Shown here piece by piece: positions 1 to 64,000 of a stretch of DNA of 64,000 bases. The DNA is from an uncultured Prevotellaceae bacterium (GTDB lineage Bacteria; Bacteroidota; Bacteroidia; Bacteroidales; Bacteroidaceae), in NCBI GenBank assembly GCA_902776935.1, contig CACYRS010000007.1, positions 1-64,000 on the forward strand. Direction: 5' to 3'. The notes beneath the pieces are model-generated. The model did no database searches. It was not told where the DNA came from and worked only from the letters and a program-made list of their open reading frames with translations. A program made the position numbers and the translations under genes. Within the stretch, counting starts at the first letter, position 1. Every line of letters begins with the position of its first letter.

Positions 1-13
1 AAGGAGGCTTATC

Positions 14-118
14 ATGACGAAGAAGGAAACCCTCAAGTGGATCGTGCAGCTCGTAGCGAGCATCGCAACAGCAATTCTCACAGCCCTCGGAGCAACATCT
101 TGTATGGGCTTAATCTAA
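14..118 (+). CDS. smalltalk miniprotein (34 aa)
   Basis: A 34-residue frame starts with ATG 6 bases after a perfect AAGGAGG ribosome binding site at bases 1-7. It has a basic start (MTKKETLKW), one hydrophobic helix (about residues 9-25, VQLVASIATAILTALG) and ends in a Cys-containing tail (ATSCMGLI). This matches the Bacteroidetes smalltalk family of about 33 residues, which is usually found between an HU-like DNA-binding protein gene and an amidase gene. The neighbour to the left is outside the window. Its function is not known; the single membrane-like helix suggests a membrane-associated peptide. It is followed directly by a terminator, so it ends its transcription unit. Confidence 0.8.
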   Translation: MTKKETLKWIVQLVASIATAILTALGATSCMGLI

Positions 119-123
119 AGAAC

Positions 124-157
124 CCCGCTGGATCGGATGATTCAGCGGGATTTTCTT
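124..157 (+). terminator. Rho-independent terminator after smalltalk gene
   Basis: The arms CCCGCTG (124-130) and CAGCGGG (143-149) form a 7-bp stem. ATTTTCTT follows. It sits 6 bases after the stop codon of the miniprotein. Confidence 0.8.
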
Positions 158-164
158 GCATTTA

Positions 165-196
165 TTTGGTGATTAGCCTGTTTAGTAGTAACTTTG
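165..196 (+). promoter_or_regulatory. Bacteroidetes-type promoter for Nudix gene
   Basis: TTTG at 165-168, 20 bases, then TAACTTTG at 189-196 match the -33/-7 consensus TTTG-N20-TAnnTTTG. The start codon lies 24 bases downstream. Confidence 0.75.
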
Positions 197-220
197 CAGC
201 CAAATTAAAAACAATCAGCG

Positions 221-730
221 ATGAGAGATAATCTGCAAGAGATATTCCCTATAGTGGATGAAGAGGGAACAGTGGTGGGCAAGGCCACGAGGGGTGAGTG
301 TCACAGCGGTACCAAACTACTGCATCCGGTGGTGCATCTGCACGTGTTTAATGAGCAGGGCGAGGTGTATCTGCAGAAACGCCCGGAATGGAAAGACATA
401 CAGCCCGGAAAATGGGACACGGCCGTTGGCGGACATCTGGACTATGGCGAGACGCCCGAGGAGGCATTGCTACGCGAGGTGCGCGAGGAACTGGGCATCA
501 CCGACTTCAAGCCACAGAAGGTGGGCATGTATGTGTTTGAGAGTCAGCGCGAACGCGAACTGGTATATGTTAACCGCACGACATACAGCGGCACTATCCA
601 GCCCTCGAAGGATGAGCTCGACGGAGGACGGTTCTGGTCCATGCAGGAGATAAGAGATGCGATGGGCAAGAATATCCTCACGCCGAATTTCGAGAGCGAG
701 TTCAAGAGGTTCTTCCTCGAAAAAGACTGA
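221..730 (+). CDS. Nudix hydrolase, IPP-isomerase-like (YfcD group)
   Basis: A 169-residue Nudix hydrolase. The full Nudix box is visible at residues 71-93 (GHLDYGE, then REVREELGI), with the G, E, RE and EE residues that bind the catalytic metal. The rest (EIFPIVDEEGTVVG at the start and a WKDIQPGKWDTAVGGH block) resembles the isopentenyl-diphosphate isomerase-like subgroup. That likeness is by overall fold; members of this subgroup are generally Nudix hydrolases of unknown substrate, so I do not assign an isoprenoid role. It has its own promoter and converges on the alcohol dehydrogenase with an 8-base gap. The next ATG in another frame (258) is a shadow. Confidence 0.88.
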   Translation: MRDNLQEIFPIVDEEGTVVGKATRGECHSGTKLLHPVVHLHVFNEQGEVYLQKRPEWKDIQPGKWDTAVGGHLDYGETPEEALLREVREELGITDFKPQKVGMYVFESQRERELVYVNRTTYSGTIQPSKDELDGGRFWSMQEIRDAMGKNILTPNFESEFKRFFLEKD

Positions 731-738
731 GTGACAGA

Positions 739-1923
739 TTACTGATTAGCCAGGCGGTAGATCTGCGACATTGCGTCGGTATCGATCACCTCCATGGCTC
801 CTACGGTTATCTTTCCGTCGCGAGAGCATTTGCGAACAAGTTCTGAGATCTCAGCGTCGGTAGCCTTACGGCCGATGAGCTCGGGGATGCTGACGGGCAT
901 TCCGATGGCATGGAAGAATCGCTCTGTGGCCTCGATACCACGAAGGGCTGTGGCACGAGGGTCGGTGAAGTCGTTGGCTACGCCCATGACATTGACGGCA
1001 AACTGAGCAAAACGGCTGATATGACGATCGAGCACAAACCTGGCCCATGAGCCCCAGACAGCAGCGAGACCCGCTCCGTGGGTGACTCCGAAGAGACCGG
1101 AGAGCTCGTGCTCCAGACGATGGCTGGCGAAATCCTTCTCCGTGCCGCATTCCGTGAGGTCGTTGTGCGACAGCGAGCTGGCCCACATGATGGCAGCACG
1201 GTTACGGTAATCCTCAGGATTCTTAAGCACCTCGAACACGGCATCCTTGACAGTGCGCAGCAATGCCTCGCTGATGGCATCGGTGAGTGTGGCATCCTCG
1301 TATTTCGAGAAGTAGCGCTCCATGGTGTGCATCATGATGTCGGTGGCTCCGGCAGCCGTCTGATAAGGAGGAAGGGTATATGTGCGCTCGGGGTTCATGA
1401 TGGCAAACTTACAACGGCAGAGGTCGCTGTTGAAACCACGCTTGAGCATGCCCTCATCATTGGTTACGACACAGCTCGACGACATCTCTGAGCCGGCAGC
1501 GGGGATGGTAAGCATCACTCCGATGGGCAGACACGACTGAGGAACAGCCTTCCCGTCCCAGAAGTCCCACAGGTCACCATCATAGCCCACGCCGTAGCCG
1601 ATGGCCTTGCTGGAGTCGATGACAGAACCGCCGCCAACGGCAAGGATGAAATCGACACCCTCCTTACGGCAGAGCCCGATGCCCTCACGGACCTTCGACA
1701 ACAGAGGGTTGGGCACTACCCCACCCAACTCCACGAAGTCGATCTTCGCATCGCGGAGCATTGTCTCTACCTTGTCCAACAGTCCTGACTTACGGGCAGA
1801 ACCGCCACCATAATGTACTAACACCTTCTTACCGCCATACTGACGTATCAGCTGTGGCAAATGCTCCTCGGAGTTCTTTCCGAATACTACCCTCGTTGGG
1901 GCGTAGAAATTAAAATCCTTCAT
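739..1923 (-). CDS. iron-containing alcohol dehydrogenase (NADPH-dependent butanol dehydrogenase type)
   Basis: I place the start at 1923 (MKDFNFYAPTRVVFGK), giving 394 residues, the usual size of the BDH/YqhD branch of the iron alcohol dehydrogenases. The open frame continues upstream, but that part covers the promoter and tRNA-Ser and cannot be coding. The dinucleotide motif GGGSVIDSSK lies near residue 97. The metal ligands appear in order: Asp195 and His199 in AGATDIMMHT, then His in HRLEHELSG and in THGAGLA. It probably reduces short aldehydes in the cytoplasm during fermentation or detoxification. It has its own promoter. Confidence 0.9.
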   Translation of the reverse strand: MKDFNFYAPTRVVFGKNSEEHLPQLIRQYGGKKVLVHYGGGSARKSGLLDKVETMLRDAKIDFVELGGVVPNPLLSKVREGIGLCRKEGVDFILAVGGGSVIDSSKAIGYGVGYDGDLWDFWDGKAVPQSCLPIGVMLTIPAAGSEMSSSCVVTNDEGMLKRGFNSDLCRCKFAIMNPERTYTLPPYQTAAGATDIMMHTMERYFSKYEDATLTDAISEALLRTVKDAVFEVLKNPEDYRNRAAIMWASSLSHNDLTECGTEKDFASHRLEHELSGLFGVTHGAGLAAVWGSWARFVLDRHISRFAQFAVNVMGVANDFTDPRATALRGIEATERFFHAIGMPVSIPELIGRKATDAEISELVRKCSRDGKITVGAMEVIDTDAMSQIYRLANQ

Positions 1924-1959
1924 ATCGATTTGTTTTTTGACCGTTTTAATATTTTGCGG

Positions 1960-1990
1960 CAAAGATACAAAGAAATTCTGAGATAACAAA
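1960..1990 (-). promoter_or_regulatory. promoter of the alcohol dehydrogenase gene, overlapping the tRNA-Ser terminator
   Basis: On the minus strand TTTG (1990-1987), 19 bases, then TATCTTTG (1967-1960). The -33 box uses the T-run of the upstream tRNA terminator. Confidence 0.7.
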
Positions 1991-2019
1991 AAAAGAGTCC
2001 AACTAATGTTGAACTCTTT
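1986..2019 (-). terminator. terminator of tRNA-Ser
   Basis: On the minus strand AAAGAGTTCAAC pairs with GTTGGACTCTTT (11 pairs, one mismatch, loop ATTA), followed by a seven-base T-run. It starts right after the 3' end of tRNA-Ser. Confidence 0.85.
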
Positions 2020-2020
2020 G

Positions 2021-2105
2021 CGGAGAGAGAGGGATTCGAACCCCCGGTACCTCTCGGTACGGTAGTTTTCAAGACTACTGTAATCGACCACTCTACCATC
2101 TCTCC
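2021..2105 (-). tRNA. tRNA-Ser (anticodon UGA)
   Basis: Minus strand, 85 bases. The acceptor arms are GGAGAGA and TCTCTCC, with discriminator G. The anticodon loop is CTTGAAA with anticodon TGA. A long variable arm (TACCGAGAGGTA) is typical of serine tRNA, and the T arm GGGGGTTCGAATCCC is complete. CCA is not encoded. Confidence 0.95.
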
Positions 2106-2165
2106 AGAAATGACGTCTTACCGCAACTTTTTTTGTTTTACGCCCATATTATCACATAATTTTAG

Positions 2166-2173
2166 TACCTTTG
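2166..2173 (+). promoter_or_regulatory. -7 box immediately in front of mutS2
   Basis: TACCTTTG matches TAnnTTTG and ends only 5 bases before the mutS2 start codon, so the transcript should be leaderless or nearly so. No clear -33 TTTG is seen at the expected distance. Confidence 0.65.
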
Positions 2174-2178
2174 CACCC

Positions 2179-4776
2179 ATGATTTACCCCAACAACTTCG
2201 AACAAAAGATCGGGTTTGACGAGATTCGCAGTCTGCTGAGAGAACGCTGTCTGAGCACACTGGGCAAGGAAAAGGTTGACGAGATAGCCTTCTCCACCGA
2301 TGTCAGTGTGGTCAACGAGTGGATCGCGCAGGTACGTGAGTTCCGCAGACTGCAAGAGGAGGCCGACGACTTCCCAATGCAGTATTTCTTCGACGTGCGA
2401 GAGAGCATCCGCCGCATACGCCTGGAGAACACCCATCTGGAGGAAAACGAAGTGTGGGACCTCAGACGCTCGTTGCAGACGATAGCGGATATCGTGAAAT
2501 ATCTCGAGCGCGGTGCCGAGGAGACAGCCAGCGGAGAGCTGCGCTACCCCTACCCCGCCCTGCACAGGATGACGGACGACGTGATGACCTTCCCCGCGAT
2601 GATACGTCGCATAGACTCTATCCTCGACAAGTTCGGAAAGATAAAGGACTCCGCCTCGATGACCCTCGCCGGTATACGCAACGACCTGTCGAAGATGGAA
2701 GGCTCTATCTCACGTACATTATATACTATACTGCACGCGGCACAGAAAGACGGACTGGTGGACAAAGACGTAACACCAGCAGTACGCGACGGACGACTGG
2801 TAATACCGGTATCTCCCGGTGTGAAACGCAGGATTAACGGTATCGTACATGATGAGTCGGCAACGGGAAAGACCGTGTTTATCGAACCGGCTGAAGTGGT
2901 CGAGGCCAACAACAAGGTAAGGGAACTCGAGGCAGCCGAACGACGGGAGGTGATAAGAATACTCACCGTGTTTACCGACGAGGTGCGCCCTCATGTCAGC
3001 GAGATACTCAACTCATACGAATTCCTCGCACAGATAGACCTCATACACGCGAAGACTGAGCTGGCCAGAATAACAAAGGCCTTTGAGCCGGAAGTGAAAG
3101 CCGAGCCTCAGCTGGACTGGATTCAGGCCATCCACCCGCTGCTGCAGCTATCGCTGGAGAAACAGGGGAAGAAGGTGGTGCCGCTGGATATCATGTTGAG
3201 AAATTCCAGAAACGGGAACAAAAACGAAGGAAGACTGCTGATAATATCCGGTCCGAATGCGGGAGGAAAGTCGGTATGCCTGAAGACGGTGGGACTGCTA
3301 CAGTATATGCTTCAATGCGGACTGTCGGTACCTCTTGGCGAACGCTCTACGACGGGAATGTTTGAAAACATCATGATAGATATCGGCGATGAGCAGAGCA
3401 TAGAGAACGACCTCTCTACTTACTCCAGTCATCTGCTGAACATGAAAAACATGATGAAGCAGGCTAACGCGCGTACCATATTATTAATAGATGAGTTCGG
3501 AGGCGGTACGGAACCTACCATCGGAGGAGCCATTGCAGAGGCCGTGCTGAAACAGCTGTGGAAGAAACAGACCTTCGGTGTGATCACCACCCACTACCAG
3601 AACCTGAAGCACTTTGCCGAAGACCATGAGGGAGTGGTGAACGGAGCGATGCTCTACGACCGTAACCAGATGCAGGCACTCTTCCAACTGAGCATCGGAC
3701 AGCCGGGATCGAGCTTCGCCATCGAGATAGCACGTAAGACAGGACTCCCTGAGGAGGTCATCAACGATGCATCGGAGATTGTAGGCTCGGAGTATATCCA
3801 GAGCGACAAGTACCTGCAGGATATCGTACGCGACAAGAGGTACTGGGAAGGAAAGCGTCAGACGATTCACCAGCATGAGAAATCGCTGGAGCACAAGATA
3901 ACACGCTACGAAGACGAGCTCTCCGAGATAGAGCGGCAGCGTAAGGAGATACTCCGCAAGGCTAAGGAAGAGGCGGAGGAACTGTTGCGCGAGAGTAACA
4001 AGAAGATTGAGAACGCCATCAAGGAGATACGTGAGGCTCAGGCTGAGAAGGAACGTACACGCATCGCACGCGAGGAACTCAAGACCTTCAGCGAGGAGAT
4101 AGCTGATATCGACACACGCGACAACGACGAGGCTATAGCTCGTAAGATCCGTCAGCTCCAGGAACGTAAGGAGCGTCGCGAAAAACGGAAGGCCGAGAAA
4201 CTATCGAAGAAGGAGAATGGAGAAAAGACGAATGAGAACACCACAGCGGAAGCACGCTCTAAACTCTCCACTCTAAACTCTCAACTAAAAGTCGGCGATA
4301 CAGTACGTATCAAGGGACTCACTACCATCGGAAAGGTGGAGAGCATCGACGGCAAGATGGCTACGGTGATCTTCGGCGATATGAGGACGAAGATGAGAGC
4401 CGAACGCCTGGAACATGCCGAAGAGAGCAAACAGCAGATATCAAAACAGGAAGAGAGAAACACGAATATCGTCGGAGCCTACGGAAATGCATCGAAGGAT
4501 ACCCGCAATGTCATCGACAACCGTAAGCTGAACTTCAAACAAGATATCGATGTCAGAGGAATGAGAGGCGATGAAGCCATCAACGCTGTGACATATTTCA
4601 TCGATGATGCAATACTCGTCGGGGTGTCAAGAGTACGCATTCTTCACGGTACAGGAACAGGTATACTGAGACAGCTCATACGCCAGTATCTTGCCACCAT
4701 TCCCAACGTGTCGCACTTCCGTGATGAACACGTTCAGTTCGGCGGTGCAGGCATCACAGTGGTTGACCTCGACTAA
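2179..4776 (+). CDS. mutS2: endonuclease MutS2 / ribosome rescue factor family
   Basis: 865 residues from the start MIYPNNFEQKIGF. The upstream in-frame extension to 2110 covers the promoter and is rejected. Order: N-terminal core and clamp, Walker A (GPNAGGKS, about residue 358), Walker B (LLIDEFGGGTEP, about 434), a long charged coiled coil (about 557-690), a KOW-like segment (VGDTVRIKG), and a C-terminal Smr nuclease domain (DVRG near 790, HGTGTGILR). MutS2 is a homodimeric ATPase linked to suppression of recombination and, in some bacteria, to rescue of collided ribosomes; which applies here cannot be told. The linker carries a short repeat-encoded insert (see 4257-4282). It has its own promoter. 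Confidence 0.95.
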   Translation: MIYPNNFEQKIGFDEIRSLLRERCLSTLGKEKVDEIAFSTDVSVVNEWIAQVREFRRLQEEADDFPMQYFFDVRESIRRIRLENTHLEENEVWDLRRSLQTIADIVKYLERGAEETASGELRYPYPALHRMTDDVMTFPAMIRRIDSILDKFGKIKDSASMTLAGIRNDLSKMEGSISRTLYTILHAAQKDGLVDKDVTPAVRDGRLVIPVSPGVKRRINGIVHDESATGKTVFIEPAEVVEANNKVRELEAAERREVIRILTVFTDEVRPHVSEILNSYEFLAQIDLIHAKTELARITKAFEPEVKAEPQLDWIQAIHPLLQLSLEKQGKKVVPLDIMLRNSRNGNKNEGRLLIISGPNAGGKSVCLKTVGLLQYMLQCGLSVPLGERSTTGMFENIMIDIGDEQSIENDLSTYSSHLLNMKNMMKQANARTILLIDEFGGGTEPTIGGAIAEAVLKQLWKKQTFGVITTHYQNLKHFAEDHEGVVNGAMLYDRNQMQALFQLSIGQPGSSFAIEIARKTGLPEEVINDASEIVGSEYIQSDKYLQDIVRDKRYWEGKRQTIHQHEKSLEHKITRYEDELSEIERQRKEILRKAKEEAEELLRESNKKIENAIKEIREAQAEKERTRIAREELKTFSEEIADIDTRDNDEAIARKIRQLQERKERREKRKAEKLSKKENGEKTNENTTAEARSKLSTLNSQLKVGDTVRIKGLTTIGKVESIDGKMATVIFGDMRTKMRAERLEHAEESKQQISKQEERNTNIVGAYGNASKDTRNVIDNRKLNFKQDIDVRGMRGDEAINAVTYFIDDAILVGVSRVRILHGTGTGILRQLIRQYLATIPNVSHFRDEHVQFGGAGITVVDLD
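4257..4282 (+). repeat. CTCTAAACTCTC direct repeat inside mutS2
   Basis: Two 12-base copies (4257-4268 and 4271-4282) separated by 2 bases encode the S-K-L-S-T-L-N-S-Q-L stretch of the linker between the coiled coil and the KOW-like segment. The base composition is unlike the surrounding gene. Confidence 0.6.
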
Positions 4777-4860
4777 TACCAGAAATGCTTGACATACATC
4801 ATGTGTGCGTGCACAAATTTTGCCAATTTATACACAAAAGCCTTAAAAAACCTTAAAACA

Positions 4861-4892
4861 TTTGGCTAACTTATTGATAATCTATAATTTTG
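4861..4892 (+). promoter_or_regulatory. promoter of the lytic transglycosylase gene
   Basis: TTTG at 4861-4864, 20 bases, TAATTTTG at 4885-4892: a full match to the Bacteroidetes consensus. The start codon is about 95 bases downstream, leaving a long leader. Confidence 0.8.
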
Positions 4893-4987
4893 CCACCAGA
4901 AACGACGCGAAGTCGCTCTTTTTGAAGAGAAAATCTAAAGGATAACGCGGTTTCTCGCGAAGAGATATCCGCCTAAAGTATAGAGTT
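4893..4987 (+). other. structured 5' leader with three consecutive hairpins
   Basis: Three stems can be drawn: CGAC/GTCG (4903-4906 with 4912-4915), CTCTT/AAGAG (4916-4920 with 4925-4929), and a nested GGATA/TATCC (4940-4944 with 4966-4970) enclosing CGCG/CGCG (4946-4949 with 4956-4959). The start codon follows 17 bases later. No known riboswitch class is recognised. Confidence 0.45.
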
Positions 4988-5425
4988 ATGATTCAAATTA
5001 TTAAAAAGGCAGTTTTGAGCCTGATTGCTCTTACTATCGTACTGACAGCAGTCGCTGCAGGCAACACCAAGAGCACCAAGAAATCAGGTTTCGACTGGAA
5101 TCCAGTGATGGATGCAATTATTGAAGTGGAGAGCGAAGGAAATCCCAAGGCCGTGAGTGGTAACTCAGTAGGCGCGATGCAGATTACTCCGATACTCGTA
5201 AAGGATTGCAATCAGATTCTAAAGAAGCAGAAGAGTAAGAAGCAATACACAATGGCAGACCGCTACAGTGTATCAAAATCGAAGGAGATGTTCCTTATTA
5301 TCCAAAAGTACTACAACCCCGAGAACAACATTGAGAAAGCTATTCGAATGTGGAACGGAGGTATCAAGTACAGCATCAGGGCAACAAACAGGTACTACAA
5401 GAAAGTATTAGCTCAGATGAAATAA
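4988..5425 (+). CDS. small exported lytic transglycosylase (SLT fold)
   Basis: 145 residues. A signal peptide (basic start, hydrophobic residues 8-23, AVAAG cleavage region) leads into a short soluble-lytic-transglycosylase domain. The motif E-S-E-G-N-P-K-A...G-A-M-Q-I-T-P at about 48-68 is the SLT signature, with Glu48 as the expected catalytic acid. WNGG near the end is the family's substrate-groove motif. It should cleave the glycan strands of peptidoglycan in the periplasm. It is near the minimum length for the fold, with no LysM or other wall-binding domain. It is transcribed alone, with a long structured leader and a strong terminator. Confidence 0.85.
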   Translation: MIQIIKKAVLSLIALTIVLTAVAAGNTKSTKKSGFDWNPVMDAIIEVESEGNPKAVSGNSVGAMQITPILVKDCNQILKKQKSKKQYTMADRYSVSKSKEMFLIIQKYYNPENNIEKAIRMWNGGIKYSIRATNRYYKKVLAQMK

Positions 5426-5440
5426 AGGATCCCTGATAAA

Positions 5441-5478
5441 AAGAAAGCGCGAATCAATTGATTCGCGCTTCTTTTTTT
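5441..5478. terminator. bidirectional terminator
   Basis: A perfect palindrome, AAGCGCGAATC-AATT-GATTCGCGCTT (5445-5470), is flanked by an A-rich side and CTTTTTTT. It serves the transglycosylase gene (plus) and tRNA-Met (minus). Confidence 0.9.
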
Positions 5479-5484
5479 GTTTAG

Positions 5485-5557
5485 TTGCGGAGGCAGGATT
5501 CGAACGTGCGACCTCCAGGTTATGAGCCTGGCGAGCTACCAACTGCTCCACTCCGCG
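5485..5557 (-). tRNA. initiator tRNA-fMet (anticodon CAU)
   Basis: Minus strand, 73 bases. The acceptor is CGCGGAG/CTCCGC followed by A, so position 1 is C facing A72. That unpaired C1 x A72 is the hallmark of the bacterial initiator tRNA. The anticodon loop is CTCATAA. The anticodon stem is CCAGG/CCTGG, giving two G-C pairs next to the loop and then an A-U pair instead of the usual third G-C. CCA is not encoded. Confidence 0.88.
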
Positions 5558-5661
5558 ATGTTATTTTTCTTAAGCGGGTACTAAGATTTTTTGAATTACA
5601 CAAATATTTATGCGATTATTTTTAAAAAACATCATTTTTCTACTTTTTCATGGCTTTTTTC

Positions 5662-5692
5662 TTGCATATTTCAGGGGAAATGTGTAATTTTG
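5662..5692 (+). promoter_or_regulatory. promoter of the TetR-family gene
   Basis: TTG at 5662-5664, 20 bases, TAATTTTG at 5685-5692. The start codon is about 50 bases downstream. Confidence 0.7.
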
Positions 5693-5715
5693 CACATTGA
5701 ATTCACTGTGTGCAA
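5690..5715 (+). promoter_or_regulatory. candidate operator: inverted repeat over the TetR promoter start
   Basis: TTGCACA (5690-5696) and TGTGCAA (5709-5715) form a perfect 7-base inverted repeat with a 12-base spacer that itself contains the palindrome TGAATTCA. It overlaps the -7 box and the expected start site, the usual place for an autorepressor. Confidence 0.5.
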
Positions 5716-5741
5716 TATTATAAAGCATAGGAGGAAAAGAG

Positions 5742-6335
5742 ATGTCTATATCAAAGACAAGACAAAAACTCGTTGACGTGGCACGCCAGTTGTTTGCCAA
5801 AAACGGACTGGAGAACACCACGATGAATGATATCGCCCAGCAATCGGGTAAAGGTCGCCGTACACTTTATACCTATTTTAAATCAAAAGAAGAGATTTAC
5901 TACGCTGTTATCGAAGGGGAGCTTGAGCGACTCAGCGACAAGCTCGACGAGGTGGCTGCACGCAGAATCAGGCCTCAGGACAAGGTCATCGAACTCATCT
6001 ATACCCATCTGAGCATGATTCGTGAGACGGTAGTACGTAACGGAAACCTACGTGCAGAGTTCTTCCGTAACATCTGGATGGTGGAGAAAGTGCGCAAACG
6101 CTTCGACGATGCTGAGATAGAGCTCTTCCGTAAGGTTTATGCCGAAGGCAAGGCCGACGGAGAATTTGATATCGACAACATCGACCTTGTGGCCGACATC
6201 ACCCACTACTGTGTGAAGGGTCTAGAGGTGCCGTATATACGCGGACATATCGCTCACGGCATGAAGGAGGAAGACACCAAGCCTCAGGTGGCAAAGGTGG
6301 TGTATGGTGCGCTGGGAAAGATGCAGAGACGGTAG
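5742..6335 (+). CDS. TetR/AcrR family transcriptional regulator
   Basis: 197 residues. The N-terminal TetR helix-turn-helix is clear (TRQKLVDVARQLFAKNGLE, then TTMNDIAQQSGKGRRTLYTYF at about residues 26-46), followed by an all-helical ligand domain without recognisable ligand signature. AGGAGG stands 8 bases before the ATG. The next gene is fabG, in the same direction, 67 bases away. A role in setting fatty-acid synthesis or membrane composition is therefore a reasonable inference, but only from context. A candidate operator at 5690-5715 suggests autoregulation. Confidence 0.88.
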   Translation: MSISKTRQKLVDVARQLFAKNGLENTTMNDIAQQSGKGRRTLYTYFKSKEEIYYAVIEGELERLSDKLDEVAARRIRPQDKVIELIYTHLSMIRETVVRNGNLRAEFFRNIWMVEKVRKRFDDAEIELFRKVYAEGKADGEFDIDNIDLVADITHYCVKGLEVPYIRGHIAHGMKEEDTKPQVAKVVYGALGKMQRR

Positions 6336-6402
6336 TCAAATAATAAATAAAAAATATAAAATAAGAAATACAATATATCAAACGATAAACATTTAAGAAA
6401 TT

Positions 6403-7140
6403 ATGGGATTATTAGAAGGTAAAACAGCGCTGATTACAGGTGCTGCACGCGGTATCGGAAAGGCTATCGCACTGAAGTTCGCCGCTGAGGGCGCAAACAT
6501 CGCATTCACAGACCTCGAGGTCAACGAGGAGACAGAGAAGGAAATAGCCGCTCTGGGAGTAAAGGCAAAGAGCTATGCATCAAACGCAGCTGACTTCGCT
6601 CAGACAGAAGAGGTGGTAAAGGCTGTAAAGGAGGAGTTCGGTGCTATCGATATCCTCGTCAACAATGCCGGTATCACAAAGGACGGTCTGATGCTCCGTA
6701 TGACAGAGCAGCAGTGGGATGCCGTTATCGCAGTAAACCTGAAGTCGGCCTTCAACTTCATCCACGCCTGTGTACCTGTAATGATGCGTCAGCGTGGTGG
6801 TTCTATCATCAACATGGCTTCTGTAGTAGGTGTTCACGGTAACGCAGGACAGGCAAACTACGCCGCTTCTAAGGCCGGTCTTATCGCTCTTGCAAAGAGT
6901 ATCGGTCAGGAGATGGGTCCGAAGGGTATCCGTGCCAACGCCATAGCTCCAGGATTCATCGAGACAGCTATGACAGCAGCCCTGCCTGAGGAGGTGCGCA
7001 ACGAGTGGAAGCAGAAGATTCCTCTCCGTCGCGGCGGTCAGGTAGAGGATATCGCGAATGTGGCTACCTTCCTGGCATCAGACATGTCAAGCTATGTTAG
7101 CGGACAGGTGATTCAGGTTGACGGCGGAATGAATATGTAA
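6403..7140 (+). CDS. fabG: 3-oxoacyl-[acyl-carrier-protein] reductase FabG
   Basis: 245 residues, the standard length for FabG. The Rossmann motif GAARGIGKA lies at residues 12-20, NNAGITKDG near 88, catalytic Ser in INMASVVG, and the Tyr-Lys pair in NYAASKAG near 151-155. The end (YVSGQVIQVDGGMNM) is typical of FabG. It reduces 3-oxoacyl-ACP with NADPH in the elongation cycle of fatty acid synthesis. It follows the TetR gene after an AT-rich 67-base spacer in which I find no convincing promoter, so co-transcription is possible. Confidence 0.93.
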   Translation: MGLLEGKTALITGAARGIGKAIALKFAAEGANIAFTDLEVNEETEKEIAALGVKAKSYASNAADFAQTEEVVKAVKEEFGAIDILVNNAGITKDGLMLRMTEQQWDAVIAVNLKSAFNFIHACVPVMMRQRGGSIINMASVVGVHGNAGQANYAASKAGLIALAKSIGQEMGPKGIRANAIAPGFIETAMTAALPEEVRNEWKQKIPLRRGGQVEDIANVATFLASDMSSYVSGQVIQVDGGMNM

Positions 7141-7141
7141 A

Positions 7142-7163
7142 GGTAAAAAGGTAAAAAGGTAAT
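7142..7163 (+). repeat. GGTAAAAA short tandem repeat in the fabG to rluA gap
   Basis: The 25-base gap between the two genes is almost entirely a tandem of GGTAAAAA units. It resembles the purine-rich tract at 17642-17675. Confidence 0.5.
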
Positions 7164-7165
7164 AT

Positions 7166-7840
7166 ATGGAAGTCGTTTACGAGGACAACCATATTATAAT
7201 AGTAAATAAACAGAGCGGGGAGATCGTGCAGGGAGACAAGACTGGCGATCGCCCCCTCTCTGATATCGTAAAAGACTACATAAAGGAGAAATACCAGAAA
7301 CCCGGAGCCGTATTCCTCGGTGTGGTACACAGACTCGACAGGCCCGTTAGCGGACTCGTGGTCTTTGCACGAACATCGAAGGCTCTCACCCGACTCAACA
7401 AGATGTTTGCCGAGGGTGATGTACATAAGACGTACTGGGCGATAGTAAGAAACGCCCCAAGGGAAAGCGAAGGAACTCTTGAGAACTGGCTTTTGAGAAA
7501 CGAGAAACAGAACAAGAGCTATGCCTACAGTCAGGAGAAGCCTAACTCCAAGAAGGCCATACTGAAATACCGTACCCTCGCCCACTCAGACAACTACACC
7601 CTGCTGGAGGTCAACCTCATGACAGGCCGTCATCATCAGATACGCTGTCAGTTGGCCGCCATGGGCTGTCCCATCAAAGGCGACCTGAAATACGGAGCCC
7701 CTCGAAGCAATCCCGATGGCAGCATCTCACTGATGTCACGCCGGGTGGAGTTTATACATCCTGTATCAAAGGAGCAGATAACAGTTGAAGCTCCTGTCCC
7801 CAACGATCCTCTCTGGAAAGCATTATGCACATCGCGATAG
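7166..7840 (+). CDS. RluA-family pseudouridine synthase
   Basis: 224 residues, consisting of the catalytic domain alone without an S4 domain. The catalytic Asp58 sits in the family motif GVVHRLDRPVSGL. The later motifs LLEVNLMTGRHHQIR and GDLKYGA also match RluA. It should convert a specific uridine in rRNA or tRNA to pseudouridine; the target site cannot be predicted from sequence alone. It begins 25 bases after fabG and its last 16 bases overlap the first deoxynucleoside kinase, so the genes form one unit. Confidence 0.9.
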   Translation: MEVVYEDNHIIIVNKQSGEIVQGDKTGDRPLSDIVKDYIKEKYQKPGAVFLGVVHRLDRPVSGLVVFARTSKALTRLNKMFAEGDVHKTYWAIVRNAPRESEGTLENWLLRNEKQNKSYAYSQEKPNSKKAILKYRTLAHSDNYTLLEVNLMTGRHHQIRCQLAAMGCPIKGDLKYGAPRSNPDGSISLMSRRVEFIHPVSKEQITVEAPVPNDPLWKALCTSR

Positions 7841-8448
7841 CAGGAAACATAGGAAGCGGAAAGTCGACACTCACCAACCTCCTGGCACGTCACTACGGCT
7901 GGGAACCGAGGTTTGAGGCCGTAGAGGGCAACCCCTATCTGGAAGACTACTATCGTGACATCCACAGATGGTCGTTTAACCTCGAGGTGTATTTCCTCAA
8001 AGAACGGTTCCGCGACCTGATAGCCATCTCACAGACAGACCACACGATAATCCAGGACCGTACCATCTACGAAGGAGTATATGTGTTTATGGAGAACAAC
8101 AAGGCTATGGGCAACCTCTCAGATCGCGACTACGAGACATATATGGAACTCTTCGAGCAGATGATGTCATTAGTAAAGCTGCCTGACCTGATGATTTATC
8201 TCCACGCCTCCGTGCCCCATCTGGTGAGCAATATCCAGAAACGCGGACGAGACTACGAGCAGACCATACAGCTGGACTATCTGCAGAACCTCAACGAACG
8301 GTATGATGACTTTATCTACAACAAGTATCAGGGTAAGGTGATGACTGTTGAGAAAGACAATCTCGACTTCCTCAACAATCCCCACGACCTCGCACAGATC
8401 ATCGACCGTATCGATGCCAATCTCTTCGGACTCTTCTCTAACCATTAA
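7825..8448 (+). CDS. deoxynucleoside kinase, copy 1
   Basis: 207 residues of the dNK family (deoxyadenosine/deoxyguanosine/deoxycytidine kinases). The P-loop GNIGSGKST is at residues 7-15, followed by the substrate-side EGNPYLEDYY and RWSFNLE, the DRTIYE motif (the DRS motif of the family), and the arginine-rich lid KRGRDYEQ. It phosphorylates salvaged deoxynucleosides at the 5' position. It overlaps the RluA gene and is followed after 12 bases by a close paralog, an arrangement like the paired deoxyadenosine and deoxyguanosine kinase genes of lactobacilli. Which nucleoside each copy uses is not readable by eye. Confidence 0.9.
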   Translation: MHIAIAGNIGSGKSTLTNLLARHYGWEPRFEAVEGNPYLEDYYRDIHRWSFNLEVYFLKERFRDLIAISQTDHTIIQDRTIYEGVYVFMENNKAMGNLSDRDYETYMELFEQMMSLVKLPDLMIYLHASVPHLVSNIQKRGRDYEQTIQLDYLQNLNERYDDFIYNKYQGKVMTVEKDNLDFLNNPHDLAQIIDRIDANLFGLFSNH

Positions 8449-8460
8449 AACAGAAAGAAT

Positions 8461-9081
8461 ATGCATATCGCAATTGCAGGCAACATCGGAAGTGGCAAGA
8501 CCACACTGACAAAACTCCTGGCTCACCGCTATGGATGGATACCAAGGTTTGAACCGGTAGACAACAACCCCTATCTGGCAGATTTCTATGCCGACATGCC
8601 CAGATGGTCGTTTAATCTGCAGATATACTTCCTCAACAAACGATTCAAGGAAGTGGTGGAGATCTCAAAGTCGAGTGAGACCATAATCCAGGACCGTACC
8701 ATCTTCGAGGATGCACGTATCTTCGCTCCTAACCTACATGCACAGGGGATGATGAGCGACAGAGACTTCCAGAACTATTCTGACCTTTTCGATCTGATGA
8801 TGTCGCTGGTGAAACTGCCCGACCTCATGATCTATATCCGCTCGAGCATCCCTACCCTCGTAGCACAGATACAGAAACGCGGACGTGAATATGAACAGAC
8901 AATGCGACTCGACTATCTGCAGGGACTGGAGAAACGGTATGAGGAATGGATCAGTACATATAAAGGTCCGCTGATTATCGTGGACGGCGACAATTGTAAG
9001 TTTGGTGACAATCCTGATCATCTCAAAGAGGTGACGGACATGATCGACGCCAAGCTGTTCGGACTATTCCCAATGGACTGA
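8461..9081 (+). CDS. deoxynucleoside kinase, copy 2
   Basis: 206 residues, collinear with copy 1 over the whole length and clearly its tandem duplicate. P-loop GNIGSGKTT (residues 7-15), DNNPYLADFY, RWSFNLQ, DRTIFED and the lid KRGREYEQ are all kept. The substrate loop differs: copy 1 has EGNPYLEDYY and DRTIYEGVYVF where copy 2 has DNNPYLADFY and DRTIFEDARIF. That is where nucleoside preference is set in this family, so diverged specificity is plausible. The first codons (ATGCATATCGCAATTGCAGG) are almost the same in both copies. Confidence 0.9.
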   Translation: MHIAIAGNIGSGKTTLTKLLAHRYGWIPRFEPVDNNPYLADFYADMPRWSFNLQIYFLNKRFKEVVEISKSSETIIQDRTIFEDARIFAPNLHAQGMMSDRDFQNYSDLFDLMMSLVKLPDLMIYIRSSIPTLVAQIQKRGREYEQTMRLDYLQGLEKRYEEWISTYKGPLIIVDGDNCKFGDNPDHLKEVTDMIDAKLFGLFPMD

Positions 9082-9092
9082 ACTAACAGCTG

Positions 9093-9584
9093 ATGGGTTT
9101 CCCTCGTCACATATTACTCTCAGCCGTCTTTATGACGATGCCCCTAATGGCCCAGACGGAAATCGTCTGCGAGAAAGATGGTTTTACGCTGAAGAAAGCC
9201 AACGACAGCCTCTACTGGATAAACGACTTCAGACTACCCTACCCCGTATACCAGTTTCAGACGGGCGATGTGGATGGCAACGGGAGTATCGATGCGATGG
9301 TGGGAGTGATAAAGACCACACGGTTCTATAAAGACAAATCGCGTAGAGTGTTCATCTTCAAACAGATAAACAAAAAGGCGCGTCCGATGTGGATGGGGTC
9401 GAAGTTAGGAGGGATACTGGAGGATTTCAGATTCACAGAGGGAAAGATAAGGGCACTGGAATCGACGACAGACAGCCTGTATGTAGTATCGGAATACAAA
9501 TGGTCGGGCTTCGGAATGACTTTCGACCGTCACATCATAAAAGGAACAGATAAACAAACCGCAATAAAAACCTATAGCCAATGA
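9093..9584 (+). CDS. secreted protein of unknown function with a calcium-loop-like motif
   Basis: 163 residues, family not recognised. A signal peptide is evident (MGFPRHILLSAVFMTMPLMAQ, cleavage after the AQ region), so it is exported. The mature part is mostly beta-strand-like. DVDGNGSIDAMV (about residues 59-70) fits the D-x-D-x-N-G-x-x-D pattern of dockerin/VCBS-type calcium-binding loops. Its last codons overlap the DUF3160 lipoprotein start by 4 bases (ATGA), so the two are translationally coupled and probably work together at the cell envelope. Confidence 0.7.
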   Translation: MGFPRHILLSAVFMTMPLMAQTEIVCEKDGFTLKKANDSLYWINDFRLPYPVYQFQTGDVDGNGSIDAMVGVIKTTRFYKDKSRRVFIFKQINKKARPMWMGSKLGGILEDFRFTEGKIRALESTTDSLYVVSEYKWSGFGMTFDRHIIKGTDKQTAIKTYSQ

Positions 9585-12010
9585 AAGTAAAACTGATTAT
9601 CGTGGCTTGTGCGGCAACCGTTATTGGTGCCTGCAGCCAGAAACAAGCAGCTGTGGTAACAGTTCCCCCATCACAGATTGACGTGGAGGAACTGATGGAC
9701 AGCATCGATTACAACATGGACGTGAGCGGACTATCCATCGCAGATGTCCGTACACTTCGTAATGCTCCCGCCGCAAAGAGAGGCTATCCCTTTAAGGATT
9801 CCTATCTTCGTGGCGTCTATCACACCACTACGTGGTATGACTCGCTGATGTTCGCCCTCGACGAGAACCTGCCATGGGACAAGTTTCAGAACAAGGAAGA
9901 TGAACCTTGGCGTGATTTCTACTATCGGGTGGTTGACACACAGATGAATTATACTGCTGAGGAGCTGGACTTCATGAAACGTCTGAAGGAGCGCGAAGAA
10001 GAACTCAAGAAGCTGAACTTCGATGTGCCTGAGGGACTGAGAGTGAATATGGGCAACCTGTCGAACCCCACAATGCTGAAGGACTTCAACGAGAAGCTGA
10101 GCTCACACCTGGCTCAGAATGGTTTTGGCATCGTACCAGCTACCAGCGACCAGCTGTTCCATATCTACGAGAAGAACGACTATAACGAGTTTCCCAACTT
10201 CGTTACCACCGACCTCTATCTGCAGCTCTTCCACATGTATATCGACTGCACACTGAGAGAGCTTGAGACTTATTCATTCCTGCACCTGATGGCAGAGTTC
10301 AGCAATGAGATGAAGGAGGCAATGAGGAAGATTTACCTGCATGCAGAAGAAGGCAGTGCCATCGAACGTGCAGCAGAGCACAACGTGAGGTTCTTCACCA
10401 TTGCCGACTGCCTCTTCAGCGACATGTACTACGATCCAGGCAATGACGAACTGGTAGCAGAGGAGATAGAGAATGTTAAGAATGCGCAAGACAGTAAAAG
10501 CCGCTTTATGGCTGATTACAAGGAAATTCCTTTCGCTTACAGTCTCTTCCGTCCTCGCGGACACTATACCCGCAGCAACTCCCTCCAGGAATACTTCAGA
10601 GGTATGATGTGGCTGCAGAGCGTGCCTTTCGGAATGGATAATGACGATGAGGTCAACGCAGCTGTGATTATCGCCTATGCGATGATGAACAACCCCGGTA
10701 TCCAGAAGAAATACGATACTCTCGACCGTATCATCACATACCTATTGGGTAATCACGACAATCTGAGCATCCCTCAGGTCATTGCCGAAGTGAAGAAAAC
10801 AGGTAAGCCAATGGAAGAACTGCTGAATGACAAGCAGGCCATGAGTACACTGAAGGCAAATCTGGAGAAGATAGGCAACGAGCAGACACGTATCCGTCCG
10901 AAATACGAGAAGACCAGTCACAACAAGATCTGTGTGATGCCTCAGCGCTATATGCCTGATGCAGAGGTGCTTCAAGAGATGGTGGACTATGACAATAAGC
11001 CCACACTGAGAGACGTGCCCAAGGGTATCGACGTATTCGCAGCTATGGGAGTAACCGCAGCTGAGCAGATACTCATGGACGAGAAGACAGACTGGAAAGA
11101 GCTCTCTACCAACCTCGCAAAGATGAAGAAGAGAATGAGCGAGATTAACTGGAGCGAGACAATCGCAAACCAGTGGATGAGCAGTCTGAAGGCAATGAGC
11201 GATAAGGACAAAGATCAAAAGCAGCCTTACTTCATGCAGAATCCTGAGTGGTCGAAGAAAGACCTCAATGCTATGCTCGCCTCATGGGCTGAACTGAAGC
11301 ATGATGCCATATTGTATGCCAAACAGCCCGCTGGTGCAGAGTGCGGAGGCGGTGGTCCTCCAGATCCAATTGTAAAGGGATATGTAGAGCCAAACGTGAA
11401 GTTCTGGAAGAAAGCCATCGAACTGCTCAACAACACCGAGAAACTGTTGAAGGAACAGGATATGATGACAGAAAAGATCAGTCAGGCCACAGTACGTATC
11501 CGCGAAGAGGCAGAGTTCTTGCTAAGAGTCAGTGAGAAGGAGTTGGAAGGCAAGGTTCTTACTGACGAAGAGTACGACCAGATAGAGGTTATCGGTTCTA
11601 CCTTCGAGAATATCTCTCTGGATCTTGTTCGTGAACCAGACCAGTATCTTATGGGCTGGAGTGATGTTCAGGGAGCCGATAAGAAGGTGGCTCTCGTGGC
11701 TGACGTATACACTGCCAACGCTGACAATAATCCCAACAAATCGATACTCTTCGAAGCAGTGGGCGATGCCGATGAGATATACGTTGTAGTGGAGATAGGA
11801 GGATACCTCTATCTAACAAGAGGTGCAGTACTCAGCTACCGGGAGTTTAAGCAGCCTATAGACATGCCTCGTCTTACTGATGAGGAGTGGCAGGAGATGC
11901 TGAAGGAGAATCCTCGAAAGGGAGTTCCTGAGTGGATGAAACGTATCATCGTGCCGCTAAACAAAGAGCCAGAAGTGAATGAGGAGTATTTTTACAGTTC
12001 TGGCTGTTAG
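9581..12010 (+). CDS. DUF3160 lipoprotein
   Basis: 809 residues. A lipoprotein signal is clear: hydrophobic MKVKLIIVACAATVIGAC with the lipobox Cys at residue 18. The following sequence, with TTDLYLQLFHMYIDC, RPRGHYTR, MWLQSVPFGM and a late GGGGPPDPIVKGYVEPN, matches the DUF3160 family common in Bacteroidetes. The family's function is not established. The protein is largely helical and should be anchored to the outer or inner membrane facing the periplasm. It overlaps the gene before it by 4 bases and the CapA-like gene after it by 32 bases. Confidence 0.82.
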   Translation: MKVKLIIVACAATVIGACSQKQAAVVTVPPSQIDVEELMDSIDYNMDVSGLSIADVRTLRNAPAAKRGYPFKDSYLRGVYHTTTWYDSLMFALDENLPWDKFQNKEDEPWRDFYYRVVDTQMNYTAEELDFMKRLKEREEELKKLNFDVPEGLRVNMGNLSNPTMLKDFNEKLSSHLAQNGFGIVPATSDQLFHIYEKNDYNEFPNFVTTDLYLQLFHMYIDCTLRELETYSFLHLMAEFSNEMKEAMRKIYLHAEEGSAIERAAEHNVRFFTIADCLFSDMYYDPGNDELVAEEIENVKNAQDSKSRFMADYKEIPFAYSLFRPRGHYTRSNSLQEYFRGMMWLQSVPFGMDNDDEVNAAVIIAYAMMNNPGIQKKYDTLDRIITYLLGNHDNLSIPQVIAEVKKTGKPMEELLNDKQAMSTLKANLEKIGNEQTRIRPKYEKTSHNKICVMPQRYMPDAEVLQEMVDYDNKPTLRDVPKGIDVFAAMGVTAAEQILMDEKTDWKELSTNLAKMKKRMSEINWSETIANQWMSSLKAMSDKDKDQKQPYFMQNPEWSKKDLNAMLASWAELKHDAILYAKQPAGAECGGGGPPDPIVKGYVEPNVKFWKKAIELLNNTEKLLKEQDMMTEKISQATVRIREEAEFLLRVSEKELEGKVLTDEEYDQIEVIGSTFENISLDLVREPDQYLMGWSDVQGADKKVALVADVYTANADNNPNKSILFEAVGDADEIYVVVEIGGYLYLTRGAVLSYREFKQPIDMPRLTDEEWQEMLKENPRKGVPEWMKRIIVPLNKEPEVNEEYFYSSGC

Positions 12011-12887
12011 TATCTTTAACACGCTCGCGTATTCTTCTGACTCTCTGAAGATTATACTCACAGGCGACATCCTTCTGGATCGTGGAGTACGCAGAGTTAT
12101 AGAACATCATGGAGTCGACCATCTCTTTTCAGATGGTATCGACTCCGTGTTTCGTTCTGCACAAGTGGTTGTAGGCAATCTCGAGTGTCCTGCAACGAAA
12201 ATTGAGGCACCCGTCTTCAAGAGGTATATCTTCAGGGCTGAGCCCGAGTGGCTTACCGCTTTACAGAAGCATGGCATCACTCATCTTAACCTCGCCAACA
12301 ACCACTCCATAGACCAGGGGCGCGAAGGTCTCATCGACACAAAGAAAAATATTACCTCTGCAGGTATGACTCCCTTAGGTGCAGGAGAGAATATGATAGA
12401 AGCTTCAGAACCAGTATTACTTGCCTCTGAACCAAGAAACATATGGCTCATACCATCGCTCCGTCTTGCCCTCGAGAACTATGCCTATCTTACAGACAAG
12501 CCTTGTGTCAGTCAGGAACCTATAGACTCTCTTCTATCACGGGTATATCATTTGAGACAGACCGATTCCACAGCAGTAATAATAGTATCGTTGCACTGGG
12601 GAGGAGAACACACCCTGCAGCCAGTAGCAAGACAACGTCTGGATGCCCATCAGCTGATACTCGCTGGGGCCGACGCCATTATCTGCCATCATACACACAC
12701 CCTACAGACTATTGAGACTTTTCGCGGTAAGATGATATATTACAGCATTGGCAATTTTATCTTCGACCAACAGAAACCCCTCAACAGTAAGGCATGCATC
12801 GTAAGCCTGAACATCACCAAAGATTCGCTTGTAACAGAGACAATACCTGTAGAAATACGCAATTGCGTACCATATTTGGTGAAATAA
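11979..12887 (+). CDS. CapA-family (PGA_cap) metallophosphatase-like exported protein
   Basis: 302 residues. A short signal peptide (MRSIFTVLAVSIFNTLAYSS) is followed by the CapA fold: GDILLDRGV near residue 30, GNLECP near 67, NLANNHSIDQG near 105, a SLHWGGEH motif and HHTHTLQ, the metal-site motifs of the calcineurin-like CapA/PgsA group. The founding members serve in poly-gamma-glutamate capsule production, but stand-alone CapA-like proteins like this one have no proven role. The start lies 32 bases inside the DUF3160 gene. No capB or capC relatives are nearby, so a capsule role is not supported by context. Confidence 0.82.
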   Translation: MRSIFTVLAVSIFNTLAYSSDSLKIILTGDILLDRGVRRVIEHHGVDHLFSDGIDSVFRSAQVVVGNLECPATKIEAPVFKRYIFRAEPEWLTALQKHGITHLNLANNHSIDQGREGLIDTKKNITSAGMTPLGAGENMIEASEPVLLASEPRNIWLIPSLRLALENYAYLTDKPCVSQEPIDSLLSRVYHLRQTDSTAVIIVSLHWGGEHTLQPVARQRLDAHQLILAGADAIICHHTHTLQTIETFRGKMIYYSIGNFIFDQQKPLNSKACIVSLNITKDSLVTETIPVEIRNCVPYLVK

Positions 12888-12901
12888 TCTCAAAGAAGAT
12901 G

Positions 12902-12930
12902 CAATAATTCGAAGAATTGTTGTAAATTTG
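12902..12930 (+). promoter_or_regulatory. tamB promoter with an imperfect dyad
   Basis: TAAATTTG at 12923-12930 is a good -7 box; the ATG is 20 bases downstream. In place of a clear -33 box there is an imperfect inverted repeat CAATAATTC-GAA-GAATTGTTG (12902-12922), which could be an operator. Confidence 0.55.
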
Positions 12931-12950
12931 CACCGTCATTTCATTCTACG

Positions 12951-15900
12951 ATGAAGAAAACTCTCAAGTGGATTGGGATTGCGGTGATGTCACCCATTCT
13001 GCTGTTTATAATACTTGCCGCCCTACTCTATCTGCCACCAGTGCAAAGCTGGGTAGCGGGTAAGGTGGTTTCCATCGTAGCAGACAAAACGGGGATGGAG
13101 GTGTCTATAGGGCGTGTCAGTCTGGAATGGCCACTTAATCTTGGTATTAACGACTTCCGCGCTCTTTATCAGAATGACTCTCTACCACAGGTGAAAGACA
13201 CCATCGCCAATATCGGACATCTCACTGTTGACATCAAGTTCCTTCCGCTGTTGCAGAAACGTGTGGTTGTCAACGAGTTGTCTCTTCAGAAGGCAAGCAT
13301 CAACACCAACGGATTTATCAGCGATGTGAGGATAAAAGGCCGTATGCAGGAGTTGTGGCTGTCATCGAAAGGTATCGACCTCGACAAGGAGACTGCTGAG
13401 GTCAACGGTGCTCGCCTGACTGATGCGAATATCGACATCGCACTTAGTGACACTGCTGCTGTTGATACCACAGAGTCGACAGCGAAATGGATCATCAAGG
13501 CAGACAGTCTGAGTTTCAGGAATTCAGAACTAACGCTCCACCTCCCCGGCGACACTCTTAACGTTCAGACATATCTGGGAAATGCTATAGCAAGAGAGGC
13601 GTATATCGATATCGGAAACGGGATCTACGAAGTTGCCTGTCTGAACTGGAACAGTGGCAGATTCAGATATGACGACCGTTTTATGGCAGAGGAGAAAGGT
13701 TTCGACTACAACCATATCGTGATGAGCAATCTCAATATGCACGTCGACTCTTTCCGTTTCTCACCATCAGGACTCTCACTGCATATAAAGGAGAGTTCAG
13801 CAAAGGAGAGATGCGGCATCGACATAAGCCATATGGCGGGAAGCATCATTCTGGATTCCCTCTACAACAATATCCAATTGCGGGGAATGACTTTGCGTAC
13901 ATCCGACTCTGACATCTATACTGAGACAGATATGGACTTCACCTTTGCCGACGACAGAGATCCAGGGCAGATGAAGATGCGCCTTAATGCCCAGATAGGC
14001 AAACAGGATATGATACGATTCCTTGGAGATCTGCCACAGGCGTTCATTCAAAACTATCCTAACCAACCTATAAGCATCAAGGGGTCTCTGAACGGTAATA
14101 TGCAGGCAATGGAGCTTTCAGGATTGATTATCTCTCTGCCTTCGGCATTCAATATGAATCTCAACGGTACTGCAGGCTTGGCGCCACAGAATCAGTCTCC
14201 TGTATGCGACCTTAAGGTAAATGCCAAGATGCAAGACATGAACTTTCTCTTAGCTTTCGCCGATCCTTCGCTGCGGAGAAACTATACTATTCCTCAGGGC
14301 ATCACCCTCGACGGTACCATAAAGGCTGACGGGAAGAACAACTATTCCACAAACATCATCGCTCATGAGGGCAAGGGAACAGTGAAGCTCATTGGTGAAG
14401 CAACAATCCCTAAGGATGCGAGAGGTGATATGGCCATCGACTATATCAGTTACGATGCAGATATAAGCATCGACAACCTAAATCTCCACCATTTCATGCC
14501 AAAGGACTCTCTGTATAACCTCTCGGCAGAGATAAGTGCCAAAGGCTACGGAACAGATTTTCTCTCCAACAGGAGTCATCTTACAGCAGATGCTCAGATA
14601 AGTCACTTCCAATATGGCAGTTTAAACCTCAATAACTTCACTGCCTTAGCGGATATTCATGACGGCAAGGCTCTGGCTAAGGTGACAGGACACAATGAAC
14701 TGTTAGAAGGCACAATAGGTGTAGAAGCGCTGTTGGGCAAGAAAAATTTCGAAGGTTCTGTAAGCGCAGATATAACGAAAGCAGACCTGTTGCGACTAAG
14801 ACTGGTAAACGATACTCTTGTTATAGGATTCAAAGGAGACATAGACATCAAATCCGACTTTGACAAGACACACTATATCAGTGGACTCGTTGGAGACATC
14901 GTTATAAAAGACGAGAAGAACACATTTCATCCTGACCGCATAGGTCTGCTTGTCAGGACAAATGCCGACACTACCTATGTAAGGGCACAAAGCGGAGACT
15001 TCATTGTAAAACTTGACGGTAGCGGGAACTATGAAAAGCTCCTGAAACAGATTAGTATCCTTTCCGATTCAGCTAAAGCACAATTCGACGAGCGTATCAT
15101 AGACCAGGCTGCGATAAAACGTCTGCTTCCTACGATGAAACTGCATGTGGAAAGCAAACGAAACAACCCGATAGCAAACCTCTTGCACACTAGTGATATC
15201 GAATTCAAGGAATTACTTGTTGACATGACAACATCCCCAGAGACAGGTATCAACGGAAAGAGCTATCTCTATTCACTTAACTACGACAGCATCCGCATTG
15301 ACACCATACGTCTCAACCTGACACAAAAAGGTGAAAAGGTAACCTATCAAGGGCAGATACGCAACAACAAGAAAAATCCCCAGTTCGTTTTCAATGCCCT
15401 TATCGACGGACATGTACATGAGCACGGAGCACTTGCCGGACTGCGATATTACGATGATAAGAATCGTCTGGGTGTAAGGATAGGTGCAACAGCTGAGATG
15501 GAAGAAGCGGGTATAAGGGTAAAGCTGATGCCTGACCGTCCTACATTAGGATATAAGGAGTTTAACCTCAACAAAGACAATTTCATCTTCTTCGACAAGA
15601 AACGTAAGATACAGGCGAAAGTAGACCTTATTGCCGACGACAAGACCGGTCTGAAACTATATACAGAGAATCAGGACTCAACAATGCTTCAAGACCTGAC
15701 AGTAAGCGTAAACAGTCTCGATCTAGGAGAACTGTCGGCAGTAATCCCTTATATGCCCCGTATCACTGGTTATCTAAATGGCGACTATCATATCTTTCAG
15801 GACAAGAACGAGAATTTCTCTGTGGCATCAGATATGGCTGTCAATCAGATGACTTTCGAAGGCTCTCCTATAGGCAACATCAGTACTGAGCTGGTATATC

Positions 15901-17663
15901 TAATGAAGGATGGTGACGACGATGACCCGTCTAACGATACACACGTCATAGAAGCACGACTGATGCTCGATGACGAAGAGTTCGGACTATTATCAGGTAC
16001 ATATCAGAACAGGGATGAAGGTATTATCAATGCCACAATGAAGATGACGAAGTTTCCTCTGTCAATAGCTAATGGATTCGTTCCTGACCAGATAGTAGGA
16101 CTGGAAGGCTATTGTGAAGGAACACTTGACATTCACGGAAGCACAAAACATCCTGACGTCGACGGAGAACTGTTCGTTGAGGATGCATATCTCATAAGTC
16201 ATCCATACGGAGTGAGGATGCGATTTGATAATGACCCGGTACGAATCGTTGACTCAAGACTACTGATAGAGAACTTCGGGCTCTACGCATATAACGACGA
16301 ACCTCTGGTGATGATGGGAAATGTTGATTTCAGCAATACCGACCATATCACGATGGACATGCGCATGAGAGCCCAGAATCTCCAACTGATAAACGCCAAA
16401 CAGACAGCCAAGTCAATAGCCTACGGAAAAGCTTTCGTAAACTTCTTTGCACGTATGCAAGGTCCTATTGAGGCACTTGACATCCGTGGACGTCTGGATG
16501 TATTGGGCTCTACAGATATGACATATCTGCTTCTCGACTCACCATTGTCCTCAGACAACCGTCTGGATGATCTCGTGAAGTTCACGGACTTCTCTGATAC
16601 GACAGAGGTTGTTGTCACACGTCCTATGCCAACAGGACTTGTCGCCGACCTTAACATCAACGTATCGGATGGTGCACATATCGTCTGCGGTCTTAACCAG
16701 GAACAGACAAACTATGTAGATCTCACTGGTGGCGGCGACCTGAGGATGAAATACAACTCAGAGGGTATCGACCTGAAAGGCCGGTATACCATCAACAACG
16801 GAGTGATGAAATATTCCCTACCGGTAATTCCCCTGAGAACCTTTAATATCAAAAACGGCAGTTATGTGGAGTTTACCGGTGATCCGATGAACCCAAAGCT
16901 CAGTATCACAGCCACCGAACGTAATAAGAGTACTGTGAAAGACGAGTCAGGAGCTGTGAGAAGCGTAGTCTTCAATTGCGGAGTTGAGATAAGCAAGACT
17001 CTCAATGATATGGGTCTTCAGTTCATCATTGAAGCTCCCGAAGATAATCTGATAAACGGAGAACTCAGCGCTATGTCTATTGAGGAGCGAGGAAAGATTG
17101 CTGTTGCGATGATTACTACGGGAATGTATCTCGACAGCAACAGCTCTGGCAACTTCTCTATGAACTCCGCCTTGAGCGCATTCCTACAGAACGAAATCAA
17201 CAATATCGCCGGTAATGCGTTGAAGACTATCGATATAAGCATCGGTGTGGAGAGCTCTGTCAATAGTGCCGGTCAAGCAAAACAAGATTTCTCCTTCCAA
17301 TTCTCAAAGCGGTTCCTCGACAACCGTTTGAAGATACAGATAGGAGGACTGCTGTCTGGAGGAGATAATACGAATATGGGACAGAAACAGTCGTTCTTCG
17401 ATAATGTGTCTATGGAGTATCGCATTAATCAGGAAGGTACCCAGAACCTGAAACTGTTCTATAAGCAGAATGTATATGACTGGCTGGAAGGCTACACAAG
17501 CGAATATGGCGGAGGATTCATCTGGCGAAGGAAACTCGATAAGTTCTGGGATATTTTCCGCCTGCGTTCCGCCCAACAGCAGCCAATGCCATCTGTACAG
17601 CAGTCGTATATGCCACGTGACAGCGTAAGGACAGACTCTTTAAAAGAAAAAAGTAAAAAGTAA
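12951..17663 (+). CDS. tamB: translocation and assembly module protein TamB
   Basis: 1570 residues. There is one N-terminal membrane anchor (about residues 8-29), then a very long repetitive beta-rich periplasmic body, and the conserved C-terminal TamB (DUF490) domain with LSGGDNTN and a final barrel-like strand region (YKQNVYDWLEGY). TamB spans the periplasm and, with TamA-type partners, supports outer-membrane protein insertion or lipid transport. The next gene, 15 bases on, is the BamA/TamA-like TamL lipoprotein, the expected partner in Bacteroidetes. This pairing strongly supports the call. Confidence 0.93.
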   Translation: MKKTLKWIGIAVMSPILLFIILAALLYLPPVQSWVAGKVVSIVADKTGMEVSIGRVSLEWPLNLGINDFRALYQNDSLPQVKDTIANIGHLTVDIKFLPLLQKRVVVNELSLQKASINTNGFISDVRIKGRMQELWLSSKGIDLDKETAEVNGARLTDANIDIALSDTAAVDTTESTAKWIIKADSLSFRNSELTLHLPGDTLNVQTYLGNAIAREAYIDIGNGIYEVACLNWNSGRFRYDDRFMAEEKGFDYNHIVMSNLNMHVDSFRFSPSGLSLHIKESSAKERCGIDISHMAGSIILDSLYNNIQLRGMTLRTSDSDIYTETDMDFTFADDRDPGQMKMRLNAQIGKQDMIRFLGDLPQAFIQNYPNQPISIKGSLNGNMQAMELSGLIISLPSAFNMNLNGTAGLAPQNQSPVCDLKVNAKMQDMNFLLAFADPSLRRNYTIPQGITLDGTIKADGKNNYSTNIIAHEGKGTVKLIGEATIPKDARGDMAIDYISYDADISIDNLNLHHFMPKDSLYNLSAEISAKGYGTDFLSNRSHLTADAQISHFQYGSLNLNNFTALADIHDGKALAKVTGHNELLEGTIGVEALLGKKNFEGSVSADITKADLLRLRLVNDTLVIGFKGDIDIKSDFDKTHYISGLVGDIVIKDEKNTFHPDRIGLLVRTNADTTYVRAQSGDFIVKLDGSGNYEKLLKQISILSDSAKAQFDERIIDQAAIKRLLPTMKLHVESKRNNPIANLLHTSDIEFKELLVDMTTSPETGINGKSYLYSLNYDSIRIDTIRLNLTQKGEKVTYQGQIRNNKKNPQFVFNALIDGHVHEHGALAGLRYYDDKNRLGVRIGATAEMEEAGIRVKLMPDRPTLGYKEFNLNKDNFIFFDKKRKIQAKVDLIADDKTGLKLYTENQDSTMLQDLTVSVNSLDLGELSAVIPYMPRITGYLNGDYHIFQDKNENFSVASDMAVNQMTFEGSPIGNISTELVYLMKDGDDDDPSNDTHVIEARLMLDDEEFGLLSGTYQNRDEGIINATMKMTKFPLSIANGFVPDQIVGLEGYCEGTLDIHGSTKHPDVDGELFVEDAYLISHPYGVRMRFDNDPVRIVDSRLLIENFGLYAYNDEPLVMMGNVDFSNTDHITMDMRMRAQNLQLINAKQTAKSIAYGKAFVNFFARMQGPIEALDIRGRLDVLGSTDMTYLLLDSPLSSDNRLDDLVKFTDFSDTTEVVVTRPMPTGLVADLNINVSDGAHIVCGLNQEQTNYVDLTGGGDLRMKYNSEGIDLKGRYTINNGVMKYSLPVIPLRTFNIKNGSYVEFTGDPMNPKLSITATERNKSTVKDESGAVRSVVFNCGVEISKTLNDMGLQFIIEAPEDNLINGELSAMSIEERGKIAVAMITTGMYLDSNSSGNFSMNSALSAFLQNEINNIAGNALKTIDISIGVESSVNSAGQAKQDFSFQFSKRFLDNRLKIQIGGLLSGGDNTNMGQKQSFFDNVSMEYRINQEGTQNLKLFYKQNVYDWLEGYTSEYGGGFIWRRKLDKFWDIFRLRSAQQQPMPSVQQSYMPRDSVRTDSLKEKSKK

Positions 17664-17765
17664 AAGAGAGAAAATATAATGAGACAAGTAATCATAGAAG
17701 ACATCTTTTCAAGTAAGAAGGCAAAGACTTTTTTCCCTTTTTCCCTTTTTGCCTTTTTGCTTTTT
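17642..17765 (+). repeat. purine and pyrimidine tracts across the tamB-tamL junction
   Basis: AAAAGTAAAAAGTAAAAG repeats cover the tamB stop. A run of TTTTTCCC and TTTTTGCC units at about 17728-17765 lies inside tamL. The second tract encodes the hydrophobic core of the TamL signal peptide. Both look like the short dispersed repeat seen at 7142-7163. Confidence 0.45.
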
Positions 17766-20144
17766 CTCTCCTCCTGTTCGATGACAAAGAACATCCCTGA
17801 GGACGACCAGCTCTTCGTGGGACTGAAGCCTATCGAATATGTAGGTGAGAAAGATGACCAATATGAAACACATCTTGAGAACACTAAACTCGAGGTTGAG
17901 GCAGCATTAGCTACAGAGCCTAACGGTTCTCTCTTCGGAAGCAGTTACTATACCGTACCCTGGTCTTGGCATCTGTGGGTATATGACCACTATTCCGGTA
18001 AAGACAGTAAGTTTGCCAAATGGATGGTCAAGAACTTCGGACGTCAGCCAGTACTAATGAGCCACGTGAATCCTGCCCTGCGGGCATCAGTAGCCCAGAG
18101 CGTGCTACGCAACAATGGATATTTCAGAAGCTCTGTCGATTACGAGACGATACCCATGAAGAATCCGAAGAAGAGCAGGATACGCTATACTGTCAGCCTC
18201 GACACCCTCTTTACCCTCGACAGTGTAAGCTACATCAACTACCCCAAGGCGATGATGCAGCTTATTGACTCTACCCGAGAGGAAAGTCTCATCAAGAGAG
18301 ACATGCCCTTCAGTGCTGCCAATCTCGAAAACGAGCGCACGCGCATAAGCAACCTTTTCCGCAATAACGGATACTATTATTATACCCCAAGCTACGCCAC
18401 ATATCTGGCAGACACCTTTGCGGTGGAAGGCAAGAGTCAACTGAGATTCCAACTTATCAACGACCTGCCTAAGGAGGCTTTGAAAAAGTGGTATATCGGC
18501 AATATAGACATACAGTTCAGGAAGTCATTCCGAGAACAGCTGACAGACTCTCTTAAACGACGTCATCTCACATTCCACTATAGCGGTAAGCGCCTTCCCG
18601 TCATTCCAGGTGTAATATTGAGAAACCTGATGCTTAGACCCCGCCAGGAATACAGTTATGATAACCATCTGGAGTCGGCAAGCAAGATTAATGCTACAGG
18701 AGTCTTCTCCAGTACAGACTTCCAGTTTACGCCAAGGCCAGATACCGACACCCTCGACCTAAGTATCAACTGCGTATTCGACAAGCCATACGACTTTTAT
18801 ATAGAAGGTAATGCCATAGGACGTACTAACGGACGAGTAGGACCTGAGGTGAAAATCGGCTTCGCAAAACGTAACCTCTTCAGAGGTGCTGAGAAACTTG
18901 ACTTGAACCTTCACGGGTCTTACCAGTGGCAAACATCAGCAGACAATACTGGCGGAAGCTATCAGTATGGTGCAGATGTGTCTCTTGAGTTTCCGCGTAT
19001 CATCGCACCGTTCTACAACAGCGACCGTATCCGCAGAAACAAGAATGGCACGATAAAACGTCGCCACAGATTCTATGCAGCACCAACCACATTAGCCAAA
19101 CTATCTACCGATATCATACAGCGCCCGGAATATTACAAGATGCATGTAGTATCAGGAGAATGGACATACCGCTGGCAACCCACTGAGACAAGCCGACATG
19201 AGTTCTCTCCACTCACCCTGAAATATCAGTTTAAGAACAGTACGACAGAAAAATACCAAGAAATAGTTGATAACAACATGTTCTTGGAAAGGACAATGCA
19301 AGACTACTTCGTACCGAAGATGCGCTATACATATACTTATACAAGTCCTTCGAACAAGCTCAACCCTATCCGATGGGAGACAACTATCGAAGAGTCTGGA
19401 AATATTGTTTCGCTGTTCGATATTATCAGAGGAAAATCGTTTCATGAGAAGGACAAGCAACTCTTCAAGACTGCCTATTCACAATTCCTTCGTTTTGAGA
19501 CAGATTTTACTAAGACTTGGTCATTGGGTAATCAAACCAAACTTGTAGGTCACATAAACACAGGTATTATCTGGTCATATGGCAACTCTGACGTTCCTCC
19601 TTTCAGTGAGCAGTTTTATGCCGGAGGTGCCAACAGCATAAGGGCATTCAGAGTCAGAGATATCGGTCCTGGACGATTTAATGACTTCACGATGAACGAC
19701 CGCCAGTTCAACTATTTATTCCGTAACGGCGAGATGAAGTTGATAATGAATCTCGAATATCGCACACCACTTTGGGGAAATCTGCATGGAGCAGTGTTCC
19801 TCGATGCAGGAAACGTATGGGATCTATGGGGAGAACCTCAACTCACCGATGATGTCATCTCACAATATCCAGAGAAGGACAGACCATACATTAGAATTTT
19901 ACAGCAGTGGGAAGATCAGTCTATGTTCAAACCCTCGGAATTCTTCAATGACATTGCCCTCGGCACAGGTATCGGACTCCGCTATGATCTAGGGTTTCTG
20001 GTTATCCGCCTTGACTGGGGTATAGCACTTCATTTCCCGTATACTACCTATAAGGATGACTACACTAAAAAAGAAGGCTACTTCAACATTGCGCATTTCA
20101 AGGATGCCCATACTTTGAACTTTGCTATCGGATACCCATTCTAA
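17679..20144 (+). CDS. tamL: TamL: BamA/TamA-family outer-membrane lipoprotein
   Basis: 821 residues. The signal peptide is a phenylalanine-rich helix ending in the lipobox LFLSSC (Cys33), after a longer than usual N-region. Periplasmic POTRA-like segments follow, then a 16-strand Omp85-type barrel with the conserved GGANSIRAFRVRDIGPG motif (the VRGY/F family loop) and a C-terminal strand ending in F. Bacteroidetes use this lipidated TamA homolog together with TamB. It follows tamB by 15 bases. The signal helix is encoded by a polypyrimidine repeat, a curiosity noted separately. Confidence 0.92.
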   Translation: MRQVIIEDIFSSKKAKTFFPFSLFAFLLFLSSCSMTKNIPEDDQLFVGLKPIEYVGEKDDQYETHLENTKLEVEAALATEPNGSLFGSSYYTVPWSWHLWVYDHYSGKDSKFAKWMVKNFGRQPVLMSHVNPALRASVAQSVLRNNGYFRSSVDYETIPMKNPKKSRIRYTVSLDTLFTLDSVSYINYPKAMMQLIDSTREESLIKRDMPFSAANLENERTRISNLFRNNGYYYYTPSYATYLADTFAVEGKSQLRFQLINDLPKEALKKWYIGNIDIQFRKSFREQLTDSLKRRHLTFHYSGKRLPVIPGVILRNLMLRPRQEYSYDNHLESASKINATGVFSSTDFQFTPRPDTDTLDLSINCVFDKPYDFYIEGNAIGRTNGRVGPEVKIGFAKRNLFRGAEKLDLNLHGSYQWQTSADNTGGSYQYGADVSLEFPRIIAPFYNSDRIRRNKNGTIKRRHRFYAAPTTLAKLSTDIIQRPEYYKMHVVSGEWTYRWQPTETSRHEFSPLTLKYQFKNSTTEKYQEIVDNNMFLERTMQDYFVPKMRYTYTYTSPSNKLNPIRWETTIEESGNIVSLFDIIRGKSFHEKDKQLFKTAYSQFLRFETDFTKTWSLGNQTKLVGHINTGIIWSYGNSDVPPFSEQFYAGGANSIRAFRVRDIGPGRFNDFTMNDRQFNYLFRNGEMKLIMNLEYRTPLWGNLHGAVFLDAGNVWDLWGEPQLTDDVISQYPEKDRPYIRILQQWEDQSMFKPSEFFNDIALGTGIGLRYDLGFLVIRLDWGIALHFPYTTYKDDYTKKEGYFNIAHFKDAHTLNFAIGYPF

Positions 20145-20212
20145 AGGTTTTAAAAAATCCTAAAATCCAAACATCATTAGAATAAAAAGGGTCTATCCTT
20201 AGAAATATTTAG

Positions 20213-20220
20213 TACCTTTG
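20213..20220 (+). promoter_or_regulatory. -7 box for the nucleotidyltransferase-nrnA unit
   Basis: TACCTTTG, 36 bases before the ATG at 20257. I see no clean -33 TTTG. Confidence 0.6.
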
Positions 20221-20256
20221 CAGACAAGATTATTAACTCAAAAGAAAAATATAATT

Positions 20257-21198
20257 ATGAAACCAACTCTTTTTCTGCTTGCAGCAGGTATGGGCAGCCG
20301 TTACGGAGGCCTGAAACAGCTCGATGGTCTGGGTCCTAACGGTGAGACAATCATGGATTATAGTATCTACGATGCCATCCAGGCAGGATTCGGCAAAATC
20401 GTATGGGTAATCAGAAAAGATTTCGAAGAGCAGTTCCGCACTCAGATTCTTGCTAAATACGAAGGAAAGGTAAAGTGCGAGCTTTGCTTCCAGGCCCTCG
20501 ACGCACTGCCAGAGGGATTCTCAGTACCAGAAGGTCGTCAGAAGCCTTGGGGTACAAACCATGCTGTGCTGATGGGTAAAGATGTTATCAAGGAGCCTTT
20601 CTGCGTTATCAACTGTGATGATTTCTACAATCGCGATGCATTCATGGTTATCGGTAAGTTCCTTGCAAACCTTCCTGAGGGCGCAAAGAATCAGTATGCA
20701 ATGGTAGGTTTCCGTGTGGGCAACACACTCTCTGAGAATGGTACCGTTGCACGTGGTATCTGTTCTAAGAACGATAAGGGACATCTTACTACAGTCGTGG
20801 AGCGCACGGAGATCGTTCGTTGTGCTGCTGACGGAGCAAATGCAGGTGCTGCTTCTGAGCCTATCCGCTATAAGGATGAGGATGGCAAATGGGTAGAGGT
20901 AGCCGACAACACTCCTGTATCGATGAACATGTGGGGTTTCACACCTGATTACTTCGAGTATTCAGAGGCTTACTTCAAGGAGTTCCTTTCTGACCCGAAG
21001 AATATTGAGAACCTGAAGGCAGAGTTCTTTATCCCTCTCATGGTTAACAAGCTGATCAACGACGGTACAGCTACAGTAGAAGTACTTGACACCACATCTA
21101 AGTGGTTTGGTGTTACCTATGCCGCAGACCGCGACGCTACCGTTGCACGTATCAAACAGCTCGTTGACGACGGCGTTTATCCAAACAAGCTGTTCTAA
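20257..21198 (+). CDS. sugar-nucleotidyltransferase-like protein (GT-A fold)
   Basis: 313 residues from ATG at 20257; the longer frame from 20218 begins in the promoter. The N-terminus LLAAGMGSRYGGLKQLDGLG is the nucleotide-binding signature of nucleoside-diphosphate-sugar pyrophosphorylases. INCDDFYNRDAF carries the metal-binding aspartates, and MNMWGFTPDYFEY fits the sugar side. It is probably a cytoplasmic enzyme forming an activated sugar or similar metabolite; the substrate is unknown. It is one base upstream of the DHH phosphoesterase gene, so they share a transcript. Confidence 0.82.
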   Translation: MKPTLFLLAAGMGSRYGGLKQLDGLGPNGETIMDYSIYDAIQAGFGKIVWVIRKDFEEQFRTQILAKYEGKVKCELCFQALDALPEGFSVPEGRQKPWGTNHAVLMGKDVIKEPFCVINCDDFYNRDAFMVIGKFLANLPEGAKNQYAMVGFRVGNTLSENGTVARGICSKNDKGHLTTVVERTEIVRCAADGANAGAASEPIRYKDEDGKWVEVADNTPVSMNMWGFTPDYFEYSEAYFKEFLSDPKNIENLKAEFFIPLMVNKLINDGTATVEVLDTTSKWFGVTYAADRDATVARIKQLVDDGVYPNKLF

Positions 21199-21199
21199 T

Positions 21200-22234
21200 A
21201 TGAATATTGACATATTGACAGAAGATCAGGTGGCCCAATTAAGCCACCTGATTTCTACCTCACAGAATATTGTCATCACATGTCATCGGAGTCCGGATGG
21301 TGATGCCATCGGGTCTTCTTTGGGCTTTGCTGCCTACCTCTGGTCATTAGGCAAGGAAGTGAGCATCATCGTTCCTGATCAGTTCCCCGACTTCCTGCAA
21401 TGGCTCCCAAATACGGAGAAGATCATTCGTTATGACAAGCATAAGGAGAAATGCGATATGCTCCTCAAGATTGCCGACGTGGTGTTCTGTCTTGACTTCA
21501 ACACGCTTAGCCGTGTGGAGGACATGGAACCGGCCTTACGTGCTACCAAAGCCCCTCTGGTTCTTATAGACCATCATCTTAATCCCGATGTTCCTGCAGT
21601 TTTGACTGTTTCCCAACCCGGAGCCTGCAGCGCAAGCGAGTTGGTGTTCCGTATAGTATGGCAACTCGGAGGTTTTGCGACACAGAGCAGACACTTCGCC
21701 ATACCTATCTATTGTGGTATGATGACTGACACTGGCGGGTTCCAATTCAACTCTACCAAATGCGAGATATACTTTATCATATCCCAACTGCTGACAAAGA
21801 ACATAGACAAAGACAAGATATACCGTAATGTCTATCACAATTACAGCGAAGACCGACTTCGTCTGATGGGCTACGTTATGTATGAGAAGCTTGTATATCT
21901 GAAAGAATACAATGCAAGTTACTATGCCATAACCAAGGAAGAACAGAAACGTTTCAACTTTATCAAGGGCGATGCCGAAGGTCTTGTTAACATCCCACAA
22001 CAGATCAAAGGTCTTAAGTTGTCTGTCTCCATGCGAGAAGATACGGAGAAAGAGAATACCATATGGATCAGTCTGCGCTCCGTTGACGATTTCCCCTGTA
22101 ATGAGATGGCAGCAGAGTTCTTTAATGGCGGAGGACATCTCAATGCCTCTGGAGGACGCCTCAACTGCAGTATAGAAGAAGCTGTTGAGATAACCCGAAA
22201 GGCAATAAAAGCATATTCAGATAGACTAATATAA
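21200..22234 (+). CDS. DHH/DHHA1 phosphoesterase, NrnA-like (nano-RNase / pAp phosphatase)
   Basis: 344 residues from ATG at 21200; the longer frame from 21086 overlaps the previous gene. The four metal motifs of the DHH family are present: HRSPDGDAIGSS (residues 28-39), CLDFN, LIDHHLNPD, and a further Asp in GMMTDTGGF. The DHHA1 motif NGGGHLNASGG is at the end. Size and motifs fit NrnA, which degrades very short RNAs, and in many species also 3'-phosphoadenosine 5'-phosphate, a by-product of sulfate assimilation. Confidence 0.88.
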   Translation: MNIDILTEDQVAQLSHLISTSQNIVITCHRSPDGDAIGSSLGFAAYLWSLGKEVSIIVPDQFPDFLQWLPNTEKIIRYDKHKEKCDMLLKIADVVFCLDFNTLSRVEDMEPALRATKAPLVLIDHHLNPDVPAVLTVSQPGACSASELVFRIVWQLGGFATQSRHFAIPIYCGMMTDTGGFQFNSTKCEIYFIISQLLTKNIDKDKIYRNVYHNYSEDRLRLMGYVMYEKLVYLKEYNASYYAITKEEQKRFNFIKGDAEGLVNIPQQIKGLKLSVSMREDTEKENTIWISLRSVDDFPCNEMAAEFFNGGGHLNASGGRLNCSIEEAVEITRKAIKAYSDRLI

Positions 22235-22285
22235 GCCTTAAGATACAATATTTACGTTAAAAAAATACAAGGCAGAGCAAAATGG

Positions 22286-22313
22286 TTATTGTTCAATGAT
22301 TATTGTTCAATGA
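22286..22313 (+). repeat. perfect 14-bp tandem duplication upstream of the DUF4827 gene
   Basis: TTATTGTTCAATGA occurs at 22286-22299 and again at 22300-22313, directly before the -7 box at 22321. The repeat covers the position where the -33 box should lie. Confidence 0.85.
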
Positions 22314-22320
22314 TTTTTTG

Positions 22321-22328
22321 TAATTTTG
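22321..22328 (+). promoter_or_regulatory. -7 box immediately in front of the DUF4827 gene
   Basis: TAATTTTG ends 8 bases before the start codon at 22337, so the transcript leader would be only a few bases. Confidence 0.6.
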
Positions 22329-22336
22329 TGCCCGAT

Positions 22337-22972
22337 ATGAAGAAATTTGTTTTTATATTAATAGCAACCATAACCGTTCTCGCAAGTTGTAATGATTACG
22401 AGACTTATGGTGATATGAAGGAGAAGGAGCGCAATGCCATAAGTAAGTTTATTGCCGACAGCAGTATCACTGTCATCTCTGAGGATGTCTTTGTACAAAA
22501 TGGGTATAAGACAGATCTCAAGCGCAATGAATTCGTAAAACTAGACAAGAGTGGTGTTTATATGCAGATTGTGCGCAACGGATGCGGAACAAAACTGCAA
22601 AACGGAGAGACAGCAAATCTTGTTTGCCGATGCAGAGAGTTTAATATCAGTTCTGATACTCTTGGGGTCGTTACAAACATCTCTTATTCTGCTGCCAGCC
22701 CGGACATTATGCGCGTAAGCTGCACAAGCGGTACATTTACTGCTTCATTTACCAAGTCTGTTGCATATAACATGTATTACGTATATGGTTCTGCCCAGGT
22801 GCCGTCAGGCTGGCTCGTGCCCCTCACTTATGTTTGTGTAGGCTACCCGGAAAAAGAAGGCGACGAGATAGCAAAGGTGCGTTTGATTGTTCCTCACAGC
22901 CAAGGGCACACAACGGCTTCCTCCAAAGTGATACCATATTTCTATGAGCTGACATATCAACGGGAAGCATAA
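22337..22972 (+). CDS. DUF4827 lipoprotein
   Basis: 211 residues from ATG at 22337. A lipoprotein signal is clear (MKKFVFILIATITVLASC, Cys18). The body (DYETYGDMKEKERNAI, FIADSSITVISEDVF, GYKTDLKRNEFVKL) matches the Bacteroidetes DUF4827 family, which has an FKBP-like fold in part; peptidyl-prolyl isomerase activity is not assured. The gene regularly stands next to glmM in this group, as here, 23 bases upstream of it. The longer frame from 22289 runs through the promoter and tandem repeat and is rejected. Confidence 0.85.
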   Translation: MKKFVFILIATITVLASCNDYETYGDMKEKERNAISKFIADSSITVISEDVFVQNGYKTDLKRNEFVKLDKSGVYMQIVRNGCGTKLQNGETANLVCRCREFNISSDTLGVVTNISYSAASPDIMRVSCTSGTFTASFTKSVAYNMYYVYGSAQVPSGWLVPLTYVCVGYPEKEGDEIAKVRLIVPHSQGHTTASSKVIPYFYELTYQREA

Positions 22973-22995
22973 CATTTTTTAGAAATTCAAACCCA

Positions 22996-24387
22996 ATGAC
23001 ACTTATCAAATCTATTTCAGGTATCCGCGGTACTATCGGCGGACACACGGGTGATACACTTAACCCATTAGACATAGTAAAGTTTACAACAGCTTATGCT
23101 ACTTTCATTCGCAAAAGCGGCAAAGGCAATTCAAATAAGATTATTGTAGGACGTGATGGCCGTATCTCTGGTGAGATGGTAAAGAATGTCGTTTGCGGCA
23201 CTCTAATGGGAATGGGCTATGACGTTATTAATATCGGCTATGCCACTACCCCTACTACAGAACTTGCTGTCCGTATGGCAGGTGCTGATGGAGGTATCAT
23301 CATCACAGCTTCGCATAACCCACGGATGTGGAATGCACTGAAACTTCTGAATAACGAAGGAGAGTTCCTTACAGCTTCTGATGGTGCAGAGGTTCTCGAT
23401 ATCGCAGAAAGAGAAGACTTTGATTATGCCGATGTTGATAGTCTGGGACATTATTCAGAAGATAACACCTTCGACCAGCAACACATCGACTCTGTGCTTA
23501 AGTTGAAGCTTGCTGACATCGAGGCCATCAAAAAGCGTAAGTTCCGTGTTTGCGTAGATACAATAAACTCTGTTGGAGGTATCATCCTGCCAAGACTCTT
23601 TGATGCCATAGGAGTAGATTATGAGATTCTCAATGGAGAGTGCACAGGTGATTTCGCTCATAACCCTGAGCCCTTGGAGAAGAACCTTCAGGGCATCATG
23701 GACAAGATGAGGAAAGGTGGATTTGATCTCGGCATCGTTGTTGACCCGGACGTTGACCGTCTGGCATTTATCTGCGAAGACGGAGTGATGTTTGGAGAGG
23801 AATACACCCTCGTTAGCGTGGCCGACTACGTTCTCAGTCATACCGTCGGCAATACTGTAAGCAACCTGAGCAGCACCCGTGCCCTCCGCGACGTAACAGA
23901 GAAGCATGGTGGTAAATACAGTGCTGCGGCCGTTGGAGAGGTTAACGTTACAACGAAGATGAAAGAGGTTGGAGCGGTTATAGGCGGTGAAGGCAATGGT
24001 GGAGTAATCTATCCAGAGAGCCATTATGGACGTGATGCACTTGTTGGTATCGTCCTCTTCCTCTCAAGCATTGCACAGAAAGGATGCACAGTTTCAGAAC
24101 TGCGTAAGACATTCCCTGACTATCAGATAGCAAAGAATCGTATCGATCTCACTCCAGAAACGGATGTTGATGCTATTCTCGTAAAGGTAAAGGAGATGTT
24201 TGCAGCCGATACGTCTGCTCAAGTTAATGATATCGATGGTGTGAAGATTGATTTCCCTGACCGTTGGGTTCACCTGAGAAAGTCAAATACTGAGCCGATT
24301 ATACGTGTATACAGTGAGGCTCAGACAATGGAGCAGGCTGATGATCTCGGAAAGAAACTTATGAAAGTGGTTTACGACATGCAGTAA
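22996..24387 (+). CDS. glmM: phosphoglucosamine mutase GlmM
   Basis: 463 residues of the alpha-D-phosphohexomutase family. The phosphoserine loop TASHNP is near residue 100, the metal loop DPDVDRLAF near 251, the substrate loop GEGNGG near 332 and the phosphate-binding RKSNTEPIIRVY near 432. The start SISGIRGTIGG is typical of the Bacteroidetes GlmM. It interconverts glucosamine-6-phosphate and glucosamine-1-phosphate for peptidoglycan and LPS precursors. glmS, the preceding step, lies elsewhere in the window (29.5 kb). A strong terminator ends the unit. Confidence 0.92.
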   Translation: MTLIKSISGIRGTIGGHTGDTLNPLDIVKFTTAYATFIRKSGKGNSNKIIVGRDGRISGEMVKNVVCGTLMGMGYDVINIGYATTPTTELAVRMAGADGGIIITASHNPRMWNALKLLNNEGEFLTASDGAEVLDIAEREDFDYADVDSLGHYSEDNTFDQQHIDSVLKLKLADIEAIKKRKFRVCVDTINSVGGIILPRLFDAIGVDYEILNGECTGDFAHNPEPLEKNLQGIMDKMRKGGFDLGIVVDPDVDRLAFICEDGVMFGEEYTLVSVADYVLSHTVGNTVSNLSSTRALRDVTEKHGGKYSAAAVGEVNVTTKMKEVGAVIGGEGNGGVIYPESHYGRDALVGIVLFLSSIAQKGCTVSELRKTFPDYQIAKNRIDLTPETDVDAILVKVKEMFAADTSAQVNDIDGVKIDFPDRWVHLRKSNTEPIIRVYSEAQTMEQADDLGKKLMKVVYDMQ

Positions 24388-24390
24388 TAA

Positions 24391-24421
24391 AGAAATGCTC
24401 ACCGATCGGTGAGCATTTTTT
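24391..24421. terminator. terminator between glmM and sulP
   Basis: A perfect 24-base palindrome, AATGCTCACCGA-TCGGTGAGCATT (24394-24417), is followed by TTTTT. It lies between convergent genes and overlaps the last bases of the SulP gene. The minus side has a weaker T-rich tail (TTTCTTTATT). Confidence 0.9.
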
Positions 24422-26114
24422 ATATCAGTTGCTTTGCACGTTCGAGTGCCAGATTAATATGTGAGCAGATATTCTCCTCACCTAGCAGCTTGTCGAAACC
24501 GGCTTTGTGAAGCACTGCCTGCACTTGGGGATTAACACCTGAGAGAACTACCTGTATCCCCTCCCCTTGCGACATCATACACAAGTTTGTGAGGTTATGG
24601 ATACCCGTTGAATCAACGAATGGTACCTTTCGCATACGTATGATACGAACACGCGGACGACGATGGTGCAGCGCTCCCATGATCTCCTCGAACTTATTTC
24701 CTGCTCCGAAGAAATATGGACCGTTGATTTCGTATACCTCCACACCCTCAGGAATTGTCAGATGCTCAAGGTTGCCAAGCTGGAAGTCACTCTCCTCTTC
24801 CTCAGGATTGATCTCATCACTGATCACCTTGACATCTGTGGTCTCTGCCATACGACGCATAAAGAGCAGGCATGCGCAGATAAGTCCCACCTCGATGGCG
24901 ATGGTAAGATCGAAGATTACTGTCAACAGGAATGTCACCCAAAGCACGATGACATCGCTCTTTGGATTCTTCAGGATAGATAAGAACGAACGCCAGCCGC
25001 TCATGTTATAGCTCACAATGACGAGAACACCTGCCAGACATGCCATTGGAATATACTGTGCCAACGGCATAAGGAACAGGAATATGAGCAGCAGTACCAC
25101 AGCATGGATGATACCGGCCACAGGAGTACGGCCTCCGTTGTTGATATTTGTCATCGTACGGGCGATGGCACCTGTGGCAGGAATACCGCCGAAGATGGGC
25201 GAAGCCAGATTGGCCATACCCTGTGCTATCAGTTCCGTATTTGAGTTATGCCTATCCCCGATGACACCATCAGCCACAGTGGCAGAAAGCAGCGACTCGA
25301 TGGCTCCGAGAATGGCAATAGTGATGGCAGGCGACACCAGCGACTTGATGACATCCCACGTCAGCGAGGGCACCTCAGCACCAGGCAGCTGGTTGGATAT
25401 CGAGAATCTGTCACCAATAGTCTCTATCGATACCACTCCCGCATACTGTTTCAGCAGCAGAGCAGCTATTGTCATCACGATAATTGCTATCAGCGATCCT
25501 GGCAGTTTTGACAATGCAGAATGTCCGGCTATCTTTGGCCACAAGGCGATAATAACCACACTCAACACACCGACACCTGCACTCCAGCTGTCGATAGTGG
25601 GGAATGCCCCAACATAGGCTATCCACTTCTCTATGAAGTCAGAGGGTACAGAGGCCATAGTCAGTCCGAACAGATCCTTAATCTGTGTTGTGAAGATGGT
25701 CAGTGCGATACCAGACGTGAATCCCACCACAATAGGATAAGGGATATACTTGATGATGGTACCCAGATGGAGTAAACCGAAAAGTATAAGGAATACACCC
25801 GCCAATAGCGTAGCTATCGTAAGGCCCTCAAAACCATACTGCTGGATTATACCATATATAATAATAATGAACGCGCCCGTAGGACCACCTATCTGCACCT
25901 TTGAACCTCCAAAGAGCGATACTATCAGTCCAGCTACAATAGCGGTGATTATACCCTTCTCAGGGGTAACACCCGACGCAATACCAAATGCAATAGCCAA
26001 CGGGAGGGCAACAATACCCACGATAATACCCGCTAACAAATCGGTTGTAAACTGCTTCCTGTTGTATGTCTTCAACGTCGAAAACAGCTTTGGCTTAAAC
26101 TCTAAAGTTGTCAT
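24420..26114 (-). CDS. SulP-family anion transporter with STAS domain
   Basis: 564 residues. The transmembrane part (about residues 20-410) has the SulP core: LLAGIIVGIVALPLAIAFGIASG near 26-48, GPTGAFIIIIYGI and TGAIARTMTNINNGGRTPVAG. A cytoplasmic STAS domain follows with VPFVDSTGIHNL, the Ser-Thr pair being the site often phosphorylated in STAS proteins. Family members carry sulfate, bicarbonate or other anions; the substrate cannot be told from sequence. It has its own promoter and is transcribed alone. The sulfur genes at the right end make sulfate a possibility, but no sulfate-reduction genes are seen here. Confidence 0.9.
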   Translation of the reverse strand: MTTLEFKPKLFSTLKTYNRKQFTTDLLAGIIVGIVALPLAIAFGIASGVTPEKGIITAIVAGLIVSLFGGSKVQIGGPTGAFIIIIYGIIQQYGFEGLTIATLLAGVFLILFGLLHLGTIIKYIPYPIVVGFTSGIALTIFTTQIKDLFGLTMASVPSDFIEKWIAYVGAFPTIDSWSAGVGVLSVVIIALWPKIAGHSALSKLPGSLIAIIVMTIAALLLKQYAGVVSIETIGDRFSISNQLPGAEVPSLTWDVIKSLVSPAITIAILGAIESLLSATVADGVIGDRHNSNTELIAQGMANLASPIFGGIPATGAIARTMTNINNGGRTPVAGIIHAVVLLLIFLFLMPLAQYIPMACLAGVLVIVSYNMSGWRSFLSILKNPKSDVIVLWVTFLLTVIFDLTIAIEVGLICACLLFMRRMAETTDVKVISDEINPEEEESDFQLGNLEHLTIPEGVEVYEINGPYFFGAGNKFEEIMGALHHRRPRVRIIRMRKVPFVDSTGIHNLTNLCMMSQGEGIQVVLSGVNPQVQAVLHKAGFDKLLGEENICSHINLALERAKQLI

Positions 26115-26177
26115 TTTCAGTCTTGTTTCTAATACCTAATCACTACTCTTCACGCATTAAAGAGAGGAATTTGAATG

Positions 26178-26185
26178 CAAAATTA
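26178..26185 (-). promoter_or_regulatory. -7 box of the SulP gene
   Basis: The minus strand reads TAATTTTG, about 64 bases upstream of the start codon. The -33 box is not clear. Confidence 0.55.
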
Positions 26186-26237
26186 AGAAAAAAAGTTAAA
26201 AAAACTCTGATAATTAACAACTTATTTGAAAAAGGCC

Positions 26238-26245
26238 TAATTTTG
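26238..26245 (+). promoter_or_regulatory. -7 box of the repeat lipoprotein gene
   Basis: TAATTTTG, about 50 bases before the ATG. A TTTG at 26225 is too close to serve as -33. Confidence 0.55.
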
Positions 26246-26295
26246 TTGCCGAAAATCAATTTTAACATATAAACCATTTTTAAAAGAGTAACATT

Positions 26296-26886
26296 ATGAA
26301 AAAAATTATGTTTGCTGTGATGGCAATGTTCGCCATCGGTTTCACATCATGTGGTAACAAGACTCAGGCACCAGCAGAAGCACCTGCAGAAGAGGCTATC
26401 GTTTACAATGCAGAGGATGAAGCTGCTGCTACCATAAGTGCACTTACAGAACAGATTGAGGCTCAGGATGCAAGTAAGCTCCAGGAGGTTCTCGCTACCA
26501 TTCAGGAGAAGATCAAGGAGATTATCGGTTCTAACCCTGAGGTAGCAAAGGAATATGTTACTAAGGTTCAGGATTTCCTGAAGGAGAATGCTGAGAAGAT
26601 TAAGGCTTTCGCTGGCGAAAATGCTGCCGTTACTGCTGCATTAAGTGCTATCACAGAGGCTCCTGCAGAAACAGTTGTTAACGGTCTGATGCAGGCTGTT
26701 GATGCTACCAAAGCTGCTGCAGGTGAGGCTGTAGAGGCTGGCAAAGAGGCTGTTGAGGGTGCTGTAGAAGATGCTAAGCAGGCTGCAGAGGACAAGGCAA
26801 ACGAGGCTAAGGACGCTGCCAAGGAAAAGGCTGGCGAGGCTGTCGACGCTGCTGCAGACAAGGCTAAAAAGGCTCTGGGTATCTAA
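26296..26886 (+). CDS. amphipathic-repeat lipoprotein, LEA/apolipoprotein-like
   Basis: 196 residues, no named family recognised. The lipoprotein signal MKKIMFAVMAMFAIGFTSC ends in Cys19. The mature protein is very rich in Ala, Glu and Lys. The last 60 residues are built from loosely repeated 11-residue units (such as AVEAGKEAVEG, AVEDAKQAAED, KANEAKDAAKE), the pattern of LEA-type and apolipoprotein-like amphipathic helices. The cysteine should be lipid-anchored, with a long helix lying on a membrane or extending into the periplasm. Such proteins can stabilise membranes under stress or space the envelope; neither is shown. Strong A/T-ending codon use suggests high expression. It is flanked by its own promoter and a terminator. 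Confidence 0.72.
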   Translation: MKKIMFAVMAMFAIGFTSCGNKTQAPAEAPAEEAIVYNAEDEAAATISALTEQIEAQDASKLQEVLATIQEKIKEIIGSNPEVAKEYVTKVQDFLKENAEKIKAFAGENAAVTAALSAITEAPAETVVNGLMQAVDATKAAAGEAVEAGKEAVEGAVEDAKQAAEDKANEAKDAAKEKAGEAVDAAADKAKKALGI

Positions 26887-26905
26887 AAATATTATTCGCT
26901 GAATA

Positions 26906-26946
26906 AAACGGGGCGTTCGTTGAACGAATTTGCCCCGTTTCTTTTT
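26906..26946 (+). terminator. terminator of the repeat lipoprotein gene
   Basis: AAACGGGGC (26906-26914) pairs with GCCCCGTTT (26932-26940). A second small stem TTCG/CGAA sits in the loop. CTTTTT follows. Confidence 0.85.
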
Positions 26947-26960
26947 ATTAACTATCTTTG
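26929..26960 (+). promoter_or_regulatory. promoter of the LytS/LytTR pair, overlapping the terminator
   Basis: TTTG at 26929-26932, 20 bases, TATCTTTG at 26953-26960. The -33 box is part of the 3' arm of the preceding terminator. Confidence 0.75.
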
Positions 26961-26975
26961 CAAAAAAAAGATAAA

Positions 26976-28175
26976 ATGTCATTTAAGAAGGAACATCGAC
27001 AAGAAACCGTCATCTATCTGGCCCTATGGACACTGCTGTTCTTAGCGCCGGTGATGAGTCTGGCCATTCGTACTGCAAACACAGACATCACGTTCGATTG
27101 GCAGGAAATATTTACTGTTTGGAAGCAATACGCACTCTTCTTCGTCGTGTTCCTTATACACAACCATCTGTTGGCACCGATGCTCATCTATCGTCAACGG
27201 AAATGGCTGTATATCGGAAGCTGTCTGGCCATCATCATTCTTTTTCACACCTATCAGTGCAATCATCGTCCGAATTTCAAGGAGATAAGAAAACACCGTA
27301 TAGAGATGATGGAAGGCAAGATGGACAGGAACCCATTTCCTCCAGACGATAATTTCAAGCCCGATGGCTTGCATGAACCCGACGATATGCACAGGCCAGA
27401 TGAGTTCTTCGAGAAAGGGCCTCAACGCGGGCCACGTAAGGAGCATCGCACACCTTTGTTCTTCGGACAGCATGACATCATCTCTATCGTCATTCTCATA
27501 ATGATGCTAGGCATGAACCTGGGCATAAAGCTCTATTTCCGTCATGCTGGCGACAGAAAGAAGATGGCAGAGCTGGAGCATCAGAACCTCGAGCAGCAGC
27601 TTGAGTATCTGAAATACCAGATCAATCCCCACTTCTTTATGAACACCCTCAACAACATCCATGCCTTAGTAGATATCGACCCGGAGAAAGCCAAGCATAC
27701 TATCTTGGAACTGTCAAAGATGATGCGCTTTGTACTCTATGAAGGCAACAAACAGGGAGTGCCTCTTGATCGTGAGATTGCCTTCCTGCAGAATTACATC
27801 ACCCTTATGAAGCTGCGCTACACTGACAAGGTTCGCATAACTGTAACCACTCCTGAGTGTTTGCCTCACAAGGAAGTGCCGCCACTGATGTTCATCACTT
27901 TTGTTGAGAACGCATTCAAACACGGTGTGAGCTACCGACAGGAGTCATTCATAGAGATAGAGTTGAAGACCGACGACACCAGTCTGGCTTTCACATGTCG
28001 CAACAGCCGTATCCCTGCTTCTGAAGACAAGCACGGAGGTGTTGGTCTGAAGAACGTCAAAAAGCGTCTTGACCTCATCTACGGCAATGATTACAAACTT
28101 GAAATAATAGACGACCCGGAGATTTATAGTGTAAGTCTCACTATTCCACTATTACAAAACATCCAACAAGTATGA
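26976..28175 (+). CDS. LytS-type sensor histidine kinase
   Basis: 399 residues from ATG at 26976; an earlier in-frame TTG lies in the -7 box. Four membrane helices (about 17-36, 49-68, 77-95, 172-192) are followed by the His_kinase domain of the LytS group, with the phosphorylated His in YQINPHFFMNTLNNIHAL and a short ATP-binding domain (FVENAFKHGV, GGVGLKNVKKRL). An unusual loop between helices 3 and 4 is rich in Pro, Asp and His, with repeats such as PDDNFKPDGLHEPDDMHRPD, and should face the periplasm. It overlaps its response regulator by 4 bases. Confidence 0.9.
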   Translation: MSFKKEHRQETVIYLALWTLLFLAPVMSLAIRTANTDITFDWQEIFTVWKQYALFFVVFLIHNHLLAPMLIYRQRKWLYIGSCLAIIILFHTYQCNHRPNFKEIRKHRIEMMEGKMDRNPFPPDDNFKPDGLHEPDDMHRPDEFFEKGPQRGPRKEHRTPLFFGQHDIISIVILIMMLGMNLGIKLYFRHAGDRKKMAELEHQNLEQQLEYLKYQINPHFFMNTLNNIHALVDIDPEKAKHTILELSKMMRFVLYEGNKQGVPLDREIAFLQNYITLMKLRYTDKVRITVTTPECLPHKEVPPLMFITFVENAFKHGVSYRQESFIEIELKTDDTSLAFTCRNSRIPASEDKHGGVGLKNVKKRLDLIYGNDYKLEIIDDPEIYSVSLTIPLLQNIQQV

Positions 28176-28888
28176 TTAGAGTATTAGCTATCGACGACGA
28201 GCCATTGGCATTACAACAGCTCGCTGCATACATAAAAAAGATACCATTCCTAGAGCTGGTATCAGAGTGCCAAAGCGCAATAGAGGCAAGGGATATTCTC
28301 AACAACGATAATATCGATGCCATCTTCTGCGACATTAACATGCCCGATCTCAACGGCATGGATTTCGTGAAGTCACTGTCCACTCCCCCACTCATCGTAT
28401 TTACCACTGCCTATTCCGAATATGCTGTCGAAGGCTTCAAAGTCGATGCTGTCGACTATTTGCTCAAGCCATTCGGTCTCGATGATTTCAAAAGAGCCGC
28501 CAACAGGCTTCAGGAACGTTTAGAGGTGAGACAGGAACCAGTCATCGCAACCTCCGAAGACGACTCCATCTTTGTCAAGACCGACTATCGCGTAATAAAG
28601 CTTGCCATCAGTGACATCCGTTACATAGAGGGAATGAGCGAATATCTTAAGATTCATCTTGAGAATCAGCCCAAGCCTATCGTTACGCTGTTGTCAATGA
28701 AGAAGATGGAAGAGTTTCTGCCGCCTCACTTCATGAGGATACACCGCAGTTACATCATCAATCTTAAGAAGATACAAGAGGTTAACAAGAATCGTGTGAT
28801 AATGGACTCTGAGACATATCTTCCCATCGGTGATAACTATAAAGACGCCTTCAACGACTATCTCAACAAGAAGTTCTTAGGCAAGTAA
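28172..28888 (+). CDS. LytTR-family response regulator
   Basis: 238 residues. The receiver domain has the acidic pair DDE (residues 8-10), the phosphoacceptor Asp in FCDINMPDLNGMDF (about 53), and the conserved Thr and Lys in FTTAYSEYAVEGF and LLKPFG. The second half is a LytTR DNA-binding domain (DDSIFVKTDYRVIKL, IRYIEGMSEYLKIH, FMRIHRSYIINL). The ATG overlaps the kinase stop, so the two are translated together. In Bacteroidetes such pairs often sense envelope or nutrient signals; the target here is unknown. Confidence 0.93.
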   Translation: MIRVLAIDDEPLALQQLAAYIKKIPFLELVSECQSAIEARDILNNDNIDAIFCDINMPDLNGMDFVKSLSTPPLIVFTTAYSEYAVEGFKVDAVDYLLKPFGLDDFKRAANRLQERLEVRQEPVIATSEDDSIFVKTDYRVIKLAISDIRYIEGMSEYLKIHLENQPKPIVTLLSMKKMEEFLPPHFMRIHRSYIINLKKIQEVNKNRVIMDSETYLPIGDNYKDAFNDYLNKKFLGK

Positions 28889-28899
28889 CATCTCATCTG

Positions 28900-28926
28900 G
28901 AGAGCATCTTATAGCTGGATGCTCTC
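28900..28926. terminator. hairpin between the LytTR gene and greA, possible terminator
   Basis: GAGAGCATC (28900-28908) pairs with GATGCTCTC (28918-28926). It lies between convergent genes and overlaps the greA stop codon. There is no T-run on either side, so termination is uncertain. Confidence 0.4.
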
Positions 28927-29373
28927 TATTCGAAGCTTAAGCAAACCGGCTGGGACACGTACCTCCACCACATCGCCTACCTTTTTATTCAATAGAGCCT
29001 GGGCTATCGGAGACTTTATTGATATCTTGCCCTCACGGAGATTTGCCTCGTGAGGACTGGCGATAGTATAGGTCATCCTGCTGTTATTGTTCAGATTCGT
29101 AATCTCCACTTTACTTAACAATCCCACGCTATCACTTCCCAGTCGGGACATATCTATAACCCTCGCATTCTCCAGTACCTTCTGCTTGAAGCGGATTCTC
29201 CCCAACAGACGTGACTGTTCACGCTTTGCAGCATGATACTCGAAGTTCTCACTGAGGTCACCCTTGTCGCGAGCCTCGGCTATCGCTTCTCTTACCTGAG
29301 GGAGTTCTACGCTCTCCAACTGATGCAATTCGGCCACGAGTTTGTCGTAACCTTCTTGAGACATATATTCCAT
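28909..29373 (-). CDS. greA: transcription elongation factor GreA
   Basis: 154 residues from MEYMSQEGYDKL (29373), the usual start in this group; the longer frame to 29406 runs into the promoter. The N-terminal coiled coil has the tip motif ARDKGDLSENFEYHAAK, whose Asp and Glu reach into the RNA polymerase secondary channel to stimulate cleavage of backtracked RNA. The C-terminal FKBP-like domain (SPIAQALLNKKVGDVVEV) is complete. It is transcribed alone, divergent from glmS. Confidence 0.93.
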   Translation of the reverse strand: MEYMSQEGYDKLVAELHQLESVELPQVREAIAEARDKGDLSENFEYHAAKREQSRLLGRIRFKQKVLENARVIDMSRLGSDSVGLLSKVEITNLNNNSRMTYTIASPHEANLREGKISIKSPIAQALLNKKVGDVVEVRVPAGLLKLRIESIQL

Positions 29374-29403
29374 ATAAAGTCTATTCTTTGATATTTTTGC
29401 GTG

Positions 29404-29411
29404 CAAAGTTA
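29404..29411 (-). promoter_or_regulatory. -7 box of greA
   Basis: The minus strand reads TAACTTTG, 30 bases upstream of the start codon. No clear -33. Confidence 0.6.
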
Positions 29412-29454
29412 TGAAAAAAACGGGATAACATGCACTAGGTAACTGATTTTTTTA

Positions 29455-29462
29455 TAATTTTG
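29455..29462 (+). promoter_or_regulatory. -7 box of glmS
   Basis: TAATTTTG, 43 bases before the ATG. The leader is too short for a glmS ribozyme. Confidence 0.6.
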
Positions 29463-29505
29463 CAACCGAAAAAGAATTAGACATAACAAAAAAAAACAAA
29501 CGACT

Positions 29506-31350
29506 ATGTGTGGAATTGTAGGATATATAGGAAAACAAGAGGCTTATCCCATACTTATCAAAGGACTACGCAGACTGGAGTATCGTGGTTACGACTCGGC
29601 AGGTGTAGCACTTATCAATTCAAACAGTGAGTTGAACGTTTATAAGGCGAAGGGAAAAGTCGACAATCTTACAGAATACTGTGCTGATAAGGATGTAACA
29701 GGCAATATAGGCATTGCGCATACCCGCTGGGCCACTCACGGCGAGCCTTCTGCACGTAATGCCCACCCCCACTATTCGCAGAGCCGCAACCTGGCCATCA
29801 TCCATAATGGTATCATCGAGAACTACGCCGACATCAAGGCAAAACTGATTGATAATGGCGTAGAGTTTAAGAGCGACACCGATACAGAGGTATTGGTACA
29901 GTTGGTTGAATTTATCATGGTTAAGAAAAACCTTCCGCTTCTCGAAGCTGTTCAGGTGGCACTTTATCAGGTTATCGGAGCCTATGCCATCGCCATAGTC
30001 GACAAGCGCGACCCCAATCAGATTATCGCTGCCCGCAAACAGAGTCCTCTCGTAGTTGGTATCGGCGATGATGAGTTCTTCCTTGGTTCTGACGCAAGTC
30101 CTATCATCGAATATACCGACAAGGTGGTATATCTGGAGGATGGCAATATCGCCGTCATCCGTCTTGGTGAGGGTGTTCATGTAATGAGTATCCTTGGCGA
30201 GGAGCAGGAGCTGAAGGTGAAGAAGGTCGACATCGACCTCGGACAGATAGAGAAAGGCGGCTACGATCACTTCATGCTGAAAGAGATCTTCGAACAGCCT
30301 GAGTGCCTCACCAACTGCATGCGAGGACGAATAAACGTAGAGGCCGACCACGTGACACTCTCTGCACTCATCGACTACCGCCGACAGTTGCTTGATGCCA
30401 AGCGTATCGTGATAGTTGCCTGTGGAACCTCATGGCATGCAGGCCTCATCGGCAAACAGCTCATCGAGTCGTTCTGCCGCATCCCTTGCGAGGTGGAGTA
30501 CGCATCAGAGTTCCGCTATCGCAACCCTGTGGTAACTAATGATGATGTTGTGATAGCCATCTCCCAGAGCGGTGAGACAGCCGACACCCTCGCCGCCATC
30601 CAGCTGGCCAAGGAGAAGGGAGCCTTTATATATGGAATATGTAATGCCATCGGCTCATCCATTCCTCGTGCCACAGACACAGGAACATACATCCACGTAG
30701 GTCCGGAGATAGGTGTGGCATCCACGAAAGCCTTTACTGGTCAGGTGACGGTGCTCACGATGTTTGCCCTCGCACTCGGAGAAGCCAAAGGCACCATCAA
30801 CCGCGATGAGTATCTGAAGGTGGTTAAAGGTCTGAACAACATCCCTCAGACCATCGAGGAGGTCTTGAAGACAAACGAAAAGGTCCGCAATCTCGCACGC
30901 ACCTTCACCTATGCACACAACTTCCTCTATCTGGGTCGCGGCTATTCTTATCCCGTAGCCCTCGAGGGTGCTCTCAAACTGAAGGAGATATCTTATATCC
31001 ATGCTGAGGGTTACCCCGCCGCTGAGATGAAGCACGGGCCTATCGCACTTATCGACAGCGACATGCCGGTAGTGGTCATTGCCACCCATAATGCGATGTA
31101 CGAGAAGGTACTCTCAAACATCCAGGAGATAAAGGCTCGTCAGGGAAAAGTTATTGCTCTTGTCTCTAAGGGCGACGACACCATCAGTAAGATTGCCGAC
31201 GAGGTGATAGAACTGCCTGATGTGATGGAATGCCTCGAACCGCTGGTAGCAACCATCCCTCTGCAGCTGCTGGCATATCACGTTGCCGTATGTAAGGGCA
31301 AGAATGTTGACCAGCCCCGCAACCTGGCAAAGTCAGTAACAGTAGAATAA
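29506..31350 (+). CDS. glmS: glutamine--fructose-6-phosphate aminotransferase GlmS
   Basis: 614 residues. Cys1 of the mature protein (MCGIVGYIGK) is the N-terminal glutaminase nucleophile. The glutaminase domain (RYDSAGV-like EYRGYDSAGVAL, HTRWATHG, HNGIIENY) covers about the first 240 residues. Two SIS sugar-isomerase domains follow (CGTSWHAGL, ISQSGETADTL, STKAFTGQ), and the end PRNLAKSVTVE is the canonical C-terminus. It makes glucosamine-6-phosphate, the entry to amino-sugar synthesis, feeding GlmM, encoded at 23 kb. The promoter is divergent from greA. Confidence 0.96.
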   Translation: MCGIVGYIGKQEAYPILIKGLRRLEYRGYDSAGVALINSNSELNVYKAKGKVDNLTEYCADKDVTGNIGIAHTRWATHGEPSARNAHPHYSQSRNLAIIHNGIIENYADIKAKLIDNGVEFKSDTDTEVLVQLVEFIMVKKNLPLLEAVQVALYQVIGAYAIAIVDKRDPNQIIAARKQSPLVVGIGDDEFFLGSDASPIIEYTDKVVYLEDGNIAVIRLGEGVHVMSILGEEQELKVKKVDIDLGQIEKGGYDHFMLKEIFEQPECLTNCMRGRINVEADHVTLSALIDYRRQLLDAKRIVIVACGTSWHAGLIGKQLIESFCRIPCEVEYASEFRYRNPVVTNDDVVIAISQSGETADTLAAIQLAKEKGAFIYGICNAIGSSIPRATDTGTYIHVGPEIGVASTKAFTGQVTVLTMFALALGEAKGTINRDEYLKVVKGLNNIPQTIEEVLKTNEKVRNLARTFTYAHNFLYLGRGYSYPVALEGALKLKEISYIHAEGYPAAEMKHGPIALIDSDMPVVVIATHNAMYEKVLSNIQEIKARQGKVIALVSKGDDTISKIADEVIELPDVMECLEPLVATIPLQLLAYHVAVCKGKNVDQPRNLAKSVTVE

Positions 31351-31424
31351 TTCCGTATGTAATTTTCATAAATATGCAGTAAACCGATAAAATTACATTA
31401 AATCGACAAAAAAATGAAGAAAAA

Positions 31425-31456
31425 TTTGGCAGAGAGAAAGAATCTTCTTACTTTTG
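31425..31456 (+). promoter_or_regulatory. trp operon promoter
   Basis: TTTG at 31425-31428, 20 bases, TACTTTTG at 31449-31456: a full consensus match. It gives a leader RNA of about 190 bases before trpB. Upstream (31358-31397) a 9-bp inverted repeat TGTAATTTT/AAAATTACA with a 22-base loop may end the glmS transcript. Confidence 0.8.
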
Positions 31457-31481
31457 CCGACGAAATTAAACATAATTGCAA

Positions 31482-31538
31482 ATGATTAGAATAGCAAATA
31501 ATTGGTGGTGGCGCAACTCAAGATTCAAAAAGTCGTGA
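31482..31538 (+). CDS. trpL: trp leader peptide (18 aa, three tandem Trp codons)
   Basis: An 18-residue frame, MIRIANNWWWRNSRFKKS, starts about 20 bases after the expected transcription start and stops 115 bases before trpB. The three consecutive TGG codons (31503-31511) are the classic sensor of charged tRNA-Trp. A hairpin with terminator features follows. Position, codon content and the complete trp operon downstream make a leader-peptide role very likely. No strong Shine-Dalgarno is present, which is normal in Bacteroidetes. Confidence 0.85.
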   Translation: MIRIANNWWWRNSRFKKS

Positions 31539-31549
31539 GAAGATAGCCG

Positions 31550-31620
31550 AGTACCTATGGTTTGTTATAGGAGAGATACTGAGAGGCCTGTCGTTCTTGC
31601 GACGGGCCTCTCAAAGTTTT
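31550..31620 (+). promoter_or_regulatory. trp attenuator (candidate antiterminator and terminator hairpins)
   Basis: The terminator is GAGAGGCCTGTCG (31581-31593) paired with CGACGGGCCTCTC (31600-31612), 13 pairs with one G-U, then AAAGTTTT. A preceding hairpin AGTACCTAT (31550-31558) with ATAGG (31567-31571) and TACT (31577-31580) could act as antiterminator. The Trp-codon strand GGTGGC (31507-31512) can pair with GCC (31546-31548) and ACC (31553-31555) in competition. The U-run is short and offset, so efficiency is uncertain. Pairings were drawn by eye. Confidence 0.65.
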
Positions 31621-31652
31621 AATATGTATCATCAACACAAATATAAGAATAT

Positions 31653-32855
31653 ATGAATTATCAAGTAGACAAAAACGGTTTTTACGGAGAGTTCGGAGGG
31701 GCGTATGTGCCTGAGATTCTCTACAAGTGCGTACATGACCTGCAGGAGGCTTATCTGCCTATTATCGAGAGTGCAGAGTTCAAGGCTGAGTATCATGCGC
31801 TGTTGAAGGATTATGTGGGCAGACCATCACCGCTCTACTACGCCAAACGTATGAGCGAGAAATACGGTTGTCAGCTGTACCTGAAACGTGAGGACCTGAA
31901 TCACACAGGTGCCCATAAGATCAACAACACCATCGGACAGATTCTGCTGGCCAAGCGCATGGGTAAGACACGTATCATCGCAGAGACAGGAGCAGGCCAA
32001 CATGGTGTAGCCACAGCTACTGTCTGTGCACTGATGAACATGAAGTGCGAGGTGTTTATGGGTGCGACAGACGTTGAGCGCCAGCACACCAACGTAGAGA
32101 GGATGAAGATGCTGGGTGCCGAGGTACATCCTGTACGTACAGGCAACATGACGCTGAGCGATGCCTGCTCTGAGGCCATACGTGACTGGTGCTGTCATCC
32201 TGCCGACACTTTCTATATCGTAGGATCTACAATGGGACCTCATCCCTACCCTGACCTCGTGGCCCGTATGCAGAGCGTCATCTCAGAAGAGATAAAATGG
32301 CAGTTGGAGGAAAAGATCGGTCGCGACTATCCCGATTATCTCATAGCATGTATCGGAGGCGGAAGCAATGCCGCTGGAACCATATATCATTACATGGATG
32401 ATGAGCGAGTAAAGATCGTATTGGCAGAAGCAGGAGGACACGGCTGGGATACTGACTATACCGCAGCAACTATCCATCGTGGCACTACGGGCATTCTTCA
32501 TGGTGCGAAGATGCTGGTGATGCAGGACGATGACGGACAGATACAGGAGGCATTCACTATCAGCGCAGGTCTCGATTATCCTGGTGTGGGTCCGATGCAC
32601 TGCAACATGGCGAAGAAAGGTCGCACGCAGGTGCTGAGCATCAACGACGACGAGGCCATCTATGGCGGCTACGAACTGACACGTATGGAGGGAATCATCC
32701 CTGCTATCGAGAGTGCTCACGCTATCGCAGCGCTGAAGAAGCTGAGCTTTAAGAAGGACGACGTGGTGGTGCTCACTGTCAGCGGGCGTGGCGACAAGGA
32801 TGTAGAGACGTATCTTAAAAATAAAGAAATGGCAAAAGAATACGGAAATTTTTAA
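31653..32855 (+). CDS. trpB: tryptophan synthase beta chain
   Basis: 400 residues. The PLP lysine sits in HTGAHKINNTIGQ near residue 90. The glycine-rich phosphate loop CIGGGSNAAG lies near 232-241, and ETGAGQHGVATA and SAGLDYPGVGP are hallmark TrpB motifs (TrpB1 type, which works with TrpA). It condenses indole with serine to tryptophan. It is the first gene after the attenuator; the order trpB-E-G-D-C-F-A is typical of Bacteroidetes. The gap to trpE is 18 bases. Confidence 0.97.
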   Translation: MNYQVDKNGFYGEFGGAYVPEILYKCVHDLQEAYLPIIESAEFKAEYHALLKDYVGRPSPLYYAKRMSEKYGCQLYLKREDLNHTGAHKINNTIGQILLAKRMGKTRIIAETGAGQHGVATATVCALMNMKCEVFMGATDVERQHTNVERMKMLGAEVHPVRTGNMTLSDACSEAIRDWCCHPADTFYIVGSTMGPHPYPDLVARMQSVISEEIKWQLEEKIGRDYPDYLIACIGGGSNAAGTIYHYMDDERVKIVLAEAGGHGWDTDYTAATIHRGTTGILHGAKMLVMQDDDGQIQEAFTISAGLDYPGVGPMHCNMAKKGRTQVLSINDDEAIYGGYELTRMEGIIPAIESAHAIAALKKLSFKKDDVVVLTVSGRGDKDVETYLKNKEMAKEYGNF

Positions 32856-32873
32856 GAAAGAAATTAGAATAAT

Positions 32874-34268
32874 ATGAATAATAATTTTCAATATACAACA
32901 ACGAGCAAAAGTATACTTGCGGATATGTATACACCTGTGGGTGTCTATATGCGACTAAGAGACCTCTATCCGCAGAGTGCACTGATGGAGAGCTCTGACT
33001 ATCACGACGCAAACAATTCACGTTCATTCATCGGCATCAATCCCATCGCCAGCGTGGCTATCGGACACGGCATCGCTACCATCAACTATCCCGACGGCTC
33101 TAACTTCCAACATGAGGTAAATAAGGACTATCGTTCAGATAAAGCCATCCATGAACTCATCGACCGCATAGAGGTTACGGGCGACGATGCCGCTATCTGC
33201 GGACTCTTCGGATATACGTCGTTTAATGCCGTACGTTATTTCGAGGACATCGCCGTGAAGGATGAGACGCAGGCCAAAAACGATGCTCCCGACGTGCTGT
33301 ATATATTATATAAGGTTGTGATTGAGTTCGACCATCATAACAACATGCTGAAAGTAGTGACGTTGGGTGATGCCTCTGATATCGATAGCATCCTCAAAGC
33401 AATGAACAAGACCAACGTGCAGGCATACGATTTCCATCCCGTAGGCGATGTCCGCTCTACCCTTTCCGACGATGAACACCGAGAGAACATCCGCAAGGGC
33501 ATCAAGCATTGTCTGCGTGGCGATGTGTTCCAGATTGTACTCTCACGCCGCTTTATCCAAAAGTTCGAAGGCGACGACTTCAAGCTCTATCGCGCCTTGA
33601 GGAGCATCAACCCCTCACCCTATCTCTTCTACTTCGACTTCGGAGGTTTCCGTATCTTTGGAAGCAGCCCCGAGACGCATTGCAGGATAGAGGGGCGCCG
33701 CGCCTACATCGACCCCATCGCTGGCACGACGAAGCGCACAGGCGATGCTGAGGCAGACCGAAAGGGAGCGGAATATCTCCGTAACGATCCGAAGGAGAAT
33801 GCCGAGCACGTGATGCTGGTAGATCTGGCACGAAACGATCTCAGCCGTAACTGTCACGATGTAAAAGTAGACTTCTACAAGGATCTGCAGTATTATTCTC
33901 ATGTCATCCATCTCGTATCCCGTGTCAGCGGTGAACTCGACGAGGGTGCAGATCCTATCAAGGCGTTTATCGACACATTCCCTGCCGGAACACTTAGTGG
34001 TGCGCCGAAGGTTCGCGCCATGCAGATCATCTCTGAGTACGAGCCTCACAATCGTGGTGCTTACGGTGGTTGTATCGGTATCATCGGTCTCGACGGAAGC
34101 CTTAACCAAGCCATCACCATACGAACCTTCGTCAGCAGAAACGGCCAATTATGGTTCCAGGCAGGCGGCGGCATCGTAGCCAAGAGCGACGTAGAGTATG
34201 AATTACAGGAAGTGAATAATAAACTTGGTGCCTTACGCAAGGCCATTGAAAAAGCGGAAATGTTATGA
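32874..34268 (+). CDS. trpE: anthranilate synthase component I
   Basis: 464 residues. The chorismate-binding core is complete: FGSSPETHCRIEGRRAYIDPIAGTTKRTG, ENAEHVMLVDLARNDL, PAGTLSGAPKVRAMQII and the final QAGGGIVAKSDVEYE. The N-terminal ALMESSD matches the LLES-type site where tryptophan binds for feedback inhibition. It converts chorismate and ammonia to anthranilate together with TrpG, whose gene overlaps its stop by 4 bases. Confidence 0.96.
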   Translation: MNNNFQYTTTSKSILADMYTPVGVYMRLRDLYPQSALMESSDYHDANNSRSFIGINPIASVAIGHGIATINYPDGSNFQHEVNKDYRSDKAIHELIDRIEVTGDDAAICGLFGYTSFNAVRYFEDIAVKDETQAKNDAPDVLYILYKVVIEFDHHNNMLKVVTLGDASDIDSILKAMNKTNVQAYDFHPVGDVRSTLSDDEHRENIRKGIKHCLRGDVFQIVLSRRFIQKFEGDDFKLYRALRSINPSPYLFYFDFGGFRIFGSSPETHCRIEGRRAYIDPIAGTTKRTGDAEADRKGAEYLRNDPKENAEHVMLVDLARNDLSRNCHDVKVDFYKDLQYYSHVIHLVSRVSGELDEGADPIKAFIDTFPAGTLSGAPKVRAMQIISEYEPHNRGAYGGCIGIIGLDGSLNQAITIRTFVSRNGQLWFQAGGGIVAKSDVEYELQEVNNKLGALRKAIEKAEML

Positions 34269-34828
34269 AGATAGTAATAATAGATAATTACGACTCGTTT
34301 ACATATAATTTGAGTCATTTAGTGAAAGAGTTGGGTGCAGAGGTAACAGTAGTACGCAACGACCAGTTCCGTCTCGAAGACCTCGAGCAATACAGCAAGA
34401 TTATCCTCTCACCAGGTCCTGGCATCCCCTCAGAGGCAGGACTGCTGCTCGACGTTATCCGCACCTATGCAGGTCGCAAGCCTATCCTTGGTGTTTGCCT
34501 GGGTCATCAGGCTATTGGAGAAGTCTTCGGAGGCAAGCTCGAGAACCTCAGCGATGTCTTTCACGGTGTTGCTACCCCTTGTCATATCATTGCCGACGAC
34601 CCCATCTTCAGTGGTATCTCTCGCGACATCACCATCGGGCGCTATCACTCGTGGGTAGTATCTCGCGAAGGCCTGCCCGACTGTCTCGAAGTGACCGCCA
34701 TAAGCGATGAAGGACAGATCATGGCCCTCCGCCATCGCGAACTCAACATCCGAGGCATCCAGTTCCATCCCGAAAGCGTACTGACCCCCGATGGCAAGAA
34801 AATGCTCCAAAACTGGCTCTTCCTTTGA
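34265..34828 (+). CDS. trpG: anthranilate synthase component II (glutamine amidotransferase)
   Basis: 187 residues. A class I glutamine amidotransferase with catalytic Cys in GVCLGHQAIGE (about residue 79) and the His-Glu pair in IQFHPESVLTPDG. The oxyanion motif LSPGPGIPSEAG is present. It supplies ammonia to TrpE. The ATGA overlap with trpE indicates translational coupling to keep the subunits equal. There is no fusion to trpD. Confidence 0.96.
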   Translation: MKIVIIDNYDSFTYNLSHLVKELGAEVTVVRNDQFRLEDLEQYSKIILSPGPGIPSEAGLLLDVIRTYAGRKPILGVCLGHQAIGEVFGGKLENLSDVFHGVATPCHIIADDPIFSGISRDITIGRYHSWVVSREGLPDCLEVTAISDEGQIMALRHRELNIRGIQFHPESVLTPDGKKMLQNWLFL

Positions 34829-34871
34829 ATCACGTTTATCATTTATCCATTATCATTTATCATTTTAAATT
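34829..34871 (+). repeat. TTATCATT-type repeat in the trpG-trpD gap
   Basis: The 43-base gap consists mostly of TTTATCATTTATCCATTATCATT-like units. It is the only sizeable gap inside the trp operon and looks like a short dispersed repeat. No promoter is recognised in it. Confidence 0.4.
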
Positions 34872-35882
34872 ATGGAACAGACAATGAAAGGCTATCTCTT
34901 CCGCCTGCTGAATCACGAAGAGCTCTCCCGCGAGGAGATGAAGACCATTCTGATTGGTATCACACAGAGTGAATATCCCAACGAACAGATTACAGCACTG
35001 CTCACATGTCTGCAGATGCGTGGTGTATCAGTCGACGAACTCCTTGGATTCCGCGATGGTATCCTCGAGACTGGTGTGCCAGCCATCTTGCAGGCAGACA
35101 GATATATTGATGTAGTCGGTACTGGAGGTGACCGCAAGAACACGTTTAATATCTCTACCACCGCTTGTTTCGTTATTGCCGGAGCTGGTTATAAGGTGGC
35201 CAAACATGGTAACTATGCTGCCACTTCAGTATCTGGAGCCTCGAATGTTATACAGCATCACGGCATCAAGTTCACGGATGATATCGACAAGCTGAACCGC
35301 TCGCTCAACGAGGCAGGCATCGTATATCTCCATGCCCAGCTCTTCGCCAGGGCCATGAAGTTCGTCGGCCCTATCCGCAAGGCGCTGCAGTTTCCCACTA
35401 TCTTCAATCTCTTAGGCCCTATCGTAAATCCCTCGCAGCCTAAATGCCAGCTCCTCGGTGTGGCCAATCTCGACCAGATGCGACTCTATAGTCAGGTGTA
35501 TCAGAAGCTTGGTATTGACTACGGTATCGTGAACTCCATCGACGGCTACGACGAGATTTCGCTGACAGGCGACTTCAAGGTGACCACCAAGGACTACGAG
35601 CGTATCTTCTCACCCAAGGACTTAGGATTCGACATTGCCAAGCCGAAGGAACTCGTGGGTGGTGCTACTGAGGAAGAGGCAGCTCAGATCTTCGACAGCG
35701 TACTCGAGAATCGTGCCCTTCCTGCCCAGAAGAATATCGTCCTGGCAAATGCCGCCTTTGGTATTCAGGTACTGGAGAAAGGACAGAAGAGCATCGAGGA
35801 ATGTATAGAGATTGCGCGTGAAAGTATCGATAGCGGTTCAGCCCTGCGCACCTTCAGAAAATTCGTCGAACTGAACAGTTAA
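34872..35882 (+). CDS. trpD: anthranilate phosphoribosyltransferase
   Basis: 336 residues. The PRPP-binding motif VGTGGDRKNTFNIST lies near residues 81-95. KHGNYAATSVSGASNV and the metal motif in GYDEIS fit the family. It attaches phosphoribose to anthranilate, the second step of the pathway. It follows the repeat-like gap after trpG; trpC begins 5 bases downstream. Confidence 0.96.
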   Translation: MEQTMKGYLFRLLNHEELSREEMKTILIGITQSEYPNEQITALLTCLQMRGVSVDELLGFRDGILETGVPAILQADRYIDVVGTGGDRKNTFNISTTACFVIAGAGYKVAKHGNYAATSVSGASNVIQHHGIKFTDDIDKLNRSLNEAGIVYLHAQLFARAMKFVGPIRKALQFPTIFNLLGPIVNPSQPKCQLLGVANLDQMRLYSQVYQKLGIDYGIVNSIDGYDEISLTGDFKVTTKDYERIFSPKDLGFDIAKPKELVGGATEEEAAQIFDSVLENRALPAQKNIVLANAAFGIQVLEKGQKSIEECIEIARESIDSGSALRTFRKFVELNS

Positions 35883-35887
35883 TAGTT

Positions 35888-36625
35888 ATGGAAGATATTT
35901 TACAAAAGATAATCAGAACCAAGGATCAAGAATTGGAACATCTCTATGCTCCCAAGCCCTCCCTCCGCGAGGCTCTGCTACGAAGCGAGACTGGCATCAT
36001 CGCCGAGTTCAAGCGTCGTTCACCGTCTAAGGGTTGGATCAAGGAAGAGGGGCGTGCAGACATCATCCCCCTGTCATATCAACAGAATGGTGCAGCTGCT
36101 CTCAGCATACTTACAGACGAACAGTATTTTGGTGGCTGCGATGATTATATCCGTCAGGCTCGTAAGAGCGGTGTCACACTGCCCATCCTATATAAGAACT
36201 TCGTCATCGACGAGGCCCAGCTCTATGCCGCAGCCCTCTGTGGAGCATCTGCCGTATTGCTCATCGCCGCATGTCTGAGCAAAGAGGATTACAAGAGACT
36301 GATAGACAAAGCCCATCAGTTAGGCCTCGAAGTGCTGTTAGAGATGCACTCTAAGCAAGAATTGGAATACACTGAGTTTGAGCCAGATATATGCGGGATT
36401 AACAATCGTAATCTTGGTTCATTTGTTACCGATGTAGAGAACAGTTTCCGTCTGGCAGAGCTATTACCGAAGGATGCTGTAAAAGTCAGCGAGAGTGGCA
36501 TCAGCGATCCCGCTACAGTCAAGGCTCTCCGTCAGGCAGGCTTCCAAGGATTCCTTATCGGCGAGAACTTCATGAAGACTCCAGACCCAGGTCAAGCCCT
36601 CCACGATTTCATCACTCACCTCTAA
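35888..36625 (+). CDS. trpC: indole-3-glycerol phosphate synthase
   Basis: 245 residues, the stand-alone TrpC form. The (beta/alpha)8 barrel motifs are clear: EFKRRSPSKGWI with the catalytic Lys, ILTDEQYFGG, LYKNFVIDEAQ with a second catalytic Lys, GINNRNLGSF and SESGI. It closes the indole ring to indole-3-glycerol phosphate. It sits 5 bases after trpD and 13 before trpF. Confidence 0.96.
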   Translation: MEDILQKIIRTKDQELEHLYAPKPSLREALLRSETGIIAEFKRRSPSKGWIKEEGRADIIPLSYQQNGAAALSILTDEQYFGGCDDYIRQARKSGVTLPILYKNFVIDEAQLYAAALCGASAVLLIAACLSKEDYKRLIDKAHQLGLEVLLEMHSKQELEYTEFEPDICGINNRNLGSFVTDVENSFRLAELLPKDAVKVSESGISDPATVKALRQAGFQGFLIGENFMKTPDPGQALHDFITHL

Positions 36626-36638
36626 ACATCCACCTGTT

Positions 36639-37253
36639 ATGATTATCAAAGTTTGTGGCATGCGCGATGGAGATAATATCCGTGAAGTGGAGCAATTGTC
36701 AATTGATTGGATGGGATTTATCTTCTATCCAAAGTCGAGCCGTTACGTCAGTGAAGTGCCTGCTTATCTTCCCACTAAATGTAAGCGCGTAGGTGTGTTT
36801 GTCGATGCAAGCACAGATGAAATCACGAAGAAAATTCACGACTTTTATCTTGATGCAATCCAACTTCACGGCAATGAATCTCCCGAACAAATTTCTCACC
36901 TCTTATCCCTCACCAGTCACCTCTCAATCATCAAGGCCTTCAACATCGCCACAGCCGAAGATCTGAAGTCAACAGCATCCTACACAGGACTCGCAGACTA
37001 CTTCCTCTTCGACACGAAAGGTGCATCAGTTGGCGGCAATGGTGAGAAGTTCGACTGGAGTGTACTCGACAGCTACGAAGGCGAGACACCATTCTTGTTA
37101 AGTGGTGGTATCGGTCCTGACGATGCAGCACGGGTATCCTCTTTCCGTCATCCAAAGTGCGCCGGCATAGACCTCAATTCCAAGTTCGAGTCCTCCCCCG
37201 CCTATAAAGATGTCACCACCCTCTCGCGATTCCTCAATGAAATCAATAAGTAA
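36639..37253 (+). CDS. trpF: phosphoribosylanthranilate isomerase
   Basis: 204 residues. KVCGMRDGDNI at residues 4-14 carries the catalytic Cys. The catalytic Asp is in DYFLFDTKG and the phosphate site is LLSGGIGPDDA. IDLNSKFE near the end is also typical. It performs the Amadori rearrangement step between TrpD and TrpC. The spacing to trpA is 20 bases. Confidence 0.95.
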   Translation: MIIKVCGMRDGDNIREVEQLSIDWMGFIFYPKSSRYVSEVPAYLPTKCKRVGVFVDASTDEITKKIHDFYLDAIQLHGNESPEQISHLLSLTSHLSIIKAFNIATAEDLKSTASYTGLADYFLFDTKGASVGGNGEKFDWSVLDSYEGETPFLLSGGIGPDDAARVSSFRHPKCAGIDLNSKFESSPAYKDVTTLSRFLNEINK

Positions 37254-37273
37254 ATCGTTAAATCGTAAATATC

Positions 37274-38059
37274 ATGTTGAATAAGATTAATAAGCTCTTT
37301 GCCGAGCAACCAAAAGACAAGAAGTTTCTTTCACTCTATTTCTGTGCAGGATGTCCCACCCTCGAAGGCACTGCCGATGTCATTCTCACCATGCAGCGTC
37401 GAGGCATAGACTTCATCGAAGTTGGTATTCCTTTCAGCGATCCCTTAGCCGACGGCCCCGTCATCCAGAGTGCCGCCACTAAGGCTCTGAAAAACGGTAT
37501 GAGTCTCAGCAAGCTCTTTGCCCAGCTACAGGCCATCAAAGACCAGGTAGAGATTCCACTTATCCTCATGGGTTACCTCAACCCCATCCTTCATTATGGC
37601 ATCGAAGAGTTTTGCCAGTCGTGTGTCGAGGCTGGTGTCAGCGGAGCCATCATCCCGGATCTTCCCTTCGACGACTATCTTAACATCGTAAAACCCGTTG
37701 CCGACAAATACGACCTGCGTATCATCATGCTCATCACCCCTGAGACCAGCGAGGAACGTATCCGATTCATCGACGACAATACCGACGGATTCATCTATAT
37801 GGTCAGCTCTGCTTCTATCACCGGAGCCCAGAAATCATTCGACGATGCCAAACAAGAGTATTTCCGTCGTATCGACGCCATGAAGCTCCGCAATCCCCGT
37901 ATGATAGGTTTCGGCATCAGCAATGCCCAGACTCTCAAAGCCGCGCAGGACAATGCCGCTGGTGCCATCATCGGGTCAAAGTTCGTAACGCTCCTCAATG
38001 AAAACGAGGGTAACGCCGATGCCGCCTTAGACCAGTTGTTTGATGCATTAAGAAAATAA
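37274..38059 (+). CDS. trpA: tryptophan synthase alpha chain
   Basis: 261 residues. The catalytic Glu is in DFIEVGIPFSDPLADGP (about 51) and the Asp in IIPDLPFDDY. SSASITGAQ and GFGISNAQT form the phosphate site. It splits indole-3-glycerol phosphate to indole, which is channelled to TrpB. As the last gene of the operon it should be co-transcribed from the attenuated promoter 6 kb upstream. The stop is 5 bases from the end of the convergent symporter pseudogene, and no terminator is seen between them. Confidence 0.96.
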   Translation: MLNKINKLFAEQPKDKKFLSLYFCAGCPTLEGTADVILTMQRRGIDFIEVGIPFSDPLADGPVIQSAATKALKNGMSLSKLFAQLQAIKDQVEIPLILMGYLNPILHYGIEEFCQSCVEAGVSGAIIPDLPFDDYLNIVKPVADKYDLRIIMLITPETSEERIRFIDDNTDGFIYMVSSASITGAQKSFDDAKQEYFRRIDAMKLRNPRMIGFGISNAQTLKAAQDNAAGAIIGSKFVTLLNENEGNADAALDQLFDALRK

Positions 38060-38064
38060 GTCTC

Positions 38065-39286
38065 TTATCTAATGTCGTGATCTGTCATCGCACAGACACA
38101 AGAGTCGGACCATACATTCTCGGCCGTTTCCACCATATCAATAATGGTATAGATGGGCAGGATGATACCCAAGATACTGACAGGGGCTCCAATGCCTGAC
38201 ATAAGCGATAGCGTCAGAAAAAAAACAGCCCATAGGAACTCCGGCATTGCCAACTGCTGAGATGACAGAGATAAGAATCCAAAGCAGAATGGTGGGCATC
38301 GAAAGAGCAGCCCCACCATTTTGCATCACGAAAAGCGAGGTGACAAGAATAAAGGCTGCACAACCGTTCAAATTGATAGTGGTACAGATGGGCAGCACGA
38401 AACGGGATATATTCTTGCGCACCCCCAGTCGCTGTTCAGCAGTTTCCATCGTGACATGAAGTGTGGCTGCACTACTCTTTGTAAAGAGTGCCATCAGCAC
38501 TGCTGGCACCATTTTACTTAACACATGTATTGGATTCAATCCTCGTGCCAGCAGGAAAAGAGGCAGCACTATAAAAAACTGAATCACATTACCACCCAGA
38601 ACCACTAACACATACTTGCCAATGCTATCGGCAACTACACCAGCAGAAACCTGTGACGACAATTGTGCCGAGAAAGCTACGATGCCAAGTGGCAGAGTCC
38701 AGACGAGCCACCGAATCAGCAGAAATAGCAGTTCCTAAAGCCCTGACAAGCCATTTACTATCATCTGCTTATTCTCTGACTCTGGAAGTTTCGACAGTCC
38801 TATCCCCACAGCAAATGCCAATAGCAACAGCGAGAGCACATTACCCTCAAGAAATGGCTTCACAATATTGTTGGGGATGATACTCAGAATATGATTTACA
38901 TATGACGTCTGACTGGCAATGTCTGAAAGGCTATGGGTAGGCGAGCTTTGCTCGGCAATGGGCTGAGCACCGCTGTTCAAGGCATCGATAGGCAGATTGC
39001 CTGGAGCAATGGCCACATAGAGCACAGCACCCACAACTGCTGCAGCAAATGTTGTAATCAGCGTGTAACTAAGCGTACGTCCTAATATACGTCCAGAACC
39101 CTTAGAGCCGAATGTGGCAAAGGTCGTTATAACTGCAAGAACGATAGTTGGCACTGCCAACAGTTGGAACAATCGTGTATAGACTGTAGCCACAAAATCG
39201 GCCGTTGCGTTTATCCAGTCAAGTCCCAACACTCCTAAAATGGCACCCATCACTAGCGCTGCTATCCATAATATTGTTTTCTTCAT
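38065..39286 (-). pseudogene. dicarboxylate/amino acid:cation symporter (DAACS), disrupted twice
   Basis: About 405 codons in total, the full length of this glutamate/dicarboxylate symporter family. The N-terminal part runs from 39286 to an in-frame TAG at 38735-38737 (after NGLSGL). The frame then continues without shift (ELLFLLIRWLVWTLPLGIVAFSAQ) to a run of eight A on the plus strand (38218-38225), after which the family sequence (FFLTLSLMSGIGAPVSILG) resumes in another frame. One fewer T in that run would restore it. Core motifs remain: TKSSAATLHVT and ICTTINLNGCA. With an amber codon in the middle and a +1 error near the end, no full-length protein should be made unless there are sequence errors. 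Confidence 0.85.
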
Positions 39287-39311
39287 AACAAACTATCTCT
39301 GTTTTCGGGTG

Positions 39312-39319
39312 CAAAGGTA
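39312..39319 (-). promoter_or_regulatory. -7 box of the disrupted symporter gene
   Basis: The minus strand reads TACCTTTG, 26 bases before the start codon, so the promoter itself is still intact. Confidence 0.6.
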
Positions 39320-39384
39320 GTAAGAATAATTGACACCAGGAATACCACACCATTGGTATTTTCTCAAAAAGTGTCTACTTATCA

Positions 39385-39414
39385 TTGTTCATTCAGAAAA
39401 AAGCAGTACCTTTG
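39385..39414 (+). promoter_or_regulatory. promoter of tcdA
   Basis: TTG at 39385-39387, 19 bases, TACCTTTG at 39407-39414. The ATG lies 17 bases downstream. Confidence 0.65.
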
Positions 39415-39431
39415 CAACCAAAATTACAAAC

Positions 39432-40229
39432 ATGGCGTTAGAACAAGCTATTTTCCGTAGATCGGAACTCCTATTGGGCAATGAAGCGATGGGCAACATT
39501 GCCTCTAAGCGTGTCATTATCTTCGGTGTAGGCGGCGTTGGGTCGTGGTGTGCGGAGAGTCTGGTGCGAAGTGGTATCAAACACCTCACTATTGTTGATT
39601 CCGACCGCGTGTGTATCACCAATATCAACCGACAACTGATGGCGACATCAAAGACGGTAGGTCAGGTAAAGGTTGACGCATTAAAAGAGCGACTGCTCAG
39701 TATTAATCCATCGGCAGACATCACAGCCCTACAGCAGATTTTTACCGCCGAGACAGCTGATAGTTTCGACATTGGCAATTACGACTATATTATCGATGCC
39801 ATCGACTCGCTCAAGGATAAGGCGTTGCTCATTCTGATGGCAACTAGGACTGAGGCAAAGTTCTTCTCGTCTATGGGGGCTGCTTTAAAGTTAGACCCGA
39901 CACGAATAAAAACCGCTGAGTTCTGGAAGGTGCAAGGCGACCCTCTGGCCCGTGCTCTTCGCAAGCGTTTCAAGCGCGACGGTCAGTATCCCAAGCGTAA
40001 GTTCCAGTGCGTTTATTCTGATGAGTTGCTTGAGAATAAGGGCCACAATGCCACTTGTGGCACCGAGCATTGCATGTGTCCTAAAGCTAAGAATGGACCT
40101 GGCGACCCCAGTCTGCTTAATCATGAGTGGTGCTCATCTAAAGCCCAAATCAATGGCACTCTTGCCCACATCACAGCCATCTTTGGCTTCATGCTGGCCG
40201 GTTTGGTAGTACAAGATGCCATTAATTAG
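39432..40229 (+). CDS. tcdA: tRNA threonylcarbamoyladenosine dehydratase (TcdA/CsdL)
   Basis: 265 residues from ATG at 39432; the longer frame from 39330 covers the promoter. An E1-like ThiF fold: GVGGVGSWCAESLVRSG is the ATP-binding glycine motif, with VDSDRVCITNINRQL downstream. The region GDPLARALRKRFKRDG and the cysteine-rich CGTEHCMCPK are typical of TcdA. It cyclises t6A to ct6A at position 37 of ANN-decoding tRNAs using ATP. In other bacteria the enzyme works with a cysteine desulfurase partner; a SufS is encoded at the right end of the window, but not adjacent. Confidence 0.9.
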   Translation: MALEQAIFRRSELLLGNEAMGNIASKRVIIFGVGGVGSWCAESLVRSGIKHLTIVDSDRVCITNINRQLMATSKTVGQVKVDALKERLLSINPSADITALQQIFTAETADSFDIGNYDYIIDAIDSLKDKALLILMATRTEAKFFSSMGAALKLDPTRIKTAEFWKVQGDPLARALRKRFKRDGQYPKRKFQCVYSDELLENKGHNATCGTEHCMCPKAKNGPGDPSLLNHEWCSSKAQINGTLAHITAIFGFMLAGLVVQDAIN

Positions 40230-40241
40230 AACACAGATGGT

Positions 40242-40952
40242 TTAGTCTTCTTTTACAATAGGGTAAAGTTCGATGAACTCACCTTGATGGTTCTGGCCAT
40301 CGTTGATGAGTTCGGCAAACTTCCGACCAACAGTCTCAATGTCGTGGAAACCAGGCAGAGCCATATTGCCGTTCAAATCGGTGGTGGTGGGGCCTGGGTG
40401 AACAGAGAAGACCTCAACTGGAGTGCCAGCTTGCTGGAACTCGATGGCCATAACACCCATCATGGCATTCTGAGCAGACTTGCTGGCAACATAGGCAAGC
40501 GGGTGCCAATAAGGACTGATTTCAGAAGGAACTGTGACGTTGATGATGCGGCCCTCATTCTTGGCAAGCAGTGGTATAAGAGCCTTCGTTAGTGCGAAAG
40601 TGCCGATAAAATTTACTTCGAGCGCTTCCTTGATGTCTTCGATTTCAGTATGTTCGCTATTCACGCTCATATCACCTGGGATACCAGCATTATTAATCAG
40701 AAGAGTCAATCCTGCGTATTTCTCTTTTAGCTCTTTTGCAGCCTGTTCGATGCTTGCAAGGTTGCGTAATTCAATGTTAACCCAGCCAAGTACATTGGCA
40801 CCTGCTGATTTAAGATAGCCGATGGCATTCTCCGCACGTTGCTCGTCGCGTGCTCCTACAACAATTTGCCAACCGCTCTTACCGAGATGCTCGGCGATTC
40901 CATAACCAATACCTTTATTAGCACCGGTGATAAATGCAATTTTCTGTTTCAT
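40242..40952 (-). CDS. SDR-family oxidoreductase (carbonyl-reductase-like)
   Basis: 236 residues. A classical short-chain dehydrogenase: GANKGIGYGIAEHL near residues 10-23, LLINNAGIPGD near 85, the Tyr-Lys pair in LAYVASKSAQN, and HPGPTTTDLNG. The GANKGIG form and WQIVVGARDEQR suggest NADP preference, as in carbonyl reductases of this group. The substrate is unknown. It is transcribed alone from its own promoter and converges on tcdA with a 12-base gap. Confidence 0.87.
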   Translation of the reverse strand: MKQKIAFITGANKGIGYGIAEHLGKSGWQIVVGARDEQRAENAIGYLKSAGANVLGWVNIELRNLASIEQAAKELKEKYAGLTLLINNAGIPGDMSVNSEHTEIEDIKEALEVNFIGTFALTKALIPLLAKNEGRIINVTVPSEISPYWHPLAYVASKSAQNAMMGVMAIEFQQAGTPVEVFSVHPGPTTTDLNGNMALPGFHDIETVGRKFAELINDGQNHQGEFIELYPIVKED

Positions 40953-40977
40953 AATCTCAAAAATCTTTAATCGGATG

Positions 40978-41009
40978 CAAAATTACACTTTTTTTGCAAA
41001 ACAAGCAAA
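40978..41009 (-). promoter_or_regulatory. promoter of the SDR gene
   Basis: On the minus strand TTTG (41009-41006), 20 bases, TAATTTTG (40985-40978). It lies in the short gap after the amidohydrolase gene. Confidence 0.75.
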
Positions 41010-41021
41010 CTATTCTGTTAA

Positions 41022-42494
41022 TTATTTCGATACACGATAATCAAGCGCCGGTTTTCTGTCACCAAGCAGAGGAACATACTTAAAACCAGATCCTACAACC
41101 TGCTCGAACTCATCTTTTACAGCCTTAAGCAGTTTAGCATCTAAATACAGTTCTACTGCAGTCAATGCGAATACGCGACTCGCATTTAGCAATCCCTTTG
41201 TACCAATGGTGGTACCATCGGCGGCAACGTTCTGCCAGCTGTGACCAGGGCTGCCTGGAACAAATGTGGCAGCTCCGAAACTTGCAAGGGGTACAACCCA
41301 CGACACATCGCCTACATCGCTACTGCCTCCACTACCCTCCTTGGGGAACTCTGCAAGATGAGCAACCTTTGCTGCCTGACTAATAATAGAATCAGGATTG
41401 CCTGTTGCACGAATCAGTTCTAATGCAAACTTGCGTTCACGTTCATCATATACAACGCCTCCTACTGATTCAAGATTCTTCTGAATTACCTTTGAGAGGG
41501 TCTTGTTGTGCAGACGCTCATAGGTTCCAGCCACGATCTCCTTTTCTACTCGTGTCTGAGTGCCTTTGGCAGCACCTACGGCAGCAGAATCTATCCACTC
41601 TGTCAAATTAACGAGATCTTCGCGCTTGGGACTACGGATATAATAAGACACTCGTGCGTATTCAGGCACCACATTCGGAGCGAAGCCACCATCCGGAATA
41701 ACATAGTGAATACGTGATGATGTGGGCACATGCTCACGCAACAGATTAACCATATAGTCGAGAGCCTCTACAGCATCGAGAGCCGAACGTCCTTTCCAGG
41801 GGTTGCCAGCAGCATGGGCTGGTTTGCCATAGAACTTATAATCTACCATAACCATTGCAGTTCCGCCATTTGTTGTAACGGCATTCCTACTGGAAGGATG
41901 CCAGTCGAGCACCACATCTACACCTTTAAACAAGCCTTCACGAACCAGATAAACCTTACCGGCTCCACCCTCTTCTGCTGGTGAGCCAAACACCTTAATC
42001 GTGCCACTTTTCTTATTGGCTGCCAACCACTTACTGATAGATACTGCAGCGGCTGAAGAAGCTACACCAAAAGTATTATGACCACAGCCCTGACCCGGTG
42101 CATTCTCCTTAATTGGCTTACGGTAAGGTACAGTATCCTGTGACAATCCTGGCAGGGCATCAAACTCTGCCAACAGTCCTATAACGGGTAGTCCACTACC
42201 ATATGTAGCCACAAAGGCCGTTGGCATTCCCGCCACTCCTTCCTCTATCGTAAAGCCATTCTCACGGAGATGCTGTTTCAGAAGTTCACTGCTATTATTC
42301 TCGAGGAATCCGAGTTCAGGATTAGCCCAGATGGTCTTCTGCAACTTATCGTATGTGGCGAAATTGCTGTTAAGGTAATCAATGGCTACTTTCGCCTTTG
42401 TATTATTCTTAGCATTTTTCTTTGCTTCTGCGCTGCTGCCGACCACCAGTCCCGCAAGCAGCAATATACTTGCAATCGTTCTCATTGTCTTCAC
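41022..42494 (-). CDS. exported M20-family amidohydrolase (AbgB-like)
   Basis: 490 residues. A signal peptide (MKTMRTIASILLLAGLVVGSSAEA) puts it in the periplasm. The M20 metal motifs are present: PELGFLENNSSELL near the start, EFDALPG near 112, QGCGHNTFG, SPAEEGGAGK, and a late SSDVGDVSW. It resembles aminobenzoyl-glutamate hydrolase B, which cleaves an amide bond next to glutamate; a dipeptide or acylated amino acid substrate is plausible. It is the last gene of operon A, 3 bases after the S9 peptidase, so it should finish degradation of imported or periplasmic peptides. Confidence 0.87.
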   Translation of the reverse strand: MKTMRTIASILLLAGLVVGSSAEAKKNAKNNTKAKVAIDYLNSNFATYDKLQKTIWANPELGFLENNSSELLKQHLRENGFTIEEGVAGMPTAFVATYGSGLPVIGLLAEFDALPGLSQDTVPYRKPIKENAPGQGCGHNTFGVASSAAAVSISKWLAANKKSGTIKVFGSPAEEGGAGKVYLVREGLFKGVDVVLDWHPSSRNAVTTNGGTAMVMVDYKFYGKPAHAAGNPWKGRSALDAVEALDYMVNLLREHVPTSSRIHYVIPDGGFAPNVVPEYARVSYYIRSPKREDLVNLTEWIDSAAVGAAKGTQTRVEKEIVAGTYERLHNKTLSKVIQKNLESVGGVVYDERERKFALELIRATGNPDSIISQAAKVAHLAEFPKEGSGGSSDVGDVSWVVPLASFGAATFVPGSPGHSWQNVAADGTTIGTKGLLNASRVFALTAVELYLDAKLLKAVKDEFEQVVGSGFKYVPLLGDRKPALDYRVSK

Positions 42495-42497
42495 TGT

Positions 42498-44522
42498 TTA
42501 CTTAAGATATTTATCAAACCAATGGGTTATCTCATCAAGTCGCTTTATTCGATTTAGAGGTCTACCATTACGCGAGAGTTCATGATTCTCATTCTTGAAG
42601 ATAACGATGCGCGATGGGACGTTGAAATATTGAAGTGCACTATACATTTGAAGTCCCTCAGGCAACGGACAACGATAGTCTTCCTCACTATGGATGAAAA
42701 GGGTTGGTGCTTTAACCTTGTTAGCATAAGCCAATGGAGATTGTTTCCATAGCGTAGCAATATCTGTCCAAACATCAGCGCCGACATAATTGTTTACAAA
42801 ATTGTAACCTATATCGCTAATGCCTGATAAAGTGACCCAATTAGATATACTACGCTGAGAGGCAGCAGCACGGAAACGGTCTGTGTGGCCTATTACCCAG
42901 TTTGTCATAACTCCACCATAAGAACCACCTGTAATACCAAGACGCTTTTCATCAATGAAGTCAGTCTGACTTATGGCTGCATCGACAAAATCCATAAGAT
43001 CATCGTAGTCTCTGCCACCAAAGTCACCTTTTAGCTTTGCGAAGTCGGAACCATTACCACTACTGCCACGTGGATTGGTAAAGATGACAGCGTAACCTTT
43101 ACCAGACCAATACTGCATCTCATGGAAGAACCCTTTTCCATAAGCACATTTAGGGCCACCATGCACATTCAGAATCGTAGGATACAATCTCCCCTGCTCA
43201 TAGTTGGCTGGAGGCAACACATAGCCTCTCAGCAACTTACCAGCTTTGTTCTTAAATAAAATTTCTCTGGGATGAGCTATTAAAATGTCTGCAAAAGCGT
43301 GCCCGTTGATATTACTAATAAGTCGGGGCTCGTTCTTTCCATCAAAGTAATATAATTCCTGACCATTCTGCTGTTTTGTCCCTAATAGCAGGTAGCCTTT
43401 CTGATATGGCAGATATTCATCAACGTCAAAGTCGTTTGGTGTCAAAACCTGAGGTTCACCTCCTGTAAGCGGAAGTCGGACTAAAGGAGCTTGGTCTACA
43501 GCTGTTGTATTATATACTATTCCTGACTTCTCAATAATTGGTTCGGAATGATTACCTGTCTTGACGTCAGAGAGAAGAGAAACACCAAATTCATAACGAT
43601 CTCCATTGTATATCTGTTTACTTTTACCTGATGTGATATCAATACTGAAGAACAAGCTGTTTGCTTGTGGATTCTCTGCATCATATGGACGTACTGTCAC
43701 AAACAAGTGGCTATTGTCTATAAATATCAACGGGTTGTGACTTGTACTATCTGCAACTGAGATATTCTTCAGATATCCATTTCTTATATCCCGCAGGTAG
43801 AGGTTGTTGCCGTAGGAGCGGAAAACATGTTTGTTACTTATGGTATAAGCAAGATAATGCTTGTCATTACTTATCCTAAAACCAGCAACTATAGACAAAC
43901 TATCTGTCAATGGAGTTACTTTTCCGTCCTTGTACTCATAAAGAACAGACCTCAGACCATTAATGTCTCCACGACCATTGGACCAGAATGGAATCTCGTC
44001 AAAAATCCGGTAACGTCTATTATCATCTTTTGCCTTCAAAGAATCGGGTAATTCACTAATTGTCTGCTTCAAAGTATGAGATGCAGTAAAAAAGAAGTGA
44101 TTCCGACTGAGAAATTTTATCTGTCCAATCTTATAAGGAAGGCGTAGCCATTCCGTAGCTTCTCCATATCCGCGAGTAAGTTGCATAAAAACGGTCTCAT
44201 TCTCAATAATCTTCCGGAATACAATGGCATCATCCAAAACATCATAACCTCCGATTCTTCCTGAGTTCGTCAACTGTTTTGCCTTTCCATCTACGAGTTG
44301 GTAGATATCTGTTGTATATTTGTCATCTTTAGTACTGGCCTGACGGATCGTGAAGAAGATATCATTGCCTATGGTCTTGACATTTGAGATGCTTTTTACA
44401 TGCGTGAAGAAGTCTATTCCTACAGGATGCAGGCTCGTATTATCCTGTGAAATGGCAGGATTTGCAATACCAAGTATGAGATATACTACTATGATTGCAG
44501 AAGATAAGTTCACTCTTTTCAT
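42498..44522 (-). CDS. exported S9-family serine peptidase (prolyl oligopeptidase type)
   Basis: 674 residues. A signal peptide (MKRVNLSSAIIVVYLILGIANPAISQ) leads into a beta-propeller-like N-terminal part and a C-terminal alpha/beta hydrolase domain. The nucleophile is in LGITGGSYGGVMTNW, the Asp in LFIHSEEDYRCP and the His in NENHELSRNGRP, so the triad is complete. Such enzymes release di- or tripeptides, or act as acylaminoacyl peptidases. It lies 15 bases after the TlpA-like gene in operon A; the context says peptide digestion in the periplasm. Confidence 0.9.
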   Translation of the reverse strand: MKRVNLSSAIIVVYLILGIANPAISQDNTSLHPVGIDFFTHVKSISNVKTIGNDIFFTIRQASTKDDKYTTDIYQLVDGKAKQLTNSGRIGGYDVLDDAIVFRKIIENETVFMQLTRGYGEATEWLRLPYKIGQIKFLSRNHFFFTASHTLKQTISELPDSLKAKDDNRRYRIFDEIPFWSNGRGDINGLRSVLYEYKDGKVTPLTDSLSIVAGFRISNDKHYLAYTISNKHVFRSYGNNLYLRDIRNGYLKNISVADSTSHNPLIFIDNSHLFVTVRPYDAENPQANSLFFSIDITSGKSKQIYNGDRYEFGVSLLSDVKTGNHSEPIIEKSGIVYNTTAVDQAPLVRLPLTGGEPQVLTPNDFDVDEYLPYQKGYLLLGTKQQNGQELYYFDGKNEPRLISNINGHAFADILIAHPREILFKNKAGKLLRGYVLPPANYEQGRLYPTILNVHGGPKCAYGKGFFHEMQYWSGKGYAVIFTNPRGSSGNGSDFAKLKGDFGGRDYDDLMDFVDAAISQTDFIDEKRLGITGGSYGGVMTNWVIGHTDRFRAAASQRSISNWVTLSGISDIGYNFVNNYVGADVWTDIATLWKQSPLAYANKVKAPTLFIHSEEDYRCPLPEGLQMYSALQYFNVPSRIVIFKNENHELSRNGRPLNRIKRLDEITHWFDKYLK

Positions 44523-44537
44523 TCGCTATATTTTATC

Positions 44538-45530
44538 CTATTTGTCTAACAATTCATTCAAAAACAACTCCAAATTGTCCCCTTTCAGATTGTGGGCAAT
44601 GATTTTACCGTCTGGGGATATCAGGAAATTGGCAGGAATCAGACGGATGCCGAATTTTACGACTCCATCACCAGCCCAGGCATTCTTGTCTATCAGCTGT
44701 AACCATCCGAGATGATCCTTTGTATATGCATTCTTCCATCTCTCAGCATTATTGTCTAAAGAGATGCTGACGATTTTTAATCCCTTATCTTTATATTTCG
44801 AATAGGCCTTTACAAGATTCGGATTCTCTGCCCTGCAAGGCGCACACCAAGATGCCCAAAAGTCAAATAATACAAAGCCATTGCCAATCAAAGAGGAAGA
44901 CTTTATTTCATTTCCGTTTTCATCATAAGCCACAAACTCTGGAGCATTTTCACCTATTCCGATTTTTTCTAGTACTGATGCCAGTTCTGTCAAGACTTTC
45001 ACGTATTCAGTATCTTGGAATCGCGAATCAAGATAACTTAATGCATTTCTTAATTCAACTGGGGTTATCCTGAAAGAATGATAGCGATACAGAATGTAAA
45101 GTGCAGCAATGGAACTCGGATGTTTTTGGATAAGGCTGATAATGTTTTCGCGCTTACTGACAAGCTCCTTAAACAGAGCATGTTCTTTTGAGCCGTATAC
45201 ATTGGTGTTCCTGAATTGTGATATGGAATCAAGTTCCACCTCAATGTTACCCTCATCAAGAAATATGATGAAAGAGTCAAACGGATTTGCTGTTGATGAC
45301 AAGTAGGATAAGCCATAGATTTCAGGCAACTTCAAATCAGATCTTTTACGAAACTCAAAACGACCGTCTCTTACCTCTGCGGAATCTATTGTAATAAAAG
45401 ACTTGTTTACATATTTCTGCAAATACACTTTCCCGTGGTTCGGATTAAGAGCCTTGCCACCAAGATGCAATTCCTGTGCAGAAAGGGATAATGCAAACGT
45501 CAATGCTACTATTGTTACTATTTTTCTCAT
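44538..45530 (-). CDS. TlpA-like thioredoxin-fold protein with DUF4369-type N-terminus
   Basis: 330 residues, exported (MRKIVTIVALTFALSLSAQ). The first half resembles the DUF4369 domain often found with Bacteroidetes thiol-disulfide proteins (GKVYLQKYVNKSFITIDSAEV). The second half is a TlpA/AhpC-type thioredoxin domain with the redox motif FWASWCAPCRAENP and the cis-proline in IRLIPANFL. It should reduce or shuffle disulfides in the periplasm. Its place between susD and two peptidases suggests a link to handling disulfide or cysteine-bearing substrates, which is an inference. Confidence 0.88.
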   Translation of the reverse strand: MRKIVTIVALTFALSLSAQELHLGGKALNPNHGKVYLQKYVNKSFITIDSAEVRDGRFEFRKRSDLKLPEIYGLSYLSSTANPFDSFIIFLDEGNIEVELDSISQFRNTNVYGSKEHALFKELVSKRENIISLIQKHPSSIAALYILYRYHSFRITPVELRNALSYLDSRFQDTEYVKVLTELASVLEKIGIGENAPEFVAYDENGNEIKSSSLIGNGFVLFDFWASWCAPCRAENPNLVKAYSKYKDKGLKIVSISLDNNAERWKNAYTKDHLGWLQLIDKNAWAGDGVVKFGIRLIPANFLISPDGKIIAHNLKGDNLELFLNELLDK

Positions 45531-45537
45531 CGTCGTA

Positions 45538-47010
45538 CTATTTGTTAATTAAACTATTCGTCTGTATTTCACTATTTGGAATAGGGAATATATAATTGTC
45601 ATCGTTGGGAGACACAGAAATAGGATTCATACTACTTAGCGTTGGTTTACTTGGAAATGTTTCCAGTTTTCTGAGAATATCATTAGCCCTTAATCCCTCA
45701 CCGAGCAGTTCTATTCTTTTTTCCTTTGCAATAGTTGAAATGATTTGTCCTGCAGCCAAGTCGTCCGCAGAAAACTCATATGTATCGTCAGAACGGTGTC
45801 TTACAGCTTGCAATAATTGTACAGCTAAAGCAACATTACCCGTACTGGCAGAAGCTTCTGCATAGTTGAGCAATACTTCCGAATAGCGTATAGCAGGCAC
45901 ATAATCCACAGAGGGGCTTACCTTCTTGTACTTTGCCAGTGTGTTCTGTCCAATATTTTGATTAAACACAACAAAACTCCTACGTCTGTCATTCTCCCGC
46001 CAGCTTTTATCGCTGATTATTCCTGTCTCAGAACTATTGAGGACATAATCAATCCTATTTGCATAGAATGTTTCAGAAAGAGAAACTCCTAGAGGAGTGT
46101 CAGAAGACGTCATCGGGAATGAGAGAATTGACTCTGTGGTTGTATAGTTACCACCAAATACTGTAGTAATGTCTTCTTGCAACGCAGAATGTACACCAGA
46201 CGTTGCTGAGAAAGGAGCTGCTGTCTGAGGAACAATCTTCTTCGCTTCATCCACTACTTTTGTATATTCACCTTTACTCAGATACACGCGAGTCTTTAAG
46301 GCTATAGCTGTGTTTCTATGAGCTCTGGTGGTATTCAGTAAGTTCGTTTCATAACTCTCTGGCAGCAACCGTTCTGCATTATCCAAATCCTGGATAATCT
46401 GCTTGTAGACATCTGACACAGAACTACGTTCGAGGTCGTTATGCTCCGATGAATTCTCAGCTAGAAGGCGCAGTGGAATACCCTTTGATGCTCCGTCATC
46501 CTTCGTATAAGGAGTTGCGTAAAGCGTAACCAAATGATAGTATGCCAAACCTCTCAAGAAGTAAGCTTCCCCCAAATAGTGATTCTTTTGTGCTTCTGAT
46601 ATTACATTTGAGATACTAACACCATCAATGAAAGTATTTATATTGTTGACTGCTGCATACAGCTGTCCCCATGTATTAGCAATATCACCTGTTGTATTTG
46701 TAAAAGTATTGGACCACACATACCCTCCTGTCAGGGCATTTTCCGTACGGCAAACAAAGTCTTCGGCACGAAGATCGCCATACAATATAAGATAACCACT
46801 ATAGAGGTTGGCTGTCTTTAATGACTTGTATAAACCGTTGGCAAGACCTTCAATACGCGCTTCTGTGCTAAAAACAGTTGCTGAACTAAGCGAAGTCTTT
46901 GATGTTGTCTCAAGTTCATCACTGCACCCTATTACTGTCAATATTGATAATATAACTATTGAGCGAGCTGCTCCACTCAAAATATACTTATATAAATAAT
47001 TGCGTCTCAT
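45538..47010 (-). CDS. RagB/SusD family lipoprotein (operon A)
   Basis: 490 residues. A lipoprotein signal ends in LTVIGC. The SusD-type TPR-like helical fold shows in AEAYFLRGLAYYHLVTLYATPYT-type sequence near 150-170 and YSEVLLNYAEASA near 365. SusD proteins form the lid over the SusC channel on the cell surface and capture the ligand. With peptidases instead of glycosidases downstream, this pair is more like RagAB, the peptide importer of Porphyromonas, than a glycan system. It follows susC by 18 bases. Confidence 0.92.
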   Translation of the reverse strand: MRRNYLYKYILSGAARSIVILSILTVIGCSDELETTSKTSLSSATVFSTEARIEGLANGLYKSLKTANLYSGYLILYGDLRAEDFVCRTENALTGGYVWSNTFTNTTGDIANTWGQLYAAVNNINTFIDGVSISNVISEAQKNHYLGEAYFLRGLAYYHLVTLYATPYTKDDGASKGIPLRLLAENSSEHNDLERSSVSDVYKQIIQDLDNAERLLPESYETNLLNTTRAHRNTAIALKTRVYLSKGEYTKVVDEAKKIVPQTAAPFSATSGVHSALQEDITTVFGGNYTTTESILSFPMTSSDTPLGVSLSETFYANRIDYVLNSSETGIISDKSWRENDRRRSFVVFNQNIGQNTLAKYKKVSPSVDYVPAIRYSEVLLNYAEASASTGNVALAVQLLQAVRHRSDDTYEFSADDLAAGQIISTIAKEKRIELLGEGLRANDILRKLETFPSKPTLSSMNPISVSPNDDNYIFPIPNSEIQTNSLINK

Positions 47011-47028
47011 AAGTTTTCCCTTTTATGT

Positions 47029-50000
47029 TTAAAATGTTAAGTTCAGGCCAAAGGTAAATGTGCGACCATATCCGCCAGTATTATAATCCACACCAGGAGT
47101 AGTGTTAGAGTTTCCATTGGCAGACAATTCCGGATCTACGCCTGAATATCCAGTAAGGATAAATGCATTGTCTATCTGACCATAAATTCTTACACCTTTG
47201 ATGAATACATTGTTCAAGACTTTCTTTGGGAGATTATATGCCAGTGTAATATTCTGCAAACGCAGAAAATCTCCGTTCTCAACATGTTCTGAGATAGGAA
47301 CTGAGCCGCCAAAAGAGTAACGGTCACCTGTTACCAGGCGAGGTATATTCGTATCCTGCCCAGGAGTTGTCCAACGATCAAGCACTTCTGTTGAATTGTT
47401 AAAAAAGATCTGATCCGTAATGGTAGACTTAGAACGGTTCATAATCTTGTTACCACCAGCAAAACTGAAGCTAAAGTTAAGCTCAAATCCACGCCATTCA
47501 GTATTTGATATGATACCACCATACCACTTTGGCAGAGCATTGCCAAGAACGTAATAATCATCGCCACTAAGAGCTTTTGCTGTCCTTCCGTCAAGATAAG
47601 TCCATTTTCCCAAGCCATTGTACTGAACCTCTTCACCGGCTCCATTCAAGAATACACGCTGTCCATTCTCTGGGTTTACACGGAGGGTCTTCAGACCGTA
47701 AAGGCTTCCTACAGAGTAGCCAACCTTTGTAATATTGGTAGAGCCAGAACCTGTATATGAGATAATTGCACTCTCATCACCAGACAAGGCAGTAACCTCA
47801 TTCTTCAGATAAGTGAAATTTGTAGAAACATTCCATTTCCACTCCTTATTATTCAACACTTGATAATTCAGGCTGAATTCTACACCACGATTATACATGC
47901 TACCTACATTAGAGAGAATTGAGTTACCAACGATACCCTTCGATGGAGACTGAGGGACACTTAATATAAGGTCATCAACATTATTATTAAAATATGCCAA
48001 CTCCACGTGAAGTCTATCCTTGAATGCATCAAACGATAATCCAATATTTGTCTGACTACTTGTTTCCCAACTTAAATTATCATTTCCCTGTTGTGATATA
48101 TCCCAAGTGCTGGCGTCACCATATAGTGATGATGAATAGAGACTGAACGAGCTATAGTCATTTGTAATATTACCATTACCGACACGTCCCCAGCTAGCAT
48201 TCAACTTAAGATTGCTTATGGCATCTTTAGAGAGTGCATGTTTAAAGAATGGTTCGTCAGAAATGAGCCATCCAAAGGACAAGCCACCAAAATTACCATA
48301 TTTATGATTTTTGGCTAAAGCAGAGTTTCCGTCACGACGGAAATTAGTTGTTAAGAAATAACGATCTGACAACGTATAGCTAGCACGGAAGAAATATGAT
48401 ATATAGTTCCGTTCGCCTATCTGATTTCCTGTGGCTACAACATTAGCCCATCCTCCTTGGTAATAACGGAAGAAATCATCACTCTCCTTCGTAGCACGTG
48501 CACCCCAAAAATTCGTCGTATTATGTTGATAGTCGAAACCAACTAACAAAGAAATTTTGTGTAACTTCCCAAATATATCATCATAACCAAGAGTTGTATT
48601 GAAATCTTCATTTATGAACCTACTAGTAATATTAGTAACAGATCCTCCTGATGAACTAGCTCCTGAGCCAAGCTGTGTGCTGGCAAATGAGGTGCTTTCA
48701 TTGTTTATACGGTCTAGGGAATACTGTCCTGTCCATGTTATTTGCTTGACAGGCCTAAGGACAAACTTTATATTGCCGATAAAATGACTGTTATCTGAGG
48801 TATTGCTTGTCAGAGCTAAACGGGCCTCTGGATTATAGAGGGGAAAACTCGAATTGTTAGCACCAGATCCTAGAGTTCCACTGACAGGATTGACGTTGAA
48901 AGTACCGTCTTCATTATACGCTCCTACGTTCGGCGGAAGAACCAAGGCAAGGCGAGTTACACCATATGAACTCATAGATGATCCTGGACGGCTACCTGTG
49001 TCTGGCGACTCATTGAAACTAGAACTGTAATTGCTATTCAACGACAATGTCAACCAGTTTGTTATGCGGTCTTCTGCATTAAAACGAATACCTTTTCGTT
49101 CGAAATTATTTCCTTGGAAGATACCTTGCTGGTTTGAATAGTTAACAGAGAAATAATAAGTAATATTTTCTGTTCCACCAGAAATATCAATGTTATGATT
49201 ATGTGATATACCCGTACGATAAACATAGTCTTTCCAGTCAGTATCTACAATAGAACCATCAGAGTTTTTTTGCAACTGATAAACAAGTGAGCGGTTCCCT
49301 CCGTCGATATTATTTGCATTTGTAATTGCTTCGTTCTTTAGGGCAGTATACTGCTCCGCATTGAGCATCTCTGGAAGACGAACAGCATTAGTGAAGCTCA
49401 CCCAACCATTATAATGAGTCACAGCGCGTCCAGAACGTCCTTTTTTTGTGGTTACCAGAATAACACCACCAGCAGCCCTTGAACCATAAATAGCCGTAGA
49501 AGCAGCGTCTTTGAGGATGTCAATACTCTCAATATCACTTGGGTTAATGTCACTCAACGGATTGTTGGCAGCACTGTTTGTTGAGATGTCATCACTATAT
49601 ACAAGAACACCATCTATAACGAAAAGTGGCAAAGAACTTAGAGAAATGGAATTGACACCACGTATGCGGATGACCGAAGGCGCATTGAGTTGGCCGTTTG
49701 ATGCCGCCAGACTAACACCGGCAGCATGACCTGCGAGAGCCTGATCAAAACTTTGGATAGGGCGCTGGCTTACATCAGCACCGTTAATGCTGGATATTGA
49801 ACCAGTAAACTCTTTGCGTGATTGTGTACCATAACCGACAACAACTACTTCACTGAGACTATTGTAGTTTTCTCTCAATGTAATTTCTACAGGTTCCTCG
49901 AAATCATAGACATCCACGTCGAGAGCGCGATATCCAACGAATTCCACCCTGAGGGTCAATGGTGCCTCCACCTTTGTCTGGAGCTTGAAGTTTCCATCGA

Positions 50001-50163
50001 TGTCGGATACCACTCCTCTACCCTTCTCGCTCTTTACGATTACCGATGCGCCAATCAGTGGCTCACCAGTACGAACATTTGTAATATGACCTGTAATCAG
50101 GTTTTGTGCAGCAGCCAACAAAGGAGCAATAGCAAAACCTATTATAAATAATCCTTTTTTCAT
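47029..50163 (-). CDS. RagA/SusC TonB-dependent outer-membrane receptor (operon A)
   Basis: 1044 residues from MKKGLFIIGF at 50163; the eight upstream codons are optional. Signal peptide, then a carboxypeptidase-regulatory-like domain (GEPLIGASVIVKSEKGRGVVSDIDGNF), the SusC TonB-box region (LSEVVVVGYGTQ), plug domain with the SusC signature IRIRGVNSIS-like sequence and ILKDAASTAIYGSRAAGGVILVTTKKG-type motif, and a 22-strand barrel ending in FTFGLNLTF. It drives TonB-powered import of an oligomer captured by its SusD partner. It is preceded by a long hairpin (50184-50229). Confidence 0.95.
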   Translation of the reverse strand: MKKGLFIIGFAIAPLLAAAQNLITGHITNVRTGEPLIGASVIVKSEKGRGVVSDIDGNFKLQTKVEAPLTLRVEFVGYRALDVDVYDFEEPVEITLRENYNSLSEVVVVGYGTQSRKEFTGSISSINGADVSQRPIQSFDQALAGHAAGVSLAASNGQLNAPSVIRIRGVNSISLSSLPLFVIDGVLVYSDDISTNSAANNPLSDINPSDIESIDILKDAASTAIYGSRAAGGVILVTTKKGRSGRAVTHYNGWVSFTNAVRLPEMLNAEQYTALKNEAITNANNIDGGNRSLVYQLQKNSDGSIVDTDWKDYVYRTGISHNHNIDISGGTENITYYFSVNYSNQQGIFQGNNFERKGIRFNAEDRITNWLTLSLNSNYSSSFNESPDTGSRPGSSMSSYGVTRLALVLPPNVGAYNEDGTFNVNPVSGTLGSGANNSSFPLYNPEARLALTSNTSDNSHFIGNIKFVLRPVKQITWTGQYSLDRINNESTSFASTQLGSGASSSGGSVTNITSRFINEDFNTTLGYDDIFGKLHKISLLVGFDYQHNTTNFWGARATKESDDFFRYYQGGWANVVATGNQIGERNYISYFFRASYTLSDRYFLTTNFRRDGNSALAKNHKYGNFGGLSFGWLISDEPFFKHALSKDAISNLKLNASWGRVGNGNITNDYSSFSLYSSSLYGDASTWDISQQGNDNLSWETSSQTNIGLSFDAFKDRLHVELAYFNNNVDDLILSVPQSPSKGIVGNSILSNVGSMYNRGVEFSLNYQVLNNKEWKWNVSTNFTYLKNEVTALSGDESAIISYTGSGSTNITKVGYSVGSLYGLKTLRVNPENGQRVFLNGAGEEVQYNGLGKWTYLDGRTAKALSGDDYYVLGNALPKWYGGIISNTEWRGFELNFSFSFAGGNKIMNRSKSTITDQIFFNNSTEVLDRWTTPGQDTNIPRLVTGDRYSFGGSVPISEHVENGDFLRLQNITLAYNLPKKVLNNVFIKGVRIYGQIDNAFILTGYSGVDPELSANGNSNTTPGVDYNTGGYGRTFTFGLNLTF

Positions 50164-50183
50164 AATCGCTTCAGTTTTTGTGA

Positions 50184-50229
50184 GCATGGCTTTGGTAAGG
50201 ACAGCCCTTTCGGGCCATCCTAACCATGC
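50184..50229 (-). other. long GAAA-capped hairpin between the binding-protein gene and susC
   Basis: On the minus strand GCATGG pairs with CCATGC (50229-50224 with 50189-50184). Inside, TTAGGATGGCCC-GAAA-GGGCTGTCCTTA forms a long stem with one T-T mismatch, two wobbles and a GNRA tetraloop. No T-run follows. It is the only large gap inside operon A and may process or stabilise the message. Confidence 0.6.
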
Positions 50230-50262
50230 ATTTTAAACATCTACTAACAAAACTAACAAAAA

Positions 50263-51186
50263 TTATTTCTGAGCGGTAAATTCCGACTTTACCTTCTCTA
50301 TCTGTGCCTGTGACTGTTTGTTGTCAAGGTTCAACAAACCGTATTCATGGTTGTATTTTGTGCCGGCAGTAAGAATCCAGCTAAGGAACTGGTTTACAGC
50401 ATCGTCGGCAATGTTATAGCTAACACCAATCTTCTCGACAGCAACTTCCTGTATCTTTCCATTCTCAAGTGCATCGATCACTTCGTCGAGTGTAGCCTCG
50501 TCAGAGAAGTTCTTTTCGAGGTTCTTCTTCACGTCGATACCTATCAAGGTAAGATCATTCTTAATATGACGACTCTTTAGGTCGAAGATGTTTGGCAGGG
50601 CGTTGAAAGATACTCCCAGAGGGTCTTTCAACAGAGCGGTATTGATAAAAAGGTCATCGCCAGAGATACGCTTGCCGCGGAAATTACTGCTCTCCTCACC
50701 GAAGTTATGAGCAAAGGAAGAGGCAACGGATGTGGCATTGCTGCCGCTATAGATTACAAGCTTCTCGAACTGCTTGATTTTCTTTACATCCTCTTCGAAA
50801 TCATCGTTGAGAAAATAAAGCTGCTTTAGCTTCTTGGAGTTCAGGTGCTTGCCTTCCAGCACTTTAGCAGCTTCACTGCCACTGGCTGTGATAGGCAGCA
50901 CGGCGAACTCTCCAAAATAAACAACTATATGGCTAAAGTCTTTGGTCTTTTCTTGACTGTCAAATACGACATTCAAATCGATGTTATCCTTACCCTTGGC
51001 GATCTGGAACTCCACGCCGGGCTGTGTTTTTGCATATTCAGATATCCACTTCTCTACCAAAGGACGGGCAAAACGTGGTGCCTTCACGTAGCGTACACTA
51101 CTTGTATTGGTAGAATTACCCTCAGCCCAAACGCTGCTGATGTTGATACTCAACAAAACTGCTATCGCTAAAACTATCTTTTTCAT
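50263..51186 (-). CDS. periplasmic substrate-binding-like protein (PstS-like fold), operon A
   Basis: 307 residues, exported (MKKIVLAIAVLLSINISSVWA). No close family is recognised with certainty. The segments AKGKDNIDLNVVF, VVYFGEFAVLPITASGSEAA, GKHLNSKKLKQLYF, VIYSGSNATSVASSFAHNF and DPLGVSFNALPNIFDL resemble the two-lobed phosphate/PstS-type binding proteins. It is the first gene of operon A, followed by a hairpin and susC. The 62-residue Cys-rich leader frame overlaps its first 65 bases in another frame. It might bind a small product in the periplasm or modulate the SusC complex; an ABC permease is not present. Confidence 0.65.
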   Translation of the reverse strand: MKKIVLAIAVLLSINISSVWAEGNSTNTSSVRYVKAPRFARPLVEKWISEYAKTQPGVEFQIAKGKDNIDLNVVFDSQEKTKDFSHIVVYFGEFAVLPITASGSEAAKVLEGKHLNSKKLKQLYFLNDDFEEDVKKIKQFEKLVIYSGSNATSVASSFAHNFGEESSNFRGKRISGDDLFINTALLKDPLGVSFNALPNIFDLKSRHIKNDLTLIGIDVKKNLEKNFSDEATLDEVIDALENGKIQEVAVEKIGVSYNIADDAVNQFLSWILTAGTKYNHEYGLLNLDNKQSQAQIEKVKSEFTAQK

Positions 51187-51310
51187 ATTTCTTCTTTTTT
51201 ACTTTGTTATTTACACCTATTATATATATTTCTCCTTTCATTGACCATGCCATCATACAACAGCAACAACACTCTTGCATTTGCATTCGATTCATTGTTT
51301 TCATAACCAT
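51122..51310 (-). CDS. Met/Cys-rich leader ORF A (62 aa), overlapping the binding-protein gene
   Basis: It starts about 53 bases after the expected transcription start. The N-terminal part reads MVMKTMNRMQMQECCCCCMM, with five consecutive Cys codons at 51257-51271, then a region ending YIIGVNNKVKKKKYEK and a tail that overlaps the downstream gene. The ATG of the downstream gene lies inside the TAT codon of the YEK segment. The twin at 58580-58771 has the same layout, and the indels between them are 6, 3 and 3 bases. No Shine-Dalgarno is seen. A regulatory leader peptide is more likely than a stable protein. Confidence 0.5.
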   Translation of the reverse strand: MVMKTMNRMQMQECCCCCMMAWSMKGEIYIIGVNNKVKKKKYEKDSFSDSSFVEYQHQQRLG

Positions 51311-51369
51311 CTGATTTTTAATTTTTTATTTATTATTTATTATTGTCTATTTATCTCTGTTTCTGGGTG

Positions 51370-51400
51370 CAAAGGTACGGTGATTTTCACATACCCACAA
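51370..51400 (-). promoter_or_regulatory. promoter of operon A
   Basis: On the minus strand TTG (51400-51398), 20 bases, TACCTTTG (51377-51370), in the shared context GGGATTGTGG...CACCCAGAAACA. An almost perfect palindrome GGCATATCATATACC lies at 51413-51427. Region 51187-51445 therefore holds leader, promoter and possible operator. Confidence 0.75.
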
Positions 51401-51445
51401 TCCCATTGTTGCGGCATATCATATACCAAACCTTTGGGATACAGC

Positions 51446-52870
51446 CTAATTTGCACTTTTATTTATCAATATTTCGTAAGATGGCAGTGCCCAGCAGTAT
51501 GAAGTACGGTCACTTGGGGTTGCCACGACCACTGTGTCCCAATGGCCATTTGTACGAGTGGCTGCAGGATGAACGAAATCCTCTGCCCTACGGCTGATGT
51601 CGAGACCTCTGATGCCTTCGCCTATAAACTCAGCACGGCGTTCGTTGTAGATGGCATCACGGAGTTTATCACCTGTTAATGTTGTCACATCGAGGATATC
51701 CCCTGTAGGAACAGATCTGCTACGTACCTGATGGAGCAATTGGGCTGCCTTCTCATAATTGCCGATATTATAATAACTCTCGGAGAGGTTAAGCAGGGTC
51801 TCGGCATAACGGAAGATATGTATCCACTCCAGCGGTGTTGTGTACTCATCATATTTCTCATACCAGGTCTCACGTCCGGTGGCGGGATCGACCTTGATAA
51901 ACGATATACGGCTATCTGTATCGAGATTGTAGGCGGGAAGAGTGATGATGCCTGTACGTACATTAAGTGTGTCGATATATCCTACAGCACTTGAAATATA
52001 ACTGGCAGGATTACCGCCACCTCGTTCGGTGTTGGTAAATGGAAGCGAGTATATGTTTTCAGCAGTGTGATAAGGAGCATCAAACATATCGCGCACATTG
52101 GCGCTAAGAGAGAATCCCGATACCTTCTCACCCTCGCTGATGGCATCCTGCCACTGTTGCTTAGCCATATAGATACGCTGCAGGAGCATGTGGGCTGCTG
52201 ACTGTGTTGGGATAGTAGGATCGCCACCGGCTGGCAGTGAAGCTATTGTGTTGCTGTTCAGGTCAGAAATAATCTGATCATAAACTTCCCCGATGGTCCA
52301 CAGGCGTGCATCGTTATGACCTGGTCCCAGCACTGCTTCCGTATGAATGGGTATAGCCTTGGAATCGGGGTCATAGGCATAAGGCTGGGAATAGACCTGC
52401 GACAGATAGTACCAGCTGATATCACGGATAAAGAGACAGCTGGCGATATATTGCTGACGCTTGGCCTCGCTTATTGGCAGATTGTCGCGCTTCTCCAGAT
52501 TCTCCTTCACGGTATTGGCTGCATTGATAGCAAGATATCCAGCCTGGAAAAATCCAGGGTTCATGATGCTGTTTTGACCCACGGTCATATTATAGGTATC
52601 CGAATGGGCATAGGTGTTGTTACCTGTATTAACGAAGTCGTCGCTACGGTTATCGAAGATGACGGCAATGTTTCCACCAGCAAAGCTACTGCTTTTGAAA
52701 CGGGTATATACACCTGCAACAGCTGCATCGATAAGGTCTTCAGAAGCGTAGATGTCAGCCTCTGTCACGTTAAGCTTCGGATTTTTCTCGAGGAAATCCT
52801 CACCGCAAGATGTCAGCACCAAGACTGACAAGAGGGCTATAATAACTGATTTATATGATATCTTGTTCAT
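51446..52870 (-). CDS. RagB/SusD family lipoprotein (operon B)
   Basis: 474 residues. A lipoprotein signal (MNKISYKSVIIALLSVLVLTSC, Cys22) is followed by GEDFLEKNPKLNVTEADIYASEDL and the SusD helical body (SCLFIRDISWYYLSQVYSQPYA near 150, FRYAETLLNLSESYYNIGNY near 350). It is the surface ligand-binding lid of the operon B importer and the last gene of that operon. Its stop lies about 70 bases before the -7 box of operon A, so the two operons are back to back; no terminator with a T-run is obvious between them. Confidence 0.92.
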   Translation of the reverse strand: MNKISYKSVIIALLSVLVLTSCGEDFLEKNPKLNVTEADIYASEDLIDAAVAGVYTRFKSSSFAGGNIAVIFDNRSDDFVNTGNNTYAHSDTYNMTVGQNSIMNPGFFQAGYLAINAANTVKENLEKRDNLPISEAKRQQYIASCLFIRDISWYYLSQVYSQPYAYDPDSKAIPIHTEAVLGPGHNDARLWTIGEVYDQIISDLNSNTIASLPAGGDPTIPTQSAAHMLLQRIYMAKQQWQDAISEGEKVSGFSLSANVRDMFDAPYHTAENIYSLPFTNTERGGGNPASYISSAVGYIDTLNVRTGIITLPAYNLDTDSRISFIKVDPATGRETWYEKYDEYTTPLEWIHIFRYAETLLNLSESYYNIGNYEKAAQLLHQVRSRSVPTGDILDVTTLTGDKLRDAIYNERRAEFIGEGIRGLDISRRAEDFVHPAATRTNGHWDTVVVATPSDRTSYCWALPSYEILINKSAN

Positions 52871-52884
52871 AATTGCTATTTTTA

Positions 52885-55800
52885 TTAGAATGATACATTT
52901 ACACCAAAGGTGATTGTACGTGTAGGCGGTGTTGTGTTAAGATCAATACCAGAGCGGAGATTAGCACTATTGTAATAAGAATTGATCTCTGGGTCGAATC
53001 CTGTGTAGCCCGTGATGCAAAACAGGTTCTGAGCCTGTGCATAGAGTCTTACCGACGAGATACCCCAATCCTGTGCCCACTTCTTTGTATTAAACTGATA
53101 ACCTATGGATAGGCTCTGCAGACGGATAAAATCACCACTTTCAATCAAGTCGGTAATAAGGTTGGCTGTACCATTAGAGTAGTTATCATTATATGATGCC
53201 TTGGCGTATTTCGCATTGTCACCAGGCTGGCGCCATATATTCTCGTAGTACTCTTCGGTACCGCTCCACATACGTCCGTCGGAGAGTGTGGCTCTCATAC
53301 CGTTAATGATTTTGTTGCCTCCAGAGAAGTGGAAATTAACCTTGGCATCCCAGTTCTTATAACGGAACGTGTTGCTCCACCCACCATAATAAGTGGGTTT
53401 CGTGTTTCCTGAGATCTCAGGCTTCCAGTCGCTCATCGTATATTTAGAGGGGGTTTCACCATCGAGCTCATAGAGTTGTGCACCACCCTTTCCGTACTTA
53501 TATATCAACAGTGTCCGATCATATGAGCCATCCTCCTTCTTAATCAGTACTACGCGACGTCCTGTCTGCGGGTCGATACCATCAGTAGGATAGGCATAAA
53601 GCTGAGCCATAGAATAACCTTCTGTAGTGATGTTGGCTCCTGTAGAACTGGAGAAAAGTATATCATCGGCCAATTCTGTTACCTCATTCTTTATCAGTGA
53701 AATATTAAAGCTACTGCTCCAGGTGAAATTCTTCTTCCTGATAAGATCACCACTGACAGTAATCTCAAGGCCCTTATTCACCGTCTTACCGAGGTTGGTG
53801 GATACTGACGCTCCTACAATACCTGTTGAGTAGGCCTGAGAAGCATCGAGGATAAGGTCTTTCGACTTTGAATAGAAATAATCAACATCGATATTAAAAC
53901 GCCCTTTCAGCAGTGATGCACTAAAACCGATATCTGCTGTGCCCGTCTGTTCCCATCCCAAATCCGGATCATTGATACCAGATGAGATGTAGGATACGCT
54001 ACCATTATAGGTAGATGATGAATAAACACTCTTAGAGGCGTACCAGTCTACATTGGCATTACCAACCACACCATAGCTCACCTTTATCTTCAGATCATCG
54101 ATAGTATGTCGTAAATCGTGGAAGAAAGCCTCATCAGAGATACGCCATGCACCACTGACACCATAGAAGTTACCCCACTTACGACCTAGTTTTGAGAGTC
54201 CGTCACGACGCCAGTTGGCTGTAAGATAATAACGGTTCTTCCAGTCATATGTGAAACGGCTGATATAACTGAACATACTGCTCTCCTGAATATTGCCCGA
54301 GCCGCCATAGGTGAGATAAGATGCCTCTACATACATCTGGTCTGGATTGCTTAGAGTAGTACCTGTACGAGATATGATACTCTGATTGCTTTCTGAAGCT
54401 TCTATACCGAAGAGGATGTCGAAATGATGCTTCTTGATATCGAACTGGTAGTTGGCGGTATTCGTCCATGTCCAGCTCTTCAGGTTGGAGGTTCCTGTAC
54501 GACTGCTACCGCTAGGATATCCACCACCATGAAGAGGAGTGCTGAAAGACTCGTTTTGGATCAGTGTCCAGTCAATGCCATACAGTGTCTTCAGTGTAAG
54601 ACCTTTAACAGGAGTAATCTCAGCATATCCATTAGCAAGGATACGGTGGGTCTTCGACTCTGCATACTGCCCACCCTCTACAAGACCAAGGGCATTGTAA
54701 TAGAAGACCTCTATAGCATTGTTTCCCTTACCAAGATTACGTGGAGCCAGTGTAGAGGCATAGAAAGTGCCGTCTTCATTGTGAGAAGGAACATTTGGCA
54801 GGTCAACATATGCCAGACGTGTCAGGCCACCCATAGCACTAAGTGAACCACCACGCGAATCATCAGCAGTATGAATCTTACTATAAGTATAGCCTGAGTT
54901 GAAACCCACTTTAACATATTTGTTAAGTTTATAGGTTCCGTTGCCCTTAAATGAGAAACGGTTGTATTTGGCATCCACCGTTATACCCTCCTGAGTGGTA
55001 TAGCTTCCTGAGAGGTAATAGGTTGCCTTATCATTGCCACCCTGAAGGTTCAGGTTATGATTCTGTGACAGACCTGTACGGAACACGAGTTCTACCCAGT
55101 TAGTATTGACGATATTGCCGTTTTTATCAGTCATCGTGGCATAAGGCAGTTTATTGGGGTCACCACCATTATTCAACCATCCCTGATTCTTTATCTCAGT
55201 ATATTGCTCTGCGTTCATAGGTGTAAGTAATTTCGTTGCAGAGTTGAATCCGATGTTATAGTCGTATGTCAGTTTCGATTTTCCCGACGAACCGGAATTA
55301 GTAGTGATGAGTACCACACCTGCTGCAGCCCTAGAACCATACATTGCACTGGCAGCTGCATCCTTCAGGATATCAATTGACTTGATATCAGCAGGATTGA
55401 TATCTGAAATGGGGTTATAATCTGTGTTTGATGCGATGTTATTCGAATTGATGGGTACCCCGTCAACAACATACAGTGGTGTAACGCTGGAAGTGATGGA
55501 TGCCAGTCCGCGAATGTTGATCACAGGAGCAGAGCCCACCTGTGACCCTGATGTGGATACCATCACACCTGCAGCATGTCCTTCGAGGATATTATCGATA
55601 CTGTTTCCCGTCACGCCCTTCAATGATTCATTATTTATTGATGTGATCGAGGCAGTGAGGTCGCGAAGCTTCGCTGTGCCATAGCCTATCACTACGACTT
55701 CGTTAAGCAAACGATAGTTTTCGCGGAGAAAAATCTCAACAGGTTCACTGGTGTCATACACTTCAATCTCCTGGGCAAGATAGCCTATATAGGTCACGTC

Positions 55801-56010
55801 TAAGGTATAAGGCTCCTCACCGGAAATGGCGAGTGAAAAATTACCATCGATATCACTTACTGCACTGTTATGTGTGCCTCGTATCTGTATTGCAGCTCCG
55901 ATTACCGGCTCCTGGGTACGGGCATCAAGTACCCTACCCTGGAGCACGTCTTGCGCTGATGCACAAACGGTCACAATCAAGGCAATAATATATAATAAAA
56001 GTCTTTTCAT
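52885..56010 (-). CDS. RagA/SusC TonB-dependent outer-membrane receptor (operon B)
   Basis: 1041 residues. Signal peptide (MKRLLLYIIALIVTVCASAQ), carboxypeptidase-regulatory-like domain (EPVIGAAIQIRGTHNSAVSDIDG), LLNEVVVIGYGTAK, plug domain with INIRGLASITS and IDILKDAAASAMYGSRAAAG, then the barrel with terminal FGVNVSF. It has the same architecture as the operon A receptor but is clearly diverged in the barrel, so ligands may differ. It lies 36 bases after the M14 carboxypeptidase and 14 bases before its susD. Confidence 0.95.
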   Translation of the reverse strand: MKRLLLYIIALIVTVCASAQDVLQGRVLDARTQEPVIGAAIQIRGTHNSAVSDIDGNFSLAISGEEPYTLDVTYIGYLAQEIEVYDTSEPVEIFLRENYRLLNEVVVIGYGTAKLRDLTASITSINNESLKGVTGNSIDNILEGHAAGVMVSTSGSQVGSAPVINIRGLASITSSVTPLYVVDGVPINSNNIASNTDYNPISDINPADIKSIDILKDAAASAMYGSRAAAGVVLITTNSGSSGKSKLTYDYNIGFNSATKLLTPMNAEQYTEIKNQGWLNNGGDPNKLPYATMTDKNGNIVNTNWVELVFRTGLSQNHNLNLQGGNDKATYYLSGSYTTQEGITVDAKYNRFSFKGNGTYKLNKYVKVGFNSGYTYSKIHTADDSRGGSLSAMGGLTRLAYVDLPNVPSHNEDGTFYASTLAPRNLGKGNNAIEVFYYNALGLVEGGQYAESKTHRILANGYAEITPVKGLTLKTLYGIDWTLIQNESFSTPLHGGGYPSGSSRTGTSNLKSWTWTNTANYQFDIKKHHFDILFGIEASESNQSIISRTGTTLSNPDQMYVEASYLTYGGSGNIQESSMFSYISRFTYDWKNRYYLTANWRRDGLSKLGRKWGNFYGVSGAWRISDEAFFHDLRHTIDDLKIKVSYGVVGNANVDWYASKSVYSSSTYNGSVSYISSGINDPDLGWEQTGTADIGFSASLLKGRFNIDVDYFYSKSKDLILDASQAYSTGIVGASVSTNLGKTVNKGLEITVSGDLIRKKNFTWSSSFNISLIKNEVTELADDILFSSSTGANITTEGYSMAQLYAYPTDGIDPQTGRRVVLIKKEDGSYDRTLLIYKYGKGGAQLYELDGETPSKYTMSDWKPEISGNTKPTYYGGWSNTFRYKNWDAKVNFHFSGGNKIINGMRATLSDGRMWSGTEEYYENIWRQPGDNAKYAKASYNDNYSNGTANLITDLIESGDFIRLQSLSIGYQFNTKKWAQDWGISSVRLYAQAQNLFCITGYTGFDPEINSYYNSANLRSGIDLNTTPPTRTITFGVNVSF

Positions 56011-56046
56011 ACTATTATCCTTATTAAAAAAACAATCTGGTATTTT

Positions 56047-58647
56047 TTATGGGCGATAGCGTGAAGATGTCGACACATTGTTGCCAAAGAAAAGTGCATT
56101 TGTCAGGATGCGCCCTGTACTGAGCCAATAACCGCGATAGGTGGGTGACTCGCTGAACAGAACAATCGTTCCCGCCCCTACATTATCAAGGGCAATCACT
56201 GTCGCATTCTTCAACAGTTTCTGATTTGCTTTTGTCAGGTATCCTCCCAGTTGCTTATCACCCTTGAGCTGTAACAATGAACTGTAAGGGCTCTGTGGGC
56301 GCGGCAAGATATAGTTGCCTGACTTCATGGTATAGAGCTGACGACTATGAATACCAAAGGCCAGCGGGTTGGTGATGTCGAGATCGGCTTCATAGAGTAC
56401 ACCGCCAATACGGCTCGGACCTATCTTCTCACGCTGTGATACGTAGTCAAGACGCTGATAGTCATGCTTCCCTCCTTGTTTCTCATTAACAGTTTCTTCC
56501 TCTGATGCAGTGAAATGAACAGCAATACCGTTCTTTATAGCCCACTGTGAGGCACGCTGTGTAGTGATTAAGACACCACCTTCAGCAACCCAGTTCTTCA
56601 AGCGCTCGACAAACCTCTGGGAGAAGTTTTGATATGAGCCATCTGCAAGTATGATAGCCGTATAGCGATTCAGTGGTGTGCGGTCAGCATATTCAACAAA
56701 GATCTTTGTCAATGGTATATGATGATGGTTGCCTAACAAGTGCCATATCTCTCCGATGGCTGTCCAGTTGATGCCGGTATAGCCTCCTGTGCTGACAAAA
56801 GTAGCAACAACTGGCTTCCTTACTTCCTGTATATTGTCACTTCCTAGGTCAATGCCTTCACTGCTTGCGCTGGAAGAAACACTGTATACCTGCACGTCAG
56901 TCTCCGCAACAGCCTCTTGGATAACATGATATACGCTGTCAGCTGAGATTGTCTGATATACAAGGGGAACAACAAGAGTGCCTGTAGCAAAGTTCTGTTT
57001 TCCTCTCTCAACAGTCTCTGCAGAGAAAGTCTTATATGCTGCTTTCACGTAAACACCTCTGTCAAGCAAGTGATACAATACGCGTGGAGCATATAAGTCG
57101 GCATAGTCGATGACGTAGGCAAACTGTGATTTCTGGAAATTACCAGACTTTACAGCAGGAACCTCCTTCACCACATCTCCCACGCTGATGCCTGCAGCCA
57201 CTCTTGCAAATGGGAAGCCAAAGCCATGAGCAGTACTCCAGGCTGTAATGTCCATAAAGATACTGTCAACAAACTCTGTGTGTTCCTCAAAGGCAGCATT
57301 TACCAGTCGGTACTGTGCCTGAGCCAAAGGGATGGCATAGGCTGCCCCTGCCTTAAACTGCTTGCTACCCTGCGTATAGTCTTTTGTCAGCTGACGAACC
57401 TCAATCTTGTGACGCAGAAGGTTGTCGAGAAACAGGTTTGTAGCCCCTTTGTTCTCCCTGTCACCAAACACGATATATCCCTTTCCACCCTTTGCTACAG
57501 CACTCTTGAAGAAATCCTGCTGATGACGGAGAAATATATCCTTCTTGTCTGTTCCGGCTTTCAGGGCACCGATACTGGTAACAAGATTGTCACGGATATT
57601 CTTTGCAAAGCGATGAACACCGAGTGACGACTCTACCTGAACACCCTGCGAACTGCCAACCTCAAGCGTTGTGCCCACACCGCCCTGGAAATCCGGATAA
57701 GTTGAACCATATATAGGTGAGATGTTATCATAGTTCTCTTTCGTGAAATACAGCGAACCTATCTTGTCGAGTGCTGCACCGAAATAATCAGCAAGGATTA
57801 CGTTCAGTTCCGTATATGTGCTTTCTGGAATAGTGTAGTTCCATGTACTGCGTACTGGTGACGGCTCGAAATAGTAGCTGCTGTTACGGCCCATCTCATG
57901 GTAATCGGCATAGATATTAGGATACCACTGATGGTAGTAATCAGCTCTCGCACGACTCTCTGGGTGCACCAAGGCAAACCAGTCACGATTCAGGTCAGCA
58001 TAGAAATGATTGCCACGCAGAGGAGTGAAGCTCTGTGTATGTTCAATGTCAAGTGCATCATCGACAGGAGGAACCGAATGGAAAGAGTTATAATACTGTG
58101 CAGCTCTTTCGCGACCGTCAGGGTTGAGTGCCGGCTCTATCAGTATAACGGCATCGCCCAGTCTTTTCACTATATCAGCATTCTGGGTGGCTACAAAATA
58201 GTAGGCTGCCAGAACAGATGCGTCGGTACCTGCCAACTCACCACCATGCACGTTATATCCCAACTGGATTATCACCTTCTGATCATCGTAAGAAGTGGGA
58301 TAACCATAGTTCGGATCTACCAGTTTTACATGGTTCTGACGGATATTCTCTAAGTTTTGGATGTTTTCCGGTGTGGAAATGTGGAGTATCACATACTCGC
58401 GGTTTTCATGGGAATGACCTATCACCTTCAGTTGTGCACGACTTGACAACTTATCAAGCAAACGGAAATACTCTACAACCTTATCATATCTTACCAATTC
58501 TGATCCAATAGGAAAACCGAAGAATTCTTCAGGTGTTGGTATTGACTTGTCGAATTGGTTATCACTCCCAAAAAAGTAATCAGTTGCCCAAATACTGTTG
58601 ACGCTGAGGCTTAAAAATGCTACTATTACTAAAACTAATCTTTTCAT
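56047..58647 (-). CDS. exported M14-family zinc carboxypeptidase
   Basis: 866 residues. A signal peptide (MKRLVLVIVAFLSLSVNSIWA) precedes the M14 domain, with the zinc site HGGE in YNVHGGELAG (about residue 155), NPDGRERA, a later His in YADYHEMGRNSSYY, and the catalytic-type Glu in LEVGSSQGVQVES. The C-terminal half is a long extension with a class I glutamine-amidotransferase-like fold (EGGVLITTQRASQW), common in this Bacteroidetes subgroup. It should trim C-terminal residues of peptides in the periplasm or at the surface. It is the first gene of operon B, directly behind the Met/Cys-rich leader. Confidence 0.88.
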   Translation of the reverse strand: MKRLVLVIVAFLSLSVNSIWATDYFFGSDNQFDKSIPTPEEFFGFPIGSELVRYDKVVEYFRLLDKLSSRAQLKVIGHSHENREYVILHISTPENIQNLENIRQNHVKLVDPNYGYPTSYDDQKVIIQLGYNVHGGELAGTDASVLAAYYFVATQNADIVKRLGDAVILIEPALNPDGRERAAQYYNSFHSVPPVDDALDIEHTQSFTPLRGNHFYADLNRDWFALVHPESRARADYYHQWYPNIYADYHEMGRNSSYYFEPSPVRSTWNYTIPESTYTELNVILADYFGAALDKIGSLYFTKENYDNISPIYGSTYPDFQGGVGTTLEVGSSQGVQVESSLGVHRFAKNIRDNLVTSIGALKAGTDKKDIFLRHQQDFFKSAVAKGGKGYIVFGDRENKGATNLFLDNLLRHKIEVRQLTKDYTQGSKQFKAGAAYAIPLAQAQYRLVNAAFEEHTEFVDSIFMDITAWSTAHGFGFPFARVAAGISVGDVVKEVPAVKSGNFQKSQFAYVIDYADLYAPRVLYHLLDRGVYVKAAYKTFSAETVERGKQNFATGTLVVPLVYQTISADSVYHVIQEAVAETDVQVYSVSSSASSEGIDLGSDNIQEVRKPVVATFVSTGGYTGINWTAIGEIWHLLGNHHHIPLTKIFVEYADRTPLNRYTAIILADGSYQNFSQRFVERLKNWVAEGGVLITTQRASQWAIKNGIAVHFTASEEETVNEKQGGKHDYQRLDYVSQREKIGPSRIGGVLYEADLDITNPLAFGIHSRQLYTMKSGNYILPRPQSPYSSLLQLKGDKQLGGYLTKANQKLLKNATVIALDNVGAGTIVLFSESPTYRGYWLSTGRILTNALFFGNNVSTSSRYRP

Positions 58648-58771
58648 ATCTTTTTTTCTTTACTTTGTTAATACCTATTATATATACACTCACTTTTGTT
58701 GTCATTGCCATCATACTGCAATAACACTCTTGCATTCGCATTCGCATTCGATTCATTGTTTTCATAACCAT
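58580..58771 (-). CDS. Met/Cys-rich leader ORF B (63 aa), overlapping the M14 gene
   Basis: It starts about 36 bases after the expected transcription start. The N-terminal part reads MVMKTMNRMRMRMQECYCSM, followed by MAMTTKVSVYIIGINKVKKK and a tail overlapping the M14 gene by 68 bases. The M14 ATG sits in the same position relative to the YEK segment as in leader A. CGAATG is tandemly repeated three times and encodes R-M units. Cys codons are at 58724-58726 and 58718-58720. Coding is supported by frame-preserving indels against the twin; a stable product is not proven. Confidence 0.5.
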   Translation of the reverse strand: MVMKTMNRMRMRMQECYCSMMAMTTKVSVYIIGINKVKKKRYEKISFSNSSIFKPQRQQYLGN

Positions 58772-58813
58772 TTAATTTTATATTATATATTTCATACTTT
58801 ATGTTTCCGGGTG

Positions 58814-58844
58814 CAAAGGTACGGCGATTCTGCGGATACCACAA
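58814..58844 (-). promoter_or_regulatory. promoter of operon B
   Basis: On the minus strand TTG (58844-58842), 20 bases, TACCTTTG (58821-58814), in the context GGGATTGTGG...CACCCGGAAACA shared with operon A. Confidence 0.75.
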
Positions 58845-59042
58845 TCCCAAGAGTTGGTCATTTCACCTACCATAATTAAGTGATACACATCGCGCGAACA
58901 TTATATTAATATTAAGCATAAACAAGGTTTTTAGCCACATTTTAGAGTTTTATTCTGTTTAAGGCCACTTTTTAGGTCTCAATTAGAAAGATATTCTTTA
59001 ACAAATAGAATTGCAGATATATTTTCCAAATAACGCAATAAA
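58845..59042. promoter_or_regulatory. AT-rich divergent control region with a 30-bp spaced direct repeat
   Basis: About 200 bases between the operon B and metY promoters. The only regular element I see is GCCACATTTTAG (58934-58945) and GCCACTTTTTAG (58964-58975), exactly 30 bases apart in the same orientation, about 70-110 bases upstream of the metY -33 box. No gene is seen. Confidence 0.4.
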
Positions 59043-59074
59043 TTTGGTAGATAATTCTAAAGTCCGTACCTTTG
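59043..59074 (+). promoter_or_regulatory. promoter of metY
   Basis: TTTG at 59043-59046, 20 bases, TACCTTTG at 59067-59074: a perfect consensus match. AAAGGA stands before the ATG at 59119. Confidence 0.82.
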
Positions 59075-59118
59075 CACCCAGAAATCAATTATTAATAAAT
59101 TTAAGAAAGGATAAGATT

Positions 59119-60408
59119 ATGAGTACAAAGAAAAATTACCGTTTTGAGACATTGCAACTCCATGTAGGCCAAGAACAGGCTGACCCCGCAACCGACGCTC
59201 GCGCCGTGCCCATCTATCAGACCACGTCGTATGTGTTCCATAACTCACAGCACGCCGCTGACCGCTTCGGACTTCGCGATGCAGGTAATATTTATGGTCG
59301 TCTGACAAACTCCACTCAGGGAGTATTCGAGGATCGTGTTGCTGCCCTCGAGGGAGGTGTTGGAGGTTTGGCCGTAGCCTCTGGTGCCGCTGCTATCACA
59401 TACGCCTTGCAGAACATCGTACAGGCTGGCGATCATATCGTAGCTGCCGACAACCTCTATGGCGGTTCTTACAATCTCATCACCCACACGCTGGCTACAC
59501 AGGGCATCACCAACACGATTATTAATGTGAACGACCTCGAAGCCCTCGATGCAGCCATCCAGCCAAATACGAAGGTGGTTTATGCCGAGACTTTCGGCAA
59601 TCCCAATAGCGACGTGCTCGACCTCGAAGGTGTGGCTGCTGTAGCCCATAAGCACGGCATCCCCTTCATCGTCGACAACACCTTCGGCACACCTTATCTC
59701 ATCCGTCCTCTGGAGCACGGTGCTGATATCGTGGTACACTCAGCCACAAAGTTCTTAGGCGGTCATGGAAGCTCATTAGGCGGTGTCATCGTCGACGGTG
59801 GCAAGTTCGACTGGAAGCAGAACGATAAGTTCCCAACGCTTGCTAAGCCAGACCCAAGCTATCATGGCATCGTGTTTGCCGACGCTGTAGGCGCAGCAGC
59901 TTACGTCACCCGTATCCGTGCCGTCATACTGCGCGACACTGGTGCAGCCATCTCACCTTTCAACGCATTCATCCTATTGCAGGGTGTAGAGACTCTGAGT
60001 CTTCGTGTGGAGCGTCATGTGGAGAATGCCCTGAAGGTAGTCGATTTCCTCGCTAAGCACCCCAAGGTGGCAAAGGTAAACCATCCTGCCCTCGAAAGTC
60101 ATCACGACCACGCGCTCTATCAGAAGTACTTCCCTAATGGCGGTGGCTCGATATTCACCTTCGAGATCAAGGGTGGACAGGAAGAGGCCTGGAAATTTAT
60201 CGATGCCCTGCAGATATTCTCATTGCTGGCAAACGTGGCCGATGTGAAGAGCCTGGTGATTCATCCATACACCACCACCCACTCACAGCTGTCGCCTGAG
60301 GAACTGGCTGAGCAGCACATCACGCCATCGACCGTCCGTCTGAGCATCGGTACAGAGCACATCAACGACATCATCGATGATCTGGCTCAGGCTCTCGACA
60401 AGATTTGA
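59119..60408 (+). CDS. metY: O-acetylhomoserine aminocarboxypropyltransferase (sulfhydrylase)
   Basis: 429 residues from ATG at 59119; the longer frame from 59011 covers the promoter. A Cys/Met-metabolism PLP enzyme with the MetY-type start YRFETLQLHVGQEQADPATDARAVPIYQTTS split by family motifs: IYGRLTNST near 65, FGNPNSDVLD, IVDNTFGTPYL and the PLP lysine in VHSATKFLGGHG near 212. The extra insert after HGSSLGGVIVDGGKFDW and the length (about 430) separate it from MetB. It makes homocysteine from O-acetylhomoserine and sulfide. It has its own strong promoter. Confidence 0.93.
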   Translation: MSTKKNYRFETLQLHVGQEQADPATDARAVPIYQTTSYVFHNSQHAADRFGLRDAGNIYGRLTNSTQGVFEDRVAALEGGVGGLAVASGAAAITYALQNIVQAGDHIVAADNLYGGSYNLITHTLATQGITNTIINVNDLEALDAAIQPNTKVVYAETFGNPNSDVLDLEGVAAVAHKHGIPFIVDNTFGTPYLIRPLEHGADIVVHSATKFLGGHGSSLGGVIVDGGKFDWKQNDKFPTLAKPDPSYHGIVFADAVGAAAYVTRIRAVILRDTGAAISPFNAFILLQGVETLSLRVERHVENALKVVDFLAKHPKVAKVNHPALESHHDHALYQKYFPNGGGSIFTFEIKGGQEEAWKFIDALQIFSLLANVADVKSLVIHPYTTTHSQLSPEELAEQHITPSTVRLSIGTEHINDIIDDLAQALDKI

Positions 60409-60433
60409 CCACATAAGTCAATTTAAATAGCGT

Positions 60434-60468
60434 AATCTGTCAAATCCATAAAAAAGATTTGGCAGATT
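60434..60468 (+). other. 13-bp inverted repeat after metY
   Basis: AATCTGTCAAATC (60434-60446) and GATTTGGCAGATT (60456-60468) differ from perfect complementarity by one G-U pair; the 9-base loop is CATAAAAAA. There is no T-run. It may end metY transcription or act as operator for the next promoter, whose -33 box it contains. Confidence 0.65.
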
Positions 60469-60489
60469 GCTTCGAATTTAGTAATTTCG
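60458..60489 (+). promoter_or_regulatory. promoter of the LuxR-type regulator
   Basis: TTTG at 60458-60461, 20 bases, TAATTTCG at 60482-60489 (one mismatch to TAnnTTTG). The -33 box lies in the 3' arm of the inverted repeat. Confidence 0.6.
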
Positions 60490-60510
60490 CACCCAACAAC
60501 CGACACAGAG

Positions 60511-61155
60511 ATGAGAAATTATATTATAGCCGACAATCAGGAACTGACGCGATTCGCGTTAGAGAGCCTGCTTCAGAAAGACGAGGGAAACGTAGTGTAT
60601 CGTGCTTTCGACAAAGCCAGACTCGTAGAACTGCTAAAGGAGAACGAGAGCGCAGTTGTGTTGCTCGACTACACCCTATTCGACTTTGCCGACGAAGATC
60701 AGCTCCTGATTATAGCTGAACGTTTCAGTCTGTCGCAATGGATTCTTATCAGCGACGATCTTACACCACAGTTCATACGACGTGTGGTCTATTCATCGCA
60801 CCAATTCAGTGTGGTATATAAAGACGGCCCCTTGAGTGAGCTTCGCGAGGCTCTCAGCGCTGTCAACCGCCATACACGCTATCTCAGCCAGCGAGCTCTC
60901 GAGAGTATCATCACACAGCAACAGCAAGATGAAGAAGCACCAAGCATCCTGACGACAACAGAGATGGAGATAGTAAAGGGCATAGCACTGGGTAAGACTA
61001 CCAAGGAGATTGCTGCCGAGCGTTTCTCCAGCATCCATACAGTGACTACCCACAGGAAAAACATCTTCCGCAAACTGGGTATCAACACAGCACACGAAGC
61101 GGTAAAATACGCGCTCCGAGCGGGGTTGATTGATCCGTCGGAATTCTACATCTAA
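60511..61155 (+). CDS. NarL/LuxR-type response regulator
   Basis: 214 residues. The N-terminal receiver-like domain has an acidic residue pair weaker than usual (IIADNQEL has a single Asp at residue 8) and a candidate phosphoacceptor Asp in VVLLDYTLFDFAD (about 53). The C-terminal LuxR helix-turn-helix is typical: LTTTEMEIVKGIALGKTTKEIAAERFSSIHTVTTHRKNIFRKLG. No sensor kinase gene is adjacent, so it is an orphan. It sits between sulfur-metabolism genes (metY before it, MetB-like and SufS convergent after it), which makes a role in controlling them a fair guess only. Confidence 0.88.
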   Translation: MRNYIIADNQELTRFALESLLQKDEGNVVYRAFDKARLVELLKENESAVVLLDYTLFDFADEDQLLIIAERFSLSQWILISDDLTPQFIRRVVYSSHQFSVVYKDGPLSELREALSAVNRHTRYLSQRALESIITQQQQDEEAPSILTTTEMEIVKGIALGKTTKEIAAERFSSIHTVTTHRKNIFRKLGINTAHEAVKYALRAGLIDPSEFYI

Positions 61156-61156
61156 C

Positions 61157-61187
61157 AAAAAGTGAAGAGTTGCCTCTTCACTTTTTT
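61157..61187. terminator. bidirectional terminator
   Basis: AAAAAGTGAAGAG (61157-61169), loop TTGC, CTCTTCACTTTTTT (61174-61187). It serves the LuxR gene and the convergent MetB-like gene. Confidence 0.9.
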
Positions 61188-62418
61188 ATTTCACAGCCTG
61201 CTTGATATCTTCCAGAAGGTCTTCTCCGGCCTCAAGACCAATGCTGAGGCGTACTGTGGTGTCTGGGACAGACATCTCGGCACATTGCTCAGGGGTGAAG
61301 AGACCGAAGATCGTCGAGGCAGGATGTATAGCCAGCGACTTACGGTCGAAGAGGTTTGTAGCGCGACGAATCACCTGCAACTTATCAATGAATGCCCAAG
61401 CGGCTTCCTTCGATTCGAGGTCGATGGTAAAAACTGCACCTGGTAACGGACCGAATTGTGCCTTCGACAATTCATAGAAAGGATTATCCTCCAAGCCTGT
61501 ATAGTTCACACGTTTGATTTCGGGTAGCGCTTGACATTGTTTGGCAAGCCATAGTGTGGTCTCTGCTTGGCGACGGAAACGGATGTCGAGTGTGTCAAGT
61601 CCGAGCGTCTCCATATAGGCCACCTGCGGTGTCATCAGCGAACCGAGATTCGTCACTAATTCTGTCTTTACACGCGCCGTAAATGCCAGTTTCGTTCCTA
61701 CTTTCTTTGTTCGGCTCTGCAAGGCTGGGGAGGGCGACTGCGACCAGTCGAACCGTCCGTAGTCGATGAGCAGACCGCCGAGACCTGTGCCACCACCAGA
61801 GATATACTTTGTGCTGGACACCACCTCGATATCCACACCGAAATCTCCGGCATGGAAGGCAGGGAACGGCACGATGGTCGTGTCGGCTATCAGGGGCACA
61901 CCCTTGGAATGGGCTATCTCCGACAGCTGGCGGATGTCAGCCACGAACAGCTGCGGATTGGTGATGATCTCGAAGAACAGTGCGGCGGTTTTATCGTCAA
62001 TCTGTGCCTCCACCTCCTCGGGCTTCGTGAAGTCTACGAATCGCGGTTCCACTCCGAAACTACCCAACGTGTCGCGAATCAGCGAGACGCTGTTGCCAAA
62101 CAGATGCTTCGAGGCTACGATATTCAGGCCTGCTGCACTCACCGCTGTCAGGGCATAGTGGATAGCCGCCATACCCGTGTTCAGTGCCGTCACGCTGGTA
62201 GCCCCAGTAATCTGTCGCACGCGCTCCTCCAAATATGTGGTCGTGGGGTTGGCGATACGGGCATACGACGGGTCCATCGAGCGACCGCAGAAGGCATCGT
62301 TCATCGCCTTGGCCGAGGGGAACTCGAACGCCGCTGTGAGATACACCGGCATCGAGAGGGCCCCATAGGCGTCAGGCTTCTGATACTTTGTGGTTAATAC
62401 TTTCGTTTCGTATTGCAC
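61186..62418 (-). CDS. Cys/Met-metabolism PLP enzyme (cystathionine gamma-synthase / gamma-lyase-like)
   Basis: 410 residues. The PLP lysine is in EVVSSTKYISGGGTG (about 206) and the cofactor Asp in LIADTTIVPFP. The YARIANPTTTYLEERV start and the STIFGLFTPEQ end belong to the trans-sulfuration enzyme family. Several signature positions are unusual: HAGDFGVDIEVVSSTKY replaces the common ADIVVHSATKY block. The exact reaction (cystathionine synthesis, sulfhydrylation or gamma-elimination) cannot be told. It lies 36 bases downstream of the cysteine desulfurase and should be in its operon. Confidence 0.85.
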   Translation of the reverse strand: MQYETKVLTTKYQKPDAYGALSMPVYLTAAFEFPSAKAMNDAFCGRSMDPSYARIANPTTTYLEERVRQITGATSVTALNTGMAAIHYALTAVSAAGLNIVASKHLFGNSVSLIRDTLGSFGVEPRFVDFTKPEEVEAQIDDKTAALFFEIITNPQLFVADIRQLSEIAHSKGVPLIADTTIVPFPAFHAGDFGVDIEVVSSTKYISGGGTGLGGLLIDYGRFDWSQSPSPALQSRTKKVGTKLAFTARVKTELVTNLGSLMTPQVAYMETLGLDTLDIRFRRQAETTLWLAKQCQALPEIKRVNYTGLEDNPFYELSKAQFGPLPGAVFTIDLESKEAAWAFIDKLQVIRRATNLFDRKSLAIHPASTIFGLFTPEQCAEMSVPDTTVRLSIGLEAGEDLLEDIKQAVK

Positions 62419-62454
62419 GGTTTTTTATTTGACTTTTGACCATTTACAATTTGA

Positions 62455-63999
62455 CTATTTGCTTCGCTGGCCCACAATCTTGCGGATGGCAACGACCAGT
62501 TTATCCACATCCTCGCGGGTGTTGTAGAGGGCGAAGGTGGGACGGACACTCATCTCGTAGCCGAGAGCTCGGAGGGCGGGCTGAGCGCAGTGGTGACCAG
62601 CACGCACTGCGATGCCCTCCTTATCTAATAACGTACCAGTTTCGGGAACGGGAATGCCGTCGAGTACGAAGCTCACCACCGACACGCGATTCTTGGGATT
62701 GCCGATGAGCGTGAGACCCTTGATCTGAGCCAGTTGCTCGCGGGCATATTCCGTCAGTTTGTGCTCATGTGCCTCGATGTTGCGGATACCGAGATGGCTC
62801 ACGTAGTCGAGGGCGGCACCGAGTCCGATGGCGTCGGCCACGTTGGGCGTACCAGCCTCGAAGCGAGCAGGCGGCACATTATACTCCGTGCGCTCGATGG
62901 TCACGTCCTTGATCATGTTGCCACCACCCTGCCAGGGCTGCATCTTGTCGAGCAGGTCCTTACGACCATAGACCACACCGATGCCGTTGGGGCCGTAGAT
63001 TTTGTGGCCTGAGAAGACGAAGAAGTCGGCACCTAGCTGTTGCACATCGACAGGCGTGTGAGCGATGGACTGTGCACCGTCAATCAGCACGGGGATGTTG
63101 TGCCCGTGGGCGATGTCGATGATACGCTTCACATCGTTGATGGTACCGAAAGTATTGTTCACATGTCCCACGCTGACGAAGCGCGTGCGGGGCGTAATAA
63201 GTCGCTCGAACTCGCTCAGGATGAGGTCGCCGTTCTTATCCGTGGGGATGGCCTTCAGCGTGGCACCCTTCTCGAGGGCCACCTGCTGCCAAGGCACGAT
63301 GTTGGCGTGATGGTCGAGTTCGCTGACGATGACCTCATCGCCTGGTGTCAGGAACTGCCGGCCGTAGGTCTGCGCCACGAGGTTGATACCCTCGGTGGTG
63401 CCGCGCACGAAGATGATCTCCTCGCTGGTAGCGGCATTGATGAAGCGCTGCACCTTCTCACGGGCCTCTTCGTAGGCATCCGTAGCGCGAGCAGCCAACG
63501 TGTGGGCACCGCGGTGGATGTTGCTATTATAGTTTTTATAATAGTCGCTGATCTTGTCGATGACCTGAATCGGCTTCTGCGTGGTGGCGCCGTTGTCGAG
63601 CCATACGAGGTCGTGGCCGTTCACCTTTTGATGGAGCACGGGGAAGTCCTTCTTGATCTCCTCCGAATTCAGCGTGTCCACTTCCTCATAGTGCAGGTCG
63701 CGCAGCTTCTGCGTCTCAGGAATACCGATGCCGAAGCCGTTGTCCTGAGGCACAGCCTTCACCGCACCGCGCGAATCGTCAGGATCGCCGAAGTACGGTA
63801 GGTCGGCATAGCCGCTTCCGCCACCCAGCAGTTGCTTGAAGCCCGCCTCCAGCGCCGTGAGGTTCAGGGCCTCATCAGGCAGCACACTCTGACGAGCCTC
63901 CCTGGCCTCCTCGGGGCAATATCGCTGGGCGACTTCTCGAAGCAGCGCAAAGCCTGGGTCTTCGATGCCGTAGCCGTTAATATTCTGGATATCTACCAT
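62455..63999 (-). CDS. sufS: cysteine desulfurase SufS with N-terminal extension (encapsulin-cargo type), reaching the window edge
   Basis: 514 residues are visible from an ATG at 63999; the frame may continue beyond the window. From about residue 108 it is a normal SufS: EEIKKDFPVLHQKVNGHDLVWLD, SGHKIYGPNGIGVVYG with the PLP Lys, and the active Cys in VRAGHHCAQPALRALG. It transfers sulfur from cysteine to acceptors. The first 107 residues are extra: GIEDPGFALLREVAQRY, LNLTALEAGFKQLLGGGSGY and other low-complexity, probably flexible sequence. Such an extension characterises the family 2A encapsulin cargo desulfurases. The shell gene, if present, would be to the right. Confidence 0.85.
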   Translation of the reverse strand: MVDIQNINGYGIEDPGFALLREVAQRYCPEEAREARQSVLPDEALNLTALEAGFKQLLGGGSGYADLPYFGDPDDSRGAVKAVPQDNGFGIGIPETQKLRDLHYEEVDTLNSEEIKKDFPVLHQKVNGHDLVWLDNGATTQKPIQVIDKISDYYKNYNSNIHRGAHTLAARATDAYEEAREKVQRFINAATSEEIIFVRGTTEGINLVAQTYGRQFLTPGDEVIVSELDHHANIVPWQQVALEKGATLKAIPTDKNGDLILSEFERLITPRTRFVSVGHVNNTFGTINDVKRIIDIAHGHNIPVLIDGAQSIAHTPVDVQQLGADFFVFSGHKIYGPNGIGVVYGRKDLLDKMQPWQGGGNMIKDVTIERTEYNVPPARFEAGTPNVADAIGLGAALDYVSHLGIRNIEAHEHKLTEYAREQLAQIKGLTLIGNPKNRVSVVSFVLDGIPVPETGTLLDKEGIAVRAGHHCAQPALRALGYEMSVRPTFALYNTREDVDKLVVAIRKIVGQRSK

Positions 64000-64000
64000 T

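Follow-up and report, generated by a model that had tools for sequence, protein, structure and literature searches.

Two operons on the minus strand of the window, the 64,000-nucleotide stretch of an uncultured Prevotellaceae bacterium that was analysed (contig CACYRS010000007.1), each begin with a small open reading frame (ORF) that carries clustered Cys codons and runs into the first gene of the operon. A preliminary description took these frames for possible twin leader peptides that sense cysteine. This raises the question of whether the frames are kept as coding sequence, with which genes they are associated and by what step they could control them.

Leader frames A and B and the operons behind them

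The leader ORFs and the genes of the two operons are located as follows.

51122..51310 (-): leader ORF A, 62 aa, with ECCCCC; starts MVMKTMNRMQMQECCCCCMMAW...; one of the 38 Prevotella-type copies described below
50263..51186 (-): first gene of operon A, presumably substrate-binding-protein-like ("PBP"), with PstS-like proteins as weaker relatives; no match to a Pfam family above its cut-off
47029..50187 (-): presumably a SusC-type TonB-dependent transporter, operon A; start possibly overcalled
45538..47010 (-): SusD-type lipoprotein, operon A; PF14322 and PF07980 above cut-off
44538..45530 (-): thioredoxin-like protein with DUF4369, operon A; domain search
42498..44522 (-): S9 prolyl oligopeptidase family peptidase, operon A; domain search
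41022..42494 (-): M20-type amidohydrolase/peptidase, operon A; domain searches
58580..58771 (-): leader ORF B, 63 aa, with ECYC; starts MVMKTMNRMRMRMQECYCSMMAM...
56047..58647 (-): M14 zinc carboxypeptidase, first gene of operon B; PF00246 above cut-off
52885..56010 (-): presumably a SusC-type transporter, operon B
51446..52870 (-): presumably a SusD-type lipoprotein, operon B

Positions and readings of both leader frames were borne out when the sequence was re-read, and the overlap with the next gene (65 nt in A and 68 nt in B) is in an identical relative frame, as had been claimed. Alternative in-frame starts are present at 51304 (leader A) and 58765 (leader B). The differences between the copies were described as three indels of 6, 3 and 3 nt. 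They do keep the frame, but two leader gaps of 3 nt, one per copy, were found here, and the earlier count is an alternative placement of the in-frame differences. The Cys run of leader B is weak (CYC). The PBP profile found no relatives in the PDB at E 0.01.

In one global alignment, A and B were 76 % identical over operator and promoter, 48 % over the UTR, 80 % over the non-overlapping part of the leader and 73 % over the overlap, with identity falling to 57 % and 52 % past the leader stop. This profile gives promoter, leader and signal-peptide start the look of a single cassette that was copied. M14 genes of leader-less relatives (L041, L042, L045 and L053) start with different signal peptides, which indicates that the cassette, including its signal-peptide start, was seemingly copied in front of M14. 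In the genome of the window, which is 75.6 % complete, only these two leader copies were found.

Conservation of the leader in Prevotella and in other families

A single-sequence protein search of 201 family genomes gave only weak matches outside the leaders' own genome (best E 0.018), and one of the weak matches (G047, E 0.08) turned out to be a true member. Matches in G035, G623, G737 and G935 were discarded as chance after reading. A profile made from eight leaders found matches at E ≤0.05 in 44 of the 398 genomes of the same genus; of these, 29 genomes supplied the 35 places that were taken (E <1e-4), and weaker matches (the sole ones in 15 of the 44 genomes) were left out. With a wider profile, seven of 399 family genomes gave a match, and three places were added from them after reading; two of 295 genomes over the order also matched, from which zero copies were added. 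The homolog search that the preliminary description proposed yielded 38 Prevotella-type copies, with the two of the window counted. Two leader-bearing contigs (L035 and L039) and a divergent further copy in L349 are not among the 38.

The gene after the leader was PBP in 32 of the 38 copies and M14 in six (leader B of the window and five other genomes). The leader overlaps the next gene by 50–80 nt in 37 copies, the exception being G293, where a non-triplet length change after the Cys/Met part breaks the frame and the stop lies 5 nt before the gene. A break of this kind, which the preliminary description had held to speak against its reading, was therefore seen in one copy, whereas the other 37 keep the frame. 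As the break in G293 lies past the Cys part, either the overlap is unneeded there or that copy is damaged. An in-frame insertion behind the Cys block, LGKRHIVSSGC, is common to the leaders of G547 and G511 (L170 and L172).

The distance from leader start to gene start had a single residue modulo 3 in 37 of the 38 copies, with 10 lengths among these 37 and 11 overall (gene starts of G447 and G419 being shifted by 21 nt to a shared ATG). The distance from promoter to leader was spread over the three residues (13, 15 and 9 of the 37 copies with a promoter; 25 lengths). A codon alignment of 37 copies, with G293 excluded, contained no stop in frame 0 (0/37), and all 37 copies had stops in each of frames 1 and 2. 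The pN/pS ratio of the leader was 0.41 (bootstrap 95 % 0.30–0.56), with 0.33 in the first part and 0.58 in the second, where TAT and ATA codons are strongly fixed. Pooled dN/dS for the first part was 0.16 in frame; the shifted frames gave 1.02 and 0.41, and the lowish value of 0.41 counts against the cysteine-sensing explanation favoured below. The substitution and indel-periodicity checks that had been suggested thus agreed, with constraint in frame 0 and in-frame length changes in 37 of 38 copies.

One alignment column was Cys in 36 of 37 copies, encoded by TGT in 31 and TGC in five. All 38 leaders contain at least two Cys, adjacent in 34 (leader B is among the four others), and the last Cys codon is 70–82 nt ahead of the gene (median 76, n=38). 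This comparison indicates that the frame is maintained as protein and that Cys is retained through synonymous codon changes. It also indicates that both leader ORFs of the window are real, beyond chance, as members of a set of 38 copies, relatives included, in which the frame is kept. Met makes up 16 % of leader residues with the start excluded, which refines the "perhaps Met" of the preliminary description, Met being as prominent as Cys. This enrichment suggests a second sensed amino acid, although the ATGCGA repeats could alternatively have grown by slippage.

Outside the genus, relatives of PBP were split by profile E-value into a subfamily (24 loci) and distant paralogs (19 controls). By a fixed rule, an upstream ORF (uORF) with adjacent Cys was present at 16 of 24 subfamily loci vs one of 19 distant paralogs (Fisher p 3.7e-5, a count that ignores relatedness and includes two controls, L272 and L273, that are nearer paralogs than intended). 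Shuffled sequences had such a uORF in a mean of 5 %. In one genus of another Bacteroidales family, (K/R)RMRMCCCC followed by two residues closes the leader at all eight loci. In a second family, runs such as YCCPHMRMCMPC, GMRMSMCCC, ARMCMCCCMC and MMCCCYMGMCM were present at nine of 11 loci; these nine include G1124, which has MCCF only and starts just outside the counted window. The remaining two comprised one doubtful case (G1104) and one locus without a leader (G1116). No such leader was found at five subfamily loci from two other genera of the window's family, and of the five distant relatives that were read first, two (L184 and L186) were likewise without a separate leader. The leader stop in other families is 74–170 nt ahead of the gene, and forms of 16–24 aa occur in one of them. 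The PBP gene of Dysgonomonas sp. BGC7 is preceded by a frame of 53 codons that ends in MRMHCC, and that of G840 by a short frame ending in RCCQ.

An order-wide pattern, Met-Arg-Met-X-Cys-Cys, was set aside: 17 of 158 genomes contained 19 sites between them (reversed control, five), and a PBP/SusC operon was recognised at none. The PBP-like genes of L042, L045, L053 and L186 have no separate leader and contain CC(P)MM or MMMCCYM within their own signal peptide, which is possibly a fused leader, or chance. In L349 (G447 contig C60), the divergent leader, MKTMMNQMRMCCCCCSS..., reaches into the start of a PBP with an N-terminus like those of another family, and may connect the short leader type with the overlapping one.

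A candidate sulfur regulon

Predicted control sites of both operons and the genes beyond operon B are located as follows.

51370..51400 (-): predicted operon A promoter; TTG (51400-51398), 20 nt, TACCTTTG (51377-51370)
51424..51439 (-): degenerate operator A, TCCC-N8-GGTA (TACC-N8-GGTA in relatives)
58814..58844 (-): predicted operon B promoter; TTG (58844-58842), 20 nt, TACCTTTG (58821-58814)
58868..58883 (-): degenerate operator B, TCAC-N8-GGTA, from the sequence
59011..60408 (+): O-acetylhomoserine/O-acetylserine sulfhydrylase, divergent from operon B; TIGR01326 above cut-off, start overcalled
60511..61155 (+): LuxR/NarL-type regulator; PF00196 above cut-off, receiver domain below its cut-off
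61186..62418 (-): second Cys/Met metabolism PLP enzyme; PF01053 above cut-off

We take both promoters to be of the Bacteroidota type. In 37 of the 38 copies the leader is preceded by the promoter motif TTG-N-TAnnTTTG, and in 33 a full TACC-N8-GGTA palindrome (a 16-bp inverted repeat) lies upstream of the promoter; the two operators of the window are degenerate. The window does contain the full palindrome at 39343-39414. A full site there lies between a divergent pair of genes, one symporter-like by the look of its start (~39288, minus strand) and one of the ThiF family (39433, plus strand).

The combined operator-promoter pattern gave 118 sites, with those of the leader operons counted, vs four reversed in 35 genomes picked mostly because a leader or PBP was present. 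It matched in 28 of these and was missing from seven, all of other families. In 40 regions chosen mostly away from known leaders, 54 sites were upstream of 20 cysK-like, 11 ThiF-like, 11 DsrE-like (one confirmed by PF13686, the others named by look), six leader/PBP and six other genes. Among the 54 sites, a uORF with adjacent Cys was present at PBP operons only, cysK and the other regulon genes being without a leader. Sharing of the operator and promoter with cysK, the ThiF/JAB operon and the DsrE-like gene indicates that the leader operons belong to a sulfur/cysteine regulon, for which TACC-N8-GGTA with a downstream promoter is a candidate mark. The layout of this operator presumably fits a NarL/LuxR-type site. 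The LuxR-type gene at 60511-61155, which sits between two sulfhydrylase-type genes, is a candidate for the regulator that reads it; five further genomes (G536, G530, G473, G047 and G159) likewise have a LuxR-type gene within about 3.3 kb of a leader operon.

Unassigned neighbouring genes were scanned for 33 copies (the first 35 without the two of the window), and since the stretches scanned were of unequal length the counts are lower bounds: CysK-like genes in at least eight, symporter-like in at least 19, JAB-domain in at least 10 and sulfatase-like in at least two. Single examples were checked, with CysK and sulfatase maturase above their NCBIfam cut-offs and sulfatase, JAB and ThiF identified in Pfam; the symporter-like neighbour was under all NCBIfam cut-offs. 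Some genomes have CysK, sulfatase and sulfatase maturase genes beside or after leader operons. CysK is a neighbour and not a member of the leader operon, since it is preceded by a separate promoter, similar in type to that of the operon. In G840, of another family, the PBP gene is near JAB, ThiF and OAH-type genes. By this context of shared promoter motif and nearby CysK, sulfatase and sulfatase maturase genes, the leader-target genes appear to serve cysteine and sulfur supply. The preliminary description named peptide importers as the targets, which is too narrow; sulfur-scavenging SusC/SusD operons in general fit better, with a sulfatase in two genomes. Two further types of gene were observed after SusD: OsmC-like proteins of ~420 aa in G351, G310, G231, G047 and G159 (in tandem in some; one checked in Pfam) and a URO-D-like protein with a likely signal peptide in 12 copies (one checked).

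Probable cysteine sensing and competing explanations

Comparison across copies brings out conservation of the frame, its Cys residues, the Cys-to-gene distance and the regulon context, and argues that the leader ORF is real, under selection and part of a sulfur regulon. Cysteine sensing is the best explanation, and a probable one: a translated, cis-acting leader would gauge charged tRNA-Cys, and possibly tRNA-Met, and so control the first gene of sulfur-scavenging SusC/SusD operons, most likely letting the ribosome turn these genes on when cysteine is short. We infer both translation of the leader and sensing by it. The conserved frame and Cys, the regulon and the Cys uORFs of other families bear out this part of the preliminary description, whereas the weak run of copy B does not. 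Prevotella sp. P6B1 (G416) also counts against it, with a third PBP copy (contig C12 near 316400, L320) that has the same operator and promoter, no leader and only a relict of the overlap part. Further points against it are the three other leaders with no adjacent Cys, the broken frame of G293, the leader-less subfamily loci and distant relatives, the absence of such leaders from cysK and the remaining regulon genes, and the seven genomes in which the operator-promoter pattern was missing.

The operon would be transcribed from the cysteine/sulfur regulon promoter, as suggested by sites common with cysK, ThiF/JAB and DsrE-like genes. With cysteine plentiful, the leader would be read fast, and ribosomes passing 50–80 nt beyond the target start codon in another frame would crowd out initiation there. 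With cysteine short, ribosomes would stall at the leader Cys codons, the last of them 70–82 nt upstream, and leave the target start region free. Such occlusion of the start is plausible as the acting step, at somewhat less than an even chance. A bolder version is doubtful: a hairpin-free sensor of both Cys and Met that works purely by ribosome traffic across the target start, in a cassette of operator, promoter, leader and overlapping signal-peptide start that moves between genes as a unit, with different Cys/Met leaders, perhaps of repeated origin, ahead of similar operons across Bacteroidales. Leader peptides of the thr type sense two amino acids and would be an analogue if both Cys and Met were sensed; no attenuator hairpin was found here.

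No terminator-like hairpin was found between promoter and gene at A or B. Terminator-like matches were inside genes (two in the A region and one in the B region, the latter within M14, 48 nt past the stop of leader B, on a conserved coding stretch). The leaders of the window did not fold better than shuffles (z 0.19 and 2.41), and 37 distinct leader sequences had essentially no consensus fold (alifold energy -1.39); shuffling of this set gave near-zero variance and so no meaningful z. The fold of the eight leaders from one genus of another family beat column-shuffled alignments (z -4.95), with single folds that differ. Rfam covariance matches in the window at the gathering threshold were two tRNAs only, with no riboswitch or T-box. 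The alternative hairpins and terminator before the gene that make a classical hairpin-type attenuator were therefore not found.

This lack of a hairpin or conserved structure would suit a Cys/Met leader that acts through Rho-dependent termination, mRNA decay or translation coupling instead of start occlusion, with fast translation exposing RNA to Rho and stalling shielding it, or the reverse. On the same ground, the accessible text of PMC1262725 proposes a Rho-dependent step for mycobacterial Cys leaders. The leaders of other families, which stop well ahead of the gene, also speak for this alternative. It is unlikely, as the overlap of 50–80 nt is kept in 37 of 38 Prevotella-type copies and would be unneeded for Rho control. 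The absence of terminator and fold, together with the conserved overlap, favours control of initiation by ribosome traffic in Prevotella. Leaders that end 74–170 nt before the gene indicate that occlusion is no general mechanism; in the other families, provided that the leader has a function there, control must come about by another step, be it Rho, mRNA decay or local structure.

Met-X-Met and Cys clusters look like sites for soft metals, and CxxC is present in 17 of the 38 leaders. The nascent peptide could accordingly bind a metal such as copper and arrest or release the ribosome, in the manner of CruR (DUF2946) of Bordetella pertussis, described in the accessible text of PMC9426467 as a copper-sensing uORF with functional Cys at the head of a TonB-dependent transporter operon. 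The present leaders are likewise Cys-bearing uORFs before such operons. However, CruR has ~145 residues, usually a predicted export signal, CXXC and a RAPP arrest motif (same source), while RAPP, RGPP and PP were absent from all 38 leaders and the two ORFs of the window had no Pfam (DUF2946 included) or NCBIfam match at E 1. With the promoter motif also common to cysK and sulfur genes, metal sensing is quite improbable.

Slightly less probable still is that the leader is a by-product of a copied cassette of promoter, 5′UTR and signal peptide, open through nucleotide constraint near the gene start. The whole cassette is indeed common to A and B, and the second half of the leader is less constrained, with its fixed TAT and ATA codons. 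By-product status does not sit well with 38 copies that keep frame, Cys and in-frame length changes, or with the different Cys uORFs of other families. A small functional Cys/Met-rich protein acting in trans, for example by binding metal, would explain the protein-level constraint and is very improbable given the variable length, the overlap with the next gene, the forms of 16–24 aa in another family and the PBP or M14 gene adjoining each copy read in the 38.

Cysteine-sensing leaders have precedents outside Bacteroidota. Polycysteine leader ORFs precede mycobacterial cys genes (Canestrari 2020, cited in PMC13236596), and Cys leaders without a conserved terminator hairpin were predicted earlier in actinobacteria (PMC1262725, 2005). 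In the accessible text of these sources, the mycobacterial leaders are similarly short ORFs ahead of sulfur/cysteine genes and have their Cys codons in a run, but they belong to another phylum, are leaderless ORFs and precede genes of Cys biosynthesis. The present leader is within a 5′UTR, is Met-rich too, overlaps its target in Prevotella and precedes uptake operons of the SusC/SusD type. In Rhodobacterales, uORFC-8-2 before cysS is a uORF that also has tandem Cys codons and was proposed as a sensor of tRNA-Cys charging; as far as the accessible text of PMC8632094 describes it, it differs in preceding a cysteinyl-tRNA synthetase gene and in its two stems and intrinsic terminator, a structure not found here. 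Among the matches listed from the open-access literature, no Cys-responsive leader in Bacteroidota was found, and the present one, if true, is therefore possibly the first. It would then show gut and rumen bacteria coupling large SusC/SusD uptake systems to sulfur supply. The analysis also names a candidate sulfur regulon, comprising the operator, cysK, ThiF/JAB, the DsrE-like gene and the LuxR-type regulator.
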